This document shows positions 1-57,376 of a stretch of 57,376 nt of DNA, piece after piece. Within the stretch, counting starts at the first letter, position 1. The number at the start of each line of letters is the position of its first letter. Both the position numbers and the translations under genes were made by a program. Source of the DNA: Bacteroidales bacterium Bact_13 (GTDB lineage Bacteria; Bacteroidota; Bacteroidia; Bacteroidales; UBA932); assembly GCA_001602845.1 (NCBI GenBank), contig LUZE01000145.1:1-57376 (forward strand), written 5' to 3'. The notes beneath the pieces were generated by a model. That model saw nothing but the letters and a program-made list of their open reading frames with translations. It searched no databases and had not been told where the DNA came from.

Positions 1-162
1 AGCCACGAGGGCTCTGACCTCGCCAAAGGCAAAGCCCGCACAAGCGAAGCGACGGTCGATGGTGCAACACCCAGAGCGCCAAGCAAGCAAACAGCGTCAT
101 TGATGCTCTGGACGGCAGAGAAGGTTTTGGATATATTCGGGGTGTTGAGTACCTTTGTTCCT
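1..162. other. Leading non-coding stretch with repeat fragment
   Basis: No gene is supported here. Bases 64-94 are a 31-base perfect match to 37140-37170, the right end of the inverted-repeat element near recQ, so this looks like the end of a second copy cut by the window edge. The GAGCG(T/A)AGCGA-like sequence just upstream is also shared in degenerate form. The rest (95-162) carries the promoter of the alpha/beta hydrolase gene. Confidence 0.6.
126..157 (+). promoter_or_regulatory. Bacteroidetes-type promoter of the alpha/beta hydrolase gene
   Basis: TTTG at 126-129 and TACCTTTG at 150-157, separated by 20 bases, match the -33 TTTG / -7 TAnnTTTG arrangement of the Bacteroidetes primary sigma factor. 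Only five bases separate the -7 box from the ATG at 163, so the transcript would start at or beside the start codon. Confidence 0.65.
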
Positions 163-1461
163 ATGAAGAAGATACTGCTACTTGTGACTGTCGGGCTGAT
201 GGCCTGCGGTCTGTGCCGGGCGCAGCTGCCTGCCGGGACATGGTCGGGCGCGCTTGACATTCAGGGCGTCTCTCTGACGCTGGTGTTTAACTTTTCTGAA
301 GACGGATGTACGCTCGACGTGCCCGACCAGGGCACAAAAGACTTGAAAGCCAATGCGTCGCTGACGGCGCTGGGCGCCGTGCACGTGGATGTGCCCTCGA
401 TCGGGGCCTCGTTCGAGGGCTATCGTTTCGGAGACAAGATCAACGGCACCTTCTCGCAGTACGGCGTTTCATTTCCGCTGACACTCGTACCCGGCGCACC
501 GGAACGGAAGCGCCCGCAGACGCCGCAACCGCCCTATCCTTATACGACGGAAGAAGTATCCTTTACCAATGTGGACGCTGTATTGCGCGGCACGTTGACC
601 TTGCCCGAGGGCTATACTAATCAGACACTGGTGCTGCTGATGGTCACGGGCAGCGGACTGCAGGACCGTGACGAGACGCTGTACGAGCACAAACCCTTTG
701 CCGTCATCGCCGATTACCTTGCGCGCCGGGGCATCGCGACGCTGCGCTACGACGACCGCGGCTTCGGAGAATCGACGGGCGACATGATTCGTGTCACGAC
801 CGAGGACTTGAAGAACGATGCCGTGGCAGGCATCGCCCTGTTGCGCACGCGTTTCGACCACGTGGGCGTGATCGGCCACAGCGAGGGCGGTACAATCGCC
901 CTGATGCTGGCCACCGAGAAAAAAGTCGATTTCATCATCAGCCTGGCCGGGGTGGTGGTTTCCGGCCGCGAAACGCTGCTGGCACAGAACCGCGACGGAC
1001 TGCTGCAGGCAGGCATCGACGAGAAGACGACGGATGCCTATTGCAAGGCCCTGGAAGATATCTTCACTGCCGTGACGGACGGACTGCCGATGCCTTCGGC
1101 AGAAGATTACAATCTGCCGACACCGCTGAAGCAGAACCTGCAGCAGGTGCAGGCACAGCTGGGGCTTCCGTATCTGCGCTACTTCGTGAAACTCGATCTG
1201 TCAAAACGGCTGGATGCGGTCACCTGCCCGGTACTGGCGCTCAACGGCACAAAGGACACGCAGGTCGACTGCACGGCGAACCTGGGCGCCCTGGACCGCG
1301 GCCTGCCGATGTCTGAAAAGAACAAGGTCCAGGCGATGGAAGGGCTTAACCATCTCTTCCAGCATTGTACAACCGGCATTGCCGCCGAATATCCGCAAAT
1401 CGAGGAAACCTTCTCGCCGGAAGTGCTCGCCCTGATTGCCGACTGGCTGCTGGGTCTGTGA
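163..1461 (+). CDS. Exported alpha/beta hydrolase
   Basis: A 432-residue serine hydrolase. The start at 163 is preferred to an upstream in-frame ATG at 100 because it begins a clean signal peptide (MKKILLLVTV..., cleavage near CRAQ) and lies just after a good -7 box. Residues about 22-110 form a small beta-rich N-terminal domain of the kind seen in Bacteroidetes hydrolases; the hydrolase fold follows from about 135. The GHSEGG nucleophile elbow places the serine at residue 240. Asp365 in GTKDT and His397 in LNHLF complete a plausible triad. YDDRGFGES is the usual strand-turn motif of the fold. The substrate is unknown; esterase or acyl-peptide activity on imported compounds is possible. The gene converges on the next one with a 7-base gap and no visible hairpin. 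Confidence 0.85.
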   Translation: MKKILLLVTVGLMACGLCRAQLPAGTWSGALDIQGVSLTLVFNFSEDGCTLDVPDQGTKDLKANASLTALGAVHVDVPSIGASFEGYRFGDKINGTFSQYGVSFPLTLVPGAPERKRPQTPQPPYPYTTEEVSFTNVDAVLRGTLTLPEGYTNQTLVLLMVTGSGLQDRDETLYEHKPFAVIADYLARRGIATLRYDDRGFGESTGDMIRVTTEDLKNDAVAGIALLRTRFDHVGVIGHSEGGTIALMLATEKKVDFIISLAGVVVSGRETLLAQNRDGLLQAGIDEKTTDAYCKALEDIFTAVTDGLPMPSAEDYNLPTPLKQNLQQVQAQLGLPYLRYFVKLDLSKRLDAVTCPVLALNGTKDTQVDCTANLGALDRGLPMSEKNKVQAMEGLNHLFQHCTTGIAAEYPQIEETFSPEVLALIADWLLGL

Positions 1462-1468
1462 TTTACGC

Positions 1469-1981
1469 TTATTCTTCGGTATCCCGAGGCTTTTCGTCCT
1501 TGGGTGCGCGATGTAAATAATAAGTGGCCTGTTCGCTGGCGCCATAACCGAAAAGACCGACGGTTGCCTCGGGTTGGCGGAGAATCATGTTGTCTCCGTT
1601 CATCTCGACCTCATAGATACCGAGCAGTACGATGGCCTTGCCATTATCGCCTTTGTCGAGGCCTTTCTTGAATTCTATGATGCCAGTCGATTCGTTATAG
1701 GTGAAACTCTCGATGTCCGGAAACTCAAAATTGAACCAAAGCGTTGCATAGTTCGTTTTGCTGAGTAGCAGGCGACAGTACTCCGTAGAAAAGTCAGTCG
1801 TGTTTGTGGTAGTTGTCGCATTGCCGTTTATGGTTACCGAGGCCGTGACGACAAGCTTGTCGAACACCCAGAAACCGTAAGGAGTCCCGTCAACATCGTC
1901 TTCACGATTAAAAGACTCGCAGGAACAAAGCATAAATGTGGCGAATATGCCGATCAGGATGGTGCTGAAAAACTTTTTCAT
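1469..1981 (-). CDS. Small lipoprotein, lipocalin-like
   Basis: A 170-residue hypothetical protein. The N-terminus is a lipoprotein signal peptide ending in LCSC, so lipidation and membrane anchoring are expected. After the lipobox the protein is short and beta-rich (GFWVFDKLVV..., then alternating strands), similar in shape to the lipocalin-like proteins common in Bacteroidetes, but no diagnostic motif is visible. It lies 58 bases downstream of the UvrA-like gene on the same strand. I see no TAnnTTTG box upstream, so it may be co-transcribed with that gene. The function is unknown. Confidence 0.7.
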   Translation of the reverse strand: MKKFFSTILIGIFATFMLCSCESFNREDDVDGTPYGFWVFDKLVVTASVTINGNATTTTNTTDFSTEYCRLLLSKTNYATLWFNFEFPDIESFTYNESTGIIEFKKGLDKGDNGKAIVLLGIYEVEMNGDNMILRQPEATVGLFGYGASEQATYYLHRAPKDEKPRDTEE

Positions 1982-2039
1982 GATAGTATAGTATTAAACA
2001 ATAGTTTAAGTACTACAAAAATTGTGCCTGCTGAAATCC

Positions 2040-4304
2040 TTACAGGTAGCCGGCGGTGACGGAGGCGGGGCAGCGAAGGAGGCCGGCGGGGGAGCCGGTG
2101 TAGAGCAGCCGGCCGCCGTCCTCTCCGGCGCCGGGGCCGAGTTCCAGCAGGAAGTCCGCACTGCGGATGACGTCGAGGTTGTGCTCAATCATGTAGACTG
2201 TATTGCCTCGCTCGACGAGCGAGTCGAAGAGCCGGATGATGTGACGGATGTCCTGTACGTGCAGGCCGTCCGTGGGCTCGTCCACGATGAAAATGCGCCC
2301 CTCCACGCCCAGGTAGGTGGCCAGCTTCAGCCGCTGAAGCTCGCCGCCCGAGAGCGTCGAGAGCGCCTGGTTCAGGTGCAGGTACTGAAGGCCTACGTCC
2401 ACCAGCGGCCGGAGTTTCTGCTCAATGACGGTCCCGGCGAAGAAGCGGGAGGCCAGCCGCACGGAAAGGTCCATGGCCTGCGCGATGTTGAGCGTTTCGC
2501 CGGTCACGGGGCTGGTCAGCGTATAGTGCAGCGCCTCGTCGCGGTAACGCAGTCCGCCGCAGGCCTCGCAGGTCGTCTCGATGGCATCCATGAACGCCAT
2601 TTCCGACACGATGACACCCTTTCCGCCGCATACCGGGCAGGCGCCCGCCCCATTGAATGTGAAGTATGCTTCCTTGATCTTGTGCGCCCGCGCAAAGGCC
2701 TTGCGGATATCACCCGCAACGTCCATGTACGTGCCGGGCGTGGACCGCAGGCTGACGCCGATGTTCTTCTGACTGATGTAGATGACTTGCTCCGGATCGG
2801 GGAACTGCTGCCGGAAGCATTCCATCAGCGAGCTCTTGCCCGAACCCGCCACGCCGGCCACGACGCCAAAGACGCCCAGCGGAAAGTCTACCGACAAGTC
2901 CTGCAGATTGTTCAGCGAGGCATGCTCCACCCGAAATGAGCCGCTGCCTGTCCGCGGCACGGCCTTAAACGGCAGCCGCTCCTCGACGAGATGCCCCGTC
3001 GCGGTATCGCTCTTCAGCAGTTCGTCCCACGACCCCTCAAACATAATCCGGCCGCCGTCGATGCCGGGGCCCGGCCCCAGGTCTACGATGTGGTCGGCGA
3101 TGCGGATCATCTCAGGATGATGCTCCACCAGCAGCACGGTGTTGCCCGCGTCGCGGAGCCGCCGCACCGAGCGTTTCAGCCGCTCGATGTCGCGCGGATG
3201 CAGCCCCACGCTCGGTTCGTCGAGGATGTACAGCACATCGGCCAGCGACGAGTTGATGTACTTGGCAATCTTACAGCGCTGTGCCTCGCCGCCCGATAGC
3301 GTGCCGACCGGCCGGTTCAACGACAGATAGCCCAATCCGATCTCCTCCAGGGCCGTCAGGCGCGCCCCGATGACCTCTTTCAAATCCGCGGCCAGCGGGT
3401 CCGAAAGCCCCTGGACCCACGCATTCAGCCGCGTGACAGACATCGCGCAGATCTCCGCGATGTTCAGCCCCTCGATCCTGCAAGTCAGCACTTTGGGATT
3501 GAGTCGCGCGCCACCGCAGTCCGGGCAGGTGCCCATGGTGAGCATGGGGTTCAGCACGGCGGCGTGCAGCAGGCCCTCCTCCGAGTTGATGATGCTGCGG
3601 TACATGCGTGGGATCAGGCCCTCGTACTTGGCGGTCTTGGGCCAGTTCGCAGGCGGGTTCTTGAGCCGGATCTGCGGGCTGTTGAGGAAGAGGTCCAGTT
3701 CTTCGGGCGAGTAGTCCTTGATTTTCTTGTCGAGGTCGAACAGGCCGCTGTGCGCATAGCGGATCCAGCGCCAGCCGCCCTTGCCGAAGGCGATGTAATG
3801 GATCGTGTCCTCGTCGTTGAGGCTCTTGTCAAAATCCACGAGCTTGTGGATGTCGAGTTCGCGGATCTCGCCCAGCCCGGCGCAGCGCGGGCAGCTGCCC
3901 TGCGGATGGTTGAAGCTGAAGCTGTCGGAGTATCCCACGAACGGCTTGCCGACGCGCGAGAAGAGCAGGCGAAGCAGCGCATAGATGTCGGTGTAGGTGC
4001 CGACGGTCGAGCGGGAGTTCTGTGCGGGCTTTTTCTGATCGATGACGATGGCGATGGGCAGGCCCTCAATGCTGTCGACCTTCGGCCGCCCGTATTTCGG
4101 CAGGTACTGCTGCACGAAGGTGGGAAAGGTGTCGTTGAGCTCACGGCGGCTCTTCGCGGCGATGGTGTCCATTACCAGCGAACTTTTGCCGGAACCCGAA
4201 ACGCCCGTGAAAATGGTGATCTTGTATTTCGGTATGTCGAGCGAGAGGTCGCGCAGGTTGTTCTCGCGCGCACCCCGGATCTGGATGGTGTCGAAGGTTT
4301 TCAT
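2040..4304 (-). CDS. Stand-alone UvrA-like tandem ABC ATPase
   Basis: A 754-residue protein with the UvrA architecture of two ABC ATPase halves. It has Walker A GVSGSGKS near residue 34 and GVAGSGKS near 483, signatures LSGGEAQR near 335 and LSGGELQR near 649, and Walker B ILDEPS and IVDEPT. Zinc-type CxxC pairs appear in CPRC, CPDC, CPVC and CEAC. Canonical UvrA has about 940 residues; this shorter form belongs with UvrA paralogues sometimes linked to drug tolerance (DrrC-like) and may not serve UvrBC repair. I chose the ATG at 4304 over a TTG one codon upstream. A TAACTTTG -7 box ends 5 bases before it. No uvrB or uvrC is nearby. Confidence 0.85.
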   Translation of the reverse strand: MKTFDTIQIRGARENNLRDLSLDIPKYKITIFTGVSGSGKSSLVMDTIAAKSRRELNDTFPTFVQQYLPKYGRPKVDSIEGLPIAIVIDQKKPAQNSRSTVGTYTDIYALLRLLFSRVGKPFVGYSDSFSFNHPQGSCPRCAGLGEIRELDIHKLVDFDKSLNDEDTIHYIAFGKGGWRWIRYAHSGLFDLDKKIKDYSPEELDLFLNSPQIRLKNPPANWPKTAKYEGLIPRMYRSIINSEEGLLHAAVLNPMLTMGTCPDCGGARLNPKVLTCRIEGLNIAEICAMSVTRLNAWVQGLSDPLAADLKEVIGARLTALEEIGLGYLSLNRPVGTLSGGEAQRCKIAKYINSSLADVLYILDEPSVGLHPRDIERLKRSVRRLRDAGNTVLLVEHHPEMIRIADHIVDLGPGPGIDGGRIMFEGSWDELLKSDTATGHLVEERLPFKAVPRTGSGSFRVEHASLNNLQDLSVDFPLGVFGVVAGVAGSGKSSLMECFRQQFPDPEQVIYISQKNIGVSLRSTPGTYMDVAGDIRKAFARAHKIKEAYFTFNGAGACPVCGGKGVIVSEMAFMDAIETTCEACGGLRYRDEALHYTLTSPVTGETLNIAQAMDLSVRLASRFFAGTVIEQKLRPLVDVGLQYLHLNQALSTLSGGELQRLKLATYLGVEGRIFIVDEPTDGLHVQDIRHIIRLFDSLVERGNTVYMIEHNLDVIRSADFLLELGPGAGEDGGRLLYTGSPAGLLRCPASVTAGYL

Positions 4305-4309
4305 CAAGA

Positions 4310-4317
4310 CAAAGTTA
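4310..4317 (-). promoter_or_regulatory. -7 promoter element, UvrA-like gene
   Basis: TAACTTTG on the minus strand, five bases before the ATG at 4304, matching TAnnTTTG. The spacing predicts a leaderless or nearly leaderless mRNA. Confidence 0.55.
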
Positions 4318-4347
4318 AAAAAATAAGGGGAGAATCGGGATAATTTG

Positions 4348-4355
4348 TATATTTG
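4348..4355 (+). promoter_or_regulatory. -7 promoter element, dsbD operon
   Basis: TATATTTG 29 bases upstream of the dsbD ATG. It is divergent from the UvrA-like gene promoter. The leader contains an AAAGGGAA purine run about 8 bases before the start. Confidence 0.6.
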
Positions 4356-4384
4356 TCAGATACACCAAAGACAAAGGGAACCCC

Positions 4385-6391
4385 ATGCGATACATCAAAT
4401 TACTGATCCTGACCCTGCTGCTGGCCGTTCCGGCCTTTGCACAGCAGCCCGTGTCCTGGAAGGCCGAGGCCGTCCGGGTGGAAGGCAATACCTATGAGAT
4501 CCGCGCCACGGGCACGATTGCCGGCAACTGGCACATCTACGACCTGACCGACTACGGATACAACGGCCCGAACGGCACGTTGTTCACCGTCGAAGCCGGC
4601 GACAAGGTCAAGTTGCTCGGCGACCCGTACATCTCCTCGGAGGTGCACAAGGGCTTCGATGACGTGTTCGGCATCGAGATCGGCACCTGCGACGGGCCGG
4701 TGATCATCTGCCAGAAAGTGGAGCTGCTGCAGGGGAATGAAGTGACGGTTCCCGTGACGGTGGAATGGCAGGCCTGCAACGACGAGAACTGCATCCCGCC
4801 GGACGATGTGACGATCGATGTGACCCTGCCGGGCGGTGAAGGCCTGCCGGTAGTGGCTGCGACGGAGGACGAAGGTGCGAATGATTTGGCGCCCGGCGAG
4901 GGCAAATCCATCTGGGGCCTGATCCTCGAGGCGATCGCCTGGGGTTTCGTGGCGCTGCTCACGCCTTGCGTTTTCCCGATGATCCCGATGACGGTGAGCT
5001 TCTTCCTGAAGCAGAACCAGACGGCGGAAGGGGAGGAAAAGAAGAAAGGCCGCGGCAAGTGGCTGGCCACGATCTTCGGCCTGTCGATCGTGGGTCTTTA
5101 TACCATTCCGATTGCGGTCATCATCCTGATTACGTACTTCGCCGGCGGCGAAGCCGTGACGGCCGACATCTTCAACTGGCTGGCGACGCACTGGCTGCCG
5201 AATATCATCTTCTTCCTGATTTTCATGATCTTCGCAGCCTCGTTCTTCGGCGCTTTCGAGATTACCCTGCCGAACTCCTGGCTCAACAAGTCGGATGCCA
5301 AGAGCAACAAGGGCGGCTTGGCCGGCGTGTTCTTCGTGGCCCTGACCCTGGTGCTGGTTTCGTTCTCGTGCACGGGGCCGATCGTGGGCTCGGTGCTCAT
5401 CAAGAGCACGCAGGGACAGTTCTGGGAGCCGATCATCACGATGCTCGCCTTCTCGATCGCGTTCGCCCTGCCGTTTACGCTGCTGGCCTTCGCACCCAGC
5501 TTGCTCAGCAAGCTTCCGAAGAGCGGCGGCTGGCTTAACAGCGTGAAGGTGGTGCTGGGCTTCGTCGAGGTGGCGCTGGGCTTCAAGTTCCTCAGCGTGG
5601 CCGACCAGACCTACCACTGGCACCTGCTCGACCGCGAGGTCTACCTGGCCATCTGGATCGTGGTCTTCACCCTGCTGGGACTCTACCTCATGGGCAAGAT
5701 CAAGTTCAAATATGACAGCCCGGTGCAGCACATCAGCGTCTTCCGCCTGATTCTGATCATCATCGACTTCACGTTCGTGGTATATATGATCCCTGGAATG
5801 TGGGGCGCTCCGCTCAAGGCCCTCTCGGGCTATCTGCCGCCCATTACGACGCAGGATTTCGTGCTAGACCCGGCACAGCATTCGGGCGGGACGACCTATG
5901 TCGTCGGGGCGCAGGATGACGAGGATGGCGCCCTTTCCCATCGTAAATATGCGGATTTCCTGCACATGCCCTACGACATTCCCGCTTTCTTCGATTACGA
6001 AGAGGCTCGTGCCTACGCGGCGAAGGTCGGAAAGCCCGTGCTGCTCGACTTTACCGGCCACGGCTGCGTGAACTGCCGGGAGATGGAATCACGCGTCTGG
6101 AGTGATCCCCGCGTGCTGAAAATGATGAAGAACGACTATGTGGTCTGCTCGCTCTTCGGCGACGACAAGAAAGTGCTCGACAAGGCGGACTGGGTAACGA
6201 CCGAGGACGGCAAGGTGCTCAAGAGCCTGGGCAAGATCAACTCGTACTTCATGATGAAGCGCTACCACGTGAACGCGCAGCCCTATTATGTGATCCTCGA
6301 TCCGGTGACGGAAAAGAACAAGGTCCCGGCCCGGAGCTACAACCTTGACGTGGACGGATATGTCAAATTCCTTGAAAATGGACTGAAATGA
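4385..6391 (+). CDS. dsbD: Thiol:disulfide interchange protein DsbD
   Basis: A 668-residue inner-membrane protein that passes electrons from cytoplasmic thioredoxin to periplasmic thiol proteins. A signal peptide (cleavage near AFAQ) is followed by an N-terminal DsbD-alpha-type domain with the pair in ACNDENC. Residues about 170-480 hold multiple membrane segments, with conserved TPCVFPMIP and SFSCTGPIVG around the transmembrane cysteines. The C-terminal thioredoxin-like domain has GCVNC with cysteines 561 and 564. Its stop overlaps the start of the TlpA-like gene (ATGA), so the two are probably translated together and work as donor and client. Confidence 0.93.
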   Translation: MRYIKLLILTLLLAVPAFAQQPVSWKAEAVRVEGNTYEIRATGTIAGNWHIYDLTDYGYNGPNGTLFTVEAGDKVKLLGDPYISSEVHKGFDDVFGIEIGTCDGPVIICQKVELLQGNEVTVPVTVEWQACNDENCIPPDDVTIDVTLPGGEGLPVVAATEDEGANDLAPGEGKSIWGLILEAIAWGFVALLTPCVFPMIPMTVSFFLKQNQTAEGEEKKKGRGKWLATIFGLSIVGLYTIPIAVIILITYFAGGEAVTADIFNWLATHWLPNIIFFLIFMIFAASFFGAFEITLPNSWLNKSDAKSNKGGLAGVFFVALTLVLVSFSCTGPIVGSVLIKSTQGQFWEPIITMLAFSIAFALPFTLLAFAPSLLSKLPKSGGWLNSVKVVLGFVEVALGFKFLSVADQTYHWHLLDREVYLAIWIVVFTLLGLYLMGKIKFKYDSPVQHISVFRLILIIIDFTFVVYMIPGMWGAPLKALSGYLPPITTQDFVLDPAQHSGGTTYVVGAQDDEDGALSHRKYADFLHMPYDIPAFFDYEEARAYAAKVGKPVLLDFTGHGCVNCREMESRVWSDPRVLKMMKNDYVVCSLFGDDKKVLDKADWVTTEDGKVLKSLGKINSYFMMKRYHVNAQPYYVILDPVTEKNKVPARSYNLDVDGYVKFLENGLK

Positions 6392-6861
6392 AAAAAATAT
6401 TGCTCTGCTGCCTGCTGCTGGCCGGACTGTCCGCCGCAGGCTTTGCCCAAAACATCCGGGAAGGCGTCCAGGCCCCCGATTTCTCCGCACAGAAAGTTGA
6501 CGGAACGGTTTTTACACTCTCTTCGCTGCAGGGCAAGTATGTCGTGCTCGATTTCTGGGGCAGCTGGTGTAAATGGTGCATCAAAGGTTTCCCGGACATG
6601 AAGGCTGCGTATGCGAAATACAAGGACAAGATCGAGTTCGTGGGCGTTGCCTGCGGAGATACGGAAGCGAAGTGGAAGGCCGCTACGGCGAAATACGAGC
6701 TTCCCTGGATCAGCGTGCTCAATCCTGCGGCGAACGACCTGTCCAAAGTCTATGAAATACAGGGTTTCCCCACGAAAATGGTCCTCGACCCCAAAGGCAA
6801 GATCGTGAAGATCATTCTCGGCGAGGATCCCGCCTTCTACACTTATCTGGAGTCGCTATAG
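6388..6861 (+). CDS. Exported TlpA/ResA-like thioredoxin
   Basis: A 157-residue periplasmic thioredoxin-fold protein. It has a signal peptide (cleavage after GFAQ) and a redox motif WCKWC (Cys61, Cys64) in the context VLDFWGSW, followed by the usual cis-proline strand GFPTKMV. This is the size and layout of AhpC/TSA-type TlpA proteins. Translational coupling to dsbD (4-base overlap) suggests it is kept reduced by DsbD. Its 3' end overlaps the end of the convergent PLD gene by 6 bases. The specific client is unknown; cytochrome c maturation or general disulfide reduction are both possible. Confidence 0.88.
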   Translation: MKKILLCCLLLAGLSAAGFAQNIREGVQAPDFSAQKVDGTVFTLSSLQGKYVVLDFWGSWCKWCIKGFPDMKAAYAKYKDKIEFVGVACGDTEAKWKAATAKYELPWISVLNPAANDLSKVYEIQGFPTKMVLDPKGKIVKIILGEDPAFYTYLESL

Positions 6862-7977
6862 CTGCGATTTGAACAGCCGGAGGAATCGCTCCCGGAAGCG
6901 ATTGTCCTTCGACCGGCGGGCGGCTTCGTCCGCAGAGACTTCGCGGCATTCTTTCAGCAGATCCAGGAAACAGGCCTTCTCGTCGACGGTGGTTGCCGTA
7001 TCGCGGATGAAGGCGCAGACTTCATAATCGAGATACAGGCTCCGATTGTCGAAGTTGACCGAGCCGATCCAGCACTGTACGTCGTCGCAGATGAAAACCT
7101 TGCTGTGATCGAAGCGGGGCAGATATTCATAGATGCGGATGCCGGCTTCCAGCAGTTCCGGGAAAAACGACTGGTTGGCGATTCTCATAAAATCGTGGTC
7201 TGCCTTTTCCGGAACGATGATGCGGACATCGATGCCGCGGGCTGCCGCCGCTTTGAGGGCGGAAACAAGCGTGTCGGGCGGGCAGAAGTAGGGCGTCTCA
7301 AAGTAGGCGTAGTCCCGGGCTGTCTGCAGGGCTTCGAGGTATCGCTTCACGAAGATGGGATAGGCGGGTCCGCCTGCGACGATTTCGATCTCGTCGTCCG
7401 GCGCGGGAGCTTGGGGCCCAGCCGGTGCCCCGGTGCCGCCCAGCGCTGTCCACATGCGGTAAAAAACGTATTCCAGCTGGGCCACGGGCGGGCCTTCGAT
7501 CCGAAGATGCGTATCGCGCCAGTGATAACGGTAGTCATCGGTCAGGTTCATCCCGCCCAGATAGCCGATCCGGGAGTCGATGACCACGATTTTCCGGTGG
7601 TCGCGCAGATCGATGCCGGAAAGGGCGTCCCACCGTTTAAAATCGGTGAAAAAACGGACTTCGATACCGGCTTTCTCCATTTCGGTAAAAAAGCGTTTGG
7701 GCATGAGGCCGTGGACAACGTTCTCGACGATCAGCCGGACCGGGATTCCTTCTGCCGCCTTGCGCACCAGGACATCGCGGACCGCCCGGCCTGATTCGTC
7801 GTCGGCGAAGTGATAATACTCCAGACAGATCGACGAGCGGGCCTGCTCCAGGTCGGCCAGCAGCAGTTCCCATTTCCGCTCGCCCGAATGGATGACTTCC
7901 AGTTTCGGGGCGGCGTTCGCCAGGCTTCCGAGCACAAGCAACAACCAGCAGAGCAGGATGGACGATTTCTTTGCCAA
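6856..7977 (-). CDS. Exported phospholipase D / cardiolipin synthase-like protein
   Basis: A 373-residue PLD-superfamily protein with two complete HKD motifs: HRKIVVID then GGMN, and HSKVFICD then GSVN. It has a signal peptide but lacks the N-terminal membrane helices of classical cardiolipin synthase, so a periplasmic or secreted lipid phosphodiesterase/transferase is likely. No ATG precedes the signal peptide: the only usable start is the TTG at 7977, directly after the cbiB stop in the same frame (stop 7981-7983, one codon between). It is the last gene of the cobalamin minus-strand operon, and a role in cobalamin chemistry is not obvious. Confidence 0.82.
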   Translation of the reverse strand: MAKKSSILLCWLLLVLGSLANAAPKLEVIHSGERKWELLLADLEQARSSICLEYYHFADDESGRAVRDVLVRKAAEGIPVRLIVENVVHGLMPKRFFTEMEKAGIEVRFFTDFKRWDALSGIDLRDHRKIVVIDSRIGYLGGMNLTDDYRYHWRDTHLRIEGPPVAQLEYVFYRMWTALGGTGAPAGPQAPAPDDEIEIVAGGPAYPIFVKRYLEALQTARDYAYFETPYFCPPDTLVSALKAAAARGIDVRIIVPEKADHDFMRIANQSFFPELLEAGIRIYEYLPRFDHSKVFICDDVQCWIGSVNFDNRSLYLDYEVCAFIRDTATTVDEKACFLDLLKECREVSADEAARRSKDNRFRERFLRLFKSQL

Positions 7978-7980
7978 GGA

Positions 7981-8928
7981 CTACAAGGTATTGGAAAGGA
8001 ACAGGATCAGTATTACAAGAAGCACCATCACAGTTTCGGCCAGCCGGTTGATGCGGACCGCCCGCTGCATGTCGGCGGTGGTCAGCAGGCGATCGTTCGT
8101 TCCGATGTACGGTTTCCAGACCTCCTCGCCGAAGTAGTTGTGCGGCCCGCCGAAGCGGCAGTCGAGGATGGCGGCCAGGGCGGCTTCGGGATGGCCGGAG
8201 TTGGGGCTCAGGTGCAATTGCCCGTTCTTGTGCACCCAGCCGATCTTTCCGAGTTTACCGCCAACCAGCAGCATCAGGAAAGCGGTCAGCCGGGCCGGAA
8301 TCCAGCCGGCCACGTCGTCGAGCCGGGCGGCGAAGCGTCCGAAATCGAGATACCGTTCGTTGCGGTAGCCGATCATCGAGTCAAGGGTGTTGATCATCTT
8401 GTAGGCCATCATGCCCGGCACGCCGAGCAGTGCGAACCAGAAGAGGGGGGCGATGACGCCGTCGTTGAGGTTCTCGGCGAGGGTTTCGAGTGCAGCGGTG
8501 CGGATCTCCTGGGCCGAGAGTTCCGACGTGTCGCGGCCCACGATGCGGGCTACCTGCGTACGGCCTTCTTCCAGTGACCGGTCCACGGCCCGGAAGACTT
8601 CGCGGACTTCGCGGATGAGGGTCGTGCCGGCCAGGCAGAAGAAGATGAGTACGGCTTTGACGATCCACTCCAGCCAGTGGCCCAGGCCGGCCTTTTCACC
8701 GAGATAGCGGAGTGCACCGAGCAGGAACAGCGTCAAGGCGAATGTGCCGACAACCAGCAGAATGGTCAGCAAAGCGCCTTTCAGGCGGCGGTTCTTCCCT
8801 TTGTTCCAGTGCTTTTCCCCGGCTGCGATCAATTTGCCGAAGCCCACGACGGGATGGGGCAGCCACGCGGGGTCGCCGATCAGCAGGTCCAGGAGCCAGC
8901 CGGCCAACAGCGTGATGATCCGGCTCAC
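7981..8928 (-). CDS. cbiB: Adenosylcobinamide-phosphate synthase CbiB
   Basis: A 315-residue membrane enzyme that attaches the aminopropanol arm (or its phosphate) to adenosylcobyric acid. Family landmarks: GWLLDLLIGDPAWLPHP at the N-terminus, the central TLAENLNDGVIAPLFWF, NTLDSMIGYRNERY, and NSGHPEAALA. Several membrane segments lie in the first half and at the C-terminus. The start is GTG at 8928, overlapping the TGA of the upstream cobD (GTGA). It is placed directly after its substrate-making gene. Also called cobD in Pseudomonas nomenclature. Confidence 0.93.
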   Translation of the reverse strand: MSRIITLLAGWLLDLLIGDPAWLPHPVVGFGKLIAAGEKHWNKGKNRRLKGALLTILLVVGTFALTLFLLGALRYLGEKAGLGHWLEWIVKAVLIFFCLAGTTLIREVREVFRAVDRSLEEGRTQVARIVGRDTSELSAQEIRTAALETLAENLNDGVIAPLFWFALLGVPGMMAYKMINTLDSMIGYRNERYLDFGRFAARLDDVAGWIPARLTAFLMLLVGGKLGKIGWVHKNGQLHLSPNSGHPEAALAAILDCRFGGPHNYFGEEVWKPYIGTNDRLLTTADMQRAVRINRLAETVMVLLVILILFLSNTL

Positions 8929-10118
8929 GGGCGTTCCTCCAGGTATTGTTTGACAGCCGCCACCAGTGCCTCATTTTCTACTGCCGTCTGCGTAGCGATA
9001 CGGAAGTGGCCGGCGTCGAGTCCTTCGAAGTTCGAGGCGTCGCGGATCAGGATACCATGCCGTTCAGCGAGCCATTGCTTGAGGTCAGCGGCGCTGCCTT
9101 CTGCCAGGTGGCAGAGGAAGAAATGGGTTTGGGTCGGCTCGGCCGACAGGCCGGGCAAGGCGTTCAGGGCTTCGCGAAGCCGCCGGGTCTCGGCGAGCAG
9201 GGCATCAAGGTTGATGAGGCCGGTGTCGGGGTGTTCACAGAGATACAGGCCGGCTTCGATGGCCAGTGCATTAACGCTCCAGGGCATGCGCACGGCGCGG
9301 ATTCTTTCGATCAGCGCCGGGTTAGCGGTGACGTATCCGAGGCGCAGGCCGGGGATGGCGTAGCGTTTGGTCATCGAATGGAGTTGCACGACGTTCGGAT
9401 AGCGGACGGCTTCTGCGGCCGTTAGCAGGGGTTCTTTGGTGAAGAATCCATACGACTGGTCGATGACGAACACCGTCTCCGGATTCTCTTCGATGGCCGC
9501 CACAATCTGCTCCTTCGGCAGGACGCTTCCCGTCGGATTGTTCGGATTACACAACCACATAGTCATGCCCGGCTTGACCGGGCATCTCTCCGCTCGCTCC
9601 GCTCTTCCGGTTTCCGATTCGTTCGCCGATGCTCCAGGCGCAACCGGAACCGGTCGTTGCTGCGGGCTCTCGCCCCGACCGAACCGCGGTTGCTCCACCA
9701 GGCCCTCGCACGGCTCTCTCATCGGGCAATCCTCATCGCTACGCTCGCTTTGCATAAGCCAGAGCAGCGGAGCGAGCGCCACAGAGTGGGAATAGAGGGT
9801 GCAGGCGTCGGCGTATTCGTTGAAGGTGGGTTGAAGGATCGTCGTGCGGGCGCCGGCGAAGGCGTGGGCGGTCAGGTAGATGGCTTCGGTGGCGCCGTTG
9901 GTCACGCAGACGGCGGCGGGATCGATGCCCAGACGGCCGGCAAGAGCGCGCTCGAGCGAGTAGGGCTCCGGCTCCGGATAACGACCGATTGCATCAAGCC
10001 GCTGGCGCAGATGCGCCTTCAGCGGCTCCAGATCCACGTGCGCATACACATTGGAACTGAAATTCGCCAGTATCGGGCGCCCGAACCGGAATGCATCGTC
10101 GCCGTGTCCCTGAATCAT
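8925..10118 (-). CDS. cobD: L-threonine-O-3-phosphate decarboxylase (cobalamin), with in-frame repeat insert
   Basis: A 397-residue PLP-dependent aminotransferase-fold enzyme that makes (R)-1-amino-2-propanol phosphate for the corrin side chain. Visible features: NGATEAIYL, NPNNPTG, IDQSYGFF, and the PLP lysine in SMTKRYAIPGLRLGY. The family usually has 330-360 residues. The excess is an insert at about residues 116-186, between the SVALAPL strand and WLCNPNNPTG. The insert contains the repeat peptide [13 protein letters not shown] and ends in CPVKPGMT from the short palindrome. The insert keeps the frame. The ATG at 10118 overlaps the cobQ stop (ATGA), which decides the start. Whether the insert is tolerated is unknown. 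Confidence 0.9.
   Translation of the reverse strand: MIQGHGDDAFRFGRPILANFSSNVYAHVDLEPLKAHLRQRLDAIGRYPEPEPYSLERALAGRLGIDPAAVCVTNGATEAIYLTAHAFAGARTTILQPTFNEYADACTLYSHSVALAPLLWLMQSERSDEDCPMREPCEGLVEQPRFGRGESPQQRPVPVAPGASANESETGRAERAERCPVKPGMTMWLCNPNNPTGSVLPKEQIVAAIEENPETVFVIDQSYGFFTKEPLLTAAEAVRYPNVVQLHSMTKRYAIPGLRLGYVTANPALIERIRAVRMPWSVNALAIEAGLYLCEHPDTGLINLDALLAETRRLREALNALPGLSAEPTQTHFFLCHLAEGSAADLKQWLAERHGILIRDASNFEGLDAGHFRIATQTAVENEALVAAVKQYLEERP
9561..9773 (-). repeat. In-frame coding repeat insert in cobD
   Basis: About 213 bases with no counterpart in the enzyme family. From right to left on the plus strand it holds the 71-base core (9634-9704), a GCTCGCTCCGCTC segment and the palindrome ATGCCCGG-CTTGA-CCGGGCAT (9565-9585). 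The core is 69/71 identical to 12054-12124 in pduO. CGCTCGCTCCGCT at 9591-9603 is exactly inverted at 9766-9778, so the insert may be bounded by 13-base inverted repeats. Boundaries are inferred from the protein, not from an empty site. Confidence 0.8.
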
Positions 10119-11603
10119 CGTTTCCCCCGTAAGATGTCGTAAAGTAGCGGCACGTCCATGTATTTGCGCACATGGGCGGCCAGCTTGTCGTATTGTTCTT
10201 CCTTGAAGGCGTGATAATCGAAGGACGTGGCCGCCTTCGCGAGCTTGCCGCTGTGCGGCGCCAGCAGCCGGTCGATGAAAGTCGGGTTGTCGAGGATGCC
10301 GTGGATGTAGGTGCCCATGCACTTTTCATCCACGAAACAGCCGTCCCCCTGGCCGTCCTCCAGTCGGTTCAGCGGCGTAAACGCACTTCCTTCCACGGGC
10401 AGGGTCTTGCCCATGTGGATCTCATAACCTTCCATCGTCGCACCTGAACTGCCGGCGGCCGTGAAACGGACCTGGCGCGTCACCTTCTCGCCCAGCATCT
10501 CCGTCACCATCGGCAGCAGGCCCAGGCCGGGCATTGCCTCAATGGTGCCTTCCACGTGGTGCGGGTCGCGGATCTGCGTGCCCATCATCTGGTAGCCGCC
10601 GCAGACGCCCAGTACCGTGGCACCTTCGCGGCGGGCGCGCAGGATGGCCTGGGCCACGCCGTTGCGCCGCAGTTCGTACAGGTCGTCGAGCGTGCTCTTG
10701 CTGCCCGGCAGGATAAGGATGTCGGCCTTGGCCAGTTCATCCACGTTGTTGCTGTAGAAGAGATGGACGCGCGGATCACGCTCCAGGACGTTGAAATCCG
10801 TGAAGTTGCTGATGTGGCGCAGCAGCACCACCGCCACATTGATTTTGCCCCGCTGTGCCGCGGCGCTCTTGGCGGCCAGGGCCACCGAATCTTCTTCTTC
10901 GATGTGGATGTCGTGGTAATAGGGCACGACGCCCAGCACAGGGATTCCGCAGAGGTCTTCGAGCATCTTCCTGCCTTCTTCGAAGAGCCGAAGGTCGCCG
11001 CGGAACTTGTTGATGAGGATGCCCTTCACGTATTTGCGCTCTTCGGGCCGCAGGAGCATGATCGAGCCGTACACGCTGGCAAAGACGCCGCCCCGGTCAA
11101 TATCGCCCACCAACAGTATGTCGGCGCCGGCATGCATGGCCATCGGCACGTTGACCAGGTCGCTGTTTGATTTCGGCCAGGCTGCCGGCACCTTCCATGA
11201 CGATGGGGTTGTGGCGGGCGGCGAGCCGGTCGTAAGCGGCATAGACAGCTTCCCGGAGCTCCTCGCGGCCTTCCTTCCGGAAATAGTCGTAGGCGTCGCG
11301 GTTGCCGATGGGGCGGCCGTTGAGCACGACCTGGGAGGTATGGTCGCTCTGGGGCTTGAGCAGCAGCGGGTTCATGTCGGTATGGCACGGGATGCCGGCG
11401 GCTTCGGCCTGGACGGCCTGGGCGCGGCCGATCTCGAGTCCTTCGGGGGTGGCGAAGGAGTTGAGGGCCATATTCTGGGCCTTGAAGGGTGCGGGGTTAT
11501 AGCCGTCCTGCCGGAAGATGCGGCAGAGGGCCGTGGCCAGGATACTCTTGCCGACGTCGCTGCCGGTTCCGGCGAGCATCACGGGATGGAGTCGTTCCTT
11601 CAT
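10115..11603 (-). pseudogene. cobQ: Cobyric acid synthase, broken by a one-base frameshift
   Basis: CobQ (CbiP) amidates four side chains of adenosylcobyrinic diamide. The two halves are in different frames. The first (from ATG 11603) gives [12 protein letters not shown] (ATPase P-loop), AQNMALNS and [12 protein letters not shown]. The second gives [18 protein letters not shown], then DIDRGGVF, and the glutaminase-type GVCGGYQMMG and GTYIHGILDNP. The switch falls in the AAA at 11166-11168 (TTT on the plus strand): removing one A restores EIN-SDLVN, as the family has, and a 495-residue protein of normal length. Both halves are otherwise well conserved, so this is either a very recent mutation or a homopolymer error in the sequence. 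It overlaps its neighbours by ATGA at both ends. Confidence 0.88.
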
Positions 11604-12331
11604 TTCTGGTTCTTGTAGGCGAAGGCTTTCCAGCGTTCTTCGGGCCAGTCCTGCCGGGTGAGTTCGCAGCGGGCCATGACGAACAGGAGGTCGGAGAGGC
11701 GGTTGATGTATTTCAGGACGTCTTCGGGGACAGGGTCCTGGCGGTTGAGTGTCCAGAGGCGGCGTTCGGCGCGGCGGCAGACGGCGCGGGCGAGTTGGAG
11801 CTGGGCGGCGAGGGGTGTGCCGCCGGGCAACAGGAAATGGAGGCTGGGGCCGCTGGCTTCTGTGAGGGCGTCCATGGTGGCTTCGATATGGGCGACGAGG
11901 TTTTCGGGCAGGGCATTGGGGTTTTTCTGGCGCTCCGCCGAGGGTGTAGCCACGAGGCTCATGACGGTCATCAGGTTCTTCTGTGCCTCATACAGGATGG
12001 CGTCGATCGACGCTCGCTCCGCTCTGTCGGATTGCTGTGAGTGAGGCTCTGCCCCAGGCGCAACCGGAGCCGGTCGTTGCTGCGAGCTCTCGCCCCGACC
12101 GAACCGCGGTTGCTCCACCAGGCCGGCGCACGCCTCACTCACCGGAATGCCTCCCTCGCTACACTCGCTATCAGGGCACATCAGCATAGAGCGGATGAGG
12201 CCAAGGTGGCAGTTGAGTTCGTCGAGGTCGCCGTTGGCTTCGATGCGGGGGTCGTCTTTGGGGACGCGGGTGCCGCCGTGGATGCCGGTGGTTCCGGCAT
12301 CTCCGGTGCGGGTATAGATGCGGTTGGCCAT
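11600..12331 (-). CDS. pduO: PduO-type ATP:cob(I)alamin adenosyltransferase, with in-frame repeat insert
   Basis: A 243-residue enzyme that transfers the adenosyl group of ATP to Co(I) corrinoids. The N-terminal [10 protein letters not shown] and later [12 protein letters not shown], then LYEAQKNLM and [20 protein letters not shown], identify the PduO/EutT-like family. The family usually has about 185-195 residues. Residues about 51-108 are extra, splitting LIRSML from DAILYEAQ; they carry [13 protein letters not shown] and RAER like the cobD insert. The frame is kept throughout. The stop overlaps the cobQ ATG (ATGA), and the gene starts 10 bases after the nucleoside hydrolase stop, so it is an internal operon gene. 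Confidence 0.9.
12008..12181 (-). repeat. In-frame coding repeat insert in pduO
   Basis: About 174 bases inside pduO. The core 12054-12124 is identical to the cobD copy at 69 of 71 positions and is read in the same frame. The segment CGCTCGCTCCGCTCT at 12011-12025 is shared with 9591-9605, and TCGCTACxCTCGCT lies at the far end in both. The sequence between these shared parts differs, so the element is modular. Confidence 0.8.
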
Positions 12332-12341
12332 CGTCGCAGGG

Positions 12342-13706
12342 TTAGTGCTGGATGGCCATCAGGCGGATGTATTTCAAGACGATGTCACACCAGACGGGGT
12401 CACCGGGTTCCTGGTAGCGGCAGTTGCCGTTCGGGTCGGGGGTGAAGAGGGTTTCGCCTTTGGGGGTGAGGGTGACCCAGCCGCGTTCGGAGAGTTTGTA
12501 GAGGTCGTCACCCTCGACGGCGTTGATCACGGCCTGCGGGTCCCACATCTTCTGGCCGGTGTCGCAGTTCAGGAACTGGTAGGTCCATTTGATGGGATGG
12601 CAGTCGGTCCAGTTCAGGTCGGCAATGACCTGTTCCGGCCTGTAGTCGAGCGGGTCGCCGACCTCACCGGGCGAGAACACCACGTCAACCTCTTTCGGCA
12701 GCAGCTCGAAGAACTTGAGTGAGAAGTCGATGGCCTGCAGGAAGTTATAATCGGGTTCGACGGCTTTGCCGAACACGCCGCCCATCGCGTAGATGGCCTT
12801 CACCTTCGTGCGGACCAGGTCGACGCCGTTGAGCGGGGAATACTCGTCCGGACCGGATTCGAGCAGGCGTGCCAGCGAGGTGACGAAGCCGATGGAGGCG
12901 ATGGTCACCGATTTGTCGGGCTGCTCGGACAGGAGCTTGCGGTACAGTTTGTAGGCTTCCATGTACGATCCGTCGTCACCGATCGAACGCTTGAACATAA
13001 GTTCGGAATCGACCGTGCGGGCGTAAGCCAGGTTGTGGTAGGGGATCCACACCGGCGGATGTTTCACGCCGTTGGTTTCCAGGCCGATGGGGATGTCGGG
13101 ATAGCCGTAGTAGAGGTTCATCGCATCGACGATGTCGGCGTTGGACTTGCCCATCCGGTCCACGATGACGCCGAGGAGCTGGCAACGCTGCATTTCCATG
13201 TAGCGGTAGAGCATCATCAGGGCGAAGAGGTCGTCGGTCGAGGAGCCCATGTCGGTGTCGAGGATGATGCGGATGTCTTCCTGCTCGTAGTTGCTCTTCA
13301 CGTTGATGCCCTTGGCCAGGTCATACACGGTATGCTGCTGGTTCTCCCGGGCGAAAGCCAGCGCTGCGGCCAGGCTGTCTTCCGGGAAGATGATGGTGCT
13401 GTCGAAATAATACTTGTCTTCCAGGGGGTCGTACCAGCCGCCCACGATGTTGTTGTGGGCATGGGCGTGCTTGATGACGGCCGGCAGGCTCTTCTTGTCG
13501 AAGCTGTTCTGGGTGGCGATATACGATACGGCCAGGCCCTGGGTGGGCTGGCGGAGCGAATCGAGGCTGAGCGTGAAGCCTTCGGGGTACATCTGGCCCA
13601 TCGCCCAGATGACGCTTACAAGTTCTTTGTCGGAAACCCGCTGCTGGGCCTGTCCTGCGAAGGGGATCATCAGCAGCAGTGCGAGAAGAAGTGCAGTTTT
13701 TTTCAT
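12342..13706 (-). CDS. Exported nucleoside hydrolase-like protein with N-terminal extra domain
   Basis: A 454-residue protein with a signal peptide (MKKTALLLALLL...GQAQQ). Residues about 145-445 resemble the inosine-uridine nucleoside hydrolase family: ILDTDMGSSTDDLFAL holds the metal-binding DTD...DD, but with extra residues compared with the standard DTDPGxDD. Residues about 25-130 (GFTLSLDSL, AVSYIATQNSF, GGWYD, YYFDSTIIF) form a separate domain that I associate with uncharacterised Bacteroidetes and mobile-element proteins; its function is unknown. It heads the pduO-cobQ-cobD-cbiB operon 10 bases before pduO. A link to base salvage for the cobalamin lower ligand is only an inference. The ATG at 13706 is chosen over a TTG three codons upstream. 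Confidence 0.75.
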   Translation of the reverse strand: MKKTALLLALLLMIPFAGQAQQRVSDKELVSVIWAMGQMYPEGFTLSLDSLRQPTQGLAVSYIATQNSFDKKSLPAVIKHAHAHNNIVGGWYDPLEDKYYFDSTIIFPEDSLAAALAFARENQQHTVYDLAKGINVKSNYEQEDIRIILDTDMGSSTDDLFALMMLYRYMEMQRCQLLGVIVDRMGKSNADIVDAMNLYYGYPDIPIGLETNGVKHPPVWIPYHNLAYARTVDSELMFKRSIGDDGSYMEAYKLYRKLLSEQPDKSVTIASIGFVTSLARLLESGPDEYSPLNGVDLVRTKVKAIYAMGGVFGKAVEPDYNFLQAIDFSLKFFELLPKEVDVVFSPGEVGDPLDYRPEQVIADLNWTDCHPIKWTYQFLNCDTGQKMWDPQAVINAVEGDDLYKLSERGWVTLTPKGETLFTPDPNGNCRYQEPGDPVWCDIVLKYIRLMAIQH

Positions 13707-13746
13707 ATCGGTCAAAAGTTTGTTCCGTAGAGGTGAGATTAATTCT

Positions 13747-13754
13747 CAAAGATA
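13747..13754 (-). promoter_or_regulatory. -7 promoter element, pduO-cbiB operon
   Basis: TATCTTTG on the minus strand, 40 bases upstream of the nucleoside hydrolase ATG. It is the only good promoter seen ahead of the minus-strand cobalamin operon. No cobalamin-riboswitch-like structure could be recognised in the 83-base gap. Confidence 0.55.
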
Positions 13755-13789
13755 CGAAAAAACTGCAAAATTCCGCGCATTCCGGGCCG

Positions 13790-15082
13790 TCAGGAATCGA
13801 GGATTTTCTTGTAGGGGCGGATCATGCCTTCGGACATCTTGCCGCCCATCTTCGCTTTCAACTTCTTGTTGTTCATCATCCCGCCGACGAGGTACATGCT
13901 CAGCGACGTCTTCCAGCGCTTCTGCGGGAAGTCGTACTGGCCGTGGCTCTTGAAGAACTTGTGGTCCGCGCGCATGAGCCCGCGCATCTGGTAGATCAGG
14001 TCGCGGAAGATCTTCATGCCGCCCACGCCCAGGAAGTTCTGGGGCGGCGTGTACGTGTGATCCAGGGCGTAACAGAGCGTGTTGGAGAGCGTTTCCACAT
14101 TGTGCTTCCAGTCGCCTTCGTCGCTGGCTACGCCGGCCAGGAAGTTGCCGCCCACCTGGGCGCGGGCTTCCAGTAGCAGGCGCAGGTTCTCCTCCCGGGA
14201 ATAAGCGCCTTCCACCAGGTAACCGAAGGGCGTGCCCATGGTCACCGTGCGGTGCCCGTTGCAGAACTGGCGGTCGTCGTACATCTTGAAGCGGGCGCCC
14301 ATGGAGTGGTCCTGAATGCGGAAGGCGTAGAGGATGGCGTCGTGCTTGTGGATGGTGTTCCGCAGGAAGTCGTCGAAGCCGTCCTTGTACACGCACTTGC
14401 CAGTAGCGGCGCAGCTGAAGCAGCTCAGGCAGCCGCCCTGGAAGGGGAAGTCCTCGATGTTGATGACGTCGCAGGCGTACGGGAATACGGCCGTGAAATG
14501 GTCGATCATTTCTTTCAGCCGCGTGTCGTCGGGCAGCAGGTCGGTGACGATGACGGCTTTCTTCGCCGTGTCCTTTTCCGTGACGGGGCTAGCCGGTGCC
14601 GAATCGCCGCCCTGCATCTGCCATAGCACGAGATCCAGCCAGTCCGTGGCCTGTTTTTGCCCTTTTTCGGTCAGGATGTCCTCCATGTCGGCCGACAGGC
14701 CTTCCAGGCAGCGGATTCCCAGATCGGCGCAGTTGTCGCGGATGAAGCGGTGGGCCGTGATGTCGTAGAAATGCTTCGACGTGCTGACCTGTGTGGCGGC
14801 CTTGCCGGAGAAATCCTCGCCGGAGGCCTTCATCAGCTCGATGAAGCGGTGCAGCTGGTACGGCACGAGGAAGGTGTACACGGGGTAGCAGAAGACAATG
14901 AGGTCGGCGGCGTGCAGGGCTGCCAGGGCGGGGGAGAAGTCCTTCTCGAGGGCCTTGATCTTCTGACCGGCGTTCAGGTAGCTGAATTTCAGTTGCGGGA
15001 AGTGTTTTTCCAGATACAAGCAGGTATGCAGCGTGATGGAGTCGTTACCTTTCGGGCTTCCAACAATGACGAGAATGTTCAT
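13790..15082 (-). CDS. Two-domain flavodoxin / iron-sulfur flavoprotein-like oxidoreductase
   Basis: A 430-residue protein made of two NADPH-dependent FMN reductase-like halves. The first (about 1-165) begins MNILVIVGSPKGNDS, the FMN phosphate loop, with FCYPVYTFLVPYQ. The second (from about 180) has an iron-sulfur-flavoprotein-type cysteine cluster GGCLSCFSC..GKC near residue 213, then MGTPFGYLVEG. A cytoplasmic flavin (and possibly [4Fe-4S]) electron carrier is likely. It lies head-to-head with the corrin-ring operon and just upstream of the pduO operon. Co(II) corrinoid reduction ahead of adenosylation is a reasonable guess, not shown by the sequence. Confidence 0.78.
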   Translation of the reverse strand: MNILVIVGSPKGNDSITLHTCLYLEKHFPQLKFSYLNAGQKIKALEKDFSPALAALHAADLIVFCYPVYTFLVPYQLHRFIELMKASGEDFSGKAATQVSTSKHFYDITAHRFIRDNCADLGIRCLEGLSADMEDILTEKGQKQATDWLDLVLWQMQGGDSAPASPVTEKDTAKKAVIVTDLLPDDTRLKEMIDHFTAVFPYACDVINIEDFPFQGGCLSCFSCAATGKCVYKDGFDDFLRNTIHKHDAILYAFRIQDHSMGARFKMYDDRQFCNGHRTVTMGTPFGYLVEGAYSREENLRLLLEARAQVGGNFLAGVASDEGDWKHNVETLSNTLCYALDHTYTPPQNFLGVGGMKIFRDLIYQMRGLMRADHKFFKSHGQYDFPQKRWKTSLSMYLVGGMMNNKKLKAKMGGKMSEGMIRPYKKILDS

Positions 15083-15101
15083 GATGATTGTTTCGTTTCT
15101 A

Positions 15102-15109
15102 CAAAGATA
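15102..15109 (-). promoter_or_regulatory. -7 promoter element, flavoprotein gene
   Basis: TATCTTTG on the minus strand, 19 bases before the ATG at 15082. It diverges from the cbiH-cbiC promoter about 100 bases away. Confidence 0.55.
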
Positions 15110-15205
15110 CGAATAAAGTTCGCTTCGCTGCTCTGTTTTTCGTCCCGCTCGCAGAAAAAATGCTCACGGTTCCGAAAAATCACCCGCAGCTCGCTCACTT
15201 TTTAT

Positions 15206-15213
15206 TATATTTG
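15206..15213 (+). promoter_or_regulatory. -7 promoter element, corrin-ring operon
   Basis: TATATTTG six bases before the ATG at 15220. If the usual Bacteroidetes spacing holds, the long cbi transcript starts at or next to its start codon, leaving no room for a 5' riboswitch. Confidence 0.6.
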
Positions 15214-15219
15214 TAAGAT

Positions 15220-16629
15220 ATGAGCAAAGCGAAGATTTTTGTGGCCGGGATCGGGCCGGGAAGTGCGGGCGACGTGACGCCCGCGGTGCTCGAGGCCATC
15301 CGTCAGTCCGATGTCATCATCGGCTATAAATATTATTTCCAGTTCGTCGAGCCGTATGTGTCTCCCGGGGCGGAGTGTGTGGACACGGGCATGAAGAAGG
15401 AGCGCGAGCGGGCGGAAGAGGCCTTTGTGCGGGCGGAACAGGGGAAGACGGTATGCGTGGTCAGTTCCGGCGACGCGGGCATCTACGGCATGGCACCGCT
15501 GATCTGGGAGATGAAACGCGAACGCGGCAGCGACGTCGAGATCGAGGTGCTGCCGGGCATCAGCGCTTTCCAGAAAGCCGCCTCGCTGCTCGGTGCGCCC
15601 ATCGGCCACGACTTGTGCATCATCTCGCTCTCCGACCTGATGACACCCTGGGAAAAGATAGAAAGGCGCATCCGTGCCGCCGCCGTGGCCGATTTCATCA
15701 CGGCGGTCTACAATCCCAAGAGCAACGGCCGCTACTGGCAGCTGTACCGCCTGCAGGAGATCTTCCTGCAGCACCGTGACCCCGCCACGCCGGTGGGCTT
15801 TGTCCGCCAGGCAGGCCGCGACGACCAGGAGGTGACCCTGACCACGCTCGGTGACTTCGACCCGGAAGCCGTGGACATGTTCACCGTGGTGCTCATCGGC
15901 AACTCGCAGTCCTACTGCTTTGAAGGGAAGTTCATCACGCCGCGCGGCTATTACCGCGAAGACCGCGAAGAAGGCGCGAAAGGCATCGGGCAGGAGATCA
16001 TGATCGAGAGCTTCCGTACGATCGAAAAGGAACTGCGCCATCCCGATATCCCGCTTGGCTGCAAATGGCCGCTGCTGCACGCCATCCATACCACGGCCGA
16101 CTTCGATATGGAGAACATCCTGCGCGTTGATGAAGGAGCGGTCGAATCGCTCTACGCCGGCTTCGCGGAAGGCCGCATCAAGACCATCGTGACCGACGTG
16201 ACCATGGCCGCTTCGGGCATCCGGAAGGGCGCCCTGCAGCGGCTCGGCGCGGAAGTGAAATGCTATCTCTCCGATCCGCGCGTTGCGGAAATGGCGGCAG
16301 AAAAGGGGATTACGCGTACCCAGGCGGGCATCCGGCTGGCCGTGGAGGAGCATCCCGACGCCCTCTACGTATTTGGCAACGCCCCCACCGCGCTGATGGA
16401 GCTCTGCGACCTGGTCCGGAAGGGAAAGGCCCGTCCTGCCGGCATCATCGCCGCCCCGGTGGGCTTCGTCCACGTGCGCGAGAGCAAGCACATGGTCAAG
16501 CCGTTCCGGCAGATTCCCAAACTGATCGTGGAAGGCCGGAAAGGCGGCAGCAACCTGGCCGCGACGCTGGTCAATTCGATTCTTTGCTTCAATGACGCCG
16601 AAGCACTAAAACCCGGCCGCGATGTGTAA
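15220..16629 (+). CDS. Bifunctional precorrin-3B C17-methyltransferase / precorrin-8X methylmutase (CbiH-CbiC)
   Basis: A 469-residue fusion. Residues 1-250 are a tetrapyrrole methylase (CbiH/CobJ): FVAGIGPGSAGDVTP, VVSSGDAGIYGMA, VLPGISAFQKAA, AVYNPKSNGR. Residues from about 257 are CbiC/CobH, which moves the C11 methyl to C12: FRTIEKEL, VTDVTMAASGIRK, and AAPVGFVHVRESK with the methylmutase histidine region. Such fusions are known in Bacteroidetes. The stop overlaps the next start by 8 bases. First gene of the plus-strand ring operon. No repeat insert is present in this gene. Confidence 0.94.
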   Translation: MSKAKIFVAGIGPGSAGDVTPAVLEAIRQSDVIIGYKYYFQFVEPYVSPGAECVDTGMKKERERAEEAFVRAEQGKTVCVVSSGDAGIYGMAPLIWEMKRERGSDVEIEVLPGISAFQKAASLLGAPIGHDLCIISLSDLMTPWEKIERRIRAAAVADFITAVYNPKSNGRYWQLYRLQEIFLQHRDPATPVGFVRQAGRDDQEVTLTTLGDFDPEAVDMFTVVLIGNSQSYCFEGKFITPRGYYREDREEGAKGIGQEIMIESFRTIEKELRHPDIPLGCKWPLLHAIHTTADFDMENILRVDEGAVESLYAGFAEGRIKTIVTDVTMAASGIRKGALQRLGAEVKCYLSDPRVAEMAAEKGITRTQAGIRLAVEEHPDALYVFGNAPTALMELCDLVRKGKARPAGIIAAPVGFVHVRESKHMVKPFRQIPKLIVEGRKGGSNLAATLVNSILCFNDAEALKPGRDV

Positions 16630-17827
16630 GGATTCCGTCTCGCCGCGCCAGCGGTTTATCGTCATCGGCATGACCGACGACCGGGAGGTATGGTTCCCGC
16701 CGGAAGTGCAGGCAGCCATCGCTGCGGGCCGCGTGTTTTCGGGTGGAAAACGGCATCATGAAATCGTGGCCCCGCTGCTTCCGGAAGGTGCTCGCTGGAT
16801 CGACATTACCGTGCCGCTGGAAGCGGTGTTCGCGCAATATGCCGGCCAGCCCGAAGTGGTGGTCTTCGCCTCCGGCGACCCGCTTTTCTTCGGTTTCGCC
16901 AACACGCTGCGGCGCGAGCTGCCTGACGCCGATATCACGGTTTTCCCGTCGTTCAACTCGCTGCAACTGCTCGCACATCGCATGCAGCTGCCCTATGCCG
17001 ACATGCGCACCGTTTCTTTGACTGGCCGGCCCTGGGAAGCTTTCGATACCGCACTGATCACCGGCGAAAGGCTCATCGGCGCGCTGACCGACCGGCAGAA
17101 GACCCCGGCCATGATTGCCCGGCGCATGCTGGATTATGGCTACGACAACTACCGGATGACCGTCGGCGAATGCCTGGGCAACCGGGAGACGGAACGCGTC
17201 CGTACCCTTTCTCTGGTCGAGGCTGTTTCGGCCGAATATACTTTTCCGAACTGCCTGGTGCTGGAACGGACAGCCCTGCGGAACCATCCCTTCGGCCTGC
17301 CCGAACATGATTTCGCCCTGCTCGACGGCCGGGTGAACATGATCACCAAGATGCCCATCCGCCTGCTGACCCTCAGCCAGCTCGACCTGGCCCGCCGCAC
17401 TTCGTTCTGGGACATCGGCTTCTGCACCGGCTCGGTTTCAATCGAAGCCCGGCTGCAGTTCCCGCATCTCAAGGTGACTTCCTTTGAAATCCGCGAAGCC
17501 GGGCGCGAACTGATGGAGCAGAACTCCCGCAAGTTCGGCGCCCCCGGCATCGACGTCCATATCGGCGACTTCCTCGAAACCGACCTCACCGGCCTGCCCG
17601 CCCCCGACGCCGTCTTCATCGGCGGCCATGGCGGCAAACTCATCGAAATGGTCCAGCGCATCGACCGCGTCCTCCTGCCCGGTGGCACGATCGTCTTCAA
17701 CGCCGTCAGCCAGCAAAGCCAGGACCTCTTCCGCGAAGCCGTCGCCACCGTCCACCGCCAGATCACCAGCACCATGCACGTCGCCATCAACCAGTTCAAC
17801 CCCATCGAAATCCTCAAAGCCGAATGA
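16622..17827 (+). CDS. cobL: Bifunctional precorrin-6Y methyltransferase/decarboxylase (CbiE-CbiT)
   Basis: A 401-residue fusion that methylates C5 and C15 and decarboxylates the acetate at C12. The N-terminal CbiE half has FIVIGMTDD, SGGKRHHEI, VVVFASGDPLFFG and GECLGNRETE. The CbiT half starts near residue 238 (MITKMPIRLLTLSQLDL) with the SAM-binding WDIGFCTGSVSIEA and AVFIGGHGG. Size and order match CobL. The ATG at 16622 lies inside the last codons of the upstream gene and the stop overlaps the next start (ATGA), so translation is tightly coupled. No repeat insert is visible. Confidence 0.94.
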   Translation: MCKDSVSPRQRFIVIGMTDDREVWFPPEVQAAIAAGRVFSGGKRHHEIVAPLLPEGARWIDITVPLEAVFAQYAGQPEVVVFASGDPLFFGFANTLRRELPDADITVFPSFNSLQLLAHRMQLPYADMRTVSLTGRPWEAFDTALITGERLIGALTDRQKTPAMIARRMLDYGYDNYRMTVGECLGNRETERVRTLSLVEAVSAEYTFPNCLVLERTALRNHPFGLPEHDFALLDGRVNMITKMPIRLLTLSQLDLARRTSFWDIGFCTGSVSIEARLQFPHLKVTSFEIREAGRELMEQNSRKFGAPGIDVHIGDFLETDLTGLPAPDAVFIGGHGGKLIEMVQRIDRVLLPGGTIVFNAVSQQSQDLFREAVATVHRQITSTMHVAINQFNPIEILKAE

Positions 17828-19671
17828 CCCATATCGCCATCATATTAGTATCCGAATCCTCCTTACCGTTGGCGCACCGCGTAGCGGAGCGGGCGGCGCG
17901 TTGGCCTGAACGCGAGACCCCCGGTCAGGCCGGGGGTGACGTCAGGATCTACACGAAAAAAGATATTGGATCCTACGCACCATATCTGAAACAACATTGG
18001 CAAGACTTCAGCGCCATTATCTTCATCGGCGCCCTCGGCATCTGCGTCCGAAGCATCGCCCCCGCCCTGAAAACCAAATATAACGACCCCCCCGTCGTCT
18101 GCATCGACAGCACCGGAAAATACGTCATCCCCGTCACCTCCGGTCACGTCGGCGGCGCCAACGATCTGGCACGAACCATCGCCGCAGCCATCGGTGCCCA
18201 GGCTGTCGTCACCACCCAGAGCGACAACGAAGGCCTCTGGGCCCTCGATACCCTCGACCGGCAATACGGCTGGCTCGCCGAAACCACACCCGCGCGCATG
18301 AACCGCGCCATCTTCGCCTTCGTCCGGAAACAACCCACCGCCCTCCTGCTCGAAACCCGCGATGCCGGCACCGACGCCCTCGAACGCACAAAACCTGACC
18401 ACGTCACCATTTTCTATCGCCGCGAAGACCTGAACCCCAAGGATTTCGGCCTGCTCATCGCCGTCACGCCCCGCACCCTTCCCGACGTGCCGGAAGGTCT
18501 TTCCGTGCTCGCATTCCGACCGCCCGTGCTTCATCTGGGCTTCGGCTGCCGTAAGCAGTGTGACCCGGCCGGCATCCCTGAAGCCATTGAGGCGAAACTG
18601 CTGGCGGAGGGCTTTTCGCCCAACTCCGTCGCGACGGTCGGAACCGTCGAATTGAAGAAAGACGAACGGCTGCTCCAGACCCTGGTGTCGCGCTGGCCCC
18701 AGGCACATGCTGAGATCTATCCCGCTGATACCCTGGCGGCCATAGAAGTGCCGAATCCCTCCGAAAAGGCGCTTGCCGCCACTGGCAGCGCCGGTGTCGC
18801 CGAAGCCGCGGCCCTTGCTTCCGCCCACGGCGGACCGCTCTGGATCGAGAAGCAGAAAGGAAAGGTTTCTGAGGGCAACGACTTTACCTTTGCCCTGGCG
18901 CAGGAGGCCGCTACGCTCCGTGCCGGCCATATCGAAATCGTGGGGGCAGGCCCGGGCGACCCGGAACTCGTTTCCGTACGCGGAAAGCGTTTCCTCCAGC
19001 AAGCCGACCTCATCCTGTATGCCGGCAGCCTCGTCCCGGTCGAGTTGACGCATTATGCCAAGCCCGGCTGCACGGTACGCAGTTCTGCTTCCATGGATCT
19101 TGAGGAGCAGTTTGCGCTGATGAAGGAGTTCTATGACAAGGGTTTGCTCGTGGTGCGGCTGCATACCGGCGATCCCTGCATCTACGGCGCCATCCAGGAG
19201 CAGATGGCCTTTTTCGACCGTTACGGTATGCGTTACCACATCACGCCCGGCATTTCGGCGTTCCAGGCCGCGGCTGCTGCGCTGCGTTCCCAGTTCACGA
19301 TTCCGGAGAAGGTGCAGACCATCATCCTGACGCGGGGCGAGGGGCGCACGCCGATGCCCGAGCGGGAACAGTTACACAAGCTTGCGCAGTCCCGGAGCAC
19401 GATGTGCATCTATCTCAGCGCGGCCATTGTGGAGGAAGTACAGGCCGAGTTGTTGCAGGCGTATCCGCCGGAAACGCCCGTGGCGGCTTGCTACAAGCTT
19501 ACCTGGAAGGAAGAGCGTATTTATCGCGGCGAGCTTCGCGACCTGGCGAAGATCGTCCGCGAGAACAACCTGACGCTCACGACGCTTTTGGTGGTGGGCG
19601 ATGCGATCGGGAACCGCGAGGGACTCTCGCGGCTTTATGCCCACGAATTCAAGCATCTGTTCCGATCATGA
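17824..19671 (+). CDS. Fused cobalt-precorrin-5A hydrolase / precorrin-4 C11-methyltransferase (CbiG-CbiF)
   Basis: A 615-residue fusion. The CbiG half (1 to about 355), which opens the lactone and releases acetaldehyde, shows FIGALGICVRSIAP, VTSGHVGGANDLA and LGFGCRK. The CbiF/CobM half from about residue 367 shows IVGAGPGDPELVSVRGKR, LYAGSLVP, HTGDPCIYGA and TPGISAFQAAAA. Residues about 24-39 (AARWPERETPGQAGG) interrupt the N-terminal strand-turn between LAHRVAER and DVRIYTKKD and derive from a palindrome ACCCCCGG-TCAGG-CCGGGGGT; the frame is kept. ATGA overlap with the upstream gene; 28-base gap to the next. Confidence 0.93.
   Translation: MTHIAIILVSESSLPLAHRVAERAARWPERETPGQAGGDVRIYTKKDIGSYAPYLKQHWQDFSAIIFIGALGICVRSIAPALKTKYNDPPVVCIDSTGKYVIPVTSGHVGGANDLARTIAAAIGAQAVVTTQSDNEGLWALDTLDRQYGWLAETTPARMNRAIFAFVRKQPTALLLETRDAGTDALERTKPDHVTIFYRREDLNPKDFGLLIAVTPRTLPDVPEGLSVLAFRPPVLHLGFGCRKQCDPAGIPEAIEAKLLAEGFSPNSVATVGTVELKKDERLLQTLVSRWPQAHAEIYPADTLAAIEVPNPSEKALAATGSAGVAEAAALASAHGGPLWIEKQKGKVSEGNDFTFALAQEAATLRAGHIEIVGAGPGDPELVSVRGKRFLQQADLILYAGSLVPVELTHYAKPGCTVRSSASMDLEEQFALMKEFYDKGLLVVRLHTGDPCIYGAIQEQMAFFDRYGMRYHITPGISAFQAAAAALRSQFTIPEKVQTIILTRGEGRTPMPEREQLHKLAQSRSTMCIYLSAAIVEEVQAELLQAYPPETPVAACYKLTWKEERIYRGELRDLAKIVRENNLTLTTLLVVGDAIGNREGLSRLYAHEFKHLFRS
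17917..17937. repeat. Coding palindrome in cbiG-cbiF
   Basis: ACCCCCGG-TCAGG-CCGGGGGT, an 8+5+8 perfect palindrome inside the CbiG half. It has the same geometry as the ATGCCCGG family and the same arms as 21602-21622. It is translated as TPGQAGG. Confidence 0.8.
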
Positions 19672-19699
19672 TTGTACGGGATACATCTCTTTCGAGACT

Positions 19700-21697
19700 A
19701 TGATTTTAATATTCGGCGGCACGACGGAAGGAAGGCTCGCGGTTCGGGTGGCGGACGCGGCGGGTTCGCCGTACTGGTACTCGACGCGGGGCGACCTGCA
19801 GCAAATTGAGTGCAAGCATGGGACGCATATTACCGGCGCTTTGGACGAGGCCGCGATGGCTGCGTTCTGTACGGGGCATGGCATCCGGCTGCTGGTCGAT
19901 GCGGCGCATCCTTTCGCGACCGAACTTCACCGTACCGTGGCCTCGGTTGCCGAGTCGCTCGACCTTCCCGTGGTTCGTATCGAGCGCCAATACACCGCCC
20001 CCGACCCGAACGTCATGCCCGGCCCCGACCCGAACGTCATGCCCGGCCCCGACCGGGCATCTCTCCGTTGGTGTGACGACTACGGCGATGCCATCCGCCA
20101 GCTGGAATCCGACGGGATTACCCGTCTTCTGGCGCTGACGGGGGTGCAGACCATTGGCAAGCTGCGCGCGTTTTGGACGCAGCACGACTGCTGGTTCCGG
20201 ATCCTTCATCGCGACGAGTCGCTGGAAAAGGCTGCCGCACAGGGATTTCCGTCCGAAAATCTGGTCTATTACAATGAAGAGGATGAGGCAGCGCTGATTG
20301 TGCGATTACAGCCACAGGCGATCTTGACGAAGGAGAGCGGGGAGTCGGGCGGCTTTTCGCAGAAGGTGGCGGCAGCGCAGGCTGCCGGGATTCCGGTGTA
20401 TGTGGTCCGTCGGCCGGCCTTGCCGCCGGGTTTCGAGATCGTTACCGGCGAGCATGGTCTCCGCAAGGCGATTGAGCGGCTGGTGCCGGGCTTCTTCCCG
20501 TTGCGCAGCGGCTTCACGACCGGCGCGTGTGCCACGGCGGCTTCGAAGGCAGCTTTACTGGCTTTATTGGGCCAGCCGGTGGGGGAGACCGTCGATGTCC
20601 TTTTCCCCAATGGCGAAACGCTCGCCCTGCCCGTCGCGCTGCAGAGCCCGCAAGCAAAGGCGGCGTGCGCAGGCCTGGTGGAGCGTTCACGGTTCCGCCG
20701 TGGCGAGTGCTCGACAGCCACGCGGGGTCTGAACGCGCCTGGGGCAAAGCAGCCGCAGTTTGCGGGCTCTGCTACGGCAGTCGTGATTAAGGATGCGGGA
20801 GACGATCCGGATGTGACAAACGGCCGGGAGATTGTCGCAACCGTCGCATTCAGTGATACCCCGGGGATTCATTTTCTGCAGGGAGAGGGCGTCGGCCGCG
20901 TGACGCTGCCGGGCCTTGGCCTGCCGATCGGCGGCCCCGCCATCAACCGCGTGCCGCGGCAGATGATCGAGCAGAATCTTTCCGCCCTCTATGACGGCGG
21001 CCTCGACGTCACGATTTCCGTACCCGGCGGCCGGGAACTGGCGCAGCGTACGTTCAACCCGAAGCTGGGCATCGTGGACGGCATTTCGATCATCGGTACT
21101 TCCGGTATCGTCCGGCCGTTCTCGAACGAAGCCTTCGTCGATGCTATCCGGCGGGAGGTTGAGGTGGCTATCGCCGTCGGCGCGCCTCAACTGGTCATCA
21201 ACTCGGGTGCCAAGAGTGAGGCCTTCCTCAAGGCGCGTTTTCCCGACCTGCCGCCGCAGGCGTTTGTGCATTATGGCAATTTCATCGGCGAGACCCTGAA
21301 GATCGCGTCCGACCTGAAGGTCCCGCACGTGACGATGGGCATCATGCTGGGCAAGGCCGTCAAGCTGGCCGAAGGCCATCTCGACACCCATAGCAAGAGC
21401 GTGGTGATGAACAAGGCGTTCCTGAAGGAGGTCGCCACGGAGGCCGGCTGTTCGCCGGCCGCCGCCGAAGCCATCGACCGCCTGACACTCGCCCGCGAGC
21501 TCTGGTCGGCGCTGCCTGCCAACGATGCCCGCCTTTTCTTCTCCGCCATCCTCTCCCGCTGCCACTCTGCTTGCTCCACTGTATACCCCAACCCGAACGT
21601 CACCCCCGGCTTGACCGGGGGTGACGTCATGCCCGGCCCCGACCGGGCATCTCTCACCATCCTCTTGCTCGACGAAGACGGCAATATTTTCGAATAG
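19700..21697 (+). CDS. Fused precorrin-6A reductase / cobalt-precorrin-5B C1-methyltransferase (CbiJ-CbiD) with three in-frame inserts
   Basis: A 665-residue fusion. CbiJ (1 to about 262) starts MILIFGGTTEGR, with DAAHPFA and LALTGVQTIGKL. CbiD (from about 264) has LRSGFTTGACATAA, VIKDAGDDPDVTNG, GEGVGRVTLPGL, ISIIGTSGIVRPFS and HYGNFIGETL. Three stretches have no family counterpart. One is at about 101-122 in CbiJ (PDPNVMPG twice, then PDRASL). The second, at about 319-357 in CbiD, carries GLVERSRFRRGE. The third is at about 629-652, just before the final TILLLDEDGNIFE. All keep the frame. The start at 19700 is chosen because upstream in-frame codons do not resemble CbiJ. Last gene of the ring operon. 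Confidence 0.92.
   Translation: MILIFGGTTEGRLAVRVADAAGSPYWYSTRGDLQQIECKHGTHITGALDEAAMAAFCTGHGIRLLVDAAHPFATELHRTVASVAESLDLPVVRIERQYTAPDPNVMPGPDPNVMPGPDRASLRWCDDYGDAIRQLESDGITRLLALTGVQTIGKLRAFWTQHDCWFRILHRDESLEKAAAQGFPSENLVYYNEEDEAALIVRLQPQAILTKESGESGGFSQKVAAAQAAGIPVYVVRRPALPPGFEIVTGEHGLRKAIERLVPGFFPLRSGFTTGACATAASKAALLALLGQPVGETVDVLFPNGETLALPVALQSPQAKAACAGLVERSRFRRGECSTATRGLNAPGAKQPQFAGSATAVVIKDAGDDPDVTNGREIVATVAFSDTPGIHFLQGEGVGRVTLPGLGLPIGGPAINRVPRQMIEQNLSALYDGGLDVTISVPGGRELAQRTFNPKLGIVDGISIIGTSGIVRPFSNEAFVDAIRREVEVAIAVGAPQLVINSGAKSEAFLKARFPDLPPQAFVHYGNFIGETLKIASDLKVPHVTMGIMLGKAVKLAEGHLDTHSKSVVMNKAFLKEVATEAGCSPAAAEAIDRLTLARELWSALPANDARLFFSAILSRCHSACSTVYPNPNVTPGLTGGDVMPGPDRASLTILLLDEDGNIFE
19999..20060 (+). 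repeat. Coding palindrome with 24-base tandem duplication in cbiJ
   Basis: A 24-base unit ending in CGTCATGCCCGG occurs twice in tandem (19999-20022 and 20023-20046), giving PDPNVMPG twice. It is followed by the completed palindrome ATGCCCGG-CCCCGA-CCGGGCAT at 20039-20060. Confidence 0.85.
20654..20770 (+). repeat. In-frame coding repeat insert in cbiD
   Basis: About 117 bases inside the CbiD half. The core 20672-20742 is 71 bases, the same length as the cobD and pduO cores and read in the same frame relative to the host gene. It is more diverged: GGCCTGGTGGAGC, CGGTTC, GGCGAG and GCGCCTGGGGCA are conserved, while the middle differs. It is translated ACAGLVERSRFRRGE, then APGAK. Confidence 0.75.
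21602..21650. repeat. Two adjacent coding palindromes at the cbiD 3' end
   Basis: ACCCCCGG-CTTGA-CCGGGGGT (21602-21622) is followed six bases later by ATGCCCGG-CCCCGA-CCGGGCAT (21629-21650). Both are translated in frame within cbiJ-cbiD, adding about 24 residues before the conserved C-terminal strand. Confidence 0.85.
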
Positions 21698-21703
21698 TTT
21701 TTG

Positions 21704-21711
21704 TATATTTG
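21704..21711 (+). promoter_or_regulatory. -7 promoter element, C10 protease operon
   Basis: TATATTTG 36 bases upstream of the ATG at 21748, matching TAnnTTTG. It lies in the short AT-rich gap just after cbiJ-cbiD. Confidence 0.6.
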
Positions 21712-21747
21712 TAGATATTATTGTCTTTTGGTCTAACTGGTTGACAT

Positions 21748-23559
21748 ATGAAAACTGTTAAACTGATTCTGGTTTCATTGGCAGCGGTGCTTCTCACCTT
21801 GCCTGCCATGGCCGGACCGGTCGATGTGTACCGGGCGGGCGAAGCGGCCAAATCGTTTTTCAAGAACGATCCCGTCGGTTCCCGCCGGATGGCCCCGGTC
21901 CATCGTGTCGAATTGTATTCCGCACCGCTGACCAAGGCGGGGGAATCCGCACCTGCCTTTTTCTTTTTCAACCGCGAAGGTGGCGGATTCGTAATCATCG
22001 CGGGCGACGATGCCTGCAAACCCATCCTGGGCTACTCATTCGAGGGAAGTCTTGACAGTGCCGACCAGCTGCCCGACGGCCTCCGTGACTGGCTGAACGA
22101 CTTTGAAGCGCAGGTCGCCCAGGTTCGTGCCGAGGGGACCGCTCCTGCCCGTGAGGAATGGATGGCCATCGAGTATCCCACGAAAGCAGGTAACGAATAC
22201 AAACCGGCGGTTTATCACGAGACCCCCGCCTGGAACCAGCACGCTCCGTTCAACCGCTTGTGCCCCAAGGTTGAAGGAGGTGAATCCTATGTCGGTTGCG
22301 TGCCGCTGGCGATGGGCCTGGTCATGAATTTCTTCGGATACCCGGCACAGGGAAAAGGTTCCCTCCCTTCCTATGATTATCAGTATGATGGTAAATCCTA
22401 CCATGTGGACGGCTATGAACTGAACTATTCCTACGATTGGGACAAGTTCCAGACGGTCGATTTCAACAAGAGCTATACCGACGAGCAGGCCGATGCGGTC
22501 GCACGCATGCTCCGTGACGTGGGCATCGCAGGGCAGGCCTGGTATCTTCCGGGCATGACCGACTGCAATTTCGAGCGGATCGTTCCGGGCGTCATCGACT
22601 ATTTCGGATACGATTCCAATGTCACGCACCTCAGGCGCTGGTATTTCACCGACGACCAGTGGATGGACATGATCAAGGGCGATCTGCAGGATCATCCGCT
22701 GATCTATGCCGCGAACCAGGAAAGCGGCGGACACGCCTTTGTGGTGGATGGCTACGACAAGAAGAACAACCTGCACATCAACTGGGGATGGGGCCCCAAG
22801 TACAACGGCTATTTTGCGCTCTCCGCTTTCATCCCGGTGTCCGGATCCAATTACAAGTATGCGCATACCACCGTCCTGGGACTCGTGCCTGACAAGGGGC
22901 AGGGCGGATACCCCACGGAATATCTGTATATCGGTGCGGCGATGGGATCTGACGGCGTCCTCTACAAGGGTCTTACAGCTTCCGCCACCCCGGAACGCGG
23001 ACAATCTTTCACCATGGACGTGGCGTGGTTCTTTAACGGTGGCCTCAAGGATTTCAATGGCAAAGTCTGTTTCGCCCTGACGGACAGTGACGGCAACATA
23101 ATAGAAAAGATATCCGGCGAGAAAGACGTCAAGAATCTGAAGCCCCGTGGTGGCCTGGGATATTTCCGTATTGAATGCAAGATCAACGCTTATCCGATGG
23201 AGGGCGACAAGGTGCGGCTCATCTATCGGAGCAACAACTGGCCGGAAGGGGAATGGAAGGTTCCGTTGTACCGGCTTGACGACGGGAGTATCGAGTCGGT
23301 CGCTGTCAAGGCCGATGACTCGAAGCTCGCGGACGTGACCTCGCTGCATTACGACAAGACTTCCGGCGGAGTGACCCTCAAGACCAAGGACCGCGTGGAA
23401 TGGTCGCTCAAGAAAGGTACGGCCTCTGTCAAGGAAGGTGTCAGCAGCGATTTCAAAATCTCGATCCCGGTCTCCGACCTGACAAAGGACACCTATACCC
23501 TTACGCTGAAACGCGGCAAGGAAAAACAGGAAATCACACTTAAAATGGGAAACAAATGA
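21748..23559 (+). CDS. Secreted C10-family cysteine protease (streptopain-like)
   Basis: A 603-residue protein with a signal peptide (cleavage after PAMAG) and a prodomain of the Spi/inhibitory type (about 25-140, AGEAAKSFF, GGGFVIIAGDDACKPILGYS). The protease domain follows, with nucleophile Cys184 in YVGCVPLAMGLVMNFFGYP and His329 in GGHAFVVDGYD, then LHINWGWGPKYNGYF. Residues about 390-603 are beta-rich C-terminal domains without a recognised sorting signal. In Bacteroidetes this family includes B. fragilis Bfp proteases. The gene is translationally coupled to a small lipoprotein (ATGA overlap), which may be its inhibitor or partner. It splits the cobalamin region in two. Confidence 0.9.
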   Translation: MKTVKLILVSLAAVLLTLPAMAGPVDVYRAGEAAKSFFKNDPVGSRRMAPVHRVELYSAPLTKAGESAPAFFFFNREGGGFVIIAGDDACKPILGYSFEGSLDSADQLPDGLRDWLNDFEAQVAQVRAEGTAPAREEWMAIEYPTKAGNEYKPAVYHETPAWNQHAPFNRLCPKVEGGESYVGCVPLAMGLVMNFFGYPAQGKGSLPSYDYQYDGKSYHVDGYELNYSYDWDKFQTVDFNKSYTDEQADAVARMLRDVGIAGQAWYLPGMTDCNFERIVPGVIDYFGYDSNVTHLRRWYFTDDQWMDMIKGDLQDHPLIYAANQESGGHAFVVDGYDKKNNLHINWGWGPKYNGYFALSAFIPVSGSNYKYAHTTVLGLVPDKGQGGYPTEYLYIGAAMGSDGVLYKGLTASATPERGQSFTMDVAWFFNGGLKDFNGKVCFALTDSDGNIIEKISGEKDVKNLKPRGGLGYFRIECKINAYPMEGDKVRLIYRSNNWPEGEWKVPLYRLDDGSIESVAVKADDSKLADVTSLHYDKTSGGVTLKTKDRVEWSLKKGTASVKEGVSSDFKISIPVSDLTKDTYTLTLKRGKEKQEITLKMGNK

Positions 23560-24164
23560 AACAGATACGATTCTATACGCTTTTCCTGACAGCACTCCTG
23601 TCTGTCCTGGTCTCCTGTGATCCGGTGGAACCGGAACCCGAACCGGTGCCGGAGCCTGATCCCTCGCTGCAGGTAGGCAGCTCTTCGATAGACCTGGGTG
23701 CAGAGGGCGGTTCCCAGTCCGTCACCCTGACCGCCAACTATGACTGGTCGGCCAAGACGACCGATTCCTGGCTCCAGGTGTCGCCCGTCTCCGGACAAAA
23801 GGGATCTGCTTCTTTGACGATCAGTGCGGATGCCAACAATACGGGCAAAGCCCGGAAAGGGACCGTGACGGTGGTCTGCCGCTCCGTGAACCGTACGATC
23901 AGCGTCAGCCAGCCGGCGAACCTGGCCCAGTCGCTTGTCATCAAGCACGAAAACACGCTGTTCTCCATCCCGGTCATTTCCGGAAGCGGTGTGACGGGCA
24001 AGGTCAGCTGGGGCGACGGTGCCGAAGAAACCTATACGACATCGCTCAGCCACACATATAGTTCCAGCGGCAGCCATACCGTGACGATCAAGTTGAACGG
24101 TGGAACGGCCTTCGACCTGGCATCGATCGCAGGCGTCAAGGAAATAGATGTGACGGAATTCTAG
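23556..24164 (+). CDS. BACON-domain lipoprotein, partner of the C10 protease
   Basis: A 202-residue lipoprotein. The signal peptide ends LVSC with Cys at about residue 21, followed by a PE/PD-rich linker. Residues about 38-122 are a BACON domain (LGAEGGSQSVTLTANYDWS, WLQVSPVSGQKG, VTVVCRSV). The tail (VSWGDGAEETYTTSLSHTY, then SGSHTVTIKL) is PKD-like. BACON domains are usually carbohydrate- or mucin-binding modules on Bacteroidetes surface proteins. The 4-base overlap with the protease gene implies a shared task; small neighbours of C10 proteases are often inhibitors, but this one does not visibly resemble a known inhibitor. Confidence 0.82.
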   Translation: MKQIRFYTLFLTALLSVLVSCDPVEPEPEPVPEPDPSLQVGSSSIDLGAEGGSQSVTLTANYDWSAKTTDSWLQVSPVSGQKGSASLTISADANNTGKARKGTVTVVCRSVNRTISVSQPANLAQSLVIKHENTLFSIPVISGSGVTGKVSWGDGAEETYTTSLSHTYSSSGSHTVTIKLNGGTAFDLASIAGVKEIDVTEF

Positions 24165-24167
24165 CCG

Positions 24168-24698
24168 TTAAAGCGTAATCCGTACAACGCCGCCGAACGG
24201 AGAAAGGGCGGCAAAGGCTTCCTGTGGGGTGACCGTCCCGGCATAAACCTGGGCGGCCACCAGCACGCCGCCATGTGCGAACACGGCCACGCGCTGCCAG
24301 GGTTTTTCGCGCAATTCGTCGAGGAAGCGGCTCACGCGCTGGTACTGCTGCATGAAAGATTCCCCGCCCGTAACGGGGGTGTTGATATGGTCGGCGTACC
24401 ACTCCTGCAAGTGCGGGTCGGTGATATCGTCGAAACGCTGCATCTCCCACTCGCCGAAGTCGATCTCCATGATGCGCGGGTCGCGCTGGGCATCTTTGTA
24501 TCCGCAGTAGTCTGCCAGCCGCGTGCAGCGGGAGAGGGGACTGGTGTAGACATGGTCGAACGGGCCGTATGCTTCCAGCGCAGCCTTCGTGACTGCGGCT
24601 TCTTCTTCAAAAGTCTCTTTCAGCGGTACGTCGGTCTGCCCGTAACACGTGCCCGTCGGCACGTCAACCATGGTATGGCGGATGAGGACGACTTCCAT
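24168..24698 (-). CDS. cobC: Alpha-ribazole-5'-phosphate phosphatase
   Basis: A 176-residue histidine phosphatase. LIRHTMVDVP has the catalytic RH near the N-terminus; SPLSRCTRLADY, EIDFGEWE and FAHGGVL complete the family signature. It removes the 5' phosphate from alpha-ribazole phosphate (or adenosylcobalamin phosphate) in nucleotide loop assembly. The ATG at 24698 is chosen because the frame upstream of it overlaps cobT and does not look like this family. Last gene of cobU-cobT-cobC, two bases after cobT, and convergent with the BACON lipoprotein gene (3-base gap). Confidence 0.9.
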   Translation of the reverse strand: MEVVLIRHTMVDVPTGTCYGQTDVPLKETFEEEAAVTKAALEAYGPFDHVYTSPLSRCTRLADYCGYKDAQRDPRIMEIDFGEWEMQRFDDITDPHLQEWYADHINTPVTGGESFMQQYQRVSRFLDELREKPWQRVAVFAHGGVLVAAQVYAGTVTPQEAFAALSPFGGVVRITL

Positions 24699-24700
24699 TG

Positions 24701-25741
24701 TCAAAAGTATTTGGTTATATCGGCACCTGAGAAGGTGTCCATCTGGTTGATCATCCGGACGGCGGAGTCGAGGATCGGATAGGCGCAGATGGCGCCGGTG
24801 CCCTCGCCCAGGCGAAGGCCGAGATTGAGCAACGGACGCGCGCCGAGGGCGTCGAGCACCTTGCGGTGACCCGATTCGTCGCCACAATGGCCGAAGACCG
24901 CATAGTCCAGCACCTCCGGATAGAGCTTCGAAGCAGCCAGCATGCAATTGGTCATGATGAAACCGTCGACCAGGATCGCCATCCGGAGCTCCGCTGCCTG
25001 CAACATCGCGCCGATGGCCATTACCATTTCGAAGCCGCCGAACCAGCGGATCAGGTCGCGCGGCGAACCGTCACCCGCATAGTTGCCCATCGCTTGCCGC
25101 AACACTTCGTACTTGTGCCGGATGCCCGCACTGTCGAGGCCGCTGCCGGCGCCCACGCATTCCGCCAGCGGAATCCCCGTAAAATACGACATCCAAATGG
25201 ACGACGGTGACGTGTTGCCGATACCCATCTCCCCAAAACTCAACACATTGCTCCCTTCCTCAAAACACTGCCGGACAACCTGTGCGCCGCCAGCCAGACA
25301 CTGCTCCATCTGGGCTTCGGTCATCGCCGGCCCATGCAGGAAGTTGCGCGTGCCGCGGGCGACCTTCAGGTCGATGATGCCCCGGTCGTGCGGCAGGTCG
25401 TAATCTACCCCCGCATCCACCACCTTGAGTGTGAAGCCATGCTGCCGGCACAGGAAGTTGACGCCGCCGGTGCCTTGCGGATGCGTAAAGTGGCACACCT
25501 GCTGCCAGGTCACCTCTTTCGGTGCAATGCTCACGCCTTCGGCCACAATACCGTGGTCGGCGGCAAAGACGATGTTCTGCGGATGCCGGAGTTCCGGCGA
25601 CAGCGTCTGCTGGATGAGCCCCACCTGCAACGCAAGCTCCTCGAGCCGGCCGAGCGATCCTTTCGGCTTGGTCAGGTTGTCGATCTTTGCTTGCAGGGCA
25701 GGACGGATGGCCGTATCCGGCCGGGAGATATGGAATTCCAT
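24701..25741 (-). CDS. cobT: Nicotinate-nucleotide:dimethylbenzimidazole phosphoribosyltransferase CobT
   Basis: A 346-residue enzyme that activates the lower-ligand base to alpha-ribazole phosphate. Landmarks are [50 protein letters not shown] and LRLGEGTGA, the last carrying the catalytic glutamate. Length is typical. No benzimidazole synthesis gene (bluB, bza) is in the window, so the natural base is not evident; members of this family can also activate adenine. It is 12 bases after cobU. It has no repeat insert, unlike cobD, pduO, cbiG-cbiF and cbiJ-cbiD. Confidence 0.95.
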
Positions 25742-25753
25742 GCTGATAGAATC

Positions 25754-26266
25754 TTATCCTTTGATTTTCACCGGGATGCCGCACACCATCAGGATTACCT
25801 CGTCGGCCTGCGCGGCTGCATACTGGTTCATCCAGCCCTGCAGGTCGGTGAACTTGCGCTGGATCTCGTTGTCGGACGTGCCGCCCATCCCGATCTCATT
25901 GGTTACGAGGATAAAGGTGGCATCCTGGGCCGTGAAACGGTCGAACTCCGCCTTGGCTTCGGCCAGCGCGCGGTCTACATCGCTGTCAAGGTCGAAGAAG
26001 AAATTGGTACACCAAAGCGTCAGGCAGTCGACCAGCACCACGCGACCGGCGAGGTAGTGCCGGCTTAGCTGTTTTTCCTCTTCGATGTTGGTCCACTGCG
26101 GACCACGGCGCTCCTGGTGCCGGCGCACCCGCTCGCGGAACTCCTCGTCCCAGATCCGGGCCGTTGCCAGATAGACCGGCGCGTCGGACATCGACAACGC
26201 CAGCTGCTCGGCAAACGTGCTCTTTCCCGACCGGGAACCGCCTGTAATCAAAATGATGCGTTTCAT
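25754..26266 (-). CDS. cobU: Adenosylcobinamide kinase / guanylyltransferase CobU
   Basis: A 170-residue bifunctional enzyme that phosphorylates adenosylcobinamide and makes the GDP derivative. It has P-loop GGSRSGKS at residues 9-16, YLATARIWDEEFRERVRRHQ with the GMP-acceptor histidine region, LVDCLTLW and VTNEIGMG. The ATG at 26266 fits the family N-terminus and lies six bases after a -7 box; the frame upstream of it reads into the divergent cobS promoter. First gene of the cobU-cobT-cobC operon. Confidence 0.94.
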   Translation of the reverse strand: MKRIILITGGSRSGKSTFAEQLALSMSDAPVYLATARIWDEEFRERVRRHQERRGPQWTNIEEEKQLSRHYLAGRVVLVDCLTLWCTNFFFDLDSDVDRALAEAKAEFDRFTAQDATFILVTNEIGMGGTSDNEIQRKFTDLQGWMNQYAAAQADEVILMVCGIPVKIKG

Positions 26267-26272
26267 CAATTG

Positions 26273-26300
26273 CAAAGATAGCGAATATTCACTAATTTTG
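26273..26300. promoter_or_regulatory. Back-to-back promoters for cobU and cobS
   Basis: TATCTTTG on the minus strand (26273-26280), six bases from the cobU ATG, and TAATTTTG on the plus strand (26293-26300), seven bases from the cobS ATG. The whole divergent region is 41 bases, so upstream elements of each promoter overlap the other gene's start. Both transcripts are predicted to be leaderless or almost so. Confidence 0.6.
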
Positions 26301-26307
26301 CAGTCCG

Positions 26308-27078
26308 ATGTTGATGCTCCTGGCCACATTGATCTTCTTTACGCGGCTGCCGTTCTGGCGGCTGACGGACGTACCTGCCGATGATTTCAAGCGGGTGGTG
26401 CCGCGCTGGCCCATCGTCGGGTGGCTTACAGGAGCTATGATGGCCCTCACCATCTGGCTCGGCAGCCACGTGTTCCCGCTTATGGTGGCGTGGATTCTGG
26501 CGCTCGTCGTGCGCCTGGTGCTCACGGGATGCCTGCACGAGGACGGACTGGCCGATTTCTTCGACGGATTCGGCGGCGGCAAGTCGCGGGAAAAGACCCT
26601 GGCCATCATGAAGGATTCGCACATCGGCACGTTTGGCGTGATCGCGCTGGTCGTCTATTTCGCGCTGCTGCTGCAACTGCCTGCCGTGCTTTCGCGCGAC
26701 ACGCTCATCATCGTCGTGCTGTGCAGTGACTGCTGGGCAAAGTGCTGCGCCGCCCAGCTCATCAACTTCCTGCCTTATGCCCGCACGGAAGAAGAAGCCA
26801 AGAACAAGACCGTCTATGAACGGATGAAGCTCGGCGAACTGCTGCTCTGCGTTTTCTTCGGCCTGGCACCTTCCTTCATCTTCTCATTCGCCCTGGGCTG
26901 GCTGCCCCACAGCTTCTGCCTGCTGCTCCTCGTGCCGGTCGTCGTGATGCTGCTGCTCACCCTGCTGATGAAGCGCCGCATCCAGGGATATACCGGCGAC
27001 TGCTGCGGCGCCACGTTCCTGATCTGCGAGCTCTCGCTCTACCTGGCCGTCCTGGCCGCGTATCCTCATTGGGTGTAG
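26308..27078 (+). CDS. cobS: Adenosylcobinamide-GDP ribazoletransferase CobS
   Basis: A 256-residue polytopic membrane protein that joins adenosylcobinamide-GDP to alpha-ribazole (phosphate), the last assembly step. It has FFTRLPF at the N-terminus, the acidic motif TGCLHEDGLADFFDGFGGG, MKDSHIGTFGV and GYTGDCCGA near the C-terminus, with about six hydrophobic segments between. Length is typical. Divergent from cobU. Its TAG stop is fused to a palindrome of the ATGCCCGG family (27077-27098). Confidence 0.93.
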   Translation: MLMLLATLIFFTRLPFWRLTDVPADDFKRVVPRWPIVGWLTGAMMALTIWLGSHVFPLMVAWILALVVRLVLTGCLHEDGLADFFDGFGGGKSREKTLAIMKDSHIGTFGVIALVVYFALLLQLPAVLSRDTLIIVVLCSDCWAKCCAAQLINFLPYARTEEEAKNKTVYERMKLGELLLCVFFGLAPSFIFSFALGWLPHSFCLLLLVPVVVMLLLTLLMKRRIQGYTGDCCGATFLICELSLYLAVLAAYPHWV

Positions 27079-27247
27079 GCCCGGCCCCGACCGGGCATGA
27101 CGAACAGTCAAGCCGGGCATGACAGCAGGGGCGGGAGCGGAAATAAACGAATTTGCTCCCCGACAGCTGAAAATAGCCGATCGGGGAGCAAAACAAGCGG
27201 TTTTTGCGCCCGGGGACGCTAATCCCGGGGATACCTGGGGCGTCCCG
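27077..27247. repeat. Intergenic palindrome plus half copy after cobS
   Basis: The gap between cobS and the DUF1015 gene holds a palindrome AGGCCCGG-CCCCGA-CCGGGCAT (27077-27098, one arm mismatch where it overlaps the cobS stop) and a half copy TCAAGCCGGGCATGAC (27108-27123). It also contains the hairpin listed separately and a weaker inverted pair GGGACGC (27213-27219) / GCGTCCC (27240-27246). No gene is seen. Confidence 0.75.
27152..27192. terminator. Strong hairpin between convergent cobS and DUF1015 gene
   Basis: TTTGCTCCCCGA (27152-27163) pairs perfectly with TCGGGGAGCAAA (27181-27192) across a 17-base loop. It sits between two converging genes and has a T-rich run (GGTTTTT) about 6 bases further on the plus side, so it may end transcription from both directions. 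Confidence 0.6.
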
Positions 27248-28543
27248 TTAGAACTTGTGAATAGCTAGGCCGCTGCGGAGCTTCGGCTCGAACCAGGTCG
27301 TCTTCGGCGGCATGATGTTGCCCGTGTCGGCAATGTCGATCAGTTGCTTCATCGAAACCGGATACAGCGCGAAGGCCGCGACCATCTCACCGCTGTCCAC
27401 GCGCCGCTTCAGCTCGCCCAGGCCACGGATGCCGCCCACGAAGTCGATGCGGTTGGAGGTGCGGAGGTCACCCAGGTTGAGGATCTTGTCGAATACGAGA
27501 TTCGAGAGGATCGTCACGTCGAGCACTCCGATCGGGTCGTTGTCGTTGTACGTGCCCGGCTTAGCGGTCAGCGAATACCAGACGCCTTCAAAGTACATCG
27601 AGAAATTGTGCAGGCCCGCCGGCTTGTACGGCTCCGAGCAGGTGCAGTGGCACGGGAGCTCGCACTCGCACTTGCCGCCGTCCTTCGTGCAGTCGCATTT
27701 GCACTCCACGATGAAATCCTTCTGCAGCGCTTCGAAGAACTGTTTGCCCGTCAGGCCGTTGAGATCCTTCACCACACGGTTGTAGTCGATGATCTTCAAC
27801 TGGTTGTCCGGGAAGCAGACCGCCATGAAGTAGTTGTACTCCTCCTTGCCCGTGTGGTTCGGGTTCTTCGCCCGACGCTCGGCTCCCACGCGTGCGGCAG
27901 CTGCCGTACGGTGGTGGCCGTCAGCCACGTAGAATGCCGGAATCGAAGCGAAAATCTCCGTGATGCGGTCGATGTCCTTCTGGTCGTCGATCACCCACAG
28001 CTTGTGGCCGAAGCCGTCCTCGTCAGCGATGAAGTCGTATTCGGGCACGCGGGCAATGTAACGGAACATGATGGCGTCGATCTCGGCGTTGTCGGGATAG
28101 GCGAAGAACACCGGCTCGATGTTCGCGCTCTGGATCTGGACGTGGACCATGCGGTCGTCCTCCTTCTCCTTGCGGGTGAGCTCGTGCTTCTTGATGGCGC
28201 CCGTGGCGTAATCATCGGTGTTGGCGCACAGGATGATGCCGTACTGCGTGCGGCCTTCCATCGTCTGCGCGTACACATAGTAGTATTCCTTGTCATCCTG
28301 CTTCAGCCAGCCGCGCTCCTGCCAGAGCTTGAAATTCTCGACGGCCTTGTCGTAGGTGCGCTGCTCGTGCTCGCCGGCGATCGGGTCGAAATCGATCTCG
28401 GGCTTGGTAATGTGGAGCAGGGATTTCTCGCCGGCCTCGGCCTTAGCCTCGACGGAATTCATCACGTCGTACGGACGGGCGGATACCTCCTTGGCGATGG
28501 CCTTCGGGGGACGGATGGCTGCAAACGGTTTAACCTTTACCAT
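27248..28543 (-). CDS. DUF1015 protein with cysteine-rich insert, serine cluster
   Basis: A 431-residue DUF1015-family protein (RPYDVMNS near residue 23, YVADGHHRTAAAARV near residue 205). The family often sits beside serA and serC in Bacteroidetes, as here, but its activity is not established to my knowledge. Residues 281-302 contain eight cysteines in 22 positions (CKCDC, KCEC, CHCTC), just before YKPAGLHNFSMYF. That density is unusual for a cytoplasmic enzyme and suggests a metal or Fe-S site; I do not recall it as a family feature. It starts 9 bases after the serA stop and is likely co-transcribed with it. Confidence 0.82.
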   Translation of the reverse strand: MVKVKPFAAIRPPKAIAKEVSARPYDVMNSVEAKAEAGEKSLLHITKPEIDFDPIAGEHEQRTYDKAVENFKLWQERGWLKQDDKEYYYVYAQTMEGRTQYGIILCANTDDYATGAIKKHELTRKEKEDDRMVHVQIQSANIEPVFFAYPDNAEIDAIMFRYIARVPEYDFIADEDGFGHKLWVIDDQKDIDRITEIFASIPAFYVADGHHRTAAAARVGAERRAKNPNHTGKEEYNYFMAVCFPDNQLKIIDYNRVVKDLNGLTGKQFFEALQKDFIVECKCDCTKDGGKCECELPCHCTCSEPYKPAGLHNFSMYFEGVWYSLTAKPGTYNDNDPIGVLDVTILSNLVFDKILNLGDLRTSNRIDFVGGIRGLGELKRRVDSGEMVAAFALYPVSMKQLIDIADTGNIMPPKTTWFEPKLRSGLAIHKF

Positions 28544-28552
28544 GGCTTCAGC

Positions 28553-29473
28553 TTATTTGTTGAGTTGGAACGTACGGTCACCCGTTGCGAAGAACTTGCA
28601 GATCTGGTTTGCTGCGGCCAGGCCGGCATTGATGTTGGCCTCTGCGGTCTCGGCACCCATCTTCTTGGGCGTTCCGAAATAACGCTTGCCGAATTTCTCT
28701 GCGAACTCGGCTGCGCGGTCCGGAGCCACGTCGGCGACGTAGCGGAGATCTTCGCGCTCGGTCATCAGGTCGAACAGCTCGGCCTCGTTGATGACTTCCT
28801 TGCGTGCGGTGTTGATCAGGCACGCGCCCTTCGGCATGCGGCCCACCAGGTTGCGGCCGATCGAGCCCTTGGTCTCCGGCGTTGCGGGGATGTGCAGCGA
28901 CACGAAGTCGGAGTTTTCATAGAGTGCTTCCAGCGACGGAGCGACCTTGGCGCCGGTAGCCTCGATCTTCTCGTTCGGGAGATACGGGTCGAATGCCAGG
29001 ACCTTCATGCCGAATCCCATGGCGAGCTGGCCCACGAGACGGCCGACGTTGCCGTACGCCTGGATGCCGAGGGTCTTGCCCTTGAGTTCGCTGCCGGTGC
29101 CCGGCGTGAACTGGTTGCGGTTCATGAAGATCATCAGGCCGAGGGCGAGTTCCGCCACGGCGTTGGAGTTCTGGCCCGGGGTGTTCATGGCCACTACGTT
29201 GTGCGCGGTGCAGGCTGCGAGGTCGAGGTTGTCGAAACCTGCGCCGGCGCGCACGACGATCTTCAGCTTCCTGGCTGCCTCGACGACCTCTGCGGTCACC
29301 TTGTCGGAGCGGACGATGAGGGCGTCAGCGTCTGCCACGGCTTCAAGGAGCTGTGCGTTCTCGGTGTATTTCTCGAGCAGGGCGAGGGTATGGCCGTTCT
29401 CTTCGGCAATCTTGCGGATGCCGTCGACGGCTGCCTTTGCGAAAGGCTTCTGTGTTGCAACTAAAATCTTCAT
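28553..29473 (-). CDS. serA: D-3-phosphoglycerate dehydrogenase
   Basis: A 306-residue NAD-dependent dehydrogenase for the first step of serine synthesis. It has the Rossmann loop IQAYGNVGRLVG, the substrate arginine in VVRAGAGFDNLD, and NTARKEVINE. There is no C-terminal ACT regulatory domain, so serine feedback of the E. coli type is not expected. Where most D-2-hydroxyacid dehydrogenases have a catalytic histidine in a TPH motif, this protein reads TPKKMGAETAEAN. The lysine form is, as I recall, a recognised subtype in Bacteroidetes and Entamoeba. The stop is followed 9 bases on by the DUF1015 gene and the start lies 4 bases after serC. Confidence 0.93.
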   Translation of the reverse strand: MKILVATQKPFAKAAVDGIRKIAEENGHTLALLEKYTENAQLLEAVADADALIVRSDKVTAEVVEAARKLKIVVRAGAGFDNLDLAACTAHNVVAMNTPGQNSNAVAELALGLMIFMNRNQFTPGTGSELKGKTLGIQAYGNVGRLVGQLAMGFGMKVLAFDPYLPNEKIEATGAKVAPSLEALYENSDFVSLHIPATPETKGSIGRNLVGRMPKGACLINTARKEVINEAELFDLMTEREDLRYVADVAPDRAAEFAEKFGKRYFGTPKKMGAETAEANINAGLAAANQICKFFATGDRTFQLNK

Positions 29474-29477
29474 AATG

Positions 29478-30551
29478 TTATTTGTGAAGTTTCTCGAATT
29501 CCTGCATGCAGTCGATCAGTGCCTGGACGGCCTCCTTCGGGCAGGCGTTGTAGATGGAAGCGCGGAATCCGCCGACGCTGCGGTGGCCCTTGATGCCCAC
29601 CATGCCGCGCTCCTTGGCGAATGCCATGAACTCGTCCTGAAGATTCTCATAACCCGGAGCCATGACGAAGCAGACGTTCATGATCGAACGGTCTTCCTTC
29701 GCTGCGGTGCCGACGAAGAGCGGGTTGCGGTCGATCTCGTCGTAAAGCATCTGTGCCTTCTCGACATTGATCTTGTGCATCACCTCGAGGCCGCCGATGC
29801 CCTTGAGCCACTTCAGCGTCTCGGTCATCACGAAGATCGGGAACACCGGCGGCGTGTTGAACATCGAGCCGCCGTCAATGTGGGTCTGGTAGTTGAGCAT
29901 CGTCGGGAGGTAACGGGTCACCTTGCCGAGGATGTCCTTGCGGATGATGGCGAAGATCACGCCGGCAGGGCCCACGTTCTTCTGTGCGCCGCCGTAGATG
30001 AGGGCGTACTTCGAAACGTCGACCGGACGGCTCATGATGTCGGACGACATGTCGGCCACCAGGTTCACCGGGCAGTCCATGTCGTACTTGATCTCCGTGC
30101 CGTAGATCGTGTTGTTGGTGGTGATGTGGAAGTAGTCGAGGTCGGTCGGGATCTCGTAGCCCTTCGGAATGTAGCTGTAGGTCTTGTCAGCGGAGGAAGC
30201 GATGCAGATCGCGTTGCCGATGCCCTTGGCTTCCTTCAGCGCCTTCTTGGCCCAGACACCCGTCTCCAGGTAGCCCGCTTTGTTCTCGAGGAGGTTCATC
30301 GCGACATAGAGGAACTGGAGCGAAGCGCCGCCGCCCAGGAAGATCACCTCATAGTTGTCCGGGATGTTGAGGAGCTCCTTCCAGAGTGCGCGGCACTCGT
30401 TCATCGTCTCCTCCCACTCCTTGGAACGGTGAGAAACAGATATGACCGGCATCCCGGTGCCTTTGAAATCTTGCAATGCTGCAATCGCTGCGTCAATTGC
30501 CTGCTGGGGCAATACGCAGGGCCCTGCGTTGAAATTGTAAGCTTTTTTCAT
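29478..30551 (-). CDS. serC: Phosphoserine aminotransferase
   Basis: A 357-residue class V PLP aminotransferase, second step of serine synthesis, also able to serve vitamin B6 synthesis. It begins [18 protein letters not shown], with [22 protein letters not shown], and the PLP lysine in [13 protein letters not shown]; ends with [16 protein letters not shown]. Length is typical. It has its own promoter (TACATTTG at 30605-30612) in the gap after the YigZ-family gene and is probably the first gene of serC-serA-DUF1015. Confidence 0.96.
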
Positions 30552-30604
30552 AAAAGTATTGTGGTGTTTATTGGTGTTTTAATAAAAATCGTAACCCTAA
30601 TCTG

Positions 30605-30612
30605 CAAATGTA
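30605..30612 (-). promoter_or_regulatory. -7 promoter element, serC operon
   Basis: TACATTTG on the minus strand, 53 bases upstream of the serC ATG, followed by an AT-rich leader. It adjoins the stop codon region of the upstream YigZ-family gene. Confidence 0.55.
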
Positions 30613-30613
30613 A

Positions 30614-31207
30614 TCATTTTATTTGACAAAACGCCAATTGTTTGCGAAAGTCTTCAATCTGTGTCAGACGCACCCGCACCTCCATTTTGCACCGCAGGTC
30701 GAACTCCTGTTTCAAAGGCGTGATACCCATGTCTTTGAGCACTTTCATCACGTCGTTCATCTGCAGATAGTCGAACGTCAGGGTAAAGTGCTCGCCCGCA
30801 ATCTTCTCGATGACCGTGGCGTTCGCCAGGGCATCCTGCGTCGCGCTCTTGTAAGCCCGGATGAGCCCCGGAACGCCGAGTTTCGTGCCGCCGAAATAAC
30901 GCACCACCACCACGAGGATGTCGCTCAGCTCCTGGCTCAGCAGCTGCCCGTGGATGGGGCGTCCGGCCGTAGAGGAAGGCTCCCCGTCGTCGTTCATCCG
31001 GTACGGCTCGCCCGTGAGCCCGAGGCGCCAGGCGTAGCAGTGGTGGCGGGCATCGAAGTATTCCTTGCGGATTTCCGACAGGATGGATTTTATCTCCTCT
31101 TCCGTTTCAACGGGCCAGGCGAAGGCCAGGAACTTGCTGCCCAGCTCTTTATAGATGCCTCGGGAAGGTGCGGAAATCGACTTGTAGGTATCAGAAGTTG
31201 AATTCAT
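30614..31207 (-). CDS. YigZ / IMPACT-family protein
   Basis: A 197-residue protein of the UPF0029/IMPACT family. It shows GSKFLAFAWPVETEEEIKS, HHCYAWRLG, NDDGEPSSTAGRPI and VVVRYFGGTKLGVPGL, the characteristic run of the family, then a shorter C-terminal ferredoxin-like domain (DUF1949 type). The bacterial members have no settled function; the fold is linked to ribosome or nucleic-acid binding. It diverges from the pRiA4b-ORF3-like gene across 38 bases, with a near-consensus box TACTTTTA four bases ahead of its ATG. Confidence 0.88.
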   Translation of the reverse strand: MNSTSDTYKSISAPSRGIYKELGSKFLAFAWPVETEEEIKSILSEIRKEYFDARHHCYAWRLGLTGEPYRMNDDGEPSSTAGRPIHGQLLSQELSDILVVVVRYFGGTKLGVPGLIRAYKSATQDALANATVIEKIAGEHFTLTFDYLQMNDVMKVLKDMGITPLKQEFDLRCKMEVRVRLTQIEDFRKQLAFCQIK

Positions 31208-31233
31208 CGAGTAAAAGTAAGCAAAAAAAATGT

Positions 31234-31241
31234 TATATTTG
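31234..31241 (+). promoter_or_regulatory. -7 promoter element, pRiA4b-ORF3-like gene
   Basis: TATATTTG only four bases before the ATG at 31246, the tightest case in the window. A leaderless transcript for this gene and possibly miaA is predicted. Confidence 0.6.
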
Positions 31242-31245
31242 TGTT

Positions 31246-31821
31246 ATGGTATATCAATTCAGAGCAACGATACCCGAAAGCAAGATATTCTTCCGGGTAT
31301 ATGAAATCAAGGGCGAGATGACGCTGTTCCGCTTCAACAGCTTCATCACCGACGATCTGGGATTCTCGCCCGACCAGATGGTCCTGTTCGAAGGCTACGA
31401 CGAAAAGGGCGCGCTCTGCAGTGAGTACGGCCTTTTCGACATGGGTGACGGCGCCATGGATACCGTCACGTTCGACGATGTCGTGCAGCGCGGTGAGAAC
31501 GAACTGCACTACCTCTTCGACCTGCGCAACAACCGTTTCATCAAGCTGGTGTTCGAAGGGGAATGCCCCTTCTCCCCGATGCGCTCCTATCCTTTCCTGT
31601 CGGAAGAAAAAGGCCAGAACCCCGACCAGTTCCGGGCCCGCTACGAAGAGGCACCGGCCGTTCCGACCCTTCATCCGCGCCGGGATGCCGCCAGGTTCGA
31701 CGATCCGGAAGACGATCTGGACGACGATTTCGACGACGACGATGACGATGAGGGAGGGGACGATATGTTCGACGACGGAGAGGGAGAAGAACTCTACGAC
31801 GAGGGCGAGGGGAAGGAATAG
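31246..31821 (+). CDS. pRiA4b ORF-3-like protein with acidic tail
   Basis: A 191-residue protein. The body (1-130, YQFRATIPESKIFFRVYEIKG, YLFDLRNNRFIKLVFE) matches the plasmid pRiA4b ORF-3 / IS1096 passenger family, here a chromosomal single gene with no transposase nearby. The last 45 residues are almost all acidic (runs of D and E with G), suggesting a disordered tail that could bind basic partners. The start at 31246 is chosen by the -7 box just before it and by family alignment; upstream in-frame codons overlap the divergent gene. It lies 9 bases before miaA, so the two probably share a transcript. The function is unknown. Confidence 0.82.
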   Translation: MVYQFRATIPESKIFFRVYEIKGEMTLFRFNSFITDDLGFSPDQMVLFEGYDEKGALCSEYGLFDMGDGAMDTVTFDDVVQRGENELHYLFDLRNNRFIKLVFEGECPFSPMRSYPFLSEEKGQNPDQFRARYEEAPAVPTLHPRRDAARFDDPEDDLDDDFDDDDDDEGGDDMFDDGEGEELYDEGEGKE

Positions 31822-31830
31822 ATCCGCTGA

Positions 31831-32700
31831 ATGCCAACTCTGCATATCATATTGGGACCGACCGCTGTCGGGAAGACGGACTATGCTTTGGCCGAGGCCC
31901 AGCGTGTAGGTTCGCCGGTAGTCTCGTGCGACTCGCGCCAGCTGTACCGCGAGTTACGCATCGGCGTGGCCCGGCCCTCCGAAGCGCAACTGGCCGCGGT
32001 GAAGCACTGGTTCATCGCCGACCGCAGCATCGACACGCCCTGTTCGGCCGGGGGGTATGAACTGGAGGCGCTGGCTCTGCTGGAACGGCTTTTCCGGGAC
32101 CACGATACCGTGGTGATGGCGGGCGGATCCGGCCTCTACATCGATGCGCTCTGCAACGGATTGGACGATTTCCCGGAAGCCGACCCGGTTCTGCGGGAAG
32201 AACTCTCGCGGCGGTTGCGAGAGGAGGGCGTGGCCTCCCTCCGGTCGGAACTCCGCATCCTCGATCCGGCATCGTATGCCGCCATCGACCCGGCCAACGG
32301 CCAGCGCATTATCCGGGCCCTCGAGGTGACCATCGGCACGGGCCGCAAGTTTTCCGAATACAAGACGCACGCTCCCAAATCCCGTCCGTTCGATATCGTC
32401 AAGACGGGCCTTACCCGCCCGCGGGCCGAACTCTACGCCCGTATCGACGCGCGGGTCGATGCCATGATGGAAGAAGGTCTTCTGGAAGAGGCCCGCAGCC
32501 TGCTGCCGCATCGCGACAGCCCGGCCCTCAATACCGTGGGTTACAAGGAGTTGTTCGGATATTTCGATGGCGTATATGACCTGGCCGAAGCCGTCCGGCT
32601 GATCAAGCGCAACACCCGTCACTACGCCAAGAAACAGCTTACCTGGTGGGCCCGCGATCCGGAAATCATTTGGCACGATTTTTCCTCTTCCCGGTGTTAG
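31831..32700 (+). CDS. miaA: tRNA dimethylallyltransferase MiaA
   Basis: A 289-residue enzyme that adds a dimethylallyl group to A37 of UNN-reading tRNAs. It has P-loop IILGPTAVGKTDYAL, SCDSRQLYRELRIG (substrate motif), VMAGGSGLYIDALCNG, RIIRALEV and the C-terminal LNTVGYKELFGYFDG and KRNTRHYAKKQLTWW. Length is normal. It follows the pRiA4b-like gene by 9 bases. A weak inverted repeat (TGTTAG/CTAACA, 32695-32721) followed by T-runs overlaps its stop. Confidence 0.95.
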   Translation: MPTLHIILGPTAVGKTDYALAEAQRVGSPVVSCDSRQLYRELRIGVARPSEAQLAAVKHWFIADRSIDTPCSAGGYELEALALLERLFRDHDTVVMAGGSGLYIDALCNGLDDFPEADPVLREELSRRLREEGVASLRSELRILDPASYAAIDPANGQRIIRALEVTIGTGRKFSEYKTHAPKSRPFDIVKTGLTRPRAELYARIDARVDAMMEEGLLEEARSLLPHRDSPALNTVGYKELFGYFDGVYDLAEAVRLIKRNTRHYAKKQLTWWARDPEIIWHDFSSSRC

Positions 32701-32732
32701 CTAACATTTAGCTGACTAACATCCTTTTTGAA

Positions 32733-33857
32733 ATGAAAAGATTTACTGAAGTGGTACTGATGCTTTGCATCGCAATGATGTGTACTACCTCCTTTGAGGC
32801 ACAAGGCCAGAATCGTCGTCACGGCGGTGGCTCTTCCCATTCGCCCAGGACGGAACACCGCGCCCCCTCCGGGCACAGCGGGCCGAGTACGAAAATGTCG
32901 GCCCCACGCAACGATAATCGTGGCTCGCAGATGAACCGCAGTCACGGCTCGTCTCAGATGAATCGTAACCACAGCGGCAACATCGCGCGTAACGACCGCC
33001 CGAGCAATCGTCCGAGCGACCGCCCTGGCGTGCGGTCGAACAATCGTCCCAGCGACCGTCCGAGCGTTCGGCCGAACAATCGCCCGAACGACCGTCCCAG
33101 CATGCGGCCGAACAACCGCCCGAATGATCGTCCGGCCCAGCGGCCCGGCAACACCCACGGCTCCCGTCCCGGTTCAGTCGGCCACGGTCCCCATCCCGGA
33201 CACGGCCCCGCTGCTGTGCACAGCCCCCGTCCTTCCCACCGCGCCCCGATCTACTCGCGTCCGTATCTGGAGCCGCGCTACCGTCCGGTGCCGTCCTACC
33301 GCTACGGCTACCATTATTTCGGCCACCGGATCCATTCCCTTCCGATCGGCTATTCGCTGATCCGGGTCGGCTATCGCGACTACTATTATTACGACGGTAT
33401 CTACTACCGCCCGTATTGGGACGGCGGTTACTATGTGTGCCGTCCGCCGCTCGGTACCCGCATCGCATCGACGTTGTTTGACATCGCGATGACCTCCATC
33501 GCCATCAACACCATCCGCAATGAGATCGAGCGGGCACAGTACGCGGCAGAGCTCTCGAGCATCTATGCGGCGCGCAACGCCGACTATACGGTCCGTACCA
33601 GCGACGATTACTACAACTCGAACCTGGCTGCCCAGACCGGCCAGGAATACTATTACCAGGACGGCGTGTTTTACACGTTGAAGAACGGTGAATACTGCGT
33701 GATCGAAGCGCCCATCGGCGCTCTGGTCGAGGAAATCCCTGAAGACTACGACGAAGTCGAACTCGGCGGCAAGACCTACTACCAGGTCGAAGACACGCTC
33801 TTCAAGACCACCATCATCGACGGCAAGCTTCTCTTCGAAGTCGTCTGCAACCTGTAG
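32733..33857 (+). CDS. Exported Arg/Pro-rich repeat protein, DUF6515-like
   Basis: A 374-residue exported protein. The signal peptide (to about residue 25) is followed by a low-complexity stretch rich in R, N, P, S and H (about 28-190) that includes four 12-residue repeats, RP(S/N)DRPxxRxxN, at residues 93-140. The C-terminal part (about 200-374) is Tyr-rich and ordered: YYYYDGIYYRPYWDGGYYVCRPPLGT, then two copies of YYYQDGVFYTL-type motifs, resembling the DUF6515 family of Bacteroidetes envelope proteins. A cell-envelope or polyanion-binding role is possible, but no function is known. It ends at a strong bidirectional terminator. Confidence 0.75.
   Translation: MKRFTEVVLMLCIAMMCTTSFEAQGQNRRHGGGSSHSPRTEHRAPSGHSGPSTKMSAPRNDNRGSQMNRSHGSSQMNRNHSGNIARNDRPSNRPSDRPGVRSNNRPSDRPSVRPNNRPNDRPSMRPNNRPNDRPAQRPGNTHGSRPGSVGHGPHPGHGPAAVHSPRPSHRAPIYSRPYLEPRYRPVPSYRYGYHYFGHRIHSLPIGYSLIRVGYRDYYYYDGIYYRPYWDGGYYVCRPPLGTRIASTLFDIAMTSIAINTIRNEIERAQYAAELSSIYAARNADYTVRTSDDYYNSNLAAQTGQEYYYQDGVFYTLKNGEYCVIEAPIGALVEEIPEDYDEVELGGKTYYQVEDTLFKTTIIDGKLLFEVVCNL
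33009..33152 (+). repeat. Four in-frame 36-base tandem repeats
   Basis: Four degenerate 36-base units encode RPSDRPGVRSNN, RPSDRPSVRPNN, RPNDRPSMRPNN and RPNDRPAQRPGN within the disordered part of the DUF6515-like protein. Copy number is likely to vary between strains. Confidence 0.85.
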
Positions 33858-33877
33858 GCCGTTCCGATTAAATGCCA

Positions 33878-33921
33878 TTGCGGGAGCAGAATCTCCGGAT
33901 TCTGCTCCCGCAATGTTTTTC
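33878..33921. terminator. Bidirectional rho-independent terminator
   Basis: A 17-base perfect stem, ATTGCGGGAGCAGAATC / GATTCTGCTCCCGCAAT, with a TCCG loop, then GTTTTT on the plus strand and an A-run (AAAT on the plus strand) before the stem. It separates the convergent DUF6515-like and FKBP genes. Confidence 0.92.
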
Positions 33922-33936
33922 CGTTAGTCGGGAGAA

Positions 33937-34662
33937 TTATTTCCCTTCGGCCTCGGGCTGTTCAACGTACGGGCGGACCGAGATGAGCTCCACCTTGAAG
34001 GTGAGGGCCTCGTTCGGGCGGATGTCGCCGCTGACGTTGCGGTCGCCGTATGCGAGATCGGCCGGGATCCAGAGCATGATCTCACCGCCTTCGCCGATGA
34101 GCTGCATGCCTTCCGTCCAACCCTTGATCACGCCGTTGAGCGGGAACTTGGCGGTGACCTGACGGTCATAGGAAGAGTCGAACACCTTGCCGTCGAGGTT
34201 CTTGCCTTCGTAGTTCACTTCCACGGTGTCGCGTTCGGACGGCTTCACGCCCTCACCCTCGCGGATGATCTTGTACTGCAGGCCCGATTCGGTGGTCACG
34301 ACGCCATCCTTCTTGGCGTTGTCGGCCAGCATCTTCTCGCTCTTGGTCTTGAATTCCGTCGAGATGGCTTCCATCCGTTTCTCCATGAAACCGTTCACCA
34401 CGTTCTGGAAGGTGACGTAATCGACTTCGACACCCTTGCAGGCATCCTGGATGCCCTTGATGATGTTGCTCGCGCTCAGGGGACCGAAGTTGCTCTGAAC
34501 GATCTGCATACCCGTGGAGTAACCGATCATGTAGCTCACCGAGTCGATATCCGACTGGCTGATGCCAGCCGGCTGGGAGCCCTCGCCCGTCTTCTTGTCG
34601 CAGGAAGCGAGCATCAATGCGCTGGCTGCGCAGAGAATTGCAATTGCAAATACCTTTTTCAT
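33937..34662 (-). CDS. FKBP-type peptidyl-prolyl isomerase lipoprotein
   Basis: A 241-residue envelope chaperone. The lipoprotein signal ends LASC with Cys at about residue 20. Residues about 35-135 are the FkpA/Mip-like N-terminal helical dimerisation domain (DIDSVSYMIGYSTGMQI). The FKBP domain follows (VTTESGLQYKIIREGEG, VEVNYEGKNLDGKVFDSSYDR, GVIKGWTEGMQLIGEGGE, IPADLAYGDR). The ATG at 34662 starts the signal peptide; a frame extension upstream is not needed. A TATCTTTG promoter box is at 34700-34707. Confidence 0.93.
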   Translation of the reverse strand: MKKVFAIAILCAASALMLASCDKKTGEGSQPAGISQSDIDSVSYMIGYSTGMQIVQSNFGPLSASNIIKGIQDACKGVEVDYVTFQNVVNGFMEKRMEAISTEFKTKSEKMLADNAKKDGVVTTESGLQYKIIREGEGVKPSERDTVEVNYEGKNLDGKVFDSSYDRQVTAKFPLNGVIKGWTEGMQLIGEGGEIMLWIPADLAYGDRNVSGDIRPNEALTFKVELISVRPYVEQPEAEGK

Positions 34663-34699
34663 ATCAATAATAAAAATTACAGTAATCCGGTTGGAAGCG

Positions 34700-34707
34700 C
34701 AAAGATA
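34700..34707 (-). promoter_or_regulatory. -7 promoter element, FKBP gene
   Basis: TATCTTTG on the minus strand, 37 bases before the ATG at 34662, in an AT-rich stretch shared with the divergent recQ. Confidence 0.6.
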
Positions 34708-34779
34708 GCAAAAGTTCAAAATAATTGTCAGAAACTATGGAATTTCCGTTTTTTTTACTTAATTTAGTGGACTGAAGCC

Positions 34780-34796
34780 ATGAATACGACGAATCT

Positions 34797-34800
<4 letters not shown>
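34780..34800 (+). promoter_or_regulatory. Six-codon upstream ORF overlapping the recQ start
   Basis: ATG AAT ACG ACG AAT CTA TGA: its TGA overlaps the recQ ATG (ATGA). Translation of this mini-ORF could deliver ribosomes to recQ, which has no clear purine-rich site of its own. It may be fortuitous. Confidence 0.35.
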
Positions 34801-37010
<2,210 letters not shown>

Positions 37011-37018
37011 ACGTTATT

Positions 37019-37192
37019 GTTTGCTTGCGCCTTGCGCGGGTGGGTGGATGCTCCAGAACCCGTGCCACCCTCGGCACCGTAAGAGGGAGGGGCCCATGCG
37101 CAGCATGGGAGGGGTCGAGCGTAGCGAGACGGTTCTGGAGCAACACCCAGAGCGCCAAGCAAGCAAACAGATGCCCGGTCGGGGCCGGGCAT
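37019..37192. repeat. Inverted-repeat (MITE-like) element plus palindrome after recQ
   Basis: The 194-base gap between convergent recQ and glutamine synthetase is filled by repeats. TGTTTGCTTGC (37019-37029) is inverted at 37159-37169, and GCTCCAGAACC (37050-37060) at 37131-37141, giving a 151-base element with two nested arms. A central palindrome CCCATGC-GCA-GCATGGG lies at 37093-37109. One base later is ATGCCCGG-TCGGGG-CCGGGCAT (37171-37192). Its right 31 bases recur exactly at 64-94. No ORF of note is inside. Confidence 0.8.
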
Positions 37193-37204
37193 GACGTAAA
37201 GGGC

Positions 37205-38707
37205 TTAGCCGCAGTAGTAGAATTGCTGCACGAGGCGGGCCATCTTCTTGGGATCGTTCGAAGCCTCGTGACGGATGTTCTGATCCTTGTAGGATTTCAG
37301 CTTGGCAATGGTGCCGTCGATCAGGCTGGGCGAGAAAATCCCGTCCTTCTCATAAAGGGCCCGGTTCTTCTCGAGACAGAGCGCCGACTCGTGGCAGGAG
37401 GCCGGAAGCTGTTCAAGCGAGTTGAGCAGCGCCTCGTTCTTCTTGTCGTGAATATTCACATCCACATACGTCTTTTGCGCAACCTCCAGTGCATCAGGCA
37501 TCTCGAAACCGATGCGCGCTGCCGTGCACAGGCCGGCCAGCATGTTGTAGATGTCGGCACTGCCGTCGCCTGAACGCATCTCGACGGTCTGCTTGTCGGG
37601 GATGACGAAATCATTCGGATCCTCCAGCGGATTGGCCAGCGCACACATGCTCCGGTCGACACTCCAGCCAAGCGGCACGCGAACCAGGACGGAACGGTTG
37701 CGGTCGCCCCAGCAGACGCTGGTCGGCGCCTCCTGATGGGGCACCAGCCGGAAGTAGGACGTCGGATTGGTGTTGCCGAAAGCGGTCAGCGAGGAAGCGC
37801 ATTTCATGTAGCCTGCGATGGCGCGCCGCGCCTCGTCGGAGAGGGAGCCGTCCTTGATCATCACCGAATGGTCGCCCTTCATCATCCGTGTGTGGAAATG
37901 CAGGCCGCTGCCCGCCTTGCCCGTCGTGATCTTCGGCGCGAACGTGATGTCGAGACCGTACTCGTGCGCGAGGGAACGCAGGATCCACTTGGCCATCAGC
38001 AGCTGGTCGGCCGCCGATTCCACCGGATTGACGAGGAACTCGATCTCGTTCTGCTCGTAGATCTTGCCGTCGAGCGTGAAGTTGCCCACCTCGCAGTGGC
38101 CGTACTTGATCTGGCCGCCCACCTCCGCGATGCAGCGGATGGCCTCGGCGCGGAACGCCTCGAACTTGGCGAACGGCGTAGATTCGTGATAGCCGTGCTG
38201 GTCTTCCGCCGGGAAACGGCCGTCGTCCTCGGCGACGATGTAGAATTCAAGCTCGCCCATGGCCTCGAAAGTATAGCCCGTCACCTCGGTGAAATGACGG
38301 TGCGCCTTGCGGAGCGTGAACTCCGGCGCACTCTCGAGCGGCAGGCCGTCCTTGGTGAAATAGCTGCAGAGGAAGCCCACGGTGGGAATCTCCTGGAACG
38401 GATCGACATAGGCCGTGCTGAAACGCGGGATCACGTAGAGGTCGCTGCTGTCGGCGGCGATGTAGGGGAACAGGCTGGAACCGTCCACACGCTCGCCGTA
38501 GGAGAGGATCGTGTCGAGATACTGACGGTTGGTGACCGGGAAGTTCAGCGTCTTGAGACGCCCGTCGGCCGCCACGTAGCGGAAATTGACGATGCGGACC
38601 TCATTGGCTACGATGTAGTCGATGATGTCTTTTTTGGTAAATTCCTTCGGCGCCTTGCCGAGAGCCTTGACCAGTGGATTGATGTTATAGTCGCAAAAGT
38701 TATTCAT
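37205..38707 (-). CDS. Glutamine synthetase family protein
   Basis: A 500-residue member of the GS-I-type fold. It has the catalytic-domain glutamates in GELEFYIVAEDD and NEIEFLVNPVES, the ammonia/ATP region KITTGKAGSGLHFHTRM, NTNPTSYFRLVPHQEAP, and the arginine-rich WGDRNRSVLVRVPLGW. Length is close to GS-I (about 470) with a small extension, and it differs from the 730-residue GSIII that many Bacteroidales use. The C-terminal adenylylation-site motif of E. coli GlnA is not evident. Glutamine synthesis is likely, but a gamma-glutamyl-amine ligase role cannot be excluded. It diverges from the ABC exporter gene. Confidence 0.87.
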   Translation of the reverse strand: MNNFCDYNINPLVKALGKAPKEFTKKDIIDYIVANEVRIVNFRYVAADGRLKTLNFPVTNRQYLDTILSYGERVDGSSLFPYIAADSSDLYVIPRFSTAYVDPFQEIPTVGFLCSYFTKDGLPLESAPEFTLRKAHRHFTEVTGYTFEAMGELEFYIVAEDDGRFPAEDQHGYHESTPFAKFEAFRAEAIRCIAEVGGQIKYGHCEVGNFTLDGKIYEQNEIEFLVNPVESAADQLLMAKWILRSLAHEYGLDITFAPKITTGKAGSGLHFHTRMMKGDHSVMIKDGSLSDEARRAIAGYMKCASSLTAFGNTNPTSYFRLVPHQEAPTSVCWGDRNRSVLVRVPLGWSVDRSMCALANPLEDPNDFVIPDKQTVEMRSGDGSADIYNMLAGLCTAARIGFEMPDALEVAQKTYVDVNIHDKKNEALLNSLEQLPASCHESALCLEKNRALYEKDGIFSPSLIDGTIAKLKSYKDQNIRHEASNDPKKMARLVQQFYYCG

Positions 38708-38736
38708 TGAAAGGAAATGGTATGGTTATTTCATAC

Positions 38737-38781
38737 AAAGGTAACGAAAAAAACGATTTCAGCTATTTCTTTGTATCTTTG
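38737..38781. promoter_or_regulatory. Divergent promoters, glutamine synthetase and ABC exporter
   Basis: TACCTTTG on the minus strand (38737-38744), 29 bases before the glutamine synthetase ATG, and TATCTTTG on the plus strand (38774-38781), 18 bases before the ABC exporter ATG at 38800. Confidence 0.6.
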
Positions 38782-38799
38782 TCGTTCAGGCTGATCCGT

Positions 38800-40620
38800 A
38801 TGGAAACCTTCAAGCGCGTCCTGTCCTATGCCCGGCCGTATGGCAAAAGCTTGCCCGGCTACCTGATGCTGTCCGTCTTTTCGGTGGTCTTCGGCGTGCT
38901 GAACTATGCCCTGCTGGGACCCCTGCTCACGGTGCTGTTCGACAGCCAGGCCCTCGCAGCGAGCGCCGTGAAGCCGGAATTCTCTTTCTCGATCGACTGG
39001 GCGACACAATGGTTCCAGTGGCTCCTTGCTTCGATCGTGCAGGACCGCGGCGTAATGCGGGCTTTGCTGGTGGTGTGCGTGAGCCTCGTGGTGGCGTCCT
39101 TCTTCTCCGACCTGTGCCGTTATCTTTCGCAGCGCATCATCGTCACCCTCAAGACACGCCTGATGAAGAACCTCCGCAAGGACCTTTTCTCCAAGATATC
39201 CTCGCTGCACGTAGGCTATTTCACGGATAAACGCAAGGGCGACATCCTGTCGAGCCTCTCGAACGACGTGTCCGAGGTGCAGAACACCATAGCGGGCAGC
39301 TTCCATATCCTGTTCCGCGAGCCCCTGCTGGTCCTCGGCTTCCTGGCCATGCTCATCTATATGTCGCCGCGGCTGACGCTGGTCTCGCTCGTGGCGCTGC
39401 CCTTGTCCGTCCTGCTCGTCACCCGGCTTACCCGCCGGCTCCGGGCCGGGAGCGTGGAGACGCAGCGGCTCATGGGCCGCATCCTCAGCCAGTTCGACGA
39501 GGCCATCTCCGGTTCGCGCATCATCAAGGCCTTCACCGCCCGCAAGCAGGTGGATGCCGCCTTCGAGCAGGTGAACGATGAGCACCGCCGCATCTCCCGC
39601 CAGGTGTACAACCGGCAGGAACTGGCTTCGCCCACCTCCGAATTCCTCGGCCTCACCATCGCGGCCGGCGTGCTGTTCTTCGGCGGCTGGCTGAACGTGC
39701 GCGGGCAGCTCGGCATGACGTGGCCCCAGTTCATCGTCTATATCATGTTCTACTGGCGCGTGCTGGAACCCGCCAAGGCCATCGCCAACCAGTATGCCGC
39801 CGTACAGAAGGGCCTCGTCTCGGCCGACCGCATCTTCGCGATCCTCGACACGCCCTCCGCTATCCCCGACGGCACGAAGCCCGTCAAAGAGTTCCGCAAT
39901 GAGGTGCTCTTCGACCACGTGACGTTCGCTTATGGCGAAGAGCCCGTGCTCACGGATATCTGCCTGTCCATCCCCAAGGGAAAGACCGTCGCCGTGGTTG
40001 GGCCGTCGGGCGCCGGCAAATCCACGATGGCCGACCTGCTGCCCCGCTTCCACGACGTGACCGGCGGCCGCATCCTCCTCGACGGAACCGACATCCGGGA
40101 GTTCCGGCTCGACGACCTGGCCGCCCTGATGGGCATCGTCACGCAGGAGTCGGTCCTGTTCAACGATACCGTGCACAACAACATCGCCTTCGGCATGCCC
40201 GACGCGACCCGTGAGCAGGTGATCGAGGCCGCGCGCATCGCCAACGCAGATCCCTTCATCGCGCAGCTCCCCCAGGGATATGACACCAATATCGGCGAGC
40301 GGGGCGCAAAACTCTCCGGCGGACAGCGGCAACGCATCGCCATCGCCCGGGCCGTGCTCAAGAATCCGCCCCTGCTCATCCTCGACGAAGCCACTTCCGC
40401 CCTCGACACGGAAAGCGAGCGGCTCGTCCAGGACGCACTCACGCGCCTGATGGGTGGGCGTACTTCCCTGGTCATCGCCCACCGCCTCTCGACCATCCGC
40501 CACGCCGACCTGATCGTCGTTCTGCAGGACGGCCGCATCGTCGAGCGCGGAACACATGAAGATTTGGTTGCAAATCACGGTCTTTATTCGCATCTTTGCA
40601 ATTTGCAGGCATTTTCATAG
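38800..40620 (+). CDS. MsbA-type ABC exporter
   Basis: A 606-residue half-transporter: membrane domain with about six helices (residues 15-320) fused to one ATPase. It has Walker A VVGPSGAGKSTMADLLPRF, Q-loop IVTQESVLFN, signature KLSGGQRQRIAIARA, Walker B LLILDEATSALD, and H-loop VIAHRLSTIRHAD. Resembles MsbA/lipid A flippases and multidrug exporters; as in many Bacteroidetes, lipid export is the likely job but specificity cannot be read from sequence. The start at 38800 (METFKRVLSYARPYG) is chosen over an upstream ATG at 38707 because the promoter box lies between them. The acyl-CoA ligase follows 9 bases after its stop. Confidence 0.9.
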   Translation: METFKRVLSYARPYGKSLPGYLMLSVFSVVFGVLNYALLGPLLTVLFDSQALAASAVKPEFSFSIDWATQWFQWLLASIVQDRGVMRALLVVCVSLVVASFFSDLCRYLSQRIIVTLKTRLMKNLRKDLFSKISSLHVGYFTDKRKGDILSSLSNDVSEVQNTIAGSFHILFREPLLVLGFLAMLIYMSPRLTLVSLVALPLSVLLVTRLTRRLRAGSVETQRLMGRILSQFDEAISGSRIIKAFTARKQVDAAFEQVNDEHRRISRQVYNRQELASPTSEFLGLTIAAGVLFFGGWLNVRGQLGMTWPQFIVYIMFYWRVLEPAKAIANQYAAVQKGLVSADRIFAILDTPSAIPDGTKPVKEFRNEVLFDHVTFAYGEEPVLTDICLSIPKGKTVAVVGPSGAGKSTMADLLPRFHDVTGGRILLDGTDIREFRLDDLAALMGIVTQESVLFNDTVHNNIAFGMPDATREQVIEAARIANADPFIAQLPQGYDTNIGERGAKLSGGQRQRIAIARAVLKNPPLLILDEATSALDTESERLVQDALTRLMGGRTSLVIAHRLSTIRHADLIVVLQDGRIVERGTHEDLVANHGLYSHLCNLQAFS

Positions 40621-40629
40621 CACACTGTC

Positions 40630-42309
40630 ATGTCAAAGAAACCATCAAGAAAGAAATCTCTGAACGCGCTCCTGGAATACAGTTTCAAGAAGAACTGGGA
40701 CCGTCCGGCCCTGTCGAACTACAACCAGGAGACCTTATATTATAAAGACGTGGCCCGCAAGGTAGCGCAGCTGCACATCTTCTTCGAGGCGTGCGGCATC
40801 CAGCCCGGCGACCGCATCGCCGTCTGCTCGAAGAACCAGGTCAACTGGGCCGTGTCGTATCTGGCCGCGATGACCTACGGGGCCGTGGTCGTGCCGATCC
40901 TGCACGAATTCCAGCCCACGAACGTCGCACACCTGGTGACCCATTGCGAAGCCCGCATCCTCTTCATCGGCGACATCATCTGGCGCAACATGGCCGAGAT
41001 GGAGCTCCCCGGCGTGGAGGTGATCGTGACCCTGTCCGACCTCAAGGTGGTCCGCTCCGTCAATCCTAACGCGGAAGCCGTGATGGCGGACCTGGAAAAC
41101 CGGATGCAGGCCCGCTATCCGGACGGTTTCAATGCCGAGAGCCTGGATTACTTCCCGGACCAGCCCGAGTCGCTCGCACTGATCAGCTACACGTCCGGCA
41201 CGTCGGGCTTCTCGAAGGGCGTGATGATCCCGTACCGTGCGCTCCTGTCGAACATCCAGTTCGCCTGCGAGGCCGAGCCACACATGGACAACAATTCCCG
41301 CATGGTGTCGATGCTGCCGACCGCGCATATGTACGGAATGATCTTCGAGTTCCTGTTCGAGATGACCATCGGCGCGCACGTGTTCTTCCTGACGCGCCTC
41401 CCGAGCCCGAAGGTGATCCTGGAGGCGATGAGCACGGTCAAGCCCGATACGATCATCTCGGTGCCGCTGGTCATCGAAAAGATATACAAGAACATGCTGC
41501 TGCCGTTCATCAGCAAGAAACGCATCAAGATGATGCTCAACCTGCCGGTGCTCGACAAGATGGTCAAAAACAAGATCCGCGACAGCCTGGTCCAGGCGTT
41601 CGGCGGCAAGTTCGGCGAGGTTATCATCGGCGGCGCACCTTTCAACCGCGAGGCCGAGGCGTTCTTCAAGCGCATCAACTTCCCGTTCACCATCGGTTAC
41701 GGCATGACGGAGTGCGCGCCGATCATCACCTACGTCCACTGGGACAAGACCAAGCTCTATTCCTGCGGCAAGGCGGCTCCGCGAATGAAGATCAAGATCG
41801 ATTCCGACGATCCGAAGAAGGAGCCGGGCGAAGTGCTGGTCAAGGGCGAAAACGTGTTCCTGGGCTATTACAAGAACGAAATGGCAACCCGCGAGGCATT
41901 CGTGGACGGCTGGTTCCGCACCGGCGACATGGGCATCATCGACGGCGACGGGTACCTGTACCTGAAGGGCCGCTGCAAGAGCATGATCCTCGGTCCTTCG
42001 GGCCAGAACATCTACCCCGAGGAAATCGAGAGCATCCTGAACAACATGCCGTACGTCGTGGAGTCGCTCGTCGTCGAGGACGACTACAAGATGGTGGCGC
42101 TCATCTATCCCGACTTCGAGCAGGCGCAGGAGGACGGACTGGACCGTGAACAGTTGCAGGAAAAGTTGACCGAAGGCATGCAGCTGGCCAACCTGGAGCT
42201 CGACCAGTACTGCAAGATCCACCACGTGGAGATCGTGGACCAGGAGTTCGAAAAGACGCCGAAACGCAGCATCAAGCGCTACCTGTACCAAAGAGACAAG
42301 AATCAATAA
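40630..42309 (+). CDS. Long-chain fatty acid-CoA ligase
   Basis: A 559-residue AMP-forming acyl-activating enzyme. It has the P-loop-like motif LISYTSGTSGFSKGVM, IIGGAPFN, GYGMTECAPI, the hinge aspartate in GWFRTGDMGIID, and GPSGQNIYPEEIE near the C-terminus with the terminal lysine in KTPKRSIKRYLY. Shorter than the 600-residue FadD-like forms but complete. It is the second gene of an apparent operon with the ABC exporter, 9 bases apart, and overlaps the dCMP deaminase start by one base (TAATG). This supports a lipid or fatty-acid link for the exporter. Confidence 0.9.
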   Translation: MSKKPSRKKSLNALLEYSFKKNWDRPALSNYNQETLYYKDVARKVAQLHIFFEACGIQPGDRIAVCSKNQVNWAVSYLAAMTYGAVVVPILHEFQPTNVAHLVTHCEARILFIGDIIWRNMAEMELPGVEVIVTLSDLKVVRSVNPNAEAVMADLENRMQARYPDGFNAESLDYFPDQPESLALISYTSGTSGFSKGVMIPYRALLSNIQFACEAEPHMDNNSRMVSMLPTAHMYGMIFEFLFEMTIGAHVFFLTRLPSPKVILEAMSTVKPDTIISVPLVIEKIYKNMLLPFISKKRIKMMLNLPVLDKMVKNKIRDSLVQAFGGKFGEVIIGGAPFNREAEAFFKRINFPFTIGYGMTECAPIITYVHWDKTKLYSCGKAAPRMKIKIDSDDPKKEPGEVLVKGENVFLGYYKNEMATREAFVDGWFRTGDMGIIDGDGYLYLKGRCKSMILGPSGQNIYPEEIESILNNMPYVVESLVVEDDYKMVALIYPDFEQAQEDGLDREQLQEKLTEGMQLANLELDQYCKIHHVEIVDQEFEKTPKRSIKRYLYQRDKNQ

Positions 42310-42731
42310 TGGATAAGGATAACAAGAACCGCCAGTTCGACCGGAGCTATCTGGATATGGCTGCCGTGTGGGCGAAGAATTCCTATTGCGAGCGCCGCCA
42401 GGTGGGTGCGATCCTGGTCAAGGACCGGATGATCATCTCGGACGGATATAACGGCACGCCGTCCGGTTTCGAGAACGTTTGCGAAGACGAGAACGGGGTG
42501 ACGAAGCCCTACGTGCTGCACGCCGAGGCCAATGCCATCACAAAGGTGGCCCGGAGCAACAACAGCAGCCTGGGCGCGACGCTCTACATCACGGACTCCC
42601 CCTGTATGGAATGTGCCAAGCTGATCATCCAGTCGGGCATTACCCGGGTCGTCTATGCGCGGGACTACCGGATCACCGACGGCGTGGACCTGCTGCGCCG
42701 GGCGGGAATCGAGGTTGAAAAATTCGAGTAA
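42309..42731 (+). CDS. dCMP / cytidine-type deaminase (ComEB-like)
   Basis: A 140-residue zinc deaminase. It has HAEANAI (zinc histidine and proton-shuttle glutamate) and PCMECAKLI (two zinc cysteines), with GAILVKDRMIISDGYNGTPSGF before them, as in dCMP deaminases that supply dUMP for dTMP. The start overlaps the acyl-CoA ligase stop (TAATG) and the stop is 3 bases ahead of the S41 protease. No thymidylate synthase is in the window. Confidence 0.92.
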   Translation: MDKDNKNRQFDRSYLDMAAVWAKNSYCERRQVGAILVKDRMIISDGYNGTPSGFENVCEDENGVTKPYVLHAEANAITKVARSNNSSLGATLYITDSPCMECAKLIIQSGITRVVYARDYRITDGVDLLRRAGIEVEKFE

Positions 42732-42734
42732 ATC

Positions 42735-44327
42735 ATGGAAGAAAAGACGCGGAAAGCGCTCTCCTCGATCGGATGGTGGCTCGTCCTGATGCTGTTGCTG
42801 GCGCTGATTTTCTTGATGTGGAACCGGAACCGTCGTCCGACGGTGCGGATTCCGGAAGGTGACTGGGCCAAGCTGATGCTGGTGCTCCAGACCGTGGACA
42901 AGGATTATGTGGACGAGATCGACCAGCGTGCCGTCACCGAGCAGATCCTGCCGGACCTGCTCGCGAAGCTGGACCCGCATTCGGTATACCTGCCGCCCGT
43001 GGAACTGAAAGCGGCGGAGGAGGACCTGCAGGGTGGCTTTGACGGCATCGGCATCCAGTTTACCGTGCCGAACGACACGGCTGTCGTCACGCAGGTCATC
43101 GCCGGCGGCCCGTCCGAACGTGCCGGGCTCCTGTCCGGCGACCGCATCATCCAGGTGGACGACCGCGTGATCGCGGGCAACGGAACGCCGCAGGATTCGA
43201 TGGTGCGCATGATGAAGGGCCGTCGCGGCACGCAGGTGACGGTGCAGGTCAAGCGGGAAGGGGAGCGGGAGCTGATTCCGTTCCTGATCACGCGCGACGT
43301 GATTCCGGTCAACAGTGTGGACGTTTCCTTCATGCTCAACGATACGACGGGTTACATCAAGCTCTCGAAGTTCTCCCGGACCACGTATCTGGAGTTCCTC
43401 GAGGCGGCGCTCAAGCTGCGCGGTGAGGGAATGCGGCGGCTGGTCTTCGACCTGCGCGACAATACGGGAGGCTATCTCGACCAGGCGCTGATGCTTTGCA
43501 ACGAATTCCTGCAGAAGGGCGACCTGATCGTCTACATGGAAGGCCGCAACCGGGCCCGCAGCGACGTTTTCGCCGACGGCCGCGGCAGTTGCCGCGACAT
43601 CGAGCTGGCCGTCCTCATCAACGAGGGCTCGGCTTCCTCGAGCGAGATTTTCGCCGGCGCGATGCAGGACAACGACCGCGCCGTGCTCTACGGCTTGCGC
43701 TCGTTCGGCAAGGGACTGGTGCAGGAGCCGCTTTTCTTCAATGACGGATCGGGCATCCGGCTCACGGTGGCGCGCTATCACACGCCGTCAGGCCGCTGCA
43801 TCCAGAAGCCGTATGGCGACGATTATGGCTATGACATTTTCGAACGCTACCAGAGCGGCGAGATGATGAGTGCAGACAGTATCAAGGTCAACGATTCGCT
43901 CCGGTTCGAGACGCGTTCCGGCCGCACGGTCTATGGCGGCGGCGGTATCATCCCCGACGTGTTCGTGCCCCTCGACACGACCCGCTACACGGAATACCTG
44001 GGCAAATGCAACCGGCAGAGCCTGCAGGTGAAGTATGCAAACCAGGTGGCGGACCGCAACCGGGCGCGGCTGCGCGAGATCCGCGACCTGCCCTCTCTTG
44101 AGCGTTTCCTCGACGGAATGGACCTGAAGCGGGGCTTCATCGGCTTCACTTCCGCACAGGGAGTAGTGCCGACGGACGAGGAATGGGCTGTCTCCGGCGA
44201 CGTCATCCTGACGCAGGTCCGCGCACTGATCGGACGCAACACGCCGATGAACGACGAGGCGTTCTACCCGATCTATCTGCGCATCGACAACGTGATGGAT
44301 GCGGTTATGAAAGGGGTGGAAGAGTGA
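42735..44327 (+). CDS. S41-family C-terminal processing peptidase
   Basis: A 530-residue membrane-anchored periplasmic protease. One N-terminal membrane segment (WWLVLMLLLALIFLM) is followed by the S41 N-terminal helices and a PDZ domain (about 90-180; GIGIQFTVPNDTAVVTQVIAGGPSERAGLLSGDRI). The catalytic core has INEGSASSSEIFAGAMQDNDRA with the nucleophile serine and SFGKGLVQ with the lysine general base. The C-terminal part is the extended helical region of Bacteroidetes CtpA-like enzymes. Last gene of the ABC exporter - ligase - deaminase group by spacing (3 bases). Confidence 0.92.
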   Translation: MEEKTRKALSSIGWWLVLMLLLALIFLMWNRNRRPTVRIPEGDWAKLMLVLQTVDKDYVDEIDQRAVTEQILPDLLAKLDPHSVYLPPVELKAAEEDLQGGFDGIGIQFTVPNDTAVVTQVIAGGPSERAGLLSGDRIIQVDDRVIAGNGTPQDSMVRMMKGRRGTQVTVQVKREGERELIPFLITRDVIPVNSVDVSFMLNDTTGYIKLSKFSRTTYLEFLEAALKLRGEGMRRLVFDLRDNTGGYLDQALMLCNEFLQKGDLIVYMEGRNRARSDVFADGRGSCRDIELAVLINEGSASSSEIFAGAMQDNDRAVLYGLRSFGKGLVQEPLFFNDGSGIRLTVARYHTPSGRCIQKPYGDDYGYDIFERYQSGEMMSADSIKVNDSLRFETRSGRTVYGGGGIIPDVFVPLDTTRYTEYLGKCNRQSLQVKYANQVADRNRARLREIRDLPSLERFLDGMDLKRGFIGFTSAQGVVPTDEEWAVSGDVILTQVRALIGRNTPMNDEAFYPIYLRIDNVMDAVMKGVEE

Positions 44328-44394
44328 AACTTTTTTAGATTTTACTCGTATAATAATTGTTTTTTCGCCTAAAATCTAAATTTATACTTTTTCA

Positions 44395-45444
44395 ATGAAA
44401 CTTTCTCAATTCGGCTTCGAGCTTCCGCAGGAACTGATTGCCAAGTATCCTTCGCAGGAGCGGGACGAGTGCCGTCTGATGGTCGTCCACAAGGACACGG
44501 GTGACATCGAGCACAGGATTTTCAAGGATATTATCGAATATGCGGCGCCGCATGACCTGTTCGTTTTCAACGATGCGAAGGTCTTCCCGGCGCGGATGCG
44601 CGGCAACAAGGAGAAGACGGGTGCGGAGATCGACGTCTTCCTGCTTCGCGAGCTCAACAAGGAGCAGCGCCTGTGGGACGTGCTGGTCGATCCGGCGCGC
44701 AAGATCCGTATCGGCAACAAGCTGTATTTCGGCGAGAACGACAGCCTGGTGGCGGAGGTGATCGACAATACCACTTCGCGCGGCCGCACGCTTCGTTTCC
44801 TGTTTGACGGCACGTACGAGGAGTTCCGCGAGACGTTGTACCAGATGGGTTCGCTGCCGATTCCGAAGTGGATCCGTCCGCATGCGGAGGAGATCGACAA
44901 GGAGCGTTTCCAGACGATTTTCGCATCGAAGGAAGGGGCGGTCGCCTGTCCGGCTGCGGGTCTGCATTTCAGCAAGATCCTGTTCAAGAAGATGGAGATC
45001 CGCGACATCGAGTCGACGTTCCTGACGCTCTACATGGGCAATGCGCATTTCCACAACGTGGATGTGGAGGATCTGTCAAAGCACAAGATGGATTCGGAGC
45101 AGTATGTGATCTCGGAGGAGACGGCTGCGAAGGTGAACGGGACGAAGGCGGCCGGGCACAAGATTTTCGCCGTTGGCGTGACGGTGGTCCGGGCGTTGGA
45201 GACGTATGTGACGACGAAGAAGGAGATTCGGGCGAACGAGGGTTGGACGAACAAGTTCATTTTCCCGCCGTACCAGTTCTCGATCATGGATGCCGTCGTG
45301 ACGAATTTCCATCTGCCTTACAGCACGATGCTGATGTCGGCTGCCGCTTTCGGCGGCTATCACAACGTGATGAACGCCTACAAGGTCGCCATCCAGGAGG
45401 GTTACCAGTTCGGCACCTACGGCGACGCGATGCTGATCATCTGA
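44395..45444 (+). CDS. queA: S-adenosylmethionine:tRNA ribosyltransferase-isomerase QueA
   Basis: A 349-residue enzyme that transfers the ribosyl moiety of SAM to preQ1 in tRNA to make epoxyqueuosine. It has LPQELIAKYPSQERDECRL at the N-terminus, VFNDAKVFPARM, LPIPKWIRP, CPAAGLHFS and TNFHLPYSTMLMSAAAFGG. Length is typical. The AT-rich 67-base gap upstream contains an inverted pair TTTAGATTTT (44334-44343) / AAAATCTAAA (44371-44380). A T-rich terminator lies 28 bases after the stop. Confidence 0.95.
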   Translation: MKLSQFGFELPQELIAKYPSQERDECRLMVVHKDTGDIEHRIFKDIIEYAAPHDLFVFNDAKVFPARMRGNKEKTGAEIDVFLLRELNKEQRLWDVLVDPARKIRIGNKLYFGENDSLVAEVIDNTTSRGRTLRFLFDGTYEEFRETLYQMGSLPIPKWIRPHAEEIDKERFQTIFASKEGAVACPAAGLHFSKILFKKMEIRDIESTFLTLYMGNAHFHNVDVEDLSKHKMDSEQYVISEETAAKVNGTKAAGHKIFAVGVTVVRALETYVTTKKEIRANEGWTNKFIFPPYQFSIMDAVVTNFHLPYSTMLMSAAAFGGYHNVMNAYKVAIQEGYQFGTYGDAMLII

Positions 45445-45472
45445 TCCGATATCCCATCGGTTGATACCCATA

Positions 45473-45500
45473 ATGCCCGATCAATTCGGGCATTTTTTTT
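45473..45500 (+). terminator. queA terminator, same geometry as the palindrome family
   Basis: ATGCCCGA-TCAAT-TCGGGCAT followed by a run of T: a canonical intrinsic terminator. Its 8+5+8 stem is one base per arm different from the dispersed palindrome ATGCCCGG-N5-CCGGGCAT. Confidence 0.9.
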
Positions 45501-45522
45501 CGTCATGCCCTGACGATTTCAG

Positions 45523-45569
45523 ATGCCCGGTCAAGCCGGGCATGACAAAGAGGTCAAGCCGGGCATGAC
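45523..45569. repeat. Intergenic palindrome and half copy before dprA
   Basis: ATGCCCGG-TCAAG-CCGGGCAT at 45523-45543, then a half copy GTCAAGCCGGGCATGAC at 45553-45569. The 237-base gap between queA and dprA otherwise holds the queA terminator and an upstream region with TAATTTAG, a possible weak -7 box, about 10 bases before the dprA ATG. Confidence 0.8.
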
Positions 45570-45681
45570 AGAAAGATTAGCCGGTCATTACATAGGTTTT
45601 ATTGATTTTCGGGAGAGGAAGATATTGACGTTTTGCGGGGGCGGATGGGAAAAGGAGTCTGTAATTTAGCGGTAAAAAAAG

Positions 45682-46788
45682 ATGGACTCCGACAATCTCG
45701 TATGCCTCTGTGCGCTGAGCAAGGTCTTTGCGTACAAAAGCGCCGTCGGCCGGCAGCTGATCGACGCCTTTGGCGGCCCCGCCGCCGTCTTTGCGGCTCC
45801 GCGCAGCGCCCTTCGCGACGCCTTGAACCACGCCGACGAATACGTCGACGCCCTTACCGCCCCCGGCCTCCTCGAATGGGCCTGCACCGAAACCGAATGG
45901 GCCGCCGCCCATGGCGTCGACCTGCTACCCTGCGGCAGCGCCCGCTATCCCTTCCGCCTCGCCCAATGCGACGACGCCCCGCTCCTGCTGTATTGTAAAG
46001 GAACCGCCGACCTGAACGTCCCGTGCGTCCTCTCCGTCGTCGGAACCCGTAAGGCCACCTGGTACGGCCGGACAACCTGCCGGAAACTGGTCGAAAGGCT
46101 CGCCGGCCTCCCCGTCCGCCCGCTGGTCGTCAGCGGCCTGGCACTGGGCATCGACGGCTGCGCCCATCTGGCCGCACTGGAAGCCGGCCTGCAGACCGTC
46201 GGCGTCATGCCGACCGGCCTCGATGAAATCTATCCCCGACAACACCGGGACCTGGCTGCCCGCATTGTGGAACACGGCGCCCTGGTCACCGATTTTCCCC
46301 GGCTGACGGCCCCCGCCGCCCATACCTTCATCCGGCGGAACCGCCTGATCGCCGGCATGGCCGATGCCACGCTGCTGGCCGAATCCTTCGCCAGGGGCGG
46401 CGGCCTGATCACCGTCTCGCTGGCCGAATCGTATGGCCGCGACGTGTTCGCCGTGCCCGGACGGCTCACCGACCTTTCCTTTGCCGGCTGTCACGAGATT
46501 ATCCGCAACAACATCGCCCAGATCGTGACCGACGCCGACAGCATCCCGCTGGCAATGGGATGGTTGAAACAACCGGCCCGGAGTGGACGGCAGCCCGGTT
46601 TCCGGCCGGAAGACTCCGCCCTCAAGCGAACCCTGCTCGCCCTGCTCGGCGAACGCGGCACGCTCTCGGCCGACGAACTGTCCGGCCTCACCGGCCAGGA
46701 TGCCGGCACCATCAGCGTCGCCCTCTTCGAACTCGAGGTGGAGGGCCGCGTGGCCGCCGAATTCGGGAATAAATATGCCCGGACCTGA
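45682..46788 (+). CDS. dprA: DNA-processing protein DprA
   Basis: A 368-residue protein that loads RecA on incoming single-stranded DNA during natural transformation. The N-terminal SAM-like region (about 1-65) is followed by the Rossmann-like core: LSVVGTRKATWYG, VVSGLALGIDGCAH, GVMPTGLDEIYPRQH, FIRRNRLIAGMAD and VFAVPGRLTD. A C-terminal winged-helix domain is visible (LLALLGERGTLSADELSGLTG). No comEC or comEA is in the window. The protein keeps the family length and shows no repeat insert. Confidence 0.94.
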   Translation: MDSDNLVCLCALSKVFAYKSAVGRQLIDAFGGPAAVFAAPRSALRDALNHADEYVDALTAPGLLEWACTETEWAAAHGVDLLPCGSARYPFRLAQCDDAPLLLYCKGTADLNVPCVLSVVGTRKATWYGRTTCRKLVERLAGLPVRPLVVSGLALGIDGCAHLAALEAGLQTVGVMPTGLDEIYPRQHRDLAARIVEHGALVTDFPRLTAPAAHTFIRRNRLIAGMADATLLAESFARGGGLITVSLAESYGRDVFAVPGRLTDLSFAGCHEIIRNNIAQIVTDADSIPLAMGWLKQPARSGRQPGFRPEDSALKRTLLALLGERGTLSADELSGLTGQDAGTISVALFELEVEGRVAAEFGNKYART

Positions 46789-46813
46789 AGGCGGGAATGC
46801 CATATTTTTTTGT

Positions 46814-46821
46814 TATATTTG
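46814..46821 (+). promoter_or_regulatory. -7 promoter element, tatD-asparaginase
   Basis: TATATTTG 24 bases before the tatD ATG, with an AAGGGAAAAG purine run directly ahead of the start. Confidence 0.6.
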
Positions 46822-46845
46822 TAAATTCATCGAATAAGGGAAAAG

Positions 46846-47619
46846 ATGGAACTGATCGATACCCATTCGCACATCTACGACGAGGCTTTTCGTGAGGATT
46901 TCACGGACGTGCTCGGCCGTGCCCGCGAAGCCGGCATCGTCGCCTGCGTGATGCCCGGCATCGACCGTTCCTGCTACGATGACCTATGTGCGAAAGCCGA
47001 CCAGCTGCCCGGCTTTGCCTATCCCTGTGTCGGCCTGCATCCCACTTCGGTGGGGGAGAACTGGCAGGAGGAACTCGATTTCGTGAAGCAGCACATGCAG
47101 GACCGCCCCTGGCGGGCCGTCGGCGAGATCGGGCTTGACGAATACTGGTCGAAAGATTTCGTGAAGGAGCAGATGCGTGTGCTGGAAGAGCAGATCGTGC
47201 TCGCCGCGGAAGCCGGCCTGCCCGTGATCATCCATCTCCGGGAGGCGACGGACGACTTCCTCCGCGTGCTCGAGGACCTGCGCGGCGTTTCGTTCCGGGG
47301 CTCGATGCATGCCTGGTCCGGCAGTTACGAGATGTACCGGCGGCTGCTGACCTATGCCGATTTCCGTTTCGGAATCGGCGGCGTGGTCACCTACAAGAAT
47401 GCGGGCGTCGCCGCGGCGCTCGAGAAAATGTCGATGCAGGACATCGTGCTGGAGACGGACTGTCCCTGGCTGACCCCTGTCCCGTACCGCGGCCGGCGGA
47501 ACGAGCCCTCCTATGTGCGGCTCATTGCTGAAAAAGTGGCACAGATCAAGAGCCTGGCGCTCGAGGAGGTCGCGGCGACGACCACGGAAAACGCCCGCAG
47601 GCTCTTCAATCTATATTGA
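46846..47619 (+). CDS. TatD-family metal-dependent hydrolase
   Basis: A 257-residue TIM-barrel hydrolase. It has the metal histidines in IDTHSHIYDEAF, CVGLHPTSV, AVGEIGLDEYW, PVIIHLREA and the terminal VLETDCPWLTPVPYRGRRNEPSYV. DNase/3'-5' exonuclease activity on damaged DNA is known for TatD relatives. Length is standard. Asparaginase starts 2 bases after its stop. Confidence 0.92.
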   Translation: MELIDTHSHIYDEAFREDFTDVLGRAREAGIVACVMPGIDRSCYDDLCAKADQLPGFAYPCVGLHPTSVGENWQEELDFVKQHMQDRPWRAVGEIGLDEYWSKDFVKEQMRVLEEQIVLAAEAGLPVIIHLREATDDFLRVLEDLRGVSFRGSMHAWSGSYEMYRRLLTYADFRFGIGGVVTYKNAGVAAALEKMSMQDIVLETDCPWLTPVPYRGRRNEPSYVRLIAEKVAQIKSLALEEVAATTTENARRLFNLY

Positions 47620-47621
47620 TT

Positions 47622-48656
47622 ATGGACAGAAAGATACTCCTTATCTACACGGGCGGGACCATCGGAATGAAGCAGGACCCCGACACGTTGCTCCTCAAGC
47701 CCTTCGACTTCACCCAGATCCTGCAGGAAGTGCCCGAGCTCCGCAAGTTCGGCTTCCAGATCGATACGATCTCCTTCGACCCCGTCATCGATTCGTCCGA
47801 TGCGAAACCGGAATTCTGGGTAGATCTGGCCCGCCTCATCCGCGAACACTACGACGCCTATTGCGGCTTTGTTGTGCTGCACGGCACCGACACGATGGCC
47901 TATACGGCCTCGGCGCTCAGCTTCATGCTCGAGAACCTCGAGAAGCCGGTCATCCTCACCGGCAGCCAGCTGCCCATCGGCATGCTCCGTACCGACGGCA
48001 AACAGAACCTCATCGATGCCATCGAGCTGGCGGCGGACATCGGGCCGGACGGGCATCCGTGCGTCAGTGAAGTCTGTATCTATTTCGAGACCGAGCTCTT
48101 CCGGGGCAACCGCACGACCAAGTACAACGCGGAGAACTTCAGTGCCTTCCGCTCGGCGAACTATCCCGCCCTGGCGGAAGTGGGCATCCATATCCGCTAT
48201 AACAGGCCGGCCCTGTTCCGTCCGGACCAGTGGGGAAAACCGCTGCGCATCCACACGGACCTCGATACGCACGTGGCCGTGCTGAAGATCTTCCCGGGCA
48301 TCTCGGAGGCATTTGTCCGTTCCGTGCTTTCGGCCGAAGGACTCCGCGCCGTGGTGCTCGAGACCTATGGCTCGGGCAACGCCCTTTCGGACGCGTGGTT
48401 CCTCGACGCCCTGACCGGTTTCACGGCCGGCGGCGGCATCGTGGTCAACATCACCCAGTGCCAGGCGGGCTCCGTCGACATGGGCGCTTATGCCAACGGA
48501 GACACCCTCCGGAAGGCCGGTGTGGTGTGCGGATATGACCTTACGACGGAAGCCGCTTTGACAAAATTATTTGTGCTTTTGGGCCAGTATGCAGATAATA
48601 AGGAAGTTAGAGAATTGTTCAGGATTTGCGAAAGTGGAGAATTTTCTCAGAAATGA
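47622..48656 (+). CDS. Type I L-asparaginase
   Basis: A 344-residue enzyme hydrolysing asparagine to aspartate and ammonia. The first catalytic threonine is Thr13 in LLIYTGGTIGM and the second lies in VVLHGTDTMAYTASAL. PVILTGSQLPIG and TKYNAENFSAFRS support the family. There is no signal peptide, so it should be the cytoplasmic type I. The ATG at 47622 is preferred over a TTG two codons upstream that overlaps the tatD stop. Confidence 0.92.
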   Translation: MDRKILLIYTGGTIGMKQDPDTLLLKPFDFTQILQEVPELRKFGFQIDTISFDPVIDSSDAKPEFWVDLARLIREHYDAYCGFVVLHGTDTMAYTASALSFMLENLEKPVILTGSQLPIGMLRTDGKQNLIDAIELAADIGPDGHPCVSEVCIYFETELFRGNRTTKYNAENFSAFRSANYPALAEVGIHIRYNRPALFRPDQWGKPLRIHTDLDTHVAVLKIFPGISEAFVRSVLSAEGLRAVVLETYGSGNALSDAWFLDALTGFTAGGGIVVNITQCQAGSVDMGAYANGDTLRKAGVVCGYDLTTEAALTKLFVLLGQYADNKEVRELFRICESGEFSQK

Positions 48657-48744
48657 TGATACTTTCCAAAAAAATTGTTAAATTGCATGGAATTTCGAAC
48701 TATAACTATTTAAATACAGTGTTTAATAATTAATCAAAAAACCT
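48657..48744 (+). promoter_or_regulatory. AT-rich leader of the exbB-exbD operon
   Basis: 88 bases, strongly AT-rich, between asparaginase and exbB. A promoter is likely here on composition and context, but no exact TAnnTTTG box could be picked. Confidence 0.35.
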
Positions 48745-49551
48745 ATGAAGAAAATTTTCATGTTTTTGGCAGTGATCGGTCTTCTGACCATTTCTGCCGA
48801 GTACCAGAAGACTTTTGCACAGGACCAGCCTGCAGAGCAGACGGAAGAGGTCGTGGCTGAAGCCAACAACGCCGCTGACGAGATCGTCGATCCGTTCGCC
48901 GCATCCTCGGACGACAAGCCGATCCACCAGCAGCTCAAGAAACTCTTCATCGAAGGTGGTGCAACGTTCATGGCACTCGTGCTGTTGTGCCTCATCCTCG
49001 GTCTGGCTATCGCCATTGCGAAGATCATCACGCTGAGCATCGCACAGAACAACAACACGAAACTGCTCAACAAGATTGAGGACTGCCTCAAGAACGAAGG
49101 CGTCGACAAGGCATACGAGCTCTGCAGGAACACGCCGGGCCCGGTGGCACGCATCTTCACCCAGGGCCTGCTCCGCGTCAAGGACGGCCAGGGCATCGAG
49201 AAAGCTGAGAAATCCGTTGTCGAGTATGGCTCCGTGGAAATGGGTAAGCTCGAGAAAGGTCTTTCCTGGATCGGCCTCTTCATCGGTATCGCTCCTCAGT
49301 TGGGCTTTATGGGTACCGTCCTCGGTCTGATCGAGGCATTCGACGCCATCGAGGTGGCCGGCGATATCAGCCCGGCACTGGTCGCAGGCGGTATGAAGGT
49401 CGCTCTGATCACCACCGTCGGCGGTCTGGTCGTCGCAATTATCCTCCAGCTGTTCTACAACTACATCATCTCCAAGATCGACACCATCGTCGTGGACATG
49501 GAAGACTCTTCCATCTCGCTCGTCGACATGCTTGTCAAGTACAGCAAATAA
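48745..49551 (+). CDS. exbB: ExbB/TolQ-type proton channel protein
   Basis: A 268-residue inner-membrane protein of the MotA/TolQ/ExbB family that, with ExbD, uses the proton gradient to drive TonB. There is an N-terminal hydrophobic segment (signal or first helix), an acidic periplasmic stretch (about 25-60), then a membrane helix ALVLLCLILGLAIAIA. The conserved pair of helices follows (WIGLFIGIAPQLGFMGTVLGLIEAF, and ALITTVGGLVVAIILQLFYNYI). Three downstream genes complete the complex; a TonB-like gene lies about 4.8 kb further on. Confidence 0.92.
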   Translation: MKKIFMFLAVIGLLTISAEYQKTFAQDQPAEQTEEVVAEANNAADEIVDPFAASSDDKPIHQQLKKLFIEGGATFMALVLLCLILGLAIAIAKIITLSIAQNNNTKLLNKIEDCLKNEGVDKAYELCRNTPGPVARIFTQGLLRVKDGQGIEKAEKSVVEYGSVEMGKLEKGLSWIGLFIGIAPQLGFMGTVLGLIEAFDAIEVAGDISPALVAGGMKVALITTVGGLVVAIILQLFYNYIISKIDTIVVDMEDSSISLVDMLVKYSK

Positions 49552-49575
49552 CAACGTTCATTCTTTGATTTGATT

Positions 49576-50019
49576 ATGAAAGAAGCTAACGAAAAAAGAG
49601 AGAACAGGCCCTGGAAGATTCTGGAGCTGATCCTTTTCGTGGTGTCGCTGGTGCTGTTCGCCATCGTCTTCTCCAAGAATCCGAAGACGACCGATGCAGC
49701 CTGCCTCAACCCGTTCCTGTACTGGATCTATGCTCTTGTCGTCTTGGCTCTCTGCGTCACCCTGCTCTTCCCGCTGGTGGGCGCATTCAAGTCCAAGAAG
49801 AAACTCCTGCGCCTGATCATCCTCATCCTGGCGGTCGTCGTGATCGTCGGCGGTGCATGGTTGCTTGCGCCGGGTACGGCTATCGATACCAATGCGTCCA
49901 ACGTGACGGCAGGTACTTTCAAGTTTGCTGATATGGTGCTCTTCGTCACCTACCTCCTCGTTTGCGGAGCCATCGTGACCCTGATCTGGAGTGCCATCCG
50001 TAATGCTCTCAAAAAATAA
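49576..50019 (+). CDS. Four-helix membrane protein in the exb operon
   Basis: A 147-residue hypothetical protein with four hydrophobic segments (near residues 15-33, 47-70, 77-98, 115-138) and short charged ends. Located between exbB and the first exbD with gaps of 24 and 10 bases, so it is almost certainly co-transcribed with them. No family motif is recognised. The ATG at 49576 is chosen over a TTG two codons earlier. A structural or accessory role in the proton-channel complex is inferred from position only. Confidence 0.78.
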   Translation: MKEANEKRENRPWKILELILFVVSLVLFAIVFSKNPKTTDAACLNPFLYWIYALVVLALCVTLLFPLVGAFKSKKKLLRLIILILAVVVIVGGAWLLAPGTAIDTNASNVTAGTFKFADMVLFVTYLLVCGAIVTLIWSAIRNALKK

Positions 50020-50029
50020 GTAATTTAGT

Positions 50030-50611
50030 ATGGCTAAGAAAAAGGTTCCTGAAATCAACGGCTCATCAATGGCGGATATCGCGTTCATCGCGCTGATATT
50101 CTTCTTGATGGTGACGACGATGGACAAGGAGGAGGGTATTGCCCGCCAGCTTCCGCCGATCCCGCCTGAGGATCAGAAGGTGGAAGACCAGAAAGTCAAC
50201 CGTCGCAACATCATCCAGGTGAAGATCAATGCGGCCGACCGCCTCTTGGCCGGAGGTGTACCTATGGATGTCAGCCAGCTGAAAGATAAGATCAAGGAAT
50301 TCATGACCAACCCGTACGATGATCCGAACCTGCCCGAGAAAGAGGAGCAGGATATCCCGGGTATCGGAAAGGTGATGGTCTCCAAAGGTGTCATCTCGCT
50401 CCAGAACGACCGCGGTACTTCGTACCAGGCCTACATCACCGTCCAGAACGAACTGGTGAAGGCCATCAACGAAATCCGCGACGAGTTCTCGATGCAGCAC
50501 TTCGGCAAGAAGTACAGCAAGCTGGATGACGACCAGGTAGACATGGTTCGTAAGGCTGTGCCTCAGCGTATTTCCGAGGCAGAGCCGAAGGATGTCAAGA
50601 AGAAGAAATAG
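50030..50611 (+). CDS. exbD: ExbD/TolR-type protein, first copy
   Basis: A 193-residue protein with one N-terminal membrane helix containing the conserved aspartate (SSMADIAFIALIFFLMVTTM) and a periplasmic domain. The periplasmic part is longer than in classical ExbD (about 140) and has a Lys-rich tail. Followed 11 bases later by a second exbD. Two distinct ExbD-like proteins per operon are typical of Bacteroidetes. Confidence 0.92.
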   Translation: MAKKKVPEINGSSMADIAFIALIFFLMVTTMDKEEGIARQLPPIPPEDQKVEDQKVNRRNIIQVKINAADRLLAGGVPMDVSQLKDKIKEFMTNPYDDPNLPEKEEQDIPGIGKVMVSKGVISLQNDRGTSYQAYITVQNELVKAINEIRDEFSMQHFGKKYSKLDDDQVDMVRKAVPQRISEAEPKDVKKKK

Positions 50612-50622
50612 GAGGATTCAGT

Positions 50623-51108
50623 ATGGCTAAATTCATCAAAGAAAACAAGGGTGAGCTTCCGCAGATGAATACTTCGTCCCTCCCGGACATCGTGTTCATC
50701 ATCCTGATGTTCTTCATGGTCTGTACGTCTATGCGCCAGAACGAGACGAAAGTCCGCGTGCGCATGCCGCAGGCTACGGAGATTGCGAAACTCGACCGCA
50801 AAGACCTGGCTTCCTATATCTATATCGGCACCCCTTCGAACCAGTACCAGAAGGAGTACGGTACGGATTCCCGTATCCAGCTGAATGACGTCATCTGCAA
50901 GGACAACAACGACTTGAGCGCCATCCGTGACTTCATCGCCGCAGAGCGTGAGTCGATGAGCGAGCAAGACCGTCCGTTCATGCAGGTCAACATCAAGGCC
51001 GACCAGGATACCCGCATGGGTATCATCACCGACGTGAAGCAGGAGCTTCGCCGGTGCTCTGCCTTGAAGATCGTGTATGGCGCGCGAAAGGGCGGCGTAC
51101 AGAAATGA
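50623..51108 (+). CDS. exbD: ExbD/TolR-type protein, second copy
   Basis: A 161-residue relative of the preceding protein. The membrane helix is TSSLPDIVFIILMFFMVCTSM with the proton-path aspartate, and the periplasmic part ends VNIKADQDTRMGIITDVKQELR. Shares little sequence with its neighbour outside the helix, so the pair is likely to form a hetero-oligomer with ExbB. Ends at a good terminator. Confidence 0.92.
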   Translation: MAKFIKENKGELPQMNTSSLPDIVFIILMFFMVCTSMRQNETKVRVRMPQATEIAKLDRKDLASYIYIGTPSNQYQKEYGTDSRIQLNDVICKDNNDLSAIRDFIAAERESMSEQDRPFMQVNIKADQDTRMGIITDVKQELRRCSALKIVYGARKGGVQK

Positions 51109-51128
51109 CGAATGCTTGAATAAAGGAG

Positions 51129-51155
51129 AGGGTGGCTTCGTCCACCCTTTCTTTT
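51129..51155 (+). terminator. Rho-independent terminator after the exb operon
   Basis: AGGGTGG (51129-51135) pairs with CCACCCT (51142-51148) around a CTTCGT loop, followed by TTCTTTTATTT. Confidence 0.88.
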
Positions 51156-51175
51156 ATTTAAATAATGTGTAAGCG

Positions 51176-52396
51176 ATGAAACGATTTTTCTATTATCTGG
51201 CAGTTGTCGCCCTGCTTGGTTTGGCGGCATCCTGCGCACGGCAGGAGAATCAGGCGAAATATGTATTCTATTTCATCGGCGACGGCATGGGCTTTACCCA
51301 TGTGGCTGCCGCTGAGGCATATCTGGCCCAGGAACGCGGCGTGATCGGCATGGATCCGCTCTGCTTCACGCAGTTCCCCGTGCTCGGTGAAGCGGTTACC
51401 TGCTCGGCAAACAGCATCATCACCGACTCGTCGGCTGCCGGCACCGCCCTTTCCACGGGCGAGAAGACCAACAACAGGATGTTGGCCGTGGCGCCGGACT
51501 CGACCACACAGTTGAAAAGTATTTCCTACAAGATACACGACGCCGGCTATAGTGTCGGCGTGATGTCCACCACACCCATCAACCACGCTACGCCGGCCGC
51601 ATTCTTCGGCCACAACGTCAAGCGGGGCAATTATTACGAGATCGGACAGGAACTCCCTTCCACCGGATTCGAGTTCTTCGCCGGCGGTGGCCTCTACCAT
51701 CCGAAAGGAAAGGATGGGGACGAGGAAGTGTCGCTCTACGACATGATTGCCGAGGGCGGCTATACGCTGGCTTACGGCTATGAGGACTTCCAGGCCAAGA
51801 AGGATGCCGACCATATCGTGCTGGTCCAGAGCGAAGGCTCCGACCAGATCTGTCCCTATGCCCTGGGCCGTCCCGAAGGTGCGCTGACCCTCTCACAGAT
51901 CGTTGATGCGGCCGTCACCGTACTGGAACGCAATCCGAAAGGTTTCTTCCTTATGGCTGAGGGCGGACTGATTGACTGGACGGCGCACAGCCAGGACCTG
52001 GCCGGCACTATCTTCGAGGTGCTGGACTTCGACCAGGCCATCGCCGTGGCGGATGCTTTTTATGCGAAGCACCCCGACGAGACGCTGATCGTCGTGACGG
52101 CCGACCATGAGACGGGCGGCCTTGCCCTGGGCGCCAAGGGGTACCAATACGACCTGACTGTCATCGACAAGATCAAGAACTCCTCGACCACGACCGACGT
52201 GGAGCAGTATATGAACAGCTCGCAGTCGATCAGCGGCGTCAATGAAGAGGCGCAAGTCGGCTGGACGACCTTCTCGCACTGCGGCGGGCCCGTTCCCGTC
52301 TGGGCGAAAGGTGTCGGCTCGGAGCGTTTTGCCGGACGCCAGGACAACACCGATATTCCGAAGAAGATTTGCGCCGCCATGGGCGTCACATTTTAA
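51176..52396 (+). CDS. Alkaline phosphatase lipoprotein
   Basis: A 406-residue phosphomonoesterase. The lipoprotein signal ends AASC (Cys20). Metal and nucleophile motifs: FYFIGDGMGFTH near residue 32, the catalytic serine in IITDSSAAGTALSTGEK (about 85), LMAEGGLIDWTAHSQD, and VVTADHETGGLALG; a C-terminal histidine is in FSHCGGPVPVWAKG. Anchored at the cell envelope and likely to release phosphate from organic esters. No Pho box can be recognised. The GHL10 gene begins 9 bases after its stop. Confidence 0.92.
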   Translation: MKRFFYYLAVVALLGLAASCARQENQAKYVFYFIGDGMGFTHVAAAEAYLAQERGVIGMDPLCFTQFPVLGEAVTCSANSIITDSSAAGTALSTGEKTNNRMLAVAPDSTTQLKSISYKIHDAGYSVGVMSTTPINHATPAAFFGHNVKRGNYYEIGQELPSTGFEFFAGGGLYHPKGKDGDEEVSLYDMIAEGGYTLAYGYEDFQAKKDADHIVLVQSEGSDQICPYALGRPEGALTLSQIVDAAVTVLERNPKGFFLMAEGGLIDWTAHSQDLAGTIFEVLDFDQAIAVADAFYAKHPDETLIVVTADHETGGLALGAKGYQYDLTVIDKIKNSSTTTDVEQYMNSSQSISGVNEEAQVGWTTFSHCGGPVPVWAKGVGSERFAGRQDNTDIPKKICAAMGVTF

Positions 52397-52405
52397 CCTA
52401 TTGTC

Positions 52406-53902
52406 ATGAAAAGAACGCTTTCCGTGCTGTTGGCCTTGTGCCTGGCCGCTTCCGCCCTGTTTGCGCAGGAACCCCCGAAACGCGAGTTCCGCGGCGCCTG
52501 GCTGCACATTGTGGGCAACCAGCAAATCAAGAACATGTCCCGTGAGCAAATACAGGACTGGTTCGTCCAGACGCTCGACGCACTGGAAGCGCAGGGCTGC
52601 AATGCCGTGATCTTCCAGGTCCGGCCCCAGGCCGATGCCTTCTACGCATCGGAACTCGAGCCGTGGACCCGCTTCCTGACCGGCGAGCAGGGTGTCGCAC
52701 CCGATCCGTTCTGGGATCCGCTCCAGTTCATGATCGAACAGTGCCACGCCCGCGGCATGGAATTGCATGCCTGGCTCAATCCGTACCGCGTGACGTCGAA
52801 TGACCGGGAGCAGCTCAGCCCGGAGCACCTTTATTACAAGAAGCCCGATATTTTCAAGCGCTACGGCAAGCAGCTCTATTTTGATCCCGGCGAGCCGGAG
52901 AGCGTGGCCCATACGGTCAAGGTCATCGCCGACATCGTGACGCGCTACGACGTGGACGGCATCCATTTCGACGATTATTTCTATCCGTATCCCGTCAAGT
53001 TCGAGGAATTCCACGATGACGCCTCGTTCGCGAAATATGCGGCGGACCAGGGATTCGAGTATTGGCAGAAGGGAGACTGGCGCCGCAATAACGTGGAGAC
53101 GCTCATCCACGCCGCGAACGACACGATCAAGGCCATCAAGCCGTGGGTGCGCTTCGGCATTTCGCCGTTCGGCATCCACCGCAACCTGAAGGATACGCCC
53201 GACGGCAGCGGAAGCCAGACGAACGGCCTGTCGAATTACGAAGAACTGTTCGCTGACGTGCCCGCCTGGGCCGAGAAGGGCTACATCGATTACATCGTGC
53301 CGCAGCTCTATTGGCGCATCGGCCATCCGGCAGCGGACTACGACATCCTGATCCACTGGTGGAACGACATGAACTATAAGGGCCAGCTGTACATCGGCCA
53401 GAGCATCGGCACGTTCAGCGAGCCGGACCTCGACAATCCCGCCATCACGCAGACCGCGCGCAAGATGCAGCTTGTGCGGGACCTGCCCAACGTGGACGGA
53501 AATGTCTGGTGGCCGGGCTGGACGCTGGCCGATCCGAAAGGCATCGCGCTGCCCGATTCCCTGCGCCTCATCTACCAGAAGAATCCCGCACTGATTCCGG
53601 CCTATACCGACCTGGACGCCGTGGCGCCGGAACCGGTGGCCTCGTTGCGGGCCGGCAGCCATGGCCTCTCGTGGAAGCCTGTCGCGACGGATGACGTGCT
53701 GCAGCAGCCGCACTTCTACGTGGTGTACCGTTTCGGGGCAGGGGAGAAGATCGACCTGTCCGACAGCGGGCATATCGTGAAGATTACGCGCGGGACGACC
53801 TACAAGCCCGCCGGCAAGCGCAATGGCAAATACCGCTATGTCGTGACGGTCGTGGACCGCTGCTGGAACGAAAGCAAACCCTCTAAAGCTATCAAATGGT
53901 AA
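52406..53902 (+). CDS. GHL10/DUF187 glycosidase-like exported protein
   Basis: A 498-residue protein. A signal peptide (cleavage after ALFAQ) is followed by a GHL10 TIM-barrel (EFRGAWLHIVGNQQ, VIFQVRPQADAFYASELEPWT, GMELHAWLNPYRV, VDGIHFDDYFYPYP, WVRFGISPFGI, YIDYIVPQLYW). This is the layout of E. coli DigH, which acts on denuded peptidoglycan glycan strands. The C-terminal 80 residues (WKPVATDDVLQQPHFYVVYRF) look like a fibronectin-type III domain. Peptidoglycan or polysaccharide hydrolysis in the envelope is expected. Next to, but not obviously linked with, the phosphatase. Confidence 0.88.
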   Translation: MKRTLSVLLALCLAASALFAQEPPKREFRGAWLHIVGNQQIKNMSREQIQDWFVQTLDALEAQGCNAVIFQVRPQADAFYASELEPWTRFLTGEQGVAPDPFWDPLQFMIEQCHARGMELHAWLNPYRVTSNDREQLSPEHLYYKKPDIFKRYGKQLYFDPGEPESVAHTVKVIADIVTRYDVDGIHFDDYFYPYPVKFEEFHDDASFAKYAADQGFEYWQKGDWRRNNVETLIHAANDTIKAIKPWVRFGISPFGIHRNLKDTPDGSGSQTNGLSNYEELFADVPAWAEKGYIDYIVPQLYWRIGHPAADYDILIHWWNDMNYKGQLYIGQSIGTFSEPDLDNPAITQTARKMQLVRDLPNVDGNVWWPGWTLADPKGIALPDSLRLIYQKNPALIPAYTDLDAVAPEPVASLRAGSHGLSWKPVATDDVLQQPHFYVVYRFGAGEKIDLSDSGHIVKITRGTTYKPAGKRNGKYRYVVTVVDRCWNESKPSKAIKW

Positions 53903-53911
53903 TCATATAAT

Positions 53912-55291
53912 ATGAAAAGAATCAAAGATTATTTGAGCGGACAGCCTATGCAGGATATCGTAGTGAAGGGCTGGGTCCGCACCAAACGAGGAAACAAGAA
54001 CGTGGCGTTCATCGCCCTGAACGATGGCTCGACCATCAATAATATTCAGATTGTCTGTGACTTGTCGAAATTCGACGAGGCCCTGATGAAACTGGTCACC
54101 ACCGGTGCCTGCCTGTGTGTCCGGGGCGATCTCGTGCCGTCGCTCGGCAGCGGCCAGGCCGTTGAGGTGCAGGCCCGTACGATCGAGGTGTACGGCACCG
54201 CCGATCCGGATGCCTATCCGTTGCAGAAGAAGGGGCACAGCATGGAGTTCCTGCGCGAAATCGCGCACCTGCGCCCGCGTACCAACACGTTCGGCGCCGT
54301 GCTCCGCATCCGCCACGCGATGGCTTTCGCCATCCACCAGTTCTTCAACGACAAGGGCTTCTTCTATCTCCACACGCCGCTGATCACGGCGAGCGACTGC
54401 GAGGGCGCCGGCGAGATGTTCCAGGTCACGACGCTCGACCTCGACAACCTGCCGCGCACCGAAGCTGGCGCCATCGACTACAGCCAGGATTTCTTCGGCC
54501 GCCAGACTTCGCTGACCGTCAGCGGCCAGCTGGAAGGTGAACTTGGCGCTACGGCGCTCGGCTGCATCTACACCTTCGGCCCGACGTTCCGCGCCGAGAA
54601 TTCCAACACGCCGCGCCACCTGGCCGAGTTCTGGATGGTGGAGCCGGAGATGGCCTTCTACGACGTGAACGACCTGATGGACCTCGAGGAAGAGTTCATC
54701 AAGTATCTGGTGCAGTATGCCCTGGACCACTGCCAGGACGACCTTGCGTTCCTCAATAAGATGATCGATCCGGAGCTGATCGCCCGTCTCCAGAGCGTCG
54801 TGTCCACCGAATTCGTGCGCCTGACCTATACCGAGGGCATCAAGATCCTCGAAGCGAGCGGCCAGAAGTTCGAGTTCCCGGTTTCGTGGGGCGTGGACCT
54901 GCAGAGCGAACACGAGCGTTACCTCGTGGAGAAGCACTTCGGCAAGCCGGTCATCCTGACCGACTATCCGAAGGACATCAAGGCCTTCTACATGAAGCAG
55001 AACGACGACGGAAAGACCGTCCGTGGCACGGACGTGCTCTTCCCGAAGATCGGCGAGATCATCGGCGGTTCCGAGCGCGAATCTTCGCTCGAGAAGCTGA
55101 ACCGTCGCATCGAAGAGCTGAAGATGGACACCACCAACCTCTGGTGGTATCTCGACACCCGCCGTTTCGGTACCTGCCCGCACAGCGGCTTCGGACTGGG
55201 TTTCGAGCGTCTGCTGCTCTTCGTGACCGGCATGAGCAACATCCGTGACGTGATCCCGTTCCCGAGAACGCCCAAGACCGCAGACTTTTAA
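53912..55291 (+). CDS. asnS: Asparaginyl-tRNA synthetase
   Basis: A 459-residue class II aminoacyl-tRNA synthetase. The OB-fold anticodon domain (1 to about 110; [24 protein letters not shown]) is followed by the catalytic core: motif 2 [25 protein letters not shown] and motif 3 [15 protein letters not shown]. Length is typical. Its presence implies direct charging of tRNA-Asn. Preceded by a 9-base gap from the GHL10 gene and followed by udk. Confidence 0.96.
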
Positions 55292-55318
55292 TCGTAAAAC
55301 CATAAACTTAAACCTATT

Positions 55319-55945
55319 ATGTTGATTATCGGCATCGCCGGCGGATCCGGATCCGGAAAGACCACAGTGGTCAGGGAAATCACCCGCAGGATGCAGCCCC
55401 AGGAACAGGTGGTGGTCATCCCGCAGGACTCCTATTACAAGGACCAGGGTCATCTCTCCATGGAGGAGCGGCAGGCACTGAACTTCGACCACCCCGACTC
55501 GATCGACTGGAAGCTGCTTGTGAAGCAGCTGCGTGACCTCAAGAACGGAAAGGCTATCGACCAGCCTACCTATTCCTACATTACGTGTACCCGGCAGCCC
55601 GAGACGGTTCACGTCGAGCCCGCCGATATCATCATTGTCGAAGGCATCCTCATCTTCACCTGCAAGGAGCTGATGCAGGAACTCGACATCAAGGTGTTCG
55701 TGGATGCGGACGACGACGACCGGCTGATGCGTGTCATCACCCGCGACATCGTGGAGCGCGGCAAGAACGTGGAGTGGGTCATCGACCGTTACACCAAGAC
55801 GGTCAAGCCGATGTACCTGCAGTTCATCGCGCCGAGCAAGCGTTATGCCGATATCATCGTCCCGCAGGGCGGTCACAACAAAGTGGCTATCAATGTGTTG
55901 CTATCCGGCATTAAGAAGATGGCCCGCGAACGCGAACAAGAGTAG
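55319..55945 (+). CDS. udk: Uridine kinase
   Basis: A 208-residue pyrimidine nucleoside kinase. It has P-loop IGIAGGSGSGKTTV, VVIPQDSYYKD, NFDHPDSIDW and IIIVEGILIF, then DRLMRVITRDIVERG. It salvages uridine and cytidine. The length is standard. It sits between asnS and the TonB-like gene with gaps of 27 and 12 bases. Confidence 0.95.
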   Translation: MLIIGIAGGSGSGKTTVVREITRRMQPQEQVVVIPQDSYYKDQGHLSMEERQALNFDHPDSIDWKLLVKQLRDLKNGKAIDQPTYSYITCTRQPETVHVEPADIIIVEGILIFTCKELMQELDIKVFVDADDDDRLMRVITRDIVERGKNVEWVIDRYTKTVKPMYLQFIAPSKRYADIIVPQGGHNKVAINVLLSGIKKMAREREQE

Positions 55946-55957
55946 AAGAAGTTTCAG

Positions 55958-56686
55958 ATGAAGTGGTGGGGCGGCAAGCACAAGGAGGACCGGGTCGGTT
56001 TCTACACGACCCTGGTCTTTCATCTGGCTGTCCTGATCATCCTTCTGGTCGTTTCGATCGGGCATGTCGCCTCGACCGAAAACACGTTCGTGCTCGATTT
56101 CACGAAGCAGGAGGAGTTGGAGAAATTGCAGCGTGAGATCGAACTGAAGGAGGAGGTGGCCCGCAACTTGGAGGACCAGCTGGCCCGTCAGCCGCAGCAG
56201 CGCATCCGCAATGTGGCGGTCGATGCGGGCAGCAAGCTGAAGGACGACCGTTTCAAGAATCCGTCCGAAGTCTACGACGAAGCGCGCGAACTGCAGCGGA
56301 AGCTCGATGCATCGCGGCGCGATGCACTGGCGCAGCAGGCTTCGGAAGAGGCCGTGGACATGAACGAGCCGCAGCAGGCCCAACAGGAGGCTGCGCCGGC
56401 ATACAAGGGGCCTTCGGTCATTTCCTATGAGGTGGAAGGGCGCAAGGCGCTGAGTCTGCCCGTGCCTGCTTACAAGGGCTACGGGGCGGGCGACGTGCTG
56501 GTCGACATCGAGGTCAATCCGGCCGGCCGGGTGACATCTGCCCGCGTACGTGCCGACGCTTCGACGGCGGACGCTTCGCTTCATGCCTTCGCGGTCGAGG
56601 CGGCCCGGCGGTCCCGGTTCTCCGCTTCTTCCGATGCGGCCAAAACCCAGCCCGGCTGGATATTATATCGATTTATTGCACAATAA
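55958..56686 (+). CDS. TonB-like energy transducer
   Basis: A 242-residue protein with one N-terminal membrane helix (about 17-36, LVFHLAVLIILLVVSIG), a charged coiled-coil region (EELEKLQREIELKEEVARNLE) and a Gln/Glu-rich linker. The C-terminal beta domain (about 165-242) has VPAYKGYGAGDVLVDIEVNPAGRV and ends in WILYRFIAQ. This is the TonB plan, though the linker lacks the usual proline-rich repeats. Probably works with the ExbB/ExbD complex encoded about 4.8 kb upstream. It could alternatively serve a dedicated transporter. Confidence 0.8.
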   Translation: MKWWGGKHKEDRVGFYTTLVFHLAVLIILLVVSIGHVASTENTFVLDFTKQEELEKLQREIELKEEVARNLEDQLARQPQQRIRNVAVDAGSKLKDDRFKNPSEVYDEARELQRKLDASRRDALAQQASEEAVDMNEPQQAQQEAAPAYKGPSVISYEVEGRKALSLPVPAYKGYGAGDVLVDIEVNPAGRVTSARVRADASTADASLHAFAVEAARRSRFSASSDAAKTQPGWILYRFIAQ

Positions 56687-56718
56687 CATATAGTATTTCT
56701 GAACTAAAAACCTGAACC

Positions 56719-57376
56719 ATGAAACCTGAAATCGAAGCCGCCATAGACAGCATCAATGTGACGATGAATGCCGGTGGCATGAACACCATCAATATTGTCC
56801 TCGCCTTCGTGATGTATGGCGTGGCGCTCGGCATCAAGCCGAGGATGTTTGTCGATGTCTTCAGTAAACCCAAATCCGTAATACTGGGCGCGTGTTGTCA
56901 GCTCATCCTGCTGCCGTTGCTTACCTTCCTGCTGGCCCTGCTGATGGATTCGATCGGCTGGATCTCCTGGACGATGGCGTTGGGTATGATCCTGGTGGCC
57001 TCCTGCCCGGGTGGCAACATTTCCAATTTCATGAGTTCGCTGGCGAAGGCGAACATCGAGTTGTCCGTTTGTCTGACGGCCATCAGCACGGCGCTGGCGG
57101 TCCTCATGACGCCGTTCAATTTCTGGCTCTACGGCAATCTCTTCCTGAAGTTCGCATCTGTGCACGGGGAGGTGCCGTATCTGACCATCCCGCTTTGGGA
57201 CGTGTTCAAGACGATTTTCATCTTGCTGGGCATTCCTTTGACGCTGGGTATTCTGACTTCGCATTTCCTGCCGAAGCTGGCGGAGAAGATGAAGAAGCCG
57301 TTCCAGTGGGTAAGCATCATTTTCTTCCTGGTGATGGTGGTGCTTTCGTTCGTGGGCAACATGGATGCATTCCTGA
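56719..57376 (+). CDS. Bile acid:sodium symporter (BASS) family protein, 3' end outside window
   Basis: The frame opens at 56719 and runs off the window end (219 codons seen). It translates as MKPEIEAAIDSINVTM, then several membrane segments (IVLAFVMYGVALGI, LILLPLLTFLLALLM, MALGMILVASCPGGNISNF, VLMTPFNFWLYG, IFILLGIPLTLGIL). ASCPGGNxSN is the family signature at the discontinuous helix. Organic anion or bile acid uptake with sodium is the family role; the true substrate is unknown. About a third of the protein is missing. Confidence 0.85.
   Translation, partial: MKPEIEAAIDSINVTMNAGGMNTINIVLAFVMYGVALGIKPRMFVDVFSKPKSVILGACCQLILLPLLTFLLALLMDSIGWISWTMALGMILVASCPGGNISNFMSSLAKANIELSVCLTAISTALAVLMTPFNFWLYGNLFLKFASVHGEVPYLTIPLWDVFKTIFILLGIPLTLGILTSHFLPKLAEKMKKPFQWVSIIFFLVMVVLSFVGNMDAFL

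Follow-up and report, generated by a model that had tools for sequence, protein, structure and literature searches.

We identified a family of palindromic repeats, each made of a short tag and a hairpin, which we explain as non-autonomous elements of one Bacteroidales genus carried as passengers in permissive enzyme loops; we assign this explanation as a whole a probability of about 0.8. The window, i.e. the whole stretch of DNA analysed (57,376 nucleotides of contig LUZE01000145.1 from Bacteroidales bacterium Bact_13), holds three copies in cobalamin genes. Tag-hairpin copies would have dispersed through the genome, chiefly outside genes and often next to REPs of the CGTC type, and a few genic copies might persist where the loop or linker of the host protein is permissive and the frame stays open. 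Such copies would be translated as unstructured passenger peptides, and the loops could act as shared docks at which palindromes are gained, lost, nested or reversed between species.

A sequence-only reading of this DNA had reported a 71-base repeat in cobD, pduO and the CbiD half of cbiJ-cbiD. The positions and strands of the three cores hold (Table 1), as do their pairwise identities (69/71 for cobD-pduO, 48/71 for pduO-cbiD and 47/71 for cobD-cbiD); the next-best 71-mer in the window reaches 36/71 against the pduO core. All three are read in one host frame with the conceptual translation GLVE[QR].RF.RGE...AP, and Pfam matches confirmed the hosts as pduO (Cob_adeno_trans), cobD (Aminotran_1_2) and cbiJ-cbiD (CbiJ and CbiD). 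The 71-base limits proved too narrow, since matches to our covariance model span 123–126 nt and cobD and pduO have 159 nt in common at 81% identity (12011-12169 in pduO against repeat D1). The shell around the pduO element is of the same kind as that in cobD, where the site comprises 81 residues here and 15–50 in other alleles. Three further in-frame REP-like sites, in cbiG-F, in cbiJ and at the CbiD C-terminus, had escaped the sequence-only reading.

Table 1. Palindromic inserts and REP-like sites in the window.
Feature	Position	Strand	Remarks
Composite insert in cobD, ~50-65 extra residues	9561..9760, approximate	-	REP + tag-hairpin element; ends by eye
Components of the cobD insert	REP 9562-9583; repeat D1 9591-9749; model match 9611-9733; core 9634-9704	-	
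Tag-hairpin insert in pduO, ~50 extra residues	12008..12178, approximate	-	ends by eye
Components of the pduO insert	model match 12031-12153; core 12054-12124	-	
REP-like palindrome, cbiG part of cbiG-F	17917..17942	+	residues RETPGQAGGDVR; repeat I11; site varies among orthologues
REP-like repeats, CbiJ half	20010..20065	+	DPNVMPGPDPNVMPGPDRAS; repeat D3
Diverged tag-hairpin copy, CbiD half of cbiJ-cbiD, ~35 extra residues	20640..20768	+	
Components of the cbiD-half copy	model match 20643-20768; core 20672-20742	+	
REP-like palindromes near CbiD C-terminus	21589..21655	+	NPNVTPGLTGGDVMPGPDRAS; repeats D3, D18, I11

The 71-base repeat is the central part of an imperfect palindrome of about 123 bp, which the earlier reading had missed. 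The element consists of the near-constant tag GGCCTGGTGSAG and a hairpin, the arms of which vary among copies with complementarity kept; the tag GGCCTGGTG is accompanied by nested stems across about 75 nt. In the covariation analysis, 153 of 154 cells were paired, both sides had changed in 7/7 pairs, and 47 double-changed cells were observed against a shuffled mean of 14 (0 of 500 shuffles), with 27–43% of cells paired in slid controls. Among the genic copies (n = 17 at 8 gene sites, with 10 different arms), the 7-nt arms were perfectly complementary in 13 and had one mismatch in 4, compared with averages of 1.9–3.0 mismatches for shuffled arms. Compared with mononucleotide shuffles, which preserve base composition only, hairpin energy had z ≤ -3 in 19 of 30 filled alleles, though at pduO in only 3 of 9, the copy of this genome scoring -1.4. 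A sliding-window energy scan of the window (140-nt windows, weaker strand) did not single out the copies (robust SD of -1.9 for pduO, -0.7 for cobD and -3.9 for cbiD), and unrelated places also lay beyond -3; the case for the palindrome thus rests on the covariation, not on energy rank.

The sequence-only reading had made its proposal depend on further copies in the genome, and the covariance model found at least 26 matches there. Within the genus, matches occurred in at least 18 of 40 genomes, this one included, where scoring up to 89 candidates per genome makes the counts lower bounds. The carrier relatives are Bacteroidales, and an order-wide search with stricter filters and up to 30 candidates per genome gave no match in the 118 genomes sampled from other genera. 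Four of the 25 copies examined in the Bact_13 genome (25 of the 26 matches being covered) lie in genes, the fourth in an ABC-F gene, and the host genes in relatives, where the element lies in either orientation, are cbiD, two ABC-F genes, dnaX, rsmE and a pseudouridine-synthase-like gene. We assigned gene context from codon scores, using cut-offs of our own: the first scoring passed the ABC-F copy only and failed the three window copies, and the copies of this genome outside the window are classed by it alone; the second passed all three window copies, which rest on Pfam in any case. The second scoring comprised 30 of the matched loci (28 from relatives; L141 of this genome left out) and would count a frame-broken copy inside a gene as non-genic. 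The relative sets L097-L122 and those with G handles overlap, to judge by identical PduO sequences, and their counts are not summed.

One cobalamin cluster accounts for three of this genome's four genic copies, which random landing leaves unexplained. A special role of cobalamin genes was considered and rejected given the other hosts in relatives (ABC-F, dnaX, rsmE and others) and the neighbours cbiB, cobJ and cbiET, which showed no recurrent inserts in 16, 12 and 12 orthologues, respectively. An identical 75-nt core recurs in seven copies of this genome, each on a contig of its own; the left flanks are of five kinds and the right flanks differ, and the two pairs with a common left flank may be parts of larger repeats. 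Two other species have the pduO/cobD subfamily in dnaX, reversed and at 84–85% identity; the Bact_13 genome gave no dnaX match. One spelled pattern covering part of the repeat gave a single, unrelated match. The tag pattern with up to two mismatches gave 69 matches and its reversed control 29, so many of the weaker matches are due to chance.

The sites occupied in the window have short alleles at pduO, cobD and cbiD, which correspond to the empty sites that the sequence-only reading had called for. Of 21 distinct pduO alleles, 9 were long and 12 short; 6 of 16 cobD alleles carried the hairpin, 6 of 11 cbiD rows were filled, and so were 13 of 18 classified alleles at the ABC-F site. The pduO and cobD counts come from an extraction with other anchors, which was deduplicated by DNA, dropped stop-bearing alleles and missed the cbiD allele of this genome; a first pduO extraction had covered 19 of 23 loci. 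The same loops in sister species are short or occupied by other palindromes, including CGTC-type REPs, and at cbiD, cobD and ABC-F both orientations occur at one site, as judged by eye from the PPG motif; insert families, orientations and frames were all assigned by eye. Distant orthologues from Bacteroides, Parabacteroides and Alistipes lack the segments in pduO and cobD, the two genes compared, as no distant locus contained cbiD. Some inserts are inherited by descent, and the alleles are therefore not independent events. On the tree of 18 species, the ABC-F site requires 11 state changes among 9 states, where the minimum possible is 8 and shuffling gave a mean of 12.4, with 22 of 200 shuffles as low as observed; the tree was made by a quick method and includes one very long row, and 2 of its 18 labels were set by eye. 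Six of the 24 ABC-F loci were left unclassified, G052 and G012, being without anchor, were read by eye, and G042, scored as empty, may hold a REP remnant.

The earlier proposal of a mobile or recombinogenic element stands as far as a dispersed in-frame repeat is concerned, and its movement is inferred. Intergenic copies showed GTCGC...GCGAC termini, and in genes the limits of the copies are indistinct. Mobilisation by a RAYT, as for REP/REPIN elements, was unsupported, because the only Y1_Tnp match in this genome belongs to a gene flanked by a different hairpin and not by the tag-hairpin repeat. The strongest rival, which we regard as unlikely although deserving of some weight, is that little transposition took place: the sites would persist while template switching or gene conversion, acting between arms and between copies (quasi-palindrome correction), overwrote their content. 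It would suit arms that vary freely with complementarity retained, the 69/71 identity of two copies 2.4 kb apart, and loops that are occupied across many species and differ in content and orientation, and repeat conversion or template switching is discussed for coding palindromes of Nematomorpha mitochondria in PMC6649704. However, the seven identical cores on different contigs and the reversed relatives in dnaX both need some dispersal.

Each of the 18 classified ABC-F alleles is contained in one open frame, 602 aa or longer, and the long pduO alleles gave protein matches without internal stops. The inserts are predicted to be disordered in CobD (residues 124-181, pLDDT below 50) and in PduO (residues ~52-96 of low confidence, flanked by two confident helices); such peptides would be translated and presumably neutral for the host enzyme. 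Selection for translatability, as the sequence-only reading had proposed, or a peptide module useful to enzymes, seems quite improbable to us. In its favour, the 17 genic copies include 6 in the same orientation, all read in the GLVE frame, and 11 in the opposite one, of which 8 are read in the PPGQ frame (both by eye); in 14 of the 16 copies classed as intergenic, no stop interrupts the PPGQ frame, compared with a stop in 56% of random frames of that composition. Against this, a stop interrupts the GLVE frame in 10 of the same 16 copies, the opposite-orientation copies are read in three frames, many relatives have the same enzymes with no insert, and the inserts are predicted to be disordered. 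Given the intergenic stops and the three frames, the survival of harmless in-frame insertions suffices. Even less probable is removal of the inserts from the final protein by ribosome bypassing or splicing: strong coding hairpins are reminiscent of the palindromic elements that are bypassed in Magnusiomyces mitochondria (PMC6649704), yet bypassing needs neither the open ABC-F alleles nor the stop-free pduO alleles. The pduO/cobD allele extraction and the second gene scoring do not count as evidence on this point, since both presupposed an open frame. An artefact of the metagenome bin (178 contigs, 4.96% estimated contamination) is a negligible explanation, since the family also occupies these sites in other assemblies from related genomes.

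Rickettsia and Wolbachia are the best-known hosts of in-frame palindromes. The precedent of Rickettsia palindromic elements (RPE), invoked by the sequence-only reading, is apt: these palindromes of ~105–150 bp occur intergenically as well as in frame within conserved genes unrelated to one another, and the RPE-bearing gmk is translated into an active enzyme, according to PMC2229807 and PMC10969869. The tag-hairpin family likewise comprises palindromic repeats of ~100–150 bp with long-hairpin potential, both intergenic and in frame in conserved protein genes whose orthologues lack the insert. It differs from RPE in phylum and lifestyle, in its near-constant tag and interchangeable arms, and in that sister species differ in the family or orientation housed by one loop. 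On description, the family appears separate from RPE; scanning the window and five loci against Rfam gave no match at gathering score, which does not settle homology with RPE. ERIC/RU-1 and YPAL/RU-2 are bacterial MITEs with in-frame fusions (PMC2229807; see also PMC2759123), similarly short, non-autonomous and mainly intergenic, whereas for the tag-hairpin family we identified no target duplication, no parent element and, with Y1 transposases as the family searched, no terminal repeat tied to a transposase. A search of titles and abstract openings, with most subscription papers outside its scope, retrieved no prior mention of the family. These gut (rumen) Bacteroidales offer many sequenced relatives, several families, both orientations and filled as well as short alleles at shared loops. 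They make it possible to quantify the gain of internal protein segments from repeat DNA, and to ask how such DNA reaches permissive sites and what moves or maintains tag-hairpin repeats that lack an evident transposase.

The second repeat, CGTC-ATGCCCGG-CTTGA-CCGGGCAT, present for example in the cobD insert, has the CGTC tag, a 5-nt loop and an 8-bp stem that begins with A-T, like the CGTC-tagged REPs reported from Bacteroidetes and inside ORFs (PMC3733652), although its tail starts with CT instead of the consensus CCA. The tag-hairpin element often adjoins such REPs but is several times longer than them (8-9-bp stem, 4-5-nt loop) and has another tag. REPs are reported as landing hot spots for insertion sequences (PMC1525189); palindromes cluster beside REPs here as well, except that the neighbour is another palindrome and that some sites are genic. 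We tentatively propose, as one joint claim that may well fail as a whole, that certain loops in housekeeping and cobalamin enzymes of this genus act as inherited docking sites for palindromes: a REP that entered early and in frame might provide a harmless landing pad, tag-hairpin or other palindromes might then be inserted or exchanged in or beside it in either orientation, sister-species homologues would carry different translated peptides at a single spot, and the 12-base tag, with its freely exchangeable arms, might be the recognition part of a putative single-strand-based mobility system. Exact REPs lie in gene-like frames in 6 of 63 cases (stretches from related loci and the window, the cobD REP being missed), and 12 of the 26 tag-hairpin copies of this genome lie within 60 bp of a REP, where uniform placement would give 0.31.

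The positions and common reading frame that the sequence-only reading gave for a 71-base repeat in cobD, pduO and cbiD were borne out on recomputation, and Pfam verified the three host genes. The cobD and pduO cores are identical at 69 of 71 bases, and the cbiD core matches them at 47/71 and 48/71, respectively; as a background control, the best other 71-mer in the window matches the pduO core at 36/71. The resemblance of the cobD and pduO copies extends beyond the core over a common 159 nt at 81%. Elsewhere in the window, cobQ/cbiP is split over two reading frames by what could be either a sequencing error or a real break.

The core belongs to a family of tag-hairpin repeats, for which a covariance model found at least 26 matches in the own genome. 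Matches occurred in at least 18 of 40 genomes of the genus, own genome counted, and in none of 118 genomes sampled from other genera of the order under stricter filters. The named relatives are Bacteroidales bins, mostly from rumen or omasum where the source is stated. Four of the 25 own copies examined lie in conserved genes, namely pduO, cobD, cbiD and the linker of an ABC-F ATPase, the last in opposite orientation. An identical 75-base core is present in seven own copies on seven contigs, pointing to recent spread of the family; two pairs have a common left flank, so these copies have five different left flanks. A shorter CGTC-tagged palindrome (REP, pattern GCCCGGTCNNGCCGGGCATGAC) has 94 matches in the own genome at up to two mismatches, and its reversed control none. 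REPs lie within 60 bp of 12 of 26 own tag-hairpin copies versus 0.31 expected under uniform placement, an expectation that would rise several-fold if both repeats were confined to intergenic DNA. On another own contig (C23, locus L007), an anmK-like gene, named by eye, contains a short in-frame tag remnant GCTCCACCAGGCC (residues ...SLHQANARR...), possibly a decayed tag-hairpin copy.

Using the tag GGCCTGGTGSAGC to set the direction of each copy, we aligned 19 own-genome copies and three from relatives (22 in all); the alignment spans 144 columns, of which 123 are model positions. In the 7-bp arm adjoining the tag, 153 of 154 cells are paired, and all seven pairs are altered on both sides in at least one copy. 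Double-changed cells number 47 versus a shuffled mean of 14 (0/500 shuffles), although shuffling overstates significance because the aligned rows are related. Sliding the partner by 1–3 columns, a control that preserves relatedness yet favours a structure itself derived from these sequences, reduces arm pairing to 27–43%. The count of further pair types was no higher than in shuffles (303/500). The 17 genic copies, from eight gene sites, have ten distinct arms; these are perfectly complementary in 13 copies and have one mismatch in four (shuffled means 1.9–3.0). Arm covariation and complementary genic arms thus indicate that the palindrome persists while its sequence changes, translated copies included; arm-to-arm conversion may help to keep the arms complementary.

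Where the host gene runs in the tag's direction, as in six of these 17 genic copies, the frame is always the one encoding the GLVE peptide; copies in the opposite direction use, as read by eye, PPGQ-type (8), LHQA (2) or CTRP (1) frames. Among 16 copies treated as intergenic, a stop interrupts the GLVE frame in ten and the PPGQ frame in two; 56% of random frames of the same composition contain one. These intergenic stop counts make selection on the host gene the best explanation for the open frame used in genic copies. A protein search that did not require an open frame yielded the 18 classified ABC-F alleles, and each of them lies in one open frame of 602–896 aa. Between inserts of common descent, length differences are multiples of three (117 vs 114 or 132 vs 147 nt), as open frames require.

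The model search returned 28 loci from relatives; in these, the gene-context test placed 13 copies inside genes.

Positions of features in the window and own genome, and host genes of relatives' genic copies
Feature	Position	Strand or orientation	Extent or number	Remark
Core in cobD	9634-9704	-		
Core in pduO	12054-12124	-		
Core in cbiD half of cbiJ-cbiD	20672-20742	+		
cobQ/cbiP	10115-11603	-		break within ~11097-11242
More REP-like repeats and hairpins	27072-27240, 37136-37201, 45514-45592			apparently intergenic
Tandem array	33001-33144		four 36-nt direct repeats	
Y1 (IS200-like) transposase	locus L066, 946-1869		307 aa	own-genome contig C124
Relatives: ABC-F ATPase, one site		both	6 genomes	
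Relatives: another ABC-F linker			2 copies	
Relatives: dnaX			2 copies	
Relatives: rsmE			1 copy	
Relatives: cbiD			1 copy	
Relatives: pseudouridine-synthase-like gene			1 copy	named by eye; part scanned without Pfam match

The host loops differ between species. Nine of 21 distinct pduO alleles are long, with 22–68 residues between anchors and recognisable repeat-family peptides, and 12 are short (12–21 residues). Hairpin inserts occur in 6/16 cobD alleles, the other ten having 15–31 residues; the CbiD site is filled in 6/11 rows, two in opposite orientation, and the ABC-F site in 13/18 classified alleles. ABC-F fillers comprise the tag-hairpin family in either orientation, single or doubled REPs, a REP composite and two other palindrome types; the filler in the own genome is a lone in-frame REP. 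Since the ABC-F tree requires 11 changes among nine states (minimum 8; mean of 12.4 in shuffles, 22/200 of which need no more than 11), site content is almost as scattered as chance. In rsmE, the own genome has a REP pair where another species has the tag-hairpin family and a REP. Fold energy reached z of -3 or lower against mononucleotide shuffles in 19/30 filled alleles measured (pduO 3/9, cobD 5/6, cbiD 3/3, ABC-F 8/12) versus 1/29 short ones. In cbiB, cobJ and cbiET, no gaps of at least 10 residues appeared in 16, 12 and 12 orthologues, save one 13-residue cbiB gap against a relative's locus (L112). In AlphaFold models, the pduO insert (residues ~52–96, between two confident helices) and the cobD insert (residues 124–181, between a helix and the strand preceding the conserved CNPNNP motif) look like disordered loop extensions, with pLDDT block means of ~43–64 and ~25–44, values also typical of novel segments missing from the alignment.

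The best-supported reading is that tag-hairpin repeats are non-autonomous palindromic repeats that disperse, often adjoining REPs. Genic copies would survive only where the loop is permissive and the frame is kept, and the surviving inserts would be passengers in the host protein; the open frames and the Rickettsia gmk precedent (PMC2229807) suggest that the peptide is retained. The Y1 transposase found in the own genome is not supported as the mover: its gene is flanked by its own, different hairpin, built on AATCGGTTGCG...CGCAACCGATT at both sides. Parts of that hairpin, perhaps the transposase's own MITE, recur near some tag-hairpin copies (L005, L023, L049, L054).

The kind is already known from the coding palindromes of Rickettsia and Wolbachia. 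PMC3733652 reports CGTC REPs in Bacteroidetes, REPs within ORFs, and different REPs at about the same site in recB of two Xanthomonas species; REPs as insertion targets are described in PMC1525189. As far as our literature searches show, the tag-hairpin family and its genus are new, and so is the broad extent to which shared loops turn over palindromes of different types and either orientation. The same loops also house at least one further insert family, with peptides like SERSGG...RAFF.ER...SR.ASET...ERA (locus L129 and pduO loci L069-L071 and L163).
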